A DNA stretch of 35,421 nucleotides from Cryomorphaceae bacterium (GCA_007695365.1 REDV01000086.1:1-35421), one strand, 5' to 3'; counted from the stretch's first letter, positions 1-35,421 are shown. The notes: generated by a model not told the origin, from the sequence alone. Translations and numbers: made by a program.

Positions 1-120
1 TTGCGGGATGTGAGATTGCCGGTCACAGGGTCAAAGGTATAGTGGAACGAAAATACGGAGTTTTGGCCGTTCTTACCAAGCTACACGGGCTCTATTTATC
101 GTAGCCTAAATCAAAAGACT
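1..120 (-). pseudogene. RHS-repeat protein fragment, broken, cut by the window edge
   Basis: Read on the minus strand, bases 80 to 1 encode an open stretch containing YTFDPVTGNLTSR, the Y-T-F-D-x-x-x-G-N-L signature of RHS/YD repeats. A stop codon (complement of 81-83) lies just before it and there is no start codon, so the frame is not the beginning of an intact gene. In a neighbouring frame around 85-120 the sequence SFDLGYDK resembles the segment that usually precedes such a repeat, which suggests decay by frameshift plus a stop. The rest of the gene would lie left of the window. An RHS relic, such as a silent toxin-tip cassette, is possible. The assignment rests on one short motif. Confidence 0.45.
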
Positions 121-217
121 CCGAAAACCCGCTACGCCACGACTAAACAGGCGTTCTCACCTGAATGCCGGTAAATATAGTTGTGAAACAGTCTGTTACG
201 ACCGCTTGCTGCGCTGC
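121..217. other. Intergenic remainder between RHS fragment and hemL
   Basis: This short stretch lies downstream of hemL, which is read on the minus strand. I see no open frame, RNA gene or convincing hairpin followed by a T-run. Confidence 0.4.
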
Positions 218-1516
218 TTAATTTTCCCCAAACACCTCATCCAACCCCCTGCACATATGCCGGGCGGCTTCGGCAATCAAGTCCTCCGTGTGCGCATCCG
301 ATACAAAGCCCACCTCATAACCCGAAGGACCGATATATACACCGTGCTCCAGCAAATAGGTGTGCAGCTTATTGAACCACTGCATATTTTCCGCGCGGAT
401 TTCCTCGGCCGAACGAATCGGTGAGCCGTCGCCAAAGGCCAGCCAGAAAATAGAGGCATGTTGCACCATCTTAAAGGGATAACCCTTGCTCGCGGCATGC
501 TCGTTCACGGTGTCGGTAAGCTGACGGGTGCGGGCTTCGAGCCGCTCGTAGAAACCGGGCTCCAGGCATTTTTGCAGTTGCGCAAATCCCGCCGCCATGG
601 CCACCGGGTTGCCCGACAGCGTGCCCGCCTGGTAAACCGGGCCGTCGGGCGATACGGCCGACATAATCTCACGACTGGCTCCGTAGGCTCCAACAGGTAA
701 ACCGCCGCCAATGATTTTTCCAAACGTGATAATATCCGGTGCAATGTCATAGGTGCCCGCAGCACCTTCAAACCCGGCTCTGAACCCGGAAATAACCTCG
801 TCAAAAATGAGGAGCACCCCGTATTTTTGGGTGATTTCGCGCACAAATCTCAGATATTCAGGTTGCTGAAGAAGGAGTCCGTTGTTGGCGGGAATGGGTT
901 CAATAATCACCGCCGCCAGGTCGTCGGCGTAGGTTTGGAGGGCGCTTTCAAGTGCTTCGCGGTCGTTGAGGGTAACCACAACCGTGTCGTTTACGGTGGC
1001 TTCGGGCACACCTGCCGAAGATGAGGTGCCGAGCGTTACCAAGCCCGAGCCGGCTTTTACCAGCAAGGCATCTACGTGGCCGTGGTAGCAACCTTCAAAC
1101 TTCAGTATCTTGTTTTTACCGGTGTAGCCACGCGCCAATCGCACGGCCGACATCACCGCCTCGGTTCCGCTGTTCACAAAGCGGATTTTTTCAATGTAGC
1201 GGTGGTTTTCCAGGATAAGTCCGGCCAGTTTGTTCTCAAGCCGCGTGGGAGCTCCGAAAGAAGTTCCGTTGTGAAGCGTTTGGATGATTTCCCCGATCAC
1301 CGTGTCGTTGGCGTGACCCAAAATCAGCGGTCCCCACGAGCAACAGAAATCAATGTAGCGCTGGCCGTCCGCATCCCAGATATACGGGCCCTTGCCGCGG
1401 TCTATAAAAAGGGGTGTGCCTCCCACTGAGCGAAAGGCCCGTACCGGTGAGTTAACTCCGCCGGGAAAATAGTTTTGTGCTTCCTGATAAAGTGCGCTTG
1501 ATACTTCTCTCTTCAT
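218..1516 (-). CDS. hemL: Glutamate-1-semialdehyde 2,1-aminomutase
   Basis: This PLP enzyme converts glutamate-1-semialdehyde to 5-aminolevulinate, the C5-pathway precursor of heme, in the cytoplasm. The 432-residue length is normal for the family. The class-III aminotransferase fold shows in VNSGTEAVMSA (about 114-124), the PLP-binding aspartate in FDEVISGFR (D239) and the Schiff-base lysine in TFGKIIGGGLPVGAYG (K267). The N-terminus (MKREVSSALYQEAQNYFPGGVNSPVRAF) is typical of HemL, so the ATG at 1516 is well supported. It stands alone on its strand, divergent from kynU. A perfect TAGCTTTG -7 box with a TTTG element 19 bp upstream of it gives a leader of roughly 50 nt. No oddities were seen. 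HemL is distinguished from other class-III aminotransferases by its characteristic start and the GGGLPVGAYG context. Confidence 0.96.
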   Translation of the reverse strand: MKREVSSALYQEAQNYFPGGVNSPVRAFRSVGGTPLFIDRGKGPYIWDADGQRYIDFCCSWGPLILGHANDTVIGEIIQTLHNGTSFGAPTRLENKLAGLILENHRYIEKIRFVNSGTEAVMSAVRLARGYTGKNKILKFEGCYHGHVDALLVKAGSGLVTLGTSSSAGVPEATVNDTVVVTLNDREALESALQTYADDLAAVIIEPIPANNGLLLQQPEYLRFVREITQKYGVLLIFDEVISGFRAGFEGAAGTYDIAPDIITFGKIIGGGLPVGAYGASREIMSAVSPDGPVYQAGTLSGNPVAMAAGFAQLQKCLEPGFYERLEARTRQLTDTVNEHAASKGYPFKMVQHASIFWLAFGDGSPIRSAEEIRAENMQWFNKLHTYLLEHGVYIGPSGYEVGFVSDAHTEDLIAEAARHMCRGLDEVFGEN

Positions 1517-1536
1517 TGACGCTTGTATTGCTTAGG

Positions 1537-1564
1537 TTGATAGAACAATTTTATCGTTACTTTG
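1537..1564 (+). promoter_or_regulatory. Candidate kynU operon promoter
   Basis: TTG at 1537-1539, a 17-bp spacer and TTACTTTG at 1557-1564 match the Bacteroidota promoter pattern with one mismatch in the -7 box. The predicted leader before the ATG at 1597 is about 25-30 nt. It lies directly beside the hemL -7 box, so the two polymerase sites would overlap. Confidence 0.3.
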
Positions 1565-1566
1565 TG

Positions 1567-1597
1567 CAAAGCTACTACGGATTCACCGAGACCCAAA
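1567..1597 (-). promoter_or_regulatory. Candidate hemL promoter (Bacteroidota -33/-7 type)
   Basis: On the minus strand TTTG (complement of 1594-1597), a 19-bp spacer and TAGCTTTG (complement of 1567-1574) match the Bacteroidota consensus TTTG-N17-23-TAnnTTTG without mismatch. The -33 element shares one base with the kynU start codon. Confidence 0.5.
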
Positions 1598-2895
1598 TGA
1601 AACCTGAGAATACTTTAGAATACGCCAAACAACTCGACGCTGCAGATGCGCTTAAAGCCTTCCGAAAGCGTTTTTTGTTTCCACAACACGAAGGCTCCCA
1701 TTGCGTCTACTTTACCGGAAACTCACTCGGACTTCAGCCCGAAACTGCCCGCGCGGCCTTGCTTCAGGAGCTGGACGACTGGGCCAAATGGGGTGTTGAA
1801 GGGCATTTCCATGCGAAAAACCCCTGGTATGCCTACCACGAGATGTTTGCGGAACCCATGTCCCGGTTGGTGGGCGCGCACCCCGATGAGGTGGTGGCCA
1901 TGAACGGGCTTACTACCAATTTGCATTTGCTGATGGTGTCCTTTTTCCGGCCGCAGGGAAAACGTACGCGCATCCTCTGCGAGGCGAAAGCTTTTCCCTC
2001 AGATCTTTACGCCTTAGAGTCGCAGTTGCGCCATCACGGACTCGATCCCGATGAGCACCTCATTGCACTCGAGCCCCGGGAAGGAGAACACACCCTGCGC
2101 ACCGAAGATGTGATTGCGGCCATCCGCGAGGCGGGCGACACCCTTGCCCTCACCATGATAGGAGGTGTAAACTACTACACCGGGCAGGTGTTCGACATTC
2201 CCGCCATTACCGCCGCTGCGCATAACGTAGGCGCATTGGCCGGTTGGGACCTGGCACATGCCGCCGGAAACATCATCCTGAAACTCCACGATTGGAAAGT
2301 GGATTTTGCCGCGTGGTGTACCTATAAATACCTGAACTCGGGCCCGGGCAGCGTGTCGGGTGTATTTGTGCACCAGCGCCACGGACACAACCCCGAAGTA
2401 CCGCGCTTTGCCGGTTGGTGGGGTTACGACAAAACAACCCGCTTTGATATGAAGCCCGGTTTCAGGCCCATTCCCGGAGCTGAGGGCTGGCAGTTGAGCA
2501 ATGCACCGGTTTTTAGCATGGCGGTACACAAGGCCTCGCTCGATATTTTTGACGAAGCCGGTATGCCGGCCATTCGCAACAAGAGTGAACAACTTACCGC
2601 TTTTTTGGATTTTGTGTTGCAGGAAACTGCACGTGCGGTGGGCAACGCCAGCTTTGAGGTGATCACACCGGCAACCAAAGAGGCACGCGGTGCGCAATTA
2701 TCGGTGCTGGTGCACGGAGCGGGCAAGTGGCTCTTTGATGCCCTTACCCATCGCGGCGTGGTGGTTGACTGGAGAGAACCCAATGTAATCAGAATGGCAC
2801 CTGCGCCACTCTACAACAGCTTTGAGGATGTGTTCAGGTTTGGGCAAATCCTCACTGAAGTGCTGGAAGAAGCAGGTGTGAAAAGTGAAAGTTAA
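1597..2895 (+). CDS. kynU: Kynureninase
   Basis: This PLP enzyme cleaves kynurenine or 3-hydroxykynurenine to anthranilate or 3-hydroxyanthranilate plus alanine, in tryptophan catabolism. The frame is open from 1477, but the family-like start is MKPENTLEYAKQLDAADAL at 1597, giving 432 residues. The earlier codons overlap hemL and read as random sequence. Recognisable features are YFTGNSLGLQP near residue 38, WDLAHAAGN with PLP-binding D218, and the Schiff-base lysine in WCTYKYLNSGPGS (K244). It is the first gene of an operon. The monooxygenase gene that makes its 3-hydroxylated substrate starts 13 bp after its stop. Other steps (tryptophan dioxygenase, formamidase, 3-hydroxyanthranilate dioxygenase) are not in the window. 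Confidence 0.95.
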   Translation: MKPENTLEYAKQLDAADALKAFRKRFLFPQHEGSHCVYFTGNSLGLQPETARAALLQELDDWAKWGVEGHFHAKNPWYAYHEMFAEPMSRLVGAHPDEVVAMNGLTTNLHLLMVSFFRPQGKRTRILCEAKAFPSDLYALESQLRHHGLDPDEHLIALEPREGEHTLRTEDVIAAIREAGDTLALTMIGGVNYYTGQVFDIPAITAAAHNVGALAGWDLAHAAGNIILKLHDWKVDFAAWCTYKYLNSGPGSVSGVFVHQRHGHNPEVPRFAGWWGYDKTTRFDMKPGFRPIPGAEGWQLSNAPVFSMAVHKASLDIFDEAGMPAIRNKSEQLTAFLDFVLQETARAVGNASFEVITPATKEARGAQLSVLVHGAGKWLFDALTHRGVVVDWREPNVIRMAPAPLYNSFEDVFRFGQILTEVLEEAGVKSES

Positions 2896-2908
2896 ACGCA
2901 TAGAGCAC

Positions 2909-4270
2909 ATGAAATCAGTAACCATTGTAGGAGGAGGCCTTGTAGGCGGTCTGTTGGCCGCCTTGATGGCGCAAAGAGGCTACCGCGTAGCTGTTTACGA
3001 GCGTCGGCCCGATATTCGTAAAGCTGAAATATCAGCCGGAAAATCCATCAACCTTGCCCTTTCAGACCGCGGCTGGAAGGCACTCGGCCTGGTGGGTGCC
3101 GATGACGAAGTAAAGGCCATAGCGACCCCTATGTACGGCCGAAAAATGCATGCGATTGACGGAGAAGTCACCTATCAGGCATACGGACTGGAGGGACAAG
3201 CCATCTATTCTGTTTCACGTGGCGGAATCAATGCCAAATTGCTTGAAATTGCTGACCGAAGCGGAAATGTATCCACCCACTTTAACGAAAAGTGCCTGCA
3301 TGTGGACCTCGAGCAAAATGAGTTGACTTTTGAAAACACCCAAACCGGAAAAATCACCCATGTAAAGAGCGATCTCATTTTTGCAAGCGATGGCGCTTTT
3401 TCTGCTGTAAGGGCGGTCATGCAGAAAACAGACCGCTTCAACTACCAGCAAGAGTACCTTCAAGATGGATACCGCGAAATTCTGCTTCCGGCCAATGAAG
3501 ACGGCACCCATAAACTCGACCCCAATGCCTTGCACATCTGGCCCAGAGGTCGCTACATGCTGATAGCCCTTGCCAACCAGGACGGCAGTTTTACCTGCAC
3601 CCTCTTTATGCCGTTTGAAGGAAATCCCTCCTTTGATTCACTGCAAACCCCCGACGATGTAAATCGCTTTTTCGCGGAGATATTCCCCGATTTTTACGCC
3701 ATGATGCCCGACGTGGGCGACGACTATTTCAGGCATCCGCTTTCATCGCTGGCCATCATCCGATGCTATCCGTGGGTGCGTGGTAGGGTGGCGTTGATTG
3801 GCGATGCGGCCCATGCCATTGTGCCGTTTTACGGGCAGGGTATGAATTCTGGTTTTGAGGATTGTACAGTCCTTTCTGAACTCATGGACAAGCACGGAGA
3901 AAACTGGGATGCACTGCTTCAGGAATACCAGGAGTTGCGCAAACCCGACGGCGACGCCATTGCCCAATTAGCAGTGGATAATTATTACGTGATGCGCGAT
4001 TATGTGGCCGATGAAGATTTTCTGCTGCGAAAGAAAATTGAGAAGAAGATCTTTGAAAAGCACCCCGACAAATGGATGCCGTTGTACTCGCAGGTTACCT
4101 TCAGCCACATCCGCTATTCTGAGGCGTATGAAACCGGACAGAAGCAAGACCGTATCATGGATGAGGTTATGAAGCACCCCGGTATTCACAAAAAGTGGGA
4201 CAGCAACGAAATAGAAGAGCTCGTTTTGAGTTTATGGGAGAAACAACAAACAGCAGCCCACGCCGAATAA
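2909..4270 (+). CDS. kmo: Kynurenine 3-monooxygenase
   Basis: This FAD-dependent aromatic hydroxylase converts kynurenine to 3-hydroxykynurenine using NADPH and O2. The N-terminal dinucleotide-binding motif is VTIVGGGLVGGLLA (about 4-17). The second FAD motif, RVALIGDAAHAIVPFYGQGMN, is characteristic of KMO. Length is 453 residues, as expected. I chose the ATG at 2909 because the Rossmann strand begins at once. The upstream ATG at 2885 would overlap kynU and add eight charged residues. The gene lies 13 bp after kynU and 5 bp before the third gene, so the three are probably co-transcribed. It belongs to the oxidative branch leading through 3-hydroxyanthranilate to quinolinate/NAD or to further breakdown. 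Confidence 0.94.
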   Translation: MKSVTIVGGGLVGGLLAALMAQRGYRVAVYERRPDIRKAEISAGKSINLALSDRGWKALGLVGADDEVKAIATPMYGRKMHAIDGEVTYQAYGLEGQAIYSVSRGGINAKLLEIADRSGNVSTHFNEKCLHVDLEQNELTFENTQTGKITHVKSDLIFASDGAFSAVRAVMQKTDRFNYQQEYLQDGYREILLPANEDGTHKLDPNALHIWPRGRYMLIALANQDGSFTCTLFMPFEGNPSFDSLQTPDDVNRFFAEIFPDFYAMMPDVGDDYFRHPLSSLAIIRCYPWVRGRVALIGDAAHAIVPFYGQGMNSGFEDCTVLSELMDKHGENWDALLQEYQELRKPDGDAIAQLAVDNYYVMRDYVADEDFLLRKKIEKKIFEKHPDKWMPLYSQVTFSHIRYSEAYETGQKQDRIMDEVMKHPGIHKKWDSNEIEELVLSLWEKQQTAAHAE

Positions 4271-4275
4271 CGCTC

Positions 4276-5151
4276 ATGCATCAAAAGCTCGTCTATATAC
4301 TCGCGCTGGTTTTTGCCCTGGGTCTTCAGGAAACCATGGCGCAGGCTACACAGTACCGCGGAAAGCGGGCTCCGGCCTTTGAAGTGGGACACAGCTTCAA
4401 CAATCAGGGTTGGTACATTTTGCCGGGAATCACCCATACACTTGGCTTTGCCCACACCGAGCGCGACAGAATAGGCCCCGATTCGTCGGTGGTAACCACC
4501 CACAACCCCGCAGGCCAGATGGGGGCGTTTTTGCAACTGGGCCGTTTCCACGTGTGGGAAAACCGCTTTTTTCAGCTCTTTGATTACGGATTGGATGTGC
4601 GATGGCTGCGTGGTGTGCACAATCGAACAAGGGATTACCGCTTTGGAGATGAAGAAGTAAACTGGATGGCGATGGAGGGCAATGGTCGCTTTTCGGATCT
4701 GTGGCTGGGAGCCACCACCAATCTGAGCCATGTAAGCAGAATCGGCAATGGCGTTTTCATTACCAATGCCATCGGTGCCAACCTCAACTACGCACTGGTG
4801 CGCGGTACACGCGCCGAGGGGGCCTATGAAGGAACCCAAACTTTTGAGCCTCCGGTATTCGCCGCGCAACTTCACTACCGCTTGGGTGTGGGTTTTCCGC
4901 TGGGTAATGGTTGGTACATCATGCCCACCATCGAAACCCCCATACTTGGAATTTTTGCGTGGAATGGCGGGCATCCATCCATGCGCTACTTTGATACCTA
5001 TTACCAGCCCTTGCTGATTGGCATCAACATCATGAAACTCGACAGGATGAAAATGAAACCCTGTCCCACAGAAGGGGGTGACGGTAAAAAGCGCAAGGGA
5101 GAAGACGGCGGACTCTGGGATAAGAAGATGAGGAAAAAGTACGGTTGGTAG
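4276..5151 (+). CDS. Secreted protein of unknown function, third gene of kyn operon
   Basis: I do not recognise the family. The 291-residue product begins with a clear signal peptide (MHQKLVYILALVFALGLQETMAQA, cleavage near residue 24), so it is exported. The ATG at 4276 is chosen because the signal peptide starts there; longer starts lie inside kmo. The mature part is rich in aromatic and glycine residues with alternating patterns suggestive of beta strands. It has two similar pieces, GWYILPGI near residue 44 and GWYIMPTIE near residue 213. The C-terminal tail is strongly basic (KKRKGEDGGLWDKKMRKKYGW). An outer-membrane or periplasmic location is plausible. It starts 5 bp after kmo, but nothing in the sequence links it to tryptophan metabolism. 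Its stop lies 3 bp from the stop of the convergent phosphatase gene. Confidence 0.8.
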   Translation: MHQKLVYILALVFALGLQETMAQATQYRGKRAPAFEVGHSFNNQGWYILPGITHTLGFAHTERDRIGPDSSVVTTHNPAGQMGAFLQLGRFHVWENRFFQLFDYGLDVRWLRGVHNRTRDYRFGDEEVNWMAMEGNGRFSDLWLGATTNLSHVSRIGNGVFITNAIGANLNYALVRGTRAEGAYEGTQTFEPPVFAAQLHYRLGVGFPLGNGWYIMPTIETPILGIFAWNGGHPSMRYFDTYYQPLLIGINIMKLDRMKMKPCPTEGGDGKKRKGEDGGLWDKKMRKKYGW

Positions 5152-5154
5152 CGG

Positions 5155-6339
5155 TCAGATTTCAACGCCAACAATGCATACATCGTCATTTTGTTCTTTA
5201 TCACCTTTCCAAAGATGAAAGCGACGCACCAGAAGGTCTTTCTGCTCGCTGATGGGAAGTCTTTGCGCATCCAGCATAATGTTCCTGAAGCGCGGGGCCT
5301 TTAGTTTTTTGTCGAATAGACCTCCAAACTGATCTCTGAATCCGTCGGTGAATGCAAAAAAACGATCGCCGGGCAAAAGCTTCACGGTGAAATTAGTGAA
5401 GGCTTTTGTGGGTCCGTGATACATCCCAATGGGTTGACGATTACCCTCCAGAATGTACAACCGGTGATTTTTGTGCACATGATCCGGGGTGTAAATGCTG
5501 CCTTGCAGGTTTTCCAGCAAAGTTCCATTGCTGCGAACTACAAAAAGTGGTTGGTTGGCTCCTGAAAAGCATAGCACATTGTTGTGCTTGTTAAAGGAAC
5601 AAAGCGACAGATCCAAACCATCGCGACAGCATTCCAAATGGTTTTGATTCAAAGATTGGGTGATGCTTTTGCGCATTTCATCCAATATATTAGACGGATT
5701 CAGCACTCCGCGAGCGTGAATGGTTTCCTCAAGAAACCGCTGTCCTATGAGGCTCATAAAAGCCCCCGGTACACCGTGACCCGTGCAGTCGGCTACAGCG
5801 AGGTAGGTTGTGTCGTATTTTTCTGTGAGCCAGAAAAAATCACCACTTACAATCTCTCTGGGCTGCAACAAAGCGAAAGATTTTGGGAAAGACTTCCTCA
5901 GCTTTTTTTCGCCCGGTAACAAAGCGGTTTGAATGGTGCGGGCATAGGTGAGGCTGGCGTGAAGTTGCTGGCTCTTTTCGGACGCGATGCGGTGCTGCTC
6001 CCGCATGGCCGCCTGCTCCGAAGCGATTTTCATGTTTCTGAATTGAAGCTGTTCAATCAGGAGCTGATTGTGTCTTTTGGTTCTGTGGTAAAGGTTTCCG
6101 GCAAAAACAGACAAAAGGAAAAAACCCAATCCACCGCCTAAAAGTGCCATGTTGGATAGGTACACCTCACCGGAATCCACGCCCCATTCAAGGTGCAATA
6201 CCACCGCCGGATAATGCAGCCATTGAAACAGTTCGTAAATCCACATGAGCTTGTCGTCTGACATCACTGACCAGACTTGTTCGGTTGGGCGCCATTCACA
6301 TGGTTCGGCGAATGACACAAGGGGGACTTGAATCTTCAT
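5155..6339 (-). CDS. Membrane-anchored SpoIIE/PP2C-type serine phosphatase
   Basis: This is a probable protein serine/threonine phosphatase of the SpoIIE/RsbU class, acting at the inner face of the membrane. Order of parts: a short N-terminal region of about 60 residues, one hydrophobic segment (about 63-82, LLGGGLGFFLLSVF), a charged probable coiled coil (about 85-130), and the PP2C-like domain (about 132-394). The domain shows YARTIQTALLP (132-142), SGDFFW (165-170), VADCTGHGVPGAFMS with metal-binding D184, FAFTDGFRDQ with D332, and the final DDVCIV (385-390). In relatives such phosphatases act on STAS-domain or histidine-kinase-linked partners. No partner gene is adjacent here. Starts further in (M26) are possible. 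The gene is alone on its strand, with a possible promoter and dyad upstream. Confidence 0.88.
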   Translation of the reverse strand: MKIQVPLVSFAEPCEWRPTEQVWSVMSDDKLMWIYELFQWLHYPAVVLHLEWGVDSGEVYLSNMALLGGGLGFFLLSVFAGNLYHRTKRHNQLLIEQLQFRNMKIASEQAAMREQHRIASEKSQQLHASLTYARTIQTALLPGEKKLRKSFPKSFALLQPREIVSGDFFWLTEKYDTTYLAVADCTGHGVPGAFMSLIGQRFLEETIHARGVLNPSNILDEMRKSITQSLNQNHLECCRDGLDLSLCSFNKHNNVLCFSGANQPLFVVRSNGTLLENLQGSIYTPDHVHKNHRLYILEGNRQPIGMYHGPTKAFTNFTVKLLPGDRFFAFTDGFRDQFGGLFDKKLKAPRFRNIMLDAQRLPISEQKDLLVRRFHLWKGDKEQNDDVCIVGVEI

Positions 6340-6381
6340 ACGCCCGGAGTTTGGTTAATACCTGGTTGCTTGGCTTCGTAT

Positions 6382-6389
6382 CAAATATA
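6382..6389 (-). promoter_or_regulatory. Candidate -7 box for the SpoIIE-type phosphatase gene
   Basis: The complement of 6382-6389 reads TATATTTG, a perfect TAnnTTTG box, and predicts a leader of roughly 35 nt to the ATG at 6339. No good TTTG -33 element stands at the usual 17-23 bp. Instead that region is occupied by the 6403-6418 inverted repeat. Confidence 0.35.
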
Positions 6390-6402
6390 GTTCAGGCCTT
6401 GG

Positions 6403-6418
6403 TCAAAGTCCACTTTGA
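6403..6418. repeat. Perfect inverted repeat 7+2+7
   Basis: TCAAAGT-CC-ACTTTGA is a perfect 7-bp dyad with a 2-bp centre. The loop is too short for an RNA hairpin, so a protein-binding operator is more likely than a terminator. It lies where the -33 element of the phosphatase promoter would be. Confidence 0.45.
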
Positions 6419-6511
6419 GGACTGCTTTTAGACCAAACCACAAGGAGCAAAGACCAAGAGGGCTTCACATTCGGCTGGATGGAACTACTGCGTTGATGTT
6501 AGGTTGTTCCG

Positions 6512-7150
6512 TTAAGAAAAAAACGGATTGGTTTTTCGCTCGGTTCCCACATTTGTCAGGGGGCCGTGGCCGGGAATCACAGCATAATCGTCGGGCAGTG
6601 TGAAGATTTTTTTCCGAATGCTGTCCAGCAGTTGTTCGTGATTGCCACCGGGCAAATCTGTTCTGCCGATACTCCCTTGAAAAAGAACGTCTCCACCAAT
6701 AATCCATTTGCCTTTCTCGTGAACCAGCACAATGTGGCCCGGCGCGTGGCCGGGAACGTGCAGAACGCTGAGCTTTTCGCCGGCAAGTTCAATTTCATCG
6801 CCTTCAGAAAGAAAAGTGCCTGGCTCGGGAGATGGATCGTAATCTATACCGTAGAGGTGTGCATACTGCGGAACAGCCTTTAGCAGAGGCAGATCGTCCT
6901 TATGCATTTGCAGTTTTAGCTTAAACTTGTCGGCCACAAAACGATTACCCAGCACGTGGTCAATATGGCAATGGGTGTTGATGAGCATCACCGGATTCAG
7001 CTTTTTGGCATCTAAAAAGTCCAGAAGCCCAAGGCGCTCCTTTTCATTGGAGAATCCGGGATCAATTATGGCGCATTCGCCGGTTTCGGCGTACACTACA
7101 GTACTGTTTTCCTGAAAGGGGTTTACGGTAAATACGTGGGCTTGCAACAT
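6512..7150 (-). CDS. MBL-fold metallo-hydrolase, glyoxalase II-like
   Basis: This is a cytoplasmic zinc hydrolase of the glyoxalase II subgroup of metallo-beta-lactamase-fold proteins (212 residues). The metal ligands are complete: THCHIDH (59-65), the histidine in HVPGHAPGH (H135), the aspartate in IGGDVLF (D154) and the histidine in VIPGHGP (H195). The exact substrate is not set by these motifs; hydroxyacylglutathione-type thioesters or other small esters are usual. The start at 7150 (MLQAHVFTVNPFQENS) matches the family's typical first strand. The upstream in-frame ATG at 7180 adds ten unconvincing residues. The gene is divergent from the large outer-membrane protein gene. Confidence 0.9.
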   Translation of the reverse strand: MLQAHVFTVNPFQENSTVVYAETGECAIIDPGFSNEKERLGLLDFLDAKKLNPVMLINTHCHIDHVLGNRFVADKFKLKLQMHKDDLPLLKAVPQYAHLYGIDYDPSPEPGTFLSEGDEIELAGEKLSVLHVPGHAPGHIVLVHEKGKWIIGGDVLFQGSIGRTDLPGGNHEQLLDSIRKKIFTLPDDYAVIPGHGPLTNVGTERKTNPFFS

Positions 7151-7165
7151 GGTTCGTCCTTTTGT

Positions 7166-7181
7166 GGTGCAAAGGTGCAAA
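7166..7181. repeat. Tandem 8-bp direct repeat upstream of the MBL-fold gene
   Basis: GGTGCAAA occurs twice without a gap. On the minus strand this gives two TTTGCACC units, each holding a TTTG like that of a -33 or -7 element, 16-31 bp upstream of the MBL-fold start codon. It could be part of that promoter or chance. Confidence 0.4.
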
Positions 7182-7259
7182 TTTGTGTGCTACCCTTTTG
7201 CCAATGATGCAGGTTGGTTGGGGTGGCAATATTGGCGAAATTCGCACGTAGTTATTCTG

Positions 7260-7288
7260 TTTGGCACAAACCTATTGCCCGATATTTG
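7260..7288 (+). promoter_or_regulatory. Candidate promoter for the TolB-like outer-membrane protein gene
   Basis: TTTG at 7260-7263, a 17-bp spacer and GATATTTG at 7281-7288 match the Bacteroidota pattern with one mismatch (G for T at the first base of the -7 box). The start codon follows 26 bp later. Confidence 0.28.
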
Positions 7289-7314
7289 GTTATTTTTACG
7301 CTCCATTAAAATCT

Positions 7315-10300
7315 GTGCGATTGCGTCACATACTACTCACCGTGTTTCTGTTGGGTTTGGCTTTGCCGGCTTTTTCTCAATTCTACAATGGTTCGCAGTT
7401 GACCTTTGGTAAGAATCGGGTGCAGCACCGCGAGTTTTTGTGGCAGTACATGAAGTTTGATCAGTACAGCATCTACTTTTACGAGGGCGGCCGGAATCTA
7501 GCCGATTACACAGCCCGGGTTACCCCGCAAATCATTGAAGAAATGGAGGATAAGCTGGATTTTGTGATTCAGCAAGACATCACCATTGTAGTGTATAAAA
7601 CCCAGTCGGAATTTCGGCAGAGCAACGTGGGCCTGCAAGTGGATGAAGACCACAACATCGGCGGGAGAACCATGCTCCAGTCCAACAAGCTGTTTATATT
7701 CTACGAGGGCGATTACGAGAAATTCCTCACCAACCTGCGACGGGGCATTGCTGAAATTGCGGTTACACAGCTCATGCTGGGCTCCAACTGGCGTGAGTCT
7801 ATCCGTAATTCTACACTCGTAAACGTGCCGGAATGGTACCTGGAAGGAATTGTATCCTATCTCTGCAACGAATGGACGCCTGAAACGGAGAGCATTGTAC
7901 GCGATGGTATTCTCAGCGACCGTTTCCGGAAATTTAACCGTCTCACCGGACTGGAGGCGCGCTTTGCCGGTCAGTACATGTGGCGTTACATTGCCGAGGT
8001 GTATGGGCCTTCGGTGATTCCCAATATCCTCTACATGGCTCGTATGAGTCGCAGCGTGGATAGCGGGTTTCAGTTCGTACTCGGCACCTCACTCAAGAGC
8101 TTGTCGCAGGAATTTATCACCTACTTTCAGGAGAAATACCGCGTGCAAAGTGCGGGCAAACATGAGGTACCATGGGAGTCACTACCCATCAAAACCAAAA
8201 AGAAGCACTGGGTGTCGCAGTTTAAAGTAAGTCAGGATGAGCGCTACGCAGTGTACACAACCAATATTCTGGGGCAGTACCGCGTGTTCCTCTATGACAT
8301 TGAACGGGGTAAACGCAAGCGCATCCACAAGGCCGAGCACAAGCTTGAACGTATCGCAGACCGCAGCTACCCGGTGATTGCATGGCACCCGAGCTCACAG
8401 GCCTTTTCGTATATAGTGGAGCGGCGTGGCCAGTTGCTGATGTACAATTACGAACTGGATAAAGGCAAAAAAACACGCAGAGAGCTTTTCGGGTTGGAGA
8501 AGGTAATAGACATGCAGTACGCCAAAGACGGACGGCGAATGGTTTTCTCTGGGGTGCGCAACGGACAGTCGGATATTTACCTCTATTACGCAGTTGGTAA
8601 CCGCCAGGAACAACTCACCAATGATGTGTACGACGACCTGAACCCACGCTTTGTAAACAACGACAAAGGCATTATTTTCAGTAGCAACCGACCGGACGAC
8701 ACGCTGCGAACCCGGGTGCCATTTGAGTATTTTCCGGTTCAGAAGGACATTTTCCTTTACGACCTCGAGACCAAAAGCAAAATCCTGACACGTATCACCA
8801 ACACTCCCAAAGTGAATGAAATCATGCCGGCCCAGTTGGACAGCAGTCGCTATACCTTCCTCGCTTCCAAAGGCGACCGGCTGTACCAGCGCATGACGGC
8901 TGTTCGCGACAGTGCAATCGCTGCCATTGACACCACCATTCACTATCGCTACTTCTCGCGCATTGAGCCACTCCCCCGCCACCCGCACAATACCATCGAG
9001 TACGAAGTAAATGCGCGCACCGGAAAGTACACCCAGCTTATGTTTCGTGACGGTCGTTATCAGTTTTACATTGGCGATAGAGATCGGGAACTGCAGGCTA
9101 TTGAGGAAATGTTGAGCAAGCGACCAGATGCCAAAGAGAAAGACAAACAGGAAATGGTGATTGACCCATCGAGCATTCCGCCAATCAGTGCGGTTTCATC
9201 GCCGGTGCCACCCGTAACGCGCAAGCTCGATATCTACAATTACCAGTTTATCACCGACGACGAGGAGGAAATTGTGTTTGAGAAAAAGGTGATAGATGTA
9301 ACCGAAACAAAAAAGGACGACAAAGCCACGAAGCTTCGCGACGGTAGGCGCAAGGCCGTTGACCTGCCCACACCGCGCAATTACAACCTGAACTTTTCGA
9401 TACAAGAGGTTACCACACAGCTCAATCAAACCAACATCACCGAGTTTTACCAACCGCTTACCGGTCCGGATAATATATTTCCCGGTTTCAGCCCGTTGCT
9501 GCAGGTAGCCACCACCGACCTTTTTGAAGATTACCGCGTGGTGGGCGGGTTCCGAACTTCGTTCAATCTGAGGAACACCGATATCATGCTCTCGTTTCAG
9601 AACTACAAAAAGCGGCTGGACAAGGAGATTTTCTTCTTCAGAAACTCAAACCGCCTGCTCGGAACTTTTACGGCCTTTGATATTGAAACCTACTTTGTGG
9701 GTACCCGCTTGTCCTACCCCATCAACGATGTACTGCGAATCGAAGGAACCCTTACCTACCGCAACGATCGTTTTTCTGCGCTCTCTACCGACCTCTTCCA
9801 ATTGGAGAATCCGTCGTTCTTTGAGCATCAACTCGGGGTCAAGCCCGCCGTGGTGTTCGACAACACCCTGCCCATGGGATTGAATCTGCGCCGAGGTTGG
9901 CGTTTTAAAATCTGGGGAGAGTATTACCAGAATATCGCAGAGTTTCAAAATGCAATTCTCAACTTCAACGAGTCGTTTAACTTCCCCGAAAACGGTGATT
10001 TCCTCTTGCTGGGTGGAGACTTCAGGTTTTACCAGCGCATTCACCGCAACATTATTTGGGCAAATCGCCTGGCGGGAAGCACCTCCATCGGAAGTCGCAG
10101 GGTGGTATATTATCTCGGTGGGGTTGACAACTGGTTGTTCCGACGGGTAGATAACAGTTTAGAGGTGCCCACCGGACAAGGCTTTGCCTTCCAGTCGCTG
10201 GCCGCACCCATGCGTGGGTTCTGGATCAATGCCCGCAACGGAAATTCATTTGCTGTCTTAAATTCTGAAATTCGCTTCCCGGTTTTCAGCTACTTCTCAG

Positions 10301-10608
10301 GCAGCCCGCTCAAATCTGATTTCCTTGAAACCTTTCAGATTGTAGGATTTGGAGACATAGGATCGGCGTGGACCGGCCCTCACCCCTACAGTGAGCAAAA
10401 CGTATTTAACCAGCAGGATATCACCACCGGGGGCGGAAACATCACTGTGATTATCAAAAACAACCGCGAGCCGGTAATATGGTCGTACGGTATGGGAGTT
10501 CGCGCACGGCTGTTGGGTTATTTTGTGCGACTGGATTACGCCTGGGGGGTAGACGACGGTGTGGTGCAACCCGGTGTGTTTCACTTTTCCATCAACCTCG
10601 ACTTCTAG
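7315..10608 (+). CDS. Outer-membrane protein: peptidase-MA-like + TolB-like propeller + C-terminal barrel
   Basis: This 1097-residue exported protein has three parts. The first (about 25-270) resembles the peptidase-MA family, with the conserved PEWYLEGIVSY (172-182). The HExxH zinc motif expected before it is absent: the aligned segment is RGIAEIAVTQL (143-153), so peptidase activity is unlikely. The middle (about 290-600) has repeating strands such as RMVFSGVRNGQSDIYLY and GIIFSSNRPDD, typical of TolB/WD40-like propellers. The end (about 690-1097) looks like a BamA/TamA-type barrel, with LRRGWRFKIWGEYY, GFGDIGSAW and a final aromatic strand ending in F. I prefer the GTG at 7315, which gives a compact signal peptide (MRLRHILLTVFLLGLALPAFSQ); a TTG at 7261 is also in frame. 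Precise role unknown. Confidence 0.85.
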   Translation: MRLRHILLTVFLLGLALPAFSQFYNGSQLTFGKNRVQHREFLWQYMKFDQYSIYFYEGGRNLADYTARVTPQIIEEMEDKLDFVIQQDITIVVYKTQSEFRQSNVGLQVDEDHNIGGRTMLQSNKLFIFYEGDYEKFLTNLRRGIAEIAVTQLMLGSNWRESIRNSTLVNVPEWYLEGIVSYLCNEWTPETESIVRDGILSDRFRKFNRLTGLEARFAGQYMWRYIAEVYGPSVIPNILYMARMSRSVDSGFQFVLGTSLKSLSQEFITYFQEKYRVQSAGKHEVPWESLPIKTKKKHWVSQFKVSQDERYAVYTTNILGQYRVFLYDIERGKRKRIHKAEHKLERIADRSYPVIAWHPSSQAFSYIVERRGQLLMYNYELDKGKKTRRELFGLEKVIDMQYAKDGRRMVFSGVRNGQSDIYLYYAVGNRQEQLTNDVYDDLNPRFVNNDKGIIFSSNRPDDTLRTRVPFEYFPVQKDIFLYDLETKSKILTRITNTPKVNEIMPAQLDSSRYTFLASKGDRLYQRMTAVRDSAIAAIDTTIHYRYFSRIEPLPRHPHNTIEYEVNARTGKYTQLMFRDGRYQFYIGDRDRELQAIEEMLSKRPDAKEKDKQEMVIDPSSIPPISAVSSPVPPVTRKLDIYNYQFITDDEEEIVFEKKVIDVTETKKDDKATKLRDGRRKAVDLPTPRNYNLNFSIQEVTTQLNQTNITEFYQPLTGPDNIFPGFSPLLQVATTDLFEDYRVVGGFRTSFNLRNTDIMLSFQNYKKRLDKEIFFFRNSNRLLGTFTAFDIETYFVGTRLSYPINDVLRIEGTLTYRNDRFSALSTDLFQLENPSFFEHQLGVKPAVVFDNTLPMGLNLRRGWRFKIWGEYYQNIAEFQNAILNFNESFNFPENGDFLLLGGDFRFYQRIHRNIIWANRLAGSTSIGSRRVVYYLGGVDNWLFRRVDNSLEVPTGQGFAFQSLAAPMRGFWINARNGNSFAVLNSEIRFPVFSYFSGSPLKSDFLETFQIVGFGDIGSAWTGPHPYSEQNVFNQQDITTGGGNITVIIKNNREPVIWSYGMGVRARLLGYFVRLDYAWGVDDGVVQPGVFHFSINLDF

Positions 10609-10616
10609 TGTTGAAA

Positions 10617-11000
10617 ATGGATGTTTCCACCTTTGTAATTCTGATGTTCATCGGCCTTTTGGCAGGTACGGTGAGTGGCTTTATTGGTGTGGGAGGTGGA
10701 ATTGTTGTGGTTCCCCTGCTCATTTTCTTTCTCGGGCTCAGCCAACACCAGGCCCAGGGAACCAGTCTGGCATTGATGCTGCCCCCCATCGGAATTCTTG
10801 CTTGCTACAACTACTACAAAACCGGAAATCTCAATATCGGGTACGCCATGGTTATCGCCCTGTTTTTTGTGCTTGGAGGGTACGTTGGATCCAAACTCTC
10901 GCTGCGGTTGTCTGAGTATGTGGTGAAATTCGTATTCGGATTATTACTGCTATACGTGGCACTCAGAATGATATGGACCTCCTGGAAGCAAATCATGTAA
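10617..11000 (+). CDS. Short TauE/SafE-family membrane protein
   Basis: This small inner-membrane protein (127 residues) corresponds to one half of the TauE/SafE family of putative sulfite or organosulfonate exporters. The N-terminal signature GLLAGTVSGFIGVGGGIVVVP is clear. Three or four hydrophobic segments follow, ending in a short basic tail. Most members have two such halves in one chain of about 250 residues. Half-length forms would need to dimerise. The ATG at 10617 lies 8 bp after the upstream gene; a GTG at 10608 would overlap its stop by one base. It is co-directional with the outer-membrane protein gene and with the M20 hydrolase gene 3 bp downstream, so it is probably within one transcript. 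The substrate cannot be read from the sequence. Confidence 0.83.
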   Translation: MDVSTFVILMFIGLLAGTVSGFIGVGGGIVVVPLLIFFLGLSQHQAQGTSLALMLPPIGILACYNYYKTGNLNIGYAMVIALFFVLGGYVGSKLSLRLSEYVVKFVFGLLLLYVALRMIWTSWKQIM

Positions 11001-11003
11001 GCT

Positions 11004-12200
11004 ATGAAAATTGAAAGCGCCCGAATACAAGACGCCGCCCACGAGCAACAAAGTTACGTGCAAACTGTGCGCGAACACCTGCACGCCCACCCTGAGTTGA
11101 GTTTTCAGGAGGTTGAAACCAGTGCGTTTGTGCAACGCGAACTGCATGAACTGGGCATACCCGTAAAAACGGGTTATGCAGGACACGGCATAGTAGCCAT
11201 GATTGGCCGGGGCTCAGGTAAGATCGTGGCTTTGCGTGGCGATATGGACGCCCTGCCTATTCAGGAAGAAAATGAGGTTCCCTACAAATCAACCGTACCC
11301 GGTGTAATGCACGCCTGTGGACACGACGTGCATACGGCGTCTGTGCTGGGTGCAGCCCGAATTCTCAAATCGGTTGAGGATAAACTTGATGGCAGGATTA
11401 TGTTGGTATTTCAGCCCGGTGAAGAGCGCTTACCCGGGGGAGCTTCGCTGATGATCAAGGAAGGTGCCTTTGCTGAACACCGACCTCAGGCAATTTTTGG
11501 TCAGCACGTTTTTCCGGCGCTCGAAGCGGGCAAAGTGGGTTTCCGCCCCGGCATATACATGGCTTCTGCCGATGAAATCAGACTACGGGTAATGGGCCGC
11601 GGTGGCCACGGAGCCATGCCACACCTCAACATTGACCCTGTTCTGATGGCCTCACACCTGGTGGTGGCGCTGCAGCAGGTGGTAAGCCGAAACAGCAACC
11701 CTGCCACGCCCAGCGTGCTGTCTTTCGGCCGCATTGAAGGATTGGGAAGCACCAACGTGATTCCCGATTCGGTGTATCTGGAGGGAACATTCCGCACCTT
11801 TGATGAAGCATGGCGCGCCGAAGCGCATCGCATGATTGAGCGCATGGCTACTGAACTGGTTTCATCCATGGGTGGCAAGTGCGAAGTGCGTATAGACAAG
11901 GGGTATCCTTTTTTAGTGAACGACGAAGAGCTCACCAAAAGGGCTGCCGGCTGGGCTGCAGATTACCTTGGACCCGAAAATGTGGTTGATTTGGATATCC
12001 GAATGACCGCCGAGGACTTTGCTTATTTCTCACAGGAATTCACCGGATGCTTTTACCGCCTGGGGGTGCGCAACGAAGCGCGTGGCATCGTACACAACGT
12101 GCATCAATCCAAATTCGACATTGATGAAGCCGCCTTGCCGATAGGAAGCGGGCTGATGGCCTGGCTAGCCATTAGCGAACTGGCCTGGAGTAAGGACTAA
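11004..12200 (+). CDS. M20-family amidohydrolase/metallopeptidase
   Basis: This cytoplasmic di-zinc amidohydrolase (398 residues) belongs to the M20D group, which includes hippurate hydrolase, N-acyl-amino-acid hydrolase and IAA-amino-acid hydrolase. Visible motifs are GDMDALPIQE (79-88), HACGHDVHTA (103-112, metal ligands), QPGEE (137-141, catalytic glutamate) and MTAEDFAYF near the end, with the dimerisation insert between about 185 and 300. There is no signal peptide. The ATG at 11004 follows the TauE/SafE stop by 3 bp. The actual N-acyl substrate is unknown. Its stop codon overlaps that of the convergent recQ gene by two bases. Confidence 0.93.
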   Translation: MKIESARIQDAAHEQQSYVQTVREHLHAHPELSFQEVETSAFVQRELHELGIPVKTGYAGHGIVAMIGRGSGKIVALRGDMDALPIQEENEVPYKSTVPGVMHACGHDVHTASVLGAARILKSVEDKLDGRIMLVFQPGEERLPGGASLMIKEGAFAEHRPQAIFGQHVFPALEAGKVGFRPGIYMASADEIRLRVMGRGGHGAMPHLNIDPVLMASHLVVALQQVVSRNSNPATPSVLSFGRIEGLGSTNVIPDSVYLEGTFRTFDEAWRAEAHRMIERMATELVSSMGGKCEVRIDKGYPFLVNDEELTKRAAGWAADYLGPENVVDLDIRMTAEDFAYFSQEFTGCFYRLGVRNEARGIVHNVHQSKFDIDEAALPIGSGLMAWLAISELAWSKD

Positions 12201-14410
12201 TTCGCCACCTCGCTCATAAACTTGATGCGCATCAGGCGAAGCTCTTCTTCCGAGAAATCTCCACCAAACTCATCCACAGCAGCGTCAATGGAGTCGGTAT
12301 CGGCCTCCATAAAATACTCCATAATTTCCTCCTGGGCATCCTCGTCAATAAGGTCGTCGATGTAGTAATTGATATTCACCTTGGTACCCGAGTGCACAAT
12401 GGCTTCGATTTCGTCAATCACGTCCACAAGCTCTTTTCCTTTGGCCGACGCAATGTCATCCAGCGGCAGTTTGCGGTCAATATTGGTGATGATGTGAACC
12501 TTAAAACCCGACTTGTTCACCGCCGATTTAACCACAAGGTCTTGCGGGCGCTCTATCTCATTTTCTTCCACGTAGTCGCGGATAAGTGCCAGGAAGGGTT
12601 CACCAAATTTCAAAGCCTTACCACGACCCACGCCGGTAATATTTACCAGTTCATCCATCGTGGTAGGATATTGCACTGCCATATCCTGCAGAGATGCTTC
12701 CTGAAAAATAACGTAGGGTGGTAGTTCTTTTTCGCGCGCCACCCGTTTCACTTCATCTTTCAACATGCCGTAAAGTACCTGGTCCGAGCCCGAATCGTTG
12801 GCTCGCCCGTTCATTTTGGAATCACTGCCGCTGTCCGACTCGTCATACACACGTTCTTTGATAAGGGTAAACGACTTGGGCTTTTTGATGAAATCTCTTC
12901 CGGCATCAGACAGGTGCAGCACACCGTAGGTTTCAATTTCTTTCCACACCAGGCCTCCTACCACTGCCTGACGAATGACGGCATTCCAAAATTTATCATC
13001 GCGCCCGTCAAAAGAGTTTCCTTCACCAAAAAGCGGGTGTTTCTCGTGTTTGTAAGTCTTAATGTCATTGGAAGCATCTCCGCAAACAAAGTCCACAATG
13101 TGCTTGGCGCGGTGCTTTTCGCCGGTGGCTTCAATGGCCTTCAGCGCAACCAGCACCATTTCTTTACCTTCGATCCGTTCTTTGGGAAAGCGGGAGTTAT
13201 CGCACATTTTGGCGCCGGGTCCGTTTTCTTCATCGAATTCTTCACCAAAATAGTGGAGAATAAATTTCCGGCGGTTCATGGAGGTTTCAGCGTAGGCAAC
13301 CACCTCATTCAAAAGCTGCCGGCCAACCTCTTGTTCTGCTACAGGTTTGCCCTGAAGAAACTTCTCGAGCTTTTCAATGTCCTTATAGCTGTAAAACGCC
13401 ACACAATTCCCTTCGCCGTCGTCGCGACCGGCTCTTCCTGTTTCCTGGTAGTAGCTCTCGAGGCTTTTGGGCATATCGTGGTGAATCACATAGCGCACAT
13501 CGGGCTTGTCAATCCCCATTCCAAAAGCAATGGTGGCCACAATCACATCCACCTCCTCCATCAGGAACATGTCCTGATGTCTGGCTCGCACCGCTGATTC
13601 GAGTCCGGCATGGTACGGAAGGGCTTTAAAACCATTGAGCTGCAGAAGCTCTGCTATTTCCTCCACCTTTTTGCGGCTGAGGCAATAGATGATTCCTGAC
13701 TTACCCTCGTTTTGCTTAACGTACTTGATGATTTCCTTGTTGACGTTGACCTTGGGCCTTATCTCATAGTAGAGGTTGGGGCGGTTAAACGACGCTTTGA
13801 ACACCTTGGCGTCGAGCATGTCGAGGTTTTTCTGAATATCTTGCTGAACCTTGGGAGTTGCCGTGGCAGTAAGAGCAATAACAGGCACCTTGGCAATTTG
13901 ATCCATGATGGCCCTGAGCCGGCGGTACTCCGGACGAAAATCGTGTCCCCACTCCGAAATACAGTGCGCCTCATCAATGGCGAAAAAAGAAAGCTCTACC
14001 TTTTTAAGCAGTTCTATGTTCTCCTCTTTATTCAGCGATTCAGGCGCAACGTAGAGCAGCTTGCATTCTCCGCTTAGCAGGTCGTCGTGCACGCGCTGGG
14101 TTTCAGCTTTATTGAGCGACGAATTCAGGAAGTGCGCCACTCCATCGCTCTGGCTAACACCCCGTATGGCGTCAACCTGGTTCTTCATAAGCGCGATAAG
14201 GGGCGATACCACAACTGCGGTGCCTTCCATGATCATGGCCGGAAGCTGGTAGCAAAGTGACTTTCCTCCGCCTGTGGGCATGATGACAAAGGCGTTATGA
14301 CCGTCTAAAATAGCTTGTACTACGGCCTCTTGTTCACCTTTAAATGAGTTGAATCCAAAGAATTTCTTGAGCCCCGCTTTCGGGGTGAGCTGTGACGTTA
14401 ATGTTGACAT
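12197..14410 (-). CDS. recQ: ATP-dependent DNA helicase RecQ, zinc-site degenerate
   Basis: This 3'-5' DNA helicase (737 residues) acts in recombination and replication-fork repair. Motifs: Walker A MPTGGGKS (44-51), DEAH box with IDEAHCISEWGHDFRPEY (145-162), TATATP (181-186), helicase motif VI YYQETGRAGRD (320-330), a winged-helix region to about 520, and an HRDC domain (about 545-618). A further C-terminal region of about 120 residues is very acidic at its end. Most of the cysteines that bind zinc in E. coli RecQ are missing: the segment MNRRKFILHYFGEEF ... AKMCDNS (378-406) keeps one of four. I chose the ATG at 14410, since a promoter-like pattern sits just upstream. A longer frame could start at 14494. 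Confidence 0.93.
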   Translation of the reverse strand: MSTLTSQLTPKAGLKKFFGFNSFKGEQEAVVQAILDGHNAFVIMPTGGGKSLCYQLPAMIMEGTAVVVSPLIALMKNQVDAIRGVSQSDGVAHFLNSSLNKAETQRVHDDLLSGECKLLYVAPESLNKEENIELLKKVELSFFAIDEAHCISEWGHDFRPEYRRLRAIMDQIAKVPVIALTATATPKVQQDIQKNLDMLDAKVFKASFNRPNLYYEIRPKVNVNKEIIKYVKQNEGKSGIIYCLSRKKVEEIAELLQLNGFKALPYHAGLESAVRARHQDMFLMEEVDVIVATIAFGMGIDKPDVRYVIHHDMPKSLESYYQETGRAGRDDGEGNCVAFYSYKDIEKLEKFLQGKPVAEQEVGRQLLNEVVAYAETSMNRRKFILHYFGEEFDEENGPGAKMCDNSRFPKERIEGKEMVLVALKAIEATGEKHRAKHIVDFVCGDASNDIKTYKHEKHPLFGEGNSFDGRDDKFWNAVIRQAVVGGLVWKEIETYGVLHLSDAGRDFIKKPKSFTLIKERVYDESDSGSDSKMNGRANDSGSDQVLYGMLKDEVKRVAREKELPPYVIFQEASLQDMAVQYPTTMDELVNITGVGRGKALKFGEPFLALIRDYVEENEIERPQDLVVKSAVNKSGFKVHIITNIDRKLPLDDIASAKGKELVDVIDEIEAIVHSGTKVNINYYIDDLIDEDAQEEIMEYFMEADTDSIDAAVDEFGGDFSEEELRLMRIKFMSEVAN

Positions 14411-14415
14411 ATTTT

Positions 14416-14446
14416 CAAAATCAGAACTAATGCTTGCCTGAGCAAA
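14416..14446 (-). promoter_or_regulatory. Candidate recQ promoter, almost abutting the start codon
   Basis: On the minus strand TTTG (complement of 14443-14446), a 19-bp spacer and TGATTTTG (complement of 14416-14423) fit the Bacteroidota consensus with one mismatch. Only 5 bp separate the -7 box from the recQ ATG, so transcription would begin at or next to it. Confidence 0.42.
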
Positions 14447-14644
14447 CGAACAACTTGCAGGTATGTTACACGGGTCGCGGGTATTTTTTTTCAATCTGAG
14501 CTACCGATTGGGGAAAGCTGCTTTTTGCGACTGAATAAAAATACACTTTTTTCCGACATCCCAACAAATTTTTCGGCGAATACTATTGTGTTCACCGCTT
14601 TTTTTAACCTTCTGCTCCACGAATGTGTCTCGGTTGGTTATCCG

Positions 14645-14652
14645 TATTTTTG
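14645..14652 (+). promoter_or_regulatory. Candidate tatC -7 box
   Basis: TATTTTTG is a perfect TAnnTTTG box. It ends 4 bp before the ATG at 14657 and 34 bp before the alternative ATG at 14687. The -33 region has only a weak TGTG at 14624-14627. Confidence 0.38.
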
Positions 14653-14656
14653 CGCG

Positions 14657-15475
14657 ATGGCAGAACCGCAGGAGGAAGGTGCTGAAATGTCATTTCTCGA
14701 TCACCTCGAGGAATTACGCTGGCGATTGATACGATCGGCTGGAGCTATTCTCTTCTTCGCCATCATTGCCTTTGCCTCCAAACGTATTCTGTTTGATGTT
14801 ATTCTGTTTGGACCCAAGAATACCAACTTTCCTACCTATCGGTTTCTATGCAAGATGTCGCATCTCTTGGGGCTGGATGATTCACTTTGCCTGAGTGAAA
14901 TGCCCTTTACGCTGCAAAACATTGCCATGAGCGGTCAATTTGCCACGCACATTGTAACCTCTGTGGTGGCTGGTTTGGTGCTCGCTTTTCCCTATGTGAT
15001 ATGGGAGTTGTGGCGATTTCTGAAGCCCGGGTTGCGCAAGGCCGAGCGCGATGCAGCCCGCGGAATGGTTTTTTACAGTTCAGCACTTTTTCTGTCGGGT
15101 GTGCTGTTCGGGTACTTTATTCTCTCCCCGCTTTCGGTGCAGTTTCTGGGTGGTTACAAAATCAGCGATGCGGTTGAAAATCAGATTCACCTCAACTCGT
15201 TTATCTCAACTGTAACAACAGTGAGTCTTGCGGCGGGTATCATTTTTCAGCTTCCCATCCTTATCTACTTCCTCACCCGAATGGGAATTGTTACGCCTCA
15301 GATTCTCAAATCGTACCGAAAACATGCCATTGTGGGTGTTCTCATCCTTTCGGCCATTATTACACCTCCGGATATCACCAGCCAGATTCTGGTTTCAATT
15401 CCCGTAATGCTGCTTTACGAACTGAGCATTATCATCGCCAAGCGCGTGGTGAAAAAAATGTCAGTAAATAGTTGA
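14657..15475 (+). CDS. tatC: Sec-independent protein translocase TatC
   Basis: This inner-membrane component of the twin-arginine translocase recognises RR-signal peptides and exports folded proteins. The diagnostic N-terminal motif SFLDHLEELRWRLIRS begins at residue 12. Six hydrophobic segments follow, with the conserved FxxPGLxxxE-like FLKPGLRKAERD between helices. Length from 14657 is 272 residues. The start is uncertain: the ATG at 14657 (MAEPQEEGAEM) sits almost on the -7 box, while the ATG at 14687 (262 residues) follows an AGGAGG. Frames further upstream to 14525 look non-coding. The tatA/B gene is not in the window. The gene is divergent from recQ, and the DUF5686 gene follows after 49 bp. 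Confidence 0.94.
   Translation: MAEPQEEGAEMSFLDHLEELRWRLIRSAGAILFFAIIAFASKRILFDVILFGPKNTNFPTYRFLCKMSHLLGLDDSLCLSEMPFTLQNIAMSGQFATHIVTSVVAGLVLAFPYVIWELWRFLKPGLRKAERDAARGMVFYSSALFLSGVLFGYFILSPLSVQFLGGYKISDAVENQIHLNSFISTVTTVSLAAGIIFQLPILIYFLTRMGIVTPQILKSYRKHAIVGVLILSAIITPPDITSQILVSIPVMLLYELSIIIAKRVVKKMSVNS
14670..14675 (+). promoter_or_regulatory. Shine-Dalgarno-like AGGAGG before the alternative tatC start
   Basis: AGGAGG lies 11 nt before the in-frame ATG at 14687 (MSFLDHLEELRW). If the -7 box at 14645-14652 is real, this ATG would have a normal leader of about 30 nt. Bacteroidota rarely depend on such sites, so this is only suggestive. Confidence 0.28.
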
Positions 15476-15524
15476 TTCAGGCGCATCGCCTCTTTGACGG
15501 AAAATTTATTTTAGCACTTGACCA

Positions 15525-18026
15525 GTGCGCCGAATCAGCCCATACCCTTTGCCTGCTTACAGGCCAGTTTATCTATTGATGCTCACTGCATTGATGCTTT
15601 TGTCGGCGCAGGGTATCGCCCAGCGAACAAAGGTGTTTGGGTACGTACTCGACGCGCAAACCAATGAACCGGTTCCCTTTGTGAATCTGGCTTTTGCTCA
15701 AACCAAAATCGGAACCAGCTCCAATATAGAGGGCTATTTTGAGCTGGAGTCCTACTACGCCACCGATACCTTGCTGGCTTCTGCAGTGGGGTATATGCCT
15801 CAACGTTTAAAGATAAAGCGAGACCAAGCCCAAAGGCTCGACATCTACCTGAGCGCAGGCGAGATACAACTGCAGGAATTCACCGTACGGGCCAAAGATC
15901 ACGAAAACCCTGCCCACCGCATTTTGCGCAATATCATCCGAAACAAACCAGTAAACAACCGCGAAAAACTGGAGGCCTACGAATACGAACTCTACAACCG
16001 CATGGAGTTTGACCTCAATAATTTCAGCGAATCATTTACCAAACAAAAACTCTGGAGACCTTTTGACTTTGTGTTTGATTATGTGGACTCTACCTCCAAC
16101 GACAAGGTCTTTTTGCCCATGCTCATCTCCGAAACCATATCAGACTATCACTTCCGCAAAAGACCACGCGCCAGAAAAGAGATTATCAAGGCATCCAAAG
16201 TTTCGGGCATCGAAAACGAAAGTATCACCCAGTTTATGGGGCAAATGTATCTGGATTTCAACGTGTATGACAATAATATCGTGATTTTTGATAAAGGGTT
16301 TGTGAGTCCGATTTCAGCCAACGGACTGGTTTTTTATAAGTACTACCTGGAAGACAGCACCTATATTGACAACAAATGGTGCTACAAAATTCGCTACGTG
16401 CCCCGTCGCAAACAGGAGCTTACTTTTAAAGGTGAGTTTTGGGTAAACGACACCACCTGGGCCATTAAGGACATTCACGCGCGCATCGCAGAAGACGCCA
16501 ACATCAATTTTGTGACCGACATCATTGTAGATCAATCATACGACGAGGTGGAACCTGAGGTATGGATGATGACACGCGAAGAGATTGTGGTTGATTTTCA
16601 GTTGCAAAAGGGTCAGGTTGGAGTATATGGCCGCAAAACATCGCTCTACCGGAATTTTGTCATCAACCAACCCCGCGATGACGACTTTTACCGCGGCTCC
16701 GACGACGTAGAGGTGCTTATTGATCACCGTAGAAAAGGAAAAGACTTTTGGGATGAAGCCCGTTTTGAACCCCTCACCGAACGGCAACGCAACATTTACC
16801 TTATGGTGGACTCTCTGCAAAACAACAGGCGTTTTCAGGCCTATACCGACATTATATCCATCCTTACTACGGGCTATAAAGTAATGGGTCCGCTGGAATG
16901 GGGCCCTTTCTGGTCAAGCTATAGCTGGAACCCCGTGGAAGGAGACCGCGTTCGTTTGGGTGGGCGCACAAGCAACAATTTCAGCACGAGGTTGATGTTG
17001 GAGGGTTATCTGGCTTATGGTTTCAAAGATCAGGAATTCAAATGGTCGGGAGGTGGGCAATACTTTCTCAGTAAAAAGCCATGGCAGTCGGTGGGACTCT
17101 ATTTTACCCGCGATCTGGAACAAATAGGTCGACTTGAGAATTTCTTTCAACGCGACAACATGCTCACCTCCCTATTTCGTCGTGCTATACCGCTCAAACT
17201 TATTTTGGTGGAGGAATGGAAAGGGTACTACGACCGCGAATGGGTGACGGGCTTTTCCAACCGACTTACCCTGTCTCATGCGCGCTACTCGTCCATAGAG
17301 GGATTTGAATTTGAGCGCAGGCTTCCTGAATCGGACGATACCACCACAGTGCCCAGCATTACCAGCGCCGAGGTAAGCCTGAAAACGCGTTGGGCGCACA
17401 AAGAGCGCTTCGTGCACGGAGAGTTTACACGTGTGAGTTTGGGCACCCGCTATCCGATCTTTGAATTTGAATACGCCCTTGGTTTGCAGGGCATCATAGG
17501 CAGCGAATACAACTACCACCGTGCTCGTTTTTCCATGAGTCACAAATTGTTGCTGGGCATCTTTGGAAAACTGCGTTACCGCATAGAGGCCGGCAAGTTT
17601 TGGGGAGACCTGCCCTACCCCTTGCTGCAGGTACATCAGGGTAACGAAACCTTTTTCAGCTCAGAAGTGGCCTTCAATTTGATGAACTTCTACGAGTTTG
17701 TAAGTGATCAATACGCAATGGGCTGGGCCGAATATCACCTGGATGGATTCTTTTTGAACCGAATACCGCTGATGCGAAAGCTGAAGTGGCGCGAAGTTGT
17801 AGGTGCACGGGCAGTGTATGGCTCGCTTTCGGAGGCCAACCTGCGCGAAATGCTGCTTCCCGAAGACTCTTACATCCTCGATCGCGGCCCTTACGCCGAA
17901 GCTAGTGTGGGGATTGAGAACATCTTCAAGTTCTTCAGGGTTGAAGGTATCTGGCGACTCACCTACCGCGACCACGACAAAATCAGTAATTTCGGCGTCC
18001 GCATCCGCATGGCAATACACTTCTGA
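15525..18026 (+). CDS. DUF5686 outer-membrane protein with carboxypeptidase-like regulatory domain
   Basis: This 833-residue exported protein matches the Bacteroidota DUF5686 family. After a signal peptide (hydrophobic core YLLMLTALMLLSAQGIAQ), a CarboxypepD_reg-like beta-sandwich runs over about residues 33-120 (TKVFGYVLDAQTNEPVPFVNLAF ... GEIQLQEFTVRA). A long region with many aromatic strands follows and ends in a barrel-like segment closing with GVRIRMAIHF. Such proteins share the N-terminal domain with TonB-dependent receptors but have no plug domain. Function is unknown; an outer-membrane location is likely. The GTG at 15525 is preferred because it gives a basic n-region. The ATG at 15579 leaves a shorter signal peptide. 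lptB follows after 6 bp, so the two are probably co-transcribed. Confidence 0.85.
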   Translation: MRRISPYPLPAYRPVYLLMLTALMLLSAQGIAQRTKVFGYVLDAQTNEPVPFVNLAFAQTKIGTSSNIEGYFELESYYATDTLLASAVGYMPQRLKIKRDQAQRLDIYLSAGEIQLQEFTVRAKDHENPAHRILRNIIRNKPVNNREKLEAYEYELYNRMEFDLNNFSESFTKQKLWRPFDFVFDYVDSTSNDKVFLPMLISETISDYHFRKRPRARKEIIKASKVSGIENESITQFMGQMYLDFNVYDNNIVIFDKGFVSPISANGLVFYKYYLEDSTYIDNKWCYKIRYVPRRKQELTFKGEFWVNDTTWAIKDIHARIAEDANINFVTDIIVDQSYDEVEPEVWMMTREEIVVDFQLQKGQVGVYGRKTSLYRNFVINQPRDDDFYRGSDDVEVLIDHRRKGKDFWDEARFEPLTERQRNIYLMVDSLQNNRRFQAYTDIISILTTGYKVMGPLEWGPFWSSYSWNPVEGDRVRLGGRTSNNFSTRLMLEGYLAYGFKDQEFKWSGGGQYFLSKKPWQSVGLYFTRDLEQIGRLENFFQRDNMLTSLFRRAIPLKLILVEEWKGYYDREWVTGFSNRLTLSHARYSSIEGFEFERRLPESDDTTTVPSITSAEVSLKTRWAHKERFVHGEFTRVSLGTRYPIFEFEYALGLQGIIGSEYNYHRARFSMSHKLLLGIFGKLRYRIEAGKFWGDLPYPLLQVHQGNETFFSSEVAFNLMNFYEFVSDQYAMGWAEYHLDGFFLNRIPLMRKLKWREVVGARAVYGSLSEANLREMLLPEDSYILDRGPYAEASVGIENIFKFFRVEGIWRLTYRDHDKISNFGVRIRMAIHF

Positions 18027-18032
18027 GAAACA

Positions 18033-18782
18033 ATGAAACTGAGGGCAGAGAATATTGTAAAACGCTACGGCAAACGCCAGGTAGTAAAAGGTGTTTCGGT
18101 TGAGGTGAACCGCGGCGAAATTGTGGGTTTGCTCGGTCCCAACGGAGCGGGTAAAACCACCTCCTTCTACATGATTGTAGGACTGGTGAAGCCCAACGGA
18201 GGACATATTTACCTCGATGACAAGGACATCACCGAAGAACCCATGTACAAACGCGCACAACTGGGGGTGGGCTATTTGCCACAGGAGGCATCGGTTTTCA
18301 GAAAACTGAGTGTAGAAGACAACATCAAGGCGGTGCTCGAAATGACCAACAAACCAAAGGATGAGCAGCAGCAAATTCTTGAAAACCTGTTGAATGAATT
18401 TGGTTTGCAACACATCCGAAAGAGCCGGGGTGATTTATTGTCAGGAGGTGAGCGCCGCAGAACCGAAATTGCAAGAGCGCTGGCTGTGAGTCCTAATTTT
18501 ATTTTGCTGGATGAGCCCTTTGCAGGAGTGGACCCCATCGCGGTAGAGGATATTCAAAGTATTGTGGCTCAACTCAAGGATCGCAACATAGGCATTCTCA
18601 TCACCGACCACAACGTGCAGGAAACCCTCTCAATTACCGACAGGGCTTACTTGCTGTTTGAAGGCAGCATCCTCAAATCAGGGAGTGCCGAAGAACTGGC
18701 CGCGGATGAACAGGTACGGCGTGTGTACCTCGGGCAAAATTTTGAATTGCGCCGCAGAGTTCCCGGCAAAAAGCAGCAGTAA
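18033..18782 (+). CDS. lptB: LPS export ABC transporter ATP-binding protein LptB
   Basis: This is the ATPase of the LptB2FG complex, which extracts lipopolysaccharide from the inner membrane and drives it across the periplasm. The 249-residue single ABC domain has Walker [10 protein letters not shown] (35-43), the LptB-like Q-loop [19 protein letters not shown] (79-97), signature LSGGERRR (136-143), Walker [13 protein letters not shown] (157-168) and the switch histidine in ITDHNVQET. The LptB assignment rests on the Q-loop and the [16 protein letters not shown] context. It follows the DUF5686 outer-membrane protein gene by 6 bp, which fits joint production of cell-envelope proteins. Its stop lies one base from the stop of convergent purS. 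Confidence 0.93.
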
Positions 18783-18783
18783 A

Positions 18784-19044
18784 TCAGGCGGGTTGCACTT
18801 CCCGCAGCTCAAAGCTGTACTTTTCCATAATCAGGTTGGCAAGCAGTTTTATGCAAGCCTCATCCACTTGGCGCTCTGCCTCCTCGCGGCTGTCAGCTTC
18901 TATTTCGAGGGTAATATGCTTGCCGATGCGAACATTGGTGATGGTTTGAAGTCCAAGGTTTTTCATACTCGCACTCACTACTTTCCCCTGGGGATCAAGC
19001 AAGTTATCTTGCGGCATTACGTCAATTTCGGCGATGAATTTCAT
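18784..19044 (-). CDS. purS: Phosphoribosylformylglycinamidine synthase subunit PurS
   Basis: This small subunit (86 residues) of the three-part FGAM synthase (PurS, PurL, PurQ) acts in step four of purine synthesis and helps pass ammonia from PurQ to PurL. The family pattern is complete: MKFIAEIDVMPQDNLLDPQG at the start, then SMKNLGLQTITNVRIGK and AERQVDEACIKLLANLIMEKY. The ATG at 19042-19044 overlaps the end of pssA by 4 bp in an ATGA arrangement, so it is probably translationally coupled. No other purine gene is present. The pairing with a phospholipid gene may reflect chance operon growth. Confidence 0.9.
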   Translation of the reverse strand: MKFIAEIDVMPQDNLLDPQGKVVSASMKNLGLQTITNVRIGKHITLEIEADSREEAERQVDEACIKLLANLIMEKYSFELREVQPA

Positions 19045-19730
19045 GGTTGCAATCGGTTCTGAATAATAGAAATAAGCACATACAAAAGTAGGATAATTGG
19101 AATGGCTGCGAAAAAGAAAAAGAATAACATTACCGCGCTGATCAGCACAAAGATGTAACGCCACTGGTTGTCGTTCCAACGTACATGTTTAAACTTGAGC
19201 GCCATCAGCTCTAGCTGAGAAATCATCAACAGCGAAAACAGCACACTGAATACCACCAACCCCTGTGCGGAGAAAATCCATGCTGCTCCGGGAAACCACT
19301 GGTCGTAATGTATCATCAACGGAAGCGATAACCAAAAAAGCGCGTTGGCTGGAATGGGCAGCCCGATAAAGCGGTCGTGCTGTCGTGTGTCAATGTTGAA
19401 ACGGGCCAATCGGTAGGCTCCAAACATCGGAATCATAAGCGGGATCAGGCTGAACCAATCCCCGTTGGTTTGTTGCCCGAGCAAACTATAGCCAATAAGG
19501 CCCGGTGCCACACCAAAGGTTACCACATCTGCAAGCGAATCGAGCTGTTTGCCTAATTCGCCGGAAACTCCCAGTGCGCGGGCAACCAGTCCGTCCAGAA
19601 AGTCAAAAACCGCACCTGCCAGAATGAGCCACGCAGCGTAGTGCAAGCTGTATTCAAAAATGCAAATCACTGCCAAAATTCCGCAAAGCAGGTTCAGCAA
19701 GGTTACAAGATTGGGCAAATGCTGTTTCAT
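19041..19730 (-). CDS. pssA: CDP-diacylglycerol-serine O-phosphatidyltransferase
   Basis: This integral membrane enzyme makes phosphatidylserine from CDP-diacylglycerol and serine, the precursor of phosphatidylethanolamine. The CDP-alcohol phosphatidyltransferase motif DG(x2)AR(x8)G(x3)D(x3)D is exact: D43, D46-G47, A50-R51, G60, D64 and D68 in FDFLDGLVARALGVSGELGK and the following LDSLAD. The 229-residue protein has several hydrophobic helices and the N-terminal LPNLVTLLNLLCG typical of type-II PssA. I chose the ATG at 19730; upstream codons to 19799 give no family-like sequence. It is the first gene of a two-gene operon with purS, and a perfect TACATTTG box lies 9 bp upstream. A phosphatidylglycerophosphate synthase is less likely because the start is PssA-like. 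Confidence 0.9.
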   Translation of the reverse strand: MKQHLPNLVTLLNLLCGILAVICIFEYSLHYAAWLILAGAVFDFLDGLVARALGVSGELGKQLDSLADVVTFGVAPGLIGYSLLGQQTNGDWFSLIPLMIPMFGAYRLARFNIDTRQHDRFIGLPIPANALFWLSLPLMIHYDQWFPGAAWIFSAQGLVVFSVLFSLLMISQLELMALKFKHVRWNDNQWRYIFVLISAVMLFFFFFAAIPIILLLYVLISIIQNRLQP

Positions 19731-19739
19731 GTTACACGC

Positions 19740-19747
19740 CAAATGTA
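19740..19747 (-). promoter_or_regulatory. Candidate pssA-purS -7 box
   Basis: The complement of this octamer is TACATTTG, a perfect TAnnTTTG. It ends 9 bp from the pssA start codon. I find no good TTTG -33 element at the normal spacing. Confidence 0.35.
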
Positions 19748-19822
19748 AGGCAAACGGGCAATTTTTTTGTTTTTCTGTTGTTAAAACACATCGAACCACC
19801 TATGCTGCTTTGAGCGAAAATG

Positions 19823-19830
19823 TAATTTTA
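19823..19830 (+). promoter_or_regulatory. Weak candidate -7 box for the PorV-like gene
   Basis: TAATTTTA differs from TAnnTTTG at the last base. It ends 6 bp before the ATG at 19837, the same close placement seen for tatC and recQ. No -33 element is visible. Confidence 0.22.
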
Positions 19831-19836
19831 CGCCTT

Positions 19837-20913
19837 ATGTATGGTCTGCGCGATTTAGCCCGCTTTGGAGTTATTCTCCCGGTTCTCTTGCTTTCATTGG
19901 AGACCGCTGCTCAGGCACCCAAGTACAGTAACGAGTTTCTCGCCATTGGGGTGGGTGGCCGCGGGCTCGCCATGAGTGGAGCGCAGATTGCTTCGGTGAA
20001 TGACGTTACGGCCGGATACTGGAATCCGGTGGGATTGCTCGGCATACAGGATAAATTTCAGGTGGGTGCTATGCACTCGGAGTATTTTGCAGGTATCGCA
20101 AAGTACGATTACGGCGCCTTTGCCAAGCCCATTGATTCTACCTCAGCCATTGGAATTTCCATTCTGCGGTTTGGGGTGGACGACATTCCCAACACCACCC
20201 AGCTAATAGACGCCAACGGAAACATTGACTACGACCGCATTACCAGTTTTACCGCTGCCGACTACGGTTTTCTGCTTTCCTACGCCAAGAAAACCGGAAT
20301 CAAGGGGCTTAGCATAGGAGGTAACCTCAAAGTGATTCACCGCGTGGTGGGTAGCTTTGCCAAATCGTGGGGGTTTGGCTTGGATGTTGCAGCCAACTAT
20401 CACCATAAAGGCTGGATGTTTTCGGCGGTGGCCAGAGACGTGACCTCTACCTTTAATGCCTGGAGCTTTACCCTTGACGATGCTACCGTGGCTGTATTTG
20501 AAGCTACGGATAACGAAATACCGCAAGACGGGCTGGAACTCACCTTACCACGACTGATCCTGGGAGTTGCCAGAGAATTCACTTTCAATGACAAATTCTC
20601 ACTGCTTGGTGAAATCAACCTCGTAAACACCTTCGACGGCCGGCGAAACGTAGTGATCAGTGCCGACCCCATCAGCATTGAGCCGGTGGTTGGTCTAGAG
20701 GCAAGTTATCAGAAAATGGTATTTTTAAGGGCCGGTGTAGGTAACATTCAACGACACCTCAACGAATTGAACTCTGAAGAATGGGGCTTCCAACCCAACA
20801 TGGGGGTGGGCGTCAAAATTAAAAGCATCAGTATTGACTACGCCCTTACCAATATCGGAAATACTTCACAGGCACTCTACTCGCATGTGTTCTCGCTGCG
20901 CCTGGATATCTAG
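19837..20913 (+). CDS. PorV/PorQ-family outer-membrane protein
   Basis: This 358-residue exported protein resembles the PorV/PorQ family of type IX secretion. These are FadL-like barrels that carry cargo from the translocon to the sortase complex. After the signal peptide (MYGLRDLARFGVILPVLLLSLETAAQ) comes SNEFLAIGVGGRGLAMSGAQIASVNDVTAGYWNPVGL, where GxGxRxxAMGxA and D-x-x-A-x-x-W-N-P-A/V-G-L are the family pattern. The rest is strand-rich and ends with a terminal aromatic/hydrophobic pattern (HVFSLRLDI). The start at 19837 is set by the signal peptide. The PorU2-type gene begins inside its last codons, which supports a joint role in surface-protein processing. Which subgroup (PorV, PorQ or another paralogue) cannot be settled here. 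Confidence 0.85.
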   Translation: MYGLRDLARFGVILPVLLLSLETAAQAPKYSNEFLAIGVGGRGLAMSGAQIASVNDVTAGYWNPVGLLGIQDKFQVGAMHSEYFAGIAKYDYGAFAKPIDSTSAIGISILRFGVDDIPNTTQLIDANGNIDYDRITSFTAADYGFLLSYAKKTGIKGLSIGGNLKVIHRVVGSFAKSWGFGLDVAANYHHKGWMFSAVARDVTSTFNAWSFTLDDATVAVFEATDNEIPQDGLELTLPRLILGVAREFTFNDKFSLLGEINLVNTFDGRRNVVISADPISIEPVVGLEASYQKMVFLRAGVGNIQRHLNELNSEEWGFQPNMGVGVKIKSISIDYALTNIGNTSQALYSHVFSLRLDI

Positions 20914-23900
20914 TGCCCGTCGGGCGCTCGGGCTTTTCTTCTGGCTGATGCCGCTTTTTGCCTTGGCACAGCCCTTCGGAAACGAGTGGATAAACTACAA
21001 CCAGCGTTACTATAAATTCAAGGTGTGGGAAGAGGGCGTGTACCGCATTCCCTACAACACCCTGGCCGCTGCCGGCATTCCGCTCGCTACCATTGACCCC
21101 CGCACCATTCAGGTGTACAGTCGCGAAAATGAAGTTCCCATTTATGTGCACGGTGAGGAAGACGGCACCTTTAACCTCACCGATTACATAGAGCTCTATG
21201 CAACCGGTAACGACGGCTGGCTCGACGTGCTGACCTATAACCAACCACAAAACCACACCAATCCCGGCTATAGCCTGTACAACGACACCATTTACTACTA
21301 CATCACATGGGAGGAGGGAAACCTGAATAACCTGCGTTACCAGACATTGGCCAATCAGGAACTGGATGATTTGGAGCCCACCCCATTTGTGTGGCGCACT
21401 TCCAACCTGATTCTCAGCAACATTTACCACCCGGGCGAAATGGACGTGTGGGGGGCCTCTTCACCACTTTACACTGCCGGCGAGGGCTGGGTGGGATTGC
21501 GGGTTGGATTTCCCACAAGCAATGCTGCGAATCCAAGACTTTATCAAATTCCTTCGGGCAATGCCTACACGGGTCCCGGAGCGCCGCAAGCCGAATTCCG
21601 AACAACCTTTGCCAGCCTCAACAGCGCCGGAGTGGAACCGGGTCAACCCAACCACCACGTGCAGATTGCCTCCGGTACCGGAAACAACTTCAACAACCTA
21701 ACAATCGTTTACGACGAAACCTTTTTCGGGTATAAAGTGGTACACCACAACTGGAATGTGCCCAGTTCAGTGCTTGGAAACAACAACTCTGCAGTAGGGT
21801 TTCGCACGGTAAACGACCTGGGTGTAGCGGCCGATCAGATTGCAGCGGCAAATATCACCCTTCAATACCCCATGGTTCCCAATCTGGCCGGATCTTCGGG
21901 CTGGAATGTGCACATACCATCGGACGGCTCAGGACAATTGCAGCGTTTTCGCTTTGAAGGAATAGGCCAAAACCCTGTGGTGTACGCGCGCGGAAATGCT
22001 CCAAGGCGTATCGTGGCTCAGCCCGACGGAAATTTCTGGCAGGTGGGCATTCCTCAAACAGGCTCGGATGTAATACCATGCTACGTGGTGGCCGGCAATG
22101 CCATTCAAACGGTAACACAAGTTAAGGCGGCCGGTATTGCAGGTAATGGTATTCTCACCAATTTCGCCACTTTCAACGTTGATTCGGCCTACGTAATCGT
22201 AACGCACAATAAACTGCTGGCCGCGGCTCAGACCTACGCAGCGCATCGCAATCTGCGCTTCAATACCTTTGTGGTGGATGTGGAGGAACTGTACGATCAA
22301 TTTGGAGGCGGAATTGAAAAGTGTGGACTTGCCGTGCGGCGTTTTTCAGACTTCTTGCTCACCAACTGGACCACTCCGCCGCAGTACCTCTTTTTAGTCG
22401 GGAAATCCATACGCGAAGCCGTAGGTAACGCCGGCCAGAACGGCGCGCGGAAAGTACCTGCCCATTTTGAACGCAACCTTGTACCGTCGTTTGGCTATCC
22501 GAGTAGTGACAATCTGATAACCCGTGGGTTGCAAAACAACCCGGGTTGGGCGCCTGCGCTGCGAACGGGCCGACTGGCTGCTGAAACGCCGCAGGATGTG
22601 ATAGATTACCTGAACAAGGTGCAGACTTTCGAAAATCAACCCCCGGCAGAGTGGATGAAAAATGTCATGCATTTTGGGGGTGGCGTAAATAATCAGGAGC
22701 AAAATACCTTTCAGGGCTTTTTAAATGACTACAAAGCCATAATTTCCGACACCTGTTTTGGTGGGAACGTGCATTCGTTCTTTAAAACTTCGCAGGACCC
22801 CATTTCCATCAATCTTTCGGCCGAAATCAGCGACCTGATCAACGGAGGGGTTTCGCTGATGACCTTTTTTGGGCACGCAGGCGGAACCGGTTTCGACCAA
22901 AGTATTGACGATCCCAATAACTTCGAGTGGAATGGTCGTTTTCCTTTTCTCATTGGTAATGCCTGCTTTACCGGTGACATTCACCAACCCGGAAGCAATA
23001 GCACCAGCGAGAACTTCCTGTTGCTTCAGAACAAAGGAGTGATTGGCTTCTTATCCACTGTAGAACTTGGTTTTGCCAATACTCTCAACGTGTACAGTAA
23101 GGAGTTTTACAAACAACTAAGCTCCAAGAATTACGGAGGAACGGTCGGTGACCACATGCGGAAAACCATTCAACTGGTTTCGGGTGAGACACCGGGAATT
23201 ATGATGCAAAACCAAGTGCTGGGCATGACACTTCATGGCGATCCTGCCATTGTACTCAACTCTTTTCCCAAGCCCGATTACGCCATTTCCGAATCGAGCG
23301 TGTTTTTCGACCCGCCCGAGGTCACAGCCATCATGGATTCGCTGACCATTAATGTGGCACTGAAGAATATCGGTAAAGCCACCAATCAGAGTTTTGATGT
23401 AGTGGTTGAACGAAAATTTCCCGACAACGGCGCCGATTCGGTGTACGTGGTGAGGGTAGATCACCTCCATTACAAGGACACCGTGCGTATAACCATGCCT
23501 GTGCAACCCGAAAGATCATTGGGCATCAATACATTTGATGTCAGCGTGGACCTCCCCTCGGTGGAAGTGGACGAACTCGACAATTTTGGGAACAACGTGG
23601 TATTGGGCGTGCAGCTCAACATTACCAGTGGTGGAATTATCCCTGTTTACCCCTACCGCTACGCCGTAGTTGCTGACCCGCAGATCAGCCTGAAAGCATC
23701 TACCGGTGATATTTTTGCCTCTGAAACCGCCTATCGCTTTCAGGTAGATACCACACGCTCGTTCAACAGTCCCTTTCTCACCCAACAAGTACTTACCCAA
23801 AACGGTGGTGTGATTGAGTGGCCCCTGCCTTTTACCATGACCGATAGCACCGTGTACTTCTGGCGGGTAGCCATTGACGACGCTCCGCTCAATGAGTTAA

Positions 23901-25990
23901 AGTGGCGTGAAAGCTCTTTTCAATACATACCCGAAAAAACAGGATGGGGACAGGCACACTTTCAGCAGTTTAAAGACAATTTCTTCGGTCAGCTTGTGTA
24001 CAATGAACCCGACCGACTGATTGACTTTTTCAGCGGAACGGTAAACCTACGCTGCAACGTGCTTGGGAATTCAACCTCACTGAACAATGAAGTTGCACTT
24101 GACCTCAACATCATTGAATACGGCGGATGCGCCAATCCTCCGGCTATGCACGTGGTGGTGCTCGACCCTACCACTTTTGAGGCCTGGGGCACTGCGGTTG
24201 ACGGGCAAAATCCCCAAAACGATTTCGGAAATCAAAATACAGGTTCGGCGTGTAGGAACAGGGTGGAGTACTTCTTTATTTTCAGGCAAAACAATGAGGC
24301 GCAAATGCAGGGTTTCTCAGATATGGTGCTAAATGCTGTGCCGAATGGACACTATCTTCTAATCTACACATGGCGTTTTTTGGTTGAAACCAGCCTGTCC
24401 AACACCAACTTTTACAACACGATGTCGCAATTGGGCTCTACTGTGAATCCCACTGAGCACGATAGCATTCCCTACATTTTCTTTGTACGCAAGGGCGATG
24501 GAGGCTCAGTCGAAGAGATTTTCGGGGCCGATTTAAATGATGTCATTCAGCTCAATACACTGCTTCAGGCTTCGGGAGATGAGGGAGTGATGGTGTCTCC
24601 TCCTGCCGGACCGGTAGCTGAATGGGGCTCGTTTCACTACCGCTTTCACCCCAGAGAAAACCCCAGCACCGATTCGGTAGGAGTGCGCTTGAGGGGAATC
24701 ACCACTAATAATACAGTTTTGGATATTCCGGGTTCTCAAACCTCGGGCTTTTCATTTGATAAACCCGAGCTAAGCAACTGGGTAGATGCATCGGAGTACC
24801 CAAGGCTGCGGATCCGCACGCGGCTCAAAGACACCGAAAATCAAACCCCGGCCCAGCTTCGTCGCTGGCATTTGTTGCACGACGAAGTACCCGACGCCGC
24901 CGTTAATCCCGCTGCATGGTTTGTGTTTGAATCTCCCGAAGTAGACCAGGGCGAGCAAATGCTGGTTTCCTACGGCATTACCAACGTGAGCACCGTGGAT
25001 ATGGACAGCCTGCTTGTGCGCTATTGGGTGGTGCGCGAAAACAACACCACACAGGAAATTGACCTGCGCCGTATTGCCCCCCTACCGGCGGGAGAAACCA
25101 TTATTGATTCGCTCATTTTTGATTCGTGGGGACTGTCAGGAAGCAACCAGTTCAGGCTCGAAATCAACCCCATCAACCCGCAAACAGGTCAATTCGATCA
25201 GCTTGAGCATCACCGCTTCAATAACTTTTTGCAGGTGGGATTCAAAGTGTCGCGCGATGTGATTAACCCGCTGCTTGACGTCACTTTTGACGGACTGCAT
25301 ATTTTGGATGGAGAAATCGTTTCGGCCAATCCTGAAATCAGCATTTCGCTCACCGACGAGAACATGTTTCTGATGATGAACGAAGACGCCGATACCTCCA
25401 ATTTTGAGATCTTTATATCACCTCCAGGAGGCGAGTTTGAGCGCCACTATTTTTACCAGGGAGGAATGCCCAATATGCAATGGATACCGGCATCGGGAGG
25501 AACTAACCGTTTTCAGATTCTCTACAGGCCGCGCTTTGATCTGGATGGCACACACACACTGTTGGTGCGTGCAACCGACAAATCGGGTAATCCCAGCGGT
25601 GAAAAAGACTACCGTATCAGTTTTGAGGTTATCAATCAAAGCACCATTACCGATGTGCTTAATTACCCCAACCCTTTTTCTACCAAAACACATTTTGTTT
25701 TTACGCTCACCGGCTCAGAAGTGCCCGACTACATAAAAATCCAGATTATGACCATCTCCGGTAAAATTGTGCGTGAAATCACCCACATGGAGCTGGGGCC
25801 CATCAGGGTGGGGCGCAACATCACCGACTTTTACTGGGACGGTACCGATATGTATGGCGACCGGCTGGCCAACGGCGTGTACCTGTACCGCGTTATTGCC
25901 AAAATACACGGGCAAAGCATCACCAAGCGCGAAACGGGCGCCAGTCAGTACTTCAGGCAGGAGTTCGGAAAAATGTACCTTATCCGATAA
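20885..25990 (+). CDS. porU2: Type IX secretion sortase-like peptidase, PorU2 type (C25 family)
   Basis: This very long (1701 residues) exported cysteine peptidase-like protein relates to PorU, which removes the C-terminal sorting domain of T9SS cargo and attaches the protein to the surface. The N-terminus after the signal peptide (FGNEWINYNQRYYKFKVWEEGVYRI) is typical of long PorU2 forms. The C25 domain (about 430-800) keeps the catalytic pair: His in MTFFGHAGGTGFD (H664) and Cys in LIGNACFTGD (C694). Beta-sandwich domains follow, and the C-terminus (about 1590-1701) has an FlgD-like fold with LNYPNPFSTKT and FYWDGTDMYGDRLANGVYLYR. The ATG at 20885 gives a signal peptide and overlaps the PorV-like gene by 29 bp, suggesting coupling. 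Classical PorU is nearer 1150 residues, so this may be a paralogue rather than the main sortase. Confidence 0.85.
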   Translation: MCSRCAWISSARRALGLFFWLMPLFALAQPFGNEWINYNQRYYKFKVWEEGVYRIPYNTLAAAGIPLATIDPRTIQVYSRENEVPIYVHGEEDGTFNLTDYIELYATGNDGWLDVLTYNQPQNHTNPGYSLYNDTIYYYITWEEGNLNNLRYQTLANQELDDLEPTPFVWRTSNLILSNIYHPGEMDVWGASSPLYTAGEGWVGLRVGFPTSNAANPRLYQIPSGNAYTGPGAPQAEFRTTFASLNSAGVEPGQPNHHVQIASGTGNNFNNLTIVYDETFFGYKVVHHNWNVPSSVLGNNNSAVGFRTVNDLGVAADQIAAANITLQYPMVPNLAGSSGWNVHIPSDGSGQLQRFRFEGIGQNPVVYARGNAPRRIVAQPDGNFWQVGIPQTGSDVIPCYVVAGNAIQTVTQVKAAGIAGNGILTNFATFNVDSAYVIVTHNKLLAAAQTYAAHRNLRFNTFVVDVEELYDQFGGGIEKCGLAVRRFSDFLLTNWTTPPQYLFLVGKSIREAVGNAGQNGARKVPAHFERNLVPSFGYPSSDNLITRGLQNNPGWAPALRTGRLAAETPQDVIDYLNKVQTFENQPPAEWMKNVMHFGGGVNNQEQNTFQGFLNDYKAIISDTCFGGNVHSFFKTSQDPISINLSAEISDLINGGVSLMTFFGHAGGTGFDQSIDDPNNFEWNGRFPFLIGNACFTGDIHQPGSNSTSENFLLLQNKGVIGFLSTVELGFANTLNVYSKEFYKQLSSKNYGGTVGDHMRKTIQLVSGETPGIMMQNQVLGMTLHGDPAIVLNSFPKPDYAISESSVFFDPPEVTAIMDSLTINVALKNIGKATNQSFDVVVERKFPDNGADSVYVVRVDHLHYKDTVRITMPVQPERSLGINTFDVSVDLPSVEVDELDNFGNNVVLGVQLNITSGGIIPVYPYRYAVVADPQISLKASTGDIFASETAYRFQVDTTRSFNSPFLTQQVLTQNGGVIEWPLPFTMTDSTVYFWRVAIDDAPLNELKWRESSFQYIPEKTGWGQAHFQQFKDNFFGQLVYNEPDRLIDFFSGTVNLRCNVLGNSTSLNNEVALDLNIIEYGGCANPPAMHVVVLDPTTFEAWGTAVDGQNPQNDFGNQNTGSACRNRVEYFFIFRQNNEAQMQGFSDMVLNAVPNGHYLLIYTWRFLVETSLSNTNFYNTMSQLGSTVNPTEHDSIPYIFFVRKGDGGSVEEIFGADLNDVIQLNTLLQASGDEGVMVSPPAGPVAEWGSFHYRFHPRENPSTDSVGVRLRGITTNNTVLDIPGSQTSGFSFDKPELSNWVDASEYPRLRIRTRLKDTENQTPAQLRRWHLLHDEVPDAAVNPAAWFVFESPEVDQGEQMLVSYGITNVSTVDMDSLLVRYWVVRENNTTQEIDLRRIAPLPAGETIIDSLIFDSWGLSGSNQFRLEINPINPQTGQFDQLEHHRFNNFLQVGFKVSRDVINPLLDVTFDGLHILDGEIVSANPEISISLTDENMFLMMNEDADTSNFEIFISPPGGEFERHYFYQGGMPNMQWIPASGGTNRFQILYRPRFDLDGTHTLLVRATDKSGNPSGEKDYRISFEVINQSTITDVLNYPNPFSTKTHFVFTLTGSEVPDYIKIQIMTISGKIVREITHMELGPIRVGRNITDFYWDGTDMYGDRLANGVYLYRVIAKIHGQSITKRETGASQYFRQEFGKMYLIR

Positions 25991-26028
25991 ATGAGTACAT
26001 TGGCGGTTCAACTGCAAATTACTCTACC

Positions 26029-27252
26029 ATGCGTTTATCTCAAGTTGCACTCTTCTTCGCCGCAGCTTATCTCATTGGTTGTACCCCAAGCGAAACCCCG
26101 GAAGATATTCTGAAAAAGAGCCGTCAGGTTATTCTGGATCAAACAGTCTTTACCTACGATTTTCAATACCTCGCCAAATATTTTGACAATACCGATACGC
26201 TCAATGTAAATGGCAATGTGGTACTTTACCGCGTGCCCAGCGACAGCACCCTGGGCTACCATACGCGCATAGCAAGTACAAATCAACAGGGTGGCCTTAC
26301 TGAGCATTATTTCAACGGGCGCGAGTGTACCATCGTAGACCACGAGCAGCAGAGTGTGTTGATTGACAGCCCTGACTCGAATGGTACAGGTGTACCCGGT
26401 GCGGGGTTTATTTCCGGCAACTACATATCAGGGGCCCTTTGCAGGGTTCTTACTGCCGAGGATCCTTTTAATATGCAAAATGATGATGTTTCATGGAACT
26501 ACTTAGGATTGAAGGAGATATCAGGTGAGCCTTGTCATCATTTTGAAGGAACAGACCCCGATCAGGGTGACTACGCAGATTTCGTAACGACTTACTTTAT
26601 CAGCGCATCGTCGTATTTGCCCGTGCAACGAACCTTCAGTGTGCGCTATGTACCTGAAGACACCTATCAGTACAACGAGCTCACGATGCGCTTTAACCGC
26701 ACCCCGGAAGAAGGTGCGCTCAACAGTGTTGCGCAGGCAAACTACCCCGACCACTACCAGGTAAATTACTACAAGGCAACTGACTACAAGGAGGTACCCT
26801 TGTTGGAGGTGGGAACAAAACCCGCCAACTTTACCTTACCCATTATGCTGGGGGAGGGCAACATAAGTCTGGAGGAGCTCCGGGGAAAGATTGTATTACT
26901 CGACTTTTGGTACGTATCGTGCGCTCCTTGCAAAAAGGCCATCCCCCATTTGCAGGCCTTGCATCGCAAGTACGCCGGTAGTGATGTGGTGGTTCTGGGA
27001 GTGAATCCGGTGGATGCCGACCGAAGTGACCAGGAACTGCAAAAGTTTTTTGGTATCTATGGTATGACCTACCCCAATGTACTCGATTCCGGAAGGACAG
27101 CTACAAGCCAGATGAACGTGCGCGCCTATCCAACCCTTTACCTGCTCGACCGTGAGGGTAAGGTATATTGGAGCCACGTGGGCTTTTCAGAAGAAATGAT
27201 GGCTATGGTGGACGAGAAGGTGGTGGAACTATTGGGTCAAGCCTCTGAGTAA
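26029..27252 (+). CDS. TlpA-type thioredoxin-fold lipoprotein
   Basis: This is a periplasmic thiol-disulfide oxidoreductase anchored as a lipoprotein (407 residues). The signal peptide ends in the lipobox AYLIGC with lipid-bearing C18. Residues about 25-250 form a strand-rich domain of unknown role, common in Bacteroidota TlpA relatives. The C-terminal AhpC/TSA-TlpA thioredoxin domain (about 262-405) has the redox motif WYVSCAPCKKAIPHL (C298, C301) and the cis-proline in AYPTLYLLDREGKVYW. Target proteins are unknown. It lies 38 bp after porU2 and may share its transcript. A link to disulfide handling of secreted cargo is possible but not shown. Confidence 0.9.
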   Translation: MRLSQVALFFAAAYLIGCTPSETPEDILKKSRQVILDQTVFTYDFQYLAKYFDNTDTLNVNGNVVLYRVPSDSTLGYHTRIASTNQQGGLTEHYFNGRECTIVDHEQQSVLIDSPDSNGTGVPGAGFISGNYISGALCRVLTAEDPFNMQNDDVSWNYLGLKEISGEPCHHFEGTDPDQGDYADFVTTYFISASSYLPVQRTFSVRYVPEDTYQYNELTMRFNRTPEEGALNSVAQANYPDHYQVNYYKATDYKEVPLLEVGTKPANFTLPIMLGEGNISLEELRGKIVLLDFWYVSCAPCKKAIPHLQALHRKYAGSDVVVLGVNPVDADRSDQELQKFFGIYGMTYPNVLDSGRTATSQMNVRAYPTLYLLDREGKVYWSHVGFSEEMMAMVDEKVVELLGQASE

Positions 27253-27410
27253 TTCCCGATATTGCGTTGACTTGTGGCCGCACAAATGACACACACGGCG
27301 CAAGTGGCGACAGAAAATATGAATCCGTTCGCTAGATAACGAAAACCCACACAGGTTGCAGTTGAGCCTGCAGACAGATGTAAGCAGGGAGATTTTAGAA
27401 AATAATACCG
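27253..27410. other. Gene-free spacer before the A/T-rich methyltransferase
   Basis: There is no supported reading frame. The only structure is a 5-bp stem (TTGTG-GCCG-CACAA near 27270-27283) without a T-run, too weak to call a terminator. A promoter for the methyltransferase gene is not evident; AAAATAATACCG just before its ATG is A/T-rich but not a TAnnTTTG box. Confidence 0.4.
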
Positions 27411-28181
27411 ATGATAAAAACACTCAAGAAGATCGTTCCTTCAGGAATGAAGAAGAGGATTAAGCTCGCGATGCTTTCGGGAAACAAGGTGAATTGCCCG
27501 TTCTGTGGTTTTAACGCAAAAGAATTGGCGCCCATTGGGTTAGACTCTAAAGTTTTGAGAGAAAAACAAGTGATTGGCGCAGGTTTGAGAAATGCCGGTT
27601 GTTACAAATGTGGATCTTCAGACAGGGAAAGGTTAATTTATGTTTACCTCAAACATGTCCTCAAGGTATTTGACAGCAAGAACTTGAGGATTTTGCATTT
27701 CGCACCAGAGAAAAACTTGTCTAATCTGTTGAGCCAGATTGGATTCGAGAAATATGTCTGCGGAGACTTGTTTACCGAGGGCTACAATTACCCCCACTAC
27801 GTTCAGAATATGAATGTTTTAGACATTCCCTTCGAAGACAATTCGTTTGATTTCGTCATATGCAATCATTTACTTGAACACGTGCCGAATGATGGAGATG
27901 CCATGAAAGAGTTGTTTCGGGTTTTAAAGCCGAATGGAAGAGCAATTCTGCAGGTGCCAATATCGAGTAATTCTGAATCAACATTTGAAGATTTTTCCGT
28001 AACCGATCCGAAAGAAAGGGAATTGGTATTTGGTCAGTTTGATCATGTACGGATATACGGGCAGGACTACGCAGACAAACTGCGTGCAGTAGGCTTCAAA
28101 GTTGAACGCGTCAACATTTCGAAAAAATATGAGAAATACGGGTTGTGCATGGATGAGGACATTTTTCTTGGAATGAAATAA
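27411..28181 (+). CDS. SAM-dependent methyltransferase with N-terminal zinc-ribbon-like segment
   Basis: This class-I methyltransferase has 256 residues. An N-terminal cysteine cluster, NCPFCGFN (about 28-35) and GCYKCGSSDRER (about 64-75), looks like a zinc ribbon. The Rossmann part follows: LRILHFAPEKNLSNLL (motif I region, altered from the usual ExGCGxG), YVCGDLF, NVLDIPFEDNSFDFVICNHLLEHVPND (motif IV, methyltransferase type-11 style) and LFRVLKPNGRAILQVP. The substrate is unknown; relatives often lie in sugar or glycan gene sets. Base use stands out: sampled lines are 37-40% G+C, against clearly above 50% in flanking genes. It is preceded by 158 bp without a gene and followed by a convergent cluster, so recent acquisition is plausible. 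Confidence 0.85.
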   Translation: MIKTLKKIVPSGMKKRIKLAMLSGNKVNCPFCGFNAKELAPIGLDSKVLREKQVIGAGLRNAGCYKCGSSDRERLIYVYLKHVLKVFDSKNLRILHFAPEKNLSNLLSQIGFEKYVCGDLFTEGYNYPHYVQNMNVLDIPFEDNSFDFVICNHLLEHVPNDGDAMKELFRVLKPNGRAILQVPISSNSESTFEDFSVTDPKERELVFGQFDHVRIYGQDYADKLRAVGFKVERVNISKKYEKYGLCMDEDIFLGMK

Positions 28182-28238
28182 ATCTTTTGACCTTCTGCCC
28201 CCTCTGTGTACCCTACTCCAATACTCCTCTCCACCAAC
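28182..28238. other. Pyrimidine-rich spacer between convergent genes
   Basis: This 57-bp spacer is strongly C/T-biased on the plus strand, and the bias runs on into the end of the oxidoreductase gene through a run of seven C. There is no hairpin that would serve as an intrinsic terminator. Confidence 0.45.
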
Positions 28239-29756
28239 CTACCCCCCCACCACCTCCGCAAACACCGGCTCATTTAATAACATGCCGCAGGTGAGCAAAG
28301 CAGTGGTAGTAACGCCCTTGATGCCGTGCAGATGCACATACTGACCGGTAAAAAACAGATTGGGGATTTTGCTCTGCGGTGATACAAAAGCGCGGTGTGG
28401 CTGGCGGTAATCTTTGAGTTTTCCGTAGGCTGCACCACGGGGTACATTCAGGTAATCTCGCAGGGTGAGCGGGGTGGCCGTGTGCCAGCTTTGAATGGCA
28501 TGCTTAAAACCCGGAAATCGCTCATTGACCGCGTTGATCAATCGCAAGCCGCGCTGATGCTTAAAGTTTTCGTAGTCGTCGCCGCGACCTGAGGGCTGCG
28601 CCGTGGTGTTGAAAGAATCCTCCCATTGGCGCACCTCATCGTAGTGCATGTACGCCAGTACCGTGGCGGCCACCGCGTGGGGTTGTGCCGGCGACACCGC
28701 CGCAGGGTACAACAGCCAACTGTCGGGCCATTGGGCTTTGTGGTAATTCACCGCCGACCACACATCAGGGCGGCTGTAGTGGTAGTAATTTCGCGTCAGG
28801 TAGGGAAAAGTACCAGGCTTAAACACCACATAAAGGGCAAAAAACGACGTAGTTTCGGGCACATCTGCAATCCGCCTGCGATAAGAAGCCCGCAGCGCAC
28901 CCCCGCGCAACAAGGCAAGGGCCTTTTCCGGCGCAAAATTGGCAATCACATACTTCGCCTCAAACACATCTCCATCAGCCGTTTGCACCCTTCGAACCAC
29001 TCCGTTCTCCACCTGCAGTTCGCTTACTTCTTTTCTGCGGAAGAGCGCACCTCCCCTGCTCCGTATTCCGGCAGCGAGGTGTTTGGCCATTTGGGCTCCG
29101 CCGTCAACGCATCGCCACGCGCTCTGCAGGTAGCTGTTCACAATGAGCGCATGCTGGTGGAGGGGCGTAACTCCACCCAAGCCGCCGTAAAGAGGGATGT
29201 TGCCGGCAAGCACTTCGCGCAGCTTTATATTGCTTGTAAGCGACGCTATAAAAGCCTGGGCATCGGTGCGCATGGCTTCAGTATTGAGCGCCTCCCAGGA
29301 AGTTTCGCGCAACTGATTGGCGTAAAAAGAGTCGCTCACTTCCTTCAAGACGTCCACATAGCGCTGAATGGAGACACGCTCTTCCGGGAAAAACTCCGCC
29401 AGTCGGTTCACAAAATGTTCGCGTCCCTGGGCAAGCGGGTACTCACGCGGATCGCCGTCAAAACTGATTACGTCAAATGCATCGGTATCCAATCGCTCCA
29501 ACTTCAGGTGCTCCATCAATCCGAAGTAGGAAAAAATGCGGTGCAATGGCTCGCCTTCGTCCAGCTCACCTATGTAATGCACCCCCGTGTCAAACAAGGT
29601 TTTATCACGACTGAACACCTGCAAACATCCACCGTATTGCACATTTTTTTCAAGCACACACACCTTCATGCCGCGACCTGCCAGGTAGTAGCCACAGAGC
29701 AAACCGCCAAGTCCCGAGCCCGCAATCACCACGTCGTATGTGCGGTCATCTTCCAT
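28239..29756 (-). CDS. CrtI/retinol-saturase-like FAD oxidoreductase of the pigment cluster
   Basis: This FAD-dependent oxidoreductase of 505 residues resembles phytoene desaturase, carotenoid isomerase and retinol saturase-type proteins. The N-terminal Rossmann motif YDVVIAGSGLGGLLCGYYLA (GSGLGG 13-18, with acidic E36 ending strand 2) is clear. YGGCLQVF and FDTGVHYIGEL follow, and the C-terminal flavin loop is LFFTGQYVHLHGIKGVTTTALLTCG. The reaction is not known. In flexirubin/aryl polyene clusters a related enzyme probably acts on the polyene or its precursor. The ATG at 29756 overlaps the stop of the upstream fusion gene by 11 bp, so it is the last gene of the visible operon. Its stop faces the methyltransferase gene across 57 bp of pyrimidine-rich sequence. 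Confidence 0.87.
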   Translation of the reverse strand: MEDDRTYDVVIAGSGLGGLLCGYYLAGRGMKVCVLEKNVQYGGCLQVFSRDKTLFDTGVHYIGELDEGEPLHRIFSYFGLMEHLKLERLDTDAFDVISFDGDPREYPLAQGREHFVNRLAEFFPEERVSIQRYVDVLKEVSDSFYANQLRETSWEALNTEAMRTDAQAFIASLTSNIKLREVLAGNIPLYGGLGGVTPLHQHALIVNSYLQSAWRCVDGGAQMAKHLAAGIRSRGGALFRRKEVSELQVENGVVRRVQTADGDVFEAKYVIANFAPEKALALLRGGALRASYRRRIADVPETTSFFALYVVFKPGTFPYLTRNYYHYSRPDVWSAVNYHKAQWPDSWLLYPAAVSPAQPHAVAATVLAYMHYDEVRQWEDSFNTTAQPSGRGDDYENFKHQRGLRLINAVNERFPGFKHAIQSWHTATPLTLRDYLNVPRGAAYGKLKDYRQPHRAFVSPQSKIPNLFFTGQYVHLHGIKGVTTTALLTCGMLLNEPVFAEVVGG

Positions 29757-32700
29757 CTTTTGCGCGAATTAGGTACACCACATTGGAGGTAAAGCGGGTG
29801 TTGTCAACAACCTCAACCGTGGCACCGGCTTGTTCGGCCACTCCGGAGATAAAGTCGCGCGTTACAAAACACAACTCATTCCGGTTCATTTTGTTAAAAC
29901 CAATATTGGTTGATAGAAATTCCGTGAGCCAGGTACCGCGCTGCCTTTCTTCGAGGGCGGCATCCGCATCGCGCACCAGTATCAGCCCGCCGGGTTCCAA
30001 CCCCCCAATACAAGCTTCCAGCACCCTTTGCTGATCTTCGGCCGGGAGGTAGTGTAACACATCGGCCAGCACGTATGCGTTTGCACGCGGCAGGGGGTCG
30101 GTGAGTACGTTATGGACTTCAAAGCGGAGATTCGGCGTGGGAGTGGATGTATTATTGGCCACCGCAATTTTTTCTTCGTCGTGATCCAGGCCTATAACCG
30201 TGCGCTCGTGGGAAGTCCAAGCGAGAATGTGTGCCAGGAATCCGTATCCGCAGCCAATGTCCACAATGGTTCCGCTTTGGGGCAGGTGCTCGTGAAAGAA
30301 CCGGTAATTGCCTTCCATGCGGGTTTTGATGCGCGTGTACCACTCCAGCACCGGCCCTTTAAGGATGTAGTTTCGCAGCAACTGGTCGCGAAAGTAATCC
30401 GGCGACTCCCACTCCTTGCGCAAGGTGGCGTAGCGCTGCTTAAAATGGCGGGCAATGCTTTTGGTGCGTTCCTGATATGTGTCGCCCCAACTGCGGTCAG
30501 CGAAAGGAATGCGCGGTTCAATCAGGCGGTGAACCATGCCGTTTTTCAGCAGGTATGAATCGCCCTTCGGCATGGAGTAATGACTTCCGTGAAAAATGAT
30601 GGGCACGATGTCAAGCTTCAACTCTTCCGAGAGATAAAAAGCTCCCTTGTGAAAACGGTTCAGGTAGCCATCTTCCGTGCGCGTTCCCTCCGGAAAAACC
30701 ACAATGGAGCATCCCTGTGCCACGAGTTCCCGCAACCTTGGAATAAAGCGTTCGTAACCATCGTTCACGTGAAAATAGCCGGCATAGCGCACCGCCCACC
30801 CAAATACGGGCGAGTCGTACACCCACTTTTTCACCACCATCACCATATTGGGGTGAATATTGAGCGTAATCAGGATATCAATGAAGCTCTGGTGGTTGGC
30901 AATCACCACGGCCGGTTTGCTGAAGTCCTCGTTGTGCGGATTGAGGTAGCGACGGGGCACGTTCACCATGATGGCTGCGAGTGAGCCAAGAAAGGTACCC
31001 ATCAAGCCTCTGAAAAACCTTCGCTTGCGCTCATTGCCAAATGGGAACAGGTGTAAAAAAAGCATCACCACATTCAGCACCAGGCACCCCACAAAAAAGT
31101 AGGTGAGCGAAAACACGCCAAGCACCAGGTTGATGATGTTGACAGGTACCAGTCCCCGTTCCTTGCGGTCTATCATTGCCCAGCGAAAAAGCATGGGCTG
31201 CAAAGTGTAGGCAATCAACACCATGCTACCGATTCCGACCAAGGACATTCCGGCGATGGAGCGCAAAGCAGGGTGTTGGGCGAAAATCAGCACACCCACG
31301 CCCACGGTGGTGGTAAAGGCCGACATGAAAATGGAATTCTTGTAGGAAACGAGCTCATCGCGCCCGTACTTGAAATGCTGCATCATACTCCGCGAAATAA
31401 AGATGCTGTAATCAATGCCCAGACCGAAAATAAAGGTTGAAATGATGATGTTGAAGATATTGAATTGCAGTCCGAAAAGCTTCATAAGACCCAGGGTCCA
31501 CGTCCACGCAATCATCATGGGCAAAAAGGTAAACAGGGCCACTTCTATTCTGCCATAGGCGATAAGCAACACCAGAAAAACGATCAGTAGCGACCACTGT
31601 ACCAGTCGCTCAAAATCCTGCGACACAAAGGCAATGATTTCGTTGGTGATGTGCTGTTTGTCGAGCACCATCACTCCGCTCACACCCGCCGCAAGCTGTG
31701 TAATCTGTTGTCTCCACTCTTGCTCGGTGCGCACCACGGTTACCAACTGAACGCGCTCATCTTCGCGATGCACAAAATGCCGAAACAGCGGAATGCTCGC
31801 CCACTCCACATAATCCGGTGGGCTGTACGATTCTTTTGCCCGCCGGAAAAACGTTTCGTAAGCACCATCGCGCATTCCCAATTCCATACCGGCGCGGTTC
31901 ATTTCCTGTGAAAGAAATGTGATGTATTCCGGCGTCATGCGGGCATCCCACCTGGCTTTGCGTCGTAAGGCCTCTTCGGGAGTGGGCACAATCGACACAA
32001 ATGACGCGAGGGCCTGCAGACTTCCTTCGGGGCTTTGGCTCTTTAACTTTTTCTGAAGCGCATACGAAGTTTCGAGGGCTTGCTGCCAGTTTTCACCTTC
32101 AGAAACGAGCAATACATTTTTAAGCGATGCCGTGCTGATGCGATTCAGGTTTTGCTCTGCACGATCCAGTTCGGGCGTGGTGTAGTTCATTTTCAGAAGG
32201 TCGCCTTCAAAACCCACTTCACCCGGCAAAAAGTAGAGCACCCCGGTGAGCAGCAGCACACCCATTACCACCCAACGGCTTTTATCGGGACGCAAAGCAT
32301 TGAGCCGGTCAATCATGCTGTTGCGCCGGGATTCGTGCAGTTGCATGCCCTGCGATAGAAAATGTGGCAGAAGCAACAAAGCCGTAGCCGCTCCCACCAG
32401 CACACTTACAGCCGCAAAAATGCCCAGGTTCTTCATGGCCGGTGCGTGCAGTGTGAGAAGTGTAAAAAAGGCGGCGGCCGTGGTAACCGAGCTCAGAAGC
32501 GTCGGCTCTGCGAGGTCGTGAATGGTCTCTTCCACTTTGCCTTTTGACCTGAAATGCGTGAACACATGCAGCGCATAATCTACGCTGATTCCGAGCAAAA
32601 TTGAACCAATGCCCACCGCAATGAGCGAAACCGACATACCGAGCCAGGCAAAAACCGCCAGCGCAGATGCTCCTCCAACAAGCGAAGGAATCAGAATCAG

Positions 32701-33582
32701 CGCAAACACGCGGATACTGCGGTAAAACAGGAATATCACCACGAGAAGCGCCGCCGCCGCCAGTGAAACCGTAAAAAAGATGTCGCGCTTGATTTGGGCC
32801 GCATTCACCGAAGCTGCCAGTGGTGCTCCAAACATTTCGAGGACCACACTTCCATGGGTCAACTCGTTGGTTTTTTTGGCAACTGCCCGTAACGAGTCGT
32901 AAAGCGCTGTGTTGAGCTGCGAGTCGTTGGCCGGAAAAGCCGGTTGGGCGAAAAGTACGAGATGGCGTTCATCCGGCGACATTAAAAAGCCGTCCACCAG
33001 CTCTAGTTGTTCATCCAGGTTGAACTGGTTGAGTCTGTTAAGCACCCTAAGCCCAAGTCCCAAAGGATCGGCCACCACAAAGCGCGAGGTAAGAAAACCT
33101 GAATGCGAGGTAATCTGGCGATGGTTTGCACGCGCCTGACTGCGAATCGCATCGGGGTGCTGCAAGGAATCGAGGTAGGCATAATCTGCATCTGTGAGCA
33201 GGAAAGGCAGCTGATCCATGATCAGGTCATATAGCCTTCCGGCATCGCCTTCATCCACCCGCATGGGTTCATCTTTGAGCAATTGAGGTTGGAGGGGTTC
33301 CAGCCACATAAGAAGTTCTTCGGCCACGTCGGCAAGGTGCATTTCGGCAGAAGAATCAGCCATCAGGTGGAGCACCACCCTATCTGAAAACACGGCGGCA
33401 TCCAGCGATTTGAGCACGCTTTGCGCGCGCTGGTCAGCAGGAAGCAGGTCGGTTACATCCTCTGAGAAAGAGATTCGCTGAATACTCCACAGAGCAAGGC
33501 CTGCCCATGCCAGCAGCAGCAAGGCCAGCAACCATCTGCGCGCGCGAAAAAAACGGTATATCGCTGTGAACAAGGCTCCCAT
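29746..33582 (-). CDS. Trifunctional MMPL exporter / PlsC-like acyltransferase / methyltransferase fusion
   Basis: This 1278-residue inner-membrane protein has three joined parts. Residues about 1-840 form an RND/MMPL exporter with two repeats: hydrophobic blocks at 268-410 and 660-800, the motif GISVDYALHVF (331-341) and its partner GLGIDYSIFIS (720-730), and large periplasmic loops between. Residues about 865-1060 form a PlsC-like lysophospholipid acyltransferase with NHQSFID (H897, D902; HX4D) and FPEGTR (963-968). Residues about 1085-1278 form a class-I methyltransferase with IVDIGCGYGF (1106-1115) and VLADVLHYLPAEDQ. The same three-part form exists in other Bacteroidota flexirubin-type clusters. 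Likely roles are export and acyl transfer of the aryl polyene lipid. It begins 3 bp after the GT2 gene and overlaps the oxidoreductase gene by 11 bp. Confidence 0.92.
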   Translation of the reverse strand: MGALFTAIYRFFRARRWLLALLLLAWAGLALWSIQRISFSEDVTDLLPADQRAQSVLKSLDAAVFSDRVVLHLMADSSAEMHLADVAEELLMWLEPLQPQLLKDEPMRVDEGDAGRLYDLIMDQLPFLLTDADYAYLDSLQHPDAIRSQARANHRQITSHSGFLTSRFVVADPLGLGLRVLNRLNQFNLDEQLELVDGFLMSPDERHLVLFAQPAFPANDSQLNTALYDSLRAVAKKTNELTHGSVVLEMFGAPLAASVNAAQIKRDIFFTVSLAAAALLVVIFLFYRSIRVFALILIPSLVGGASALAVFAWLGMSVSLIAVGIGSILLGISVDYALHVFTHFRSKGKVEETIHDLAEPTLLSSVTTAAAFFTLLTLHAPAMKNLGIFAAVSVLVGAATALLLLPHFLSQGMQLHESRRNSMIDRLNALRPDKSRWVVMGVLLLTGVLYFLPGEVGFEGDLLKMNYTTPELDRAEQNLNRISTASLKNVLLVSEGENWQQALETSYALQKKLKSQSPEGSLQALASFVSIVPTPEEALRRKARWDARMTPEYITFLSQEMNRAGMELGMRDGAYETFFRRAKESYSPPDYVEWASIPLFRHFVHREDERVQLVTVVRTEQEWRQQITQLAAGVSGVMVLDKQHITNEIIAFVSQDFERLVQWSLLIVFLVLLIAYGRIEVALFTFLPMMIAWTWTLGLMKLFGLQFNIFNIIISTFIFGLGIDYSIFISRSMMQHFKYGRDELVSYKNSIFMSAFTTTVGVGVLIFAQHPALRSIAGMSLVGIGSMVLIAYTLQPMLFRWAMIDRKERGLVPVNIINLVLGVFSLTYFFVGCLVLNVVMLFLHLFPFGNERKRRFFRGLMGTFLGSLAAIMVNVPRRYLNPHNEDFSKPAVVIANHQSFIDILITLNIHPNMVMVVKKWVYDSPVFGWAVRYAGYFHVNDGYERFIPRLRELVAQGCSIVVFPEGTRTEDGYLNRFHKGAFYLSEELKLDIVPIIFHGSHYSMPKGDSYLLKNGMVHRLIEPRIPFADRSWGDTYQERTKSIARHFKQRYATLRKEWESPDYFRDQLLRNYILKGPVLEWYTRIKTRMEGNYRFFHEHLPQSGTIVDIGCGYGFLAHILAWTSHERTVIGLDHDEEKIAVANNTSTPTPNLRFEVHNVLTDPLPRANAYVLADVLHYLPAEDQQRVLEACIGGLEPGGLILVRDADAALEERQRGTWLTEFLSTNIGFNKMNRNELCFVTRDFISGVAEQAGATVEVVDNTRFTSNVVYLIRAKDGR

Positions 33583-33585
33583 CCA

Positions 33586-34773
33586 TCAGCTTTTGAGAGG
33601 TTCTTTGCGAAAGAGCAAAAAGAGCAGATACAAGAGCAAGCCCACTGCTATTCCCGCAGTCAACGAGAGCATAACCGCTCCCAACAGGTACTGGCTGAAA
33701 TGAATACCGATATCCGCTACGCTGATTTCCGTGGAGAACTGCAGAGGCCGCTCCGAGGTATCAATCACCCATCCGCCCATCATGTAGCTTCCGTAGATGA
33801 TGAATGGAATCATGGGCGGGATGCTGATGTTGGATGCCAGGAGCACCACTACCTTGTTGAAGCGAATGAGATGGGCCACAAAAGCCGCCACCAGCATCTG
33901 GTAACCCCAAATGGGGAAAATTCCCATAAAAACCCCAAAGCCCACTTCGGCGGCGAGTTTGGCGTTGCTGGCTTTGGTTTTCAGGAGGTTTTTGTTGAGA
34001 AAGGCTTTGATGTTCGTCCAATTCAGGGAGCGAAAAAAAGAGCGCGGGTGGTGGTAGAAAAACGCCAACAGTACCAATATGGTATTCAACACGCTGATTC
34101 GCGCAAAATCGTGAAACGGCCTGAAGTGCGTAATGCGCGAGCCATCGGTGTGGTAAATCACCGATACCGGCACCGACACGATGCGTACTCCGCGCCATGC
34201 CAATCGCACCAGCACTTCTATCTCAAACTCGTATTTGCGGGTGTGAAAGCGCATGCCACTGATGGGTTCCAGTGGATACAAACGATAGCCAGATTGCGTA
34301 TCGGGCAGTTTCTGAAAGGTTTCCACATAAAACCAGAAATTAGAAAAGCGGTTTCCAAAACTGCTTTTTCCGGGTACACCTTCCTGGTCCATATTGCGCG
34401 CACCCACAATCATGCTTCCCGGATGCCGGGTTACTTCCTCCAGAAATTTGGGCAGGTCTTCCGTGAGGTGCTGCCCGTCGGAGTCTATGGTAATGGCATG
34501 GTGGTAGCCCGCTTGCCACGCCGCCCGAAACGCGTTTCGCAAAGCCATTCCTTTACCCTTGTTGCGGTCGTGATGCAGCACGAGAAAAGTATCCTCATAG
34601 GATTCGAGTAGCTGACGCGTATCATCGGTGGAGCCGTCGTTCACAATGACCACACGGTGGGTTTCGGCGGCAAGGCGCTCCAGCAGAGCCGGTAAAAAGG
34701 GGGCATTGTTGTACGTTGGAACCACGATGCAGCAGTCGGCTGCCCGCAACATGCTATCCAGCACGGAGGTCAT
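33586..34773 (-). CDS. Glycosyltransferase family 2 fused to DUF2062
   Basis: This membrane-bound glycosyltransferase has 395 residues. The GT2 domain (about 12-235) shows CIVVPTYNNAPFLPALLERL, VIVNDGSTDDT, the DxD-type metal site in TIDSDGQH (D97, D99) and SGYRLYPL; it looks like the polyprenyl-phosphate-sugar synthase branch. The C-terminal DUF2062 part (about 255-395) has three hydrophobic helices with GVFMGIFPIWGYQ and SNISIPPMIPF. The fusion is recurrent in flexirubin/aryl polyene clusters. The ATG at 34773 is chosen because it overlaps the dehydratase stop as ATGA; an upstream ATG at 34803 would overlap more. The acceptor is unknown, but the pigment's lipid or head group is a reasonable guess. 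The next gene begins after 3 bp. Confidence 0.9.
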   Translation of the reverse strand: MTSVLDSMLRAADCCIVVPTYNNAPFLPALLERLAAETHRVVIVNDGSTDDTRQLLESYEDTFLVLHHDRNKGKGMALRNAFRAAWQAGYHHAITIDSDGQHLTEDLPKFLEEVTRHPGSMIVGARNMDQEGVPGKSSFGNRFSNFWFYVETFQKLPDTQSGYRLYPLEPISGMRFHTRKYEFEIEVLVRLAWRGVRIVSVPVSVIYHTDGSRITHFRPFHDFARISVLNTILVLLAFFYHHPRSFFRSLNWTNIKAFLNKNLLKTKASNAKLAAEVGFGVFMGIFPIWGYQMLVAAFVAHLIRFNKVVVLLASNISIPPMIPFIIYGSYMMGGWVIDTSERPLQFSTEISVADIGIHFSQYLLGAVMLSLTAGIAVGLLLYLLFLLFRKEPLKS

Positions 34774-35141
34774 TCCTTGAGCAGACCTTTGAACTTGAAG
34801 CACACATCACCGTTAAACCAGGTGCTGCTCATCACTTTCACCGTTCCGTCTTCAAGGGTTTCGGTTTGCACTTTCACCTCCAGCTCATTGCCCTGCCGCG
34901 GGTCAACCACAGCGGTAAACTTCAAATCGGTCCCTTCCAGCACGCGAAGATCTCTGCCTGTAATAGCCGAAACGGCATCCACCACCATCTGCATGTGACA
35001 AACACCGGGCAAAATGGGCGATCCGGGAAAATGGCCGCCAAAAATATCGTGGGCAGCGTTCAGGCCAAAAAAGGCAATGTGGCCCGAGGATTCACCGTCC
35101 ACATCTACCTTGTGCAATTCGTATAGGTCGTTTAACAACAC
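34770..35141 (-). CDS. FabZ-like hotdog dehydratase of the pigment cluster
   Basis: This 123-residue single hotdog-fold protein resembles 3-hydroxyacyl-ACP dehydratases (FabZ/ApeI type), which would introduce each double bond of a polyene chain. The active-site helix region GGHFPGSPILPGVCHMQM holds the catalytic histidine (H37). The residue aligned with FabZ's catalytic glutamate (the E of PGVLIxE) is glutamine (Q51). The start is GTG at 35141, giving MLLNDLYELHKVD; TTG at 35138 is an alternative. The stop overlaps the GT2 start in an ATGA, so translation is probably coupled. TAAAGGTA at 35158-35165 is a weak minus-strand -7-like box. Upstream 85 bp separate it from the LolA-like gene. Confidence 0.87.
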   Translation of the reverse strand: MLLNDLYELHKVDVDGESSGHIAFFGLNAAHDIFGGHFPGSPILPGVCHMQMVVDAVSAITGRDLRVLEGTDLKFTAVVDPRQGNELEVKVQTETLEDGTVKVMSSTWFNGDVCFKFKGLLKE

Positions 35142-35226
35142 GGCTAAAGTAAAGCGGTAAAGGTACGTTTTAGAAATGTTTTGGTGAAGATGAAAAGCAA
35201 GGCCGGCATTCCGCGAAATTCTGAAC

Positions 35227-35421
35227 CTATCGCAGGGGCTCAGGCTTAAACACTTCTGCGGAAACAGGCTGGTTATACACCTGATTAGAGAAACGATACA
35301 CGGTAAAATCGCCGTTGGCGGCTGTCATCCTCATTTCACGTACGCGGTAATCATCGCCGAAAAAAAGTTCCATGTGGCTAACGTGTTCGGCCATCGTGCG
35401 ATCGGTGGGCGTCATGCGCAC
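35227..35421 (-). CDS. LolA-like outer-membrane lipoprotein carrier, C-terminal part
   Basis: Only the last 64 residues are inside the window; the start lies beyond the right edge. The end matches the LolA fold: MELFFGDDYRVREMRMTAANGDFTVYRFSNQVYNQPVSAEVFKPEPLR, where GD-x-T-x-Y-x-F-S-N-x-x-x-N-x-P-x-x-x-x-x-F is the usual closing pattern of LolA proteins. Housekeeping LolA moves lipoproteins to the outer membrane. A cluster-specific paralogue in aryl polyene loci is thought to help carry the lipid product. Its place before the dehydratase gene on the same strand, 85 bp away, supports the cluster paralogue. Confidence 0.78.
   Translation of the reverse strand: MRMTPTDRTMAEHVSHMELFFGDDYRVREMRMTAANGDFTVYRFSNQVYNQPVSAEVFKPEPLR

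Follow-up and report, generated by a model that had tools for sequence, protein, structure and literature searches.

Export and finishing genes at one end of a flexirubin-type aryl polyene cluster in a Cryomorphaceae genome with an apparent lack of DarA and DarB

The stretch of DNA considered here (the window, 35,421 nucleotides) is the whole of contig C86 from a Cryomorphaceae bacterium whose genome (G000) is assembled as 154 contigs totalling 3.52 Mb, with an estimated completeness of 99.98%, and position 35421 is the end of that contig. Between 28239 and 35421 lie five open reading frames on the minus strand, the packed set with a single 85-bp gap that a sequence-only reading had described, and the domain identities proposed for all five were borne out when they were checked with Pfam and NCBIfam. 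The letters FlxR to FlxV are given to them by gene order rather than from the C. pinensis gene table. The FlxR position (35227..35421) is held by a LolA-like carrier gene that runs off the contig, and because the contig ends at 35421 only its C-terminal 64 codons are present. The family assignment stands (PF03548, with a partial match to NF053544, ‘flexirubin LolA2’, as best family at 44.6 bits over positions 149–207 of 208); only the last 59 positions of the NF053544 model are covered, and at least about 450 bp of the gene are missing from C86. G001, a genome of the same genus, holds a 97% identical copy.

Beyond the 85-bp gap comes a FabZ-like half-dehydratase (34770..35141, FlxS position, weak matches to TIGR01750 and PF07977), whose gene overlaps by 4 bp (ATGA) that of a GT2-DUF2062 protein (33586..34773, FlxT position, PF00535 at 86 bits and PF09835 at 66 bits), which has homologues of 46–50% identity at the corresponding position of other flx clusters. 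The ATG chosen for the latter lies at 34773; the mechanical open reading frame begins at 34803. Three base pairs separate this gene from a fusion of an MMPL/RND exporter, PlsC and a SAM methyltransferase (29746..33582, FlxU position), which forms one open reading frame of 1278 aa with PF03176, PF01553 and PF13649 (Methyltransf_25) and whose translation retains intact PlsC motifs (NHQSFID, FPEGTR) and the methyltransferase motif VDIGCGYG. An overlap of 11 bp joins it to a CrtI/CrtD-like FAD oxidoreductase (28239..29756, FlxV position, PF01593 and TIGR02733), the final cluster gene on this side. In Chitinophaga rupis, Flavobacterium pectinovorum, G003, G018, G025 and G091 the fusion has a homologue of this oxidoreductase (37–45%) as its neighbour, and Chryseobacterium flx loci contain one at 39–42%. 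In other species two genes come next after the CrtI-like gene, one for an AAT (C45-type) acyltransferase and one, at the FlxY position, for an AMP-binding enzyme; here, 57 bp beyond the CrtI-like gene, lies a methyltransferase gene in convergent orientation with a GC content of 40.7%, against 50.7% for the window, so the cluster border that had been drawn at this point is real.

The chain-building genes had been expected to the right of 35421, where C86 has no sequence to offer. When the genome was searched for ketosynthases, four side-by-side ketosynthase (KS)-like genes turned up, all on the minus strand, on another contig, C129. From its start, this contig carries genes for a polysaccharide deacetylase, a KS-like protein that lacks the active-site Cys, a KS, an acyl carrier protein (ACP), an unassigned protein and a second KS; then for a thioesterase, a FabZ-like protein, an LpxL-type acyltransferase, an ACP and a third KS; then for FlxB, the FlxA tyrosine ammonia-lyase and an FlxJ-family methyltransferase; and, beyond the last, for a FadD-like ligase, an FAD oxidoreductase, a WS/DGAT-like protein, an ACP and an ABC transporter. 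FlxA (L025:8976–10517, minus strand) scores 792.5 bits against NF053541, with a cut-off of 700, and the FlxB reductase 390.8 bits against NF053542, with a cut-off of 340; the FlxJ-family methyltransferase matches NF053543 over its whole length at 525.6 bits, just below the cut-off of 560. The type II KS/CLF, ACPs, dehydratases and thioesterase are present, and the export set of LolA, glycosyltransferase (GT), acyltransferase and exporter is present in conserved order. Of the chain-building genes that had been predicted beyond 35421, then, the KS, ACP and tyrosine ammonia-lyase genes were recovered, and DarA and DarB were not.

The strand and order of the genes on C129 are as expected for a continuation into the window. 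Direct comparison found no sequence overlap between the ends of C86 and C129, so their adjacency is based on gene order: because a deacetylase precedes LolA-DH-GT2 in C. rupis, F. pectinovorum (with extra genes) and G091, with the fusion and CrtI following as well in the first two, C129 would appear to continue C86 with a short piece missing. The same gene order and content was partly found in 80 named loci, and since the order is seen again in distant Bacteroidota the arrangement is not a matter of chance. Taken as references, the flxA–flxY cluster of C. pinensis (PMC3992019) and the loci of C. rupis (L162/L163) and F. pectinovorum (L164/L165) represent the flx clusters of Chitinophaga and Flavobacterium, whose order, TAL-FlxB-KS-ACP-AT-DH-TE-KS ... 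ACP-KS-CLF-deacetylase-LolA-DH-GT2-MMPL fusion-CrtI, is the order found here, with FlxA and FlxB exceeding their equivalog cut-offs. We therefore read the five genes, with a probability of about 0.9, as the downstream end, serving export and finishing, of a flexirubin-type (flx) aryl polyene operon split by an assembly break.

The fusion provides a further line of evidence. Of 40 relatives, the same six possess both FlxA and the full-length fusion (E below 1e-130). In an order-wide set of 245 genomes, each at least 90% complete, 42 have the fusion and 41 have FlxA, every one of the 41 being among the 42 (Fisher’s exact p ~5e-46, for genomes that are not independent). The one remaining genome, G134, has its FlxA cut to a fragment by the end of the short contig that carries the fusion, so that full-length fusion homologues are confined to FlxA-bearing genomes, and all 15 named flx genomes tested possess the fusion. 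The reading as a pigment cluster is upheld by this co-occurrence and by the chain-building genes on C129, and the possibility raised beforehand, that such genes might occur mainly outside such clusters, failed for the fusion. It can serve as a sharp genomic marker that accompanies the flexirubin ammonia-lyase nearly without exception. Its placement relative to FlxA nevertheless varies, being divergent in G034 and G091, at least 20 kb away in G003 and G018 and on a separate contig in G025, and for this reason we regard the fusion as a linked but mobile module. The pigment cluster itself has been confirmed from one end only.

A flexirubin in the strict sense is an ester of a polyene acid and a dialkylresorcinol, the latter being the product of DarA and DarB (PMC3992019). 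Both were searched for with queries from F. pectinovorum, the DarB query matching NF053539 at 671 bits and the DarA query, which has no family match, being assigned by position and co-occurrence; the queries found their targets in the positive controls C. rupis, Chryseobacterium formosense, G018 and G025. In G000 the DarB query matched only FabH, at 28% identity, and the DarA query matched nothing, and neither protein was found in the same-genus G001 (81% complete). Canonical DarB is present in 38 of the 42 fusion-bearing genomes of the order, the exceptions being G000, G034, G091 and G003; among cluster-bearing relatives that are 98–99% complete, DarB was not found in G034 and G091, nor DarA in G003 and G034. 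DarB-like proteins of 546–634 aa (40–45% identity) were seen in G003, G048, G052, G063, G069 and G116, with a fragment in G066, and were set apart from the canonical 377-aa DarB because four such genomes have no flx cluster. The pair formed by AAT and the FlxY 4-coumarate ligase was likewise not found in the window, C129, C115 or ~1.3 Mb of the 3.5-Mb genome, the stretches read for AAT, FlxY and DarAB totalling 1.32 Mb, a coverage that does not prove absence.

The organism could be an ordinary, complete flexirubin producer that makes the usual polyene–dialkylresorcinol ester and whose DarA, DarB, AAT and FlxY have diverged or fallen into assembly gaps. Such gaps are easily envisioned in 154 contigs with a break visible within the cluster itself, the ABC permease/ATPase pair on C129 resembles the pair beside DarAB in F. 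pectinovorum, and the wide distribution of canonical DarB among fusion-bearing genomes points the same way. However, both proteins would have to be missing from a genome estimated to be 99.98% complete, and would have to be missing again, together or singly, from G001, G003, G034 and G091; on balance we consider an ordinary producer unlikely, while giving it appreciable weight. Better placed, at about even odds, is a natural branch of flx clusters free of dialkylresorcinol (DAR) genes, in which the polyene acid would be put on another alcohol or glycolipid by PlsC-, LpxL- or WS/DGAT-like enzymes and the AAT and FlxY genes beside CrtI would have been lost as well, the product being an aryl polyene lipid and not a flexirubin.

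The resorcinol half might also come from elsewhere. On C115 there is a locus with a chalcone/stilbene-synthase-type gene, two methyltransferases, an FAD monooxygenase, an SDR, a FabZ, a KS and a PPTase, and its type III polyketide synthase (PKS) could in principle supply an alkylresorcinol for esterification with the polyene. We consider this improbable, since type III PKS genes occur in only six of the 245 genomes, of which two have no flx cluster (G047, G048) and three have DarB (G143, G219, G220); the DarB-less flx genomes G003, G034 and G091 have none, and the C115 locus possesses a complete set of tailoring genes of its own. As a substitute for DarAB it was rejected, as it neither co-occurs with nor tracks the loss of DarB. 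Less credible still is that the five genes mark the end of a carotenoid cluster, with the CrtI-like protein as a carotene desaturase or isomerase amid unrelated lipid genes. The best NCBIfam models for this oxidoreductase are indeed CrtD, CrtISO and CrtI, but its scores of 56–88 bits are far under the cut-offs of 238–587, which led to rejection of the idea; the genes examined include no other with a carotenoid annotation, and in distant species the CrtI-like gene has its place beside the MMPL fusion within flx clusters.

Judged on its polyene and export parts, then, this is a flexirubin-type (flx) aryl polyene cluster, ordinary except for the apparent lack of DarA and DarB in the genome. Clusters of this sort are known from Bacteroidota, where they serve to make yellow-orange polyene pigments that derive from tyrosine and belong to the cell surface. 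Going by sequence, it cannot be filed as a flexirubin cluster sensu stricto, as it fails on DarA/DarB, and the dialkylresorcinol product that had been offered as an alternative is not supported. As neither of the two was found, a dialkylresorcinol is probably not the anchor here, and the product is likely a tyrosine-derived aryl polyene with a different anchor. Polyene clusters without DAR genes are already known, 16 of 39 genomes with polyene-associated clusters holding DAR clusters as well (PMC3949708), so the lack is not new in itself; a literature search by name found no description of DAR-free flx clusters in Bacteroidota. The few genomes that have the polyene and export machinery, apparently without DAR genes, could reveal the polyene anchor, and they caution that not every flx cluster or KOH-positive strain represents a flexirubin producer.

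Comparison with known systems places the cluster more precisely. Unlike the flx clusters of Chitinophaga and Flavobacterium, in addition to having no DarA/DarB found, it has a CrtI gene with no AAT and FlxY after it, and across FlxA it carries the FadD-like ligase, FAD oxidoreductase, WS/DGAT-like protein, extra ACP and ABC transporter. With the proteobacterial ape clusters of E. coli and Xenorhabdus (PMC8253772) it shares type II FAS-like polyene synthesis, KS:CLF, paired dehydratases, a GT/acyltransferase, LolA and an RND exporter, and there too a dialkylresorcinol is not needed; the ape starter, in contrast, is 4-hydroxybenzoate loaded by ApeH, whereas here a tyrosine ammonia-lyase is present. 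The arcuflavin and xanthomonadin clusters of Azoarcus and Xanthomonas likewise have a conserved GT, LolA, acyltransferase and exporter, and xanthomonadins also do without the DAR half (PMC3949708), but their starter is chorismate-derived (XanB2-type) rather than tyrosine.

A pathway consistent with these genes would begin with the deamination of tyrosine to 4-coumarate, which would then be activated; KS/CLF, FlxB and an FlxF:FlxS heterodimeric dehydratase would lengthen it by malonyl units to an aryl polyene acid, with no enoyl reduction. FlxJ and the fused methyltransferase are predicted to decorate the polyene, and the CrtI-like FlxV may oxidise or isomerise the polyene or its head, which is the weakest step of the scheme. 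PlsC and GT2, or LpxL-type enzymes, would help attach the polyene to a lipid or alcohol anchor, and MMPL and LolA may bring the product to the outer membrane, by analogy with the export role proposed for ApeM/ApeL (PMC8253772); LolA, GT, acyltransferase and exporter make up the conserved set for export that flexirubin- and xanthomonadin-type clusters have in common (PMC3992019, PMC3949708).

Three of the KS proteins on C129 have an intact Cys, and the Cys-less KS-like protein adjoins an active KS both in this genome and in C. rupis, a placement like that of the chain-length factor (CLF) in a KS:CLF pair. The dehydratase in the window, whose partner half-dehydratase is encoded on C129, keeps the catalytic His (GHFPG), and a Gln stands where the catalytic Glu would be. 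In counts that take in many close relatives and some duplicate loci, FlxS-class proteins keep the His in 18 of 18 that reach the site and have Gln for Glu in 17 of 19, whereas FlxF-class proteins keep the Glu in 124 of 124 and have no His in 120 of 124. ApeI/ApeP is a heterodimeric dehydratase with a single active site (PMC8041823), and the complementary losses in FlxF and FlxS are as would be expected of a heterodimer of this type, in which one partner would provide the Glu and the other the His. The FlxF of this genome itself has a His, and its orthologue in G001 a Tyr.

The two dehydratases of the flexirubin-type (flx) cluster, encoded at 34770-35141 of the window and at 5449-5880 of L025 (the stretch of contig C129 that carries the biosynthetic half), show complementary loss of the FabZ catalytic residues across about 140 homologues, such that Glu is retained by one and His by the other; this sequence pattern suggests that flexirubin-cluster dehydratases act as a split-site heterodimer. 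Past FlxJ on C129 (L025:13234-18815) lie genes for a FadD-like ligase, an FAD oxidoreductase, a WS/DGAT-like protein, an extra ACP and an ABC-2 permease. For the first three, comparison with the remaining flx loci studied gave no match; they may be a replacement for FlxY and AAT (C45), the pair that normally follows the CrtI-like gene.

At the cluster border, a plus-strand methyltransferase gene (27411-28181) is convergent with the flx genes across 57 bp and was possibly acquired; its GC content is 40.7%, against 50.7% for the window. Elsewhere on the plus strand are two separate pairs of adjacent ORFs: by eye, one pair (1477-4270) resembles kynureninase and kynurenine 3-monooxygenase, and the other (19660-25990) resembles PorV and PorU of the type IX secretion system, the latter in keeping with a Bacteroidota genome.

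Contig C115 of the same genome (4000-23289, L046) carries a chalcone/stilbene-synthase-type type III polyketide synthase locus (L046:7588-14565) with two methyltransferases, an FAD monooxygenase, an SDR, FabZ, a KS and a PPTase; among the 245 genomes from the order, only 6 encode a synthase of this kind. Longer DarB-like ketosynthases (546-634 aa; 40-45% identity to DarB) were seen in genomes G048, G063 and G116, and also in G003, G052 and G069, and some occur in genomes that lack an flx cluster.
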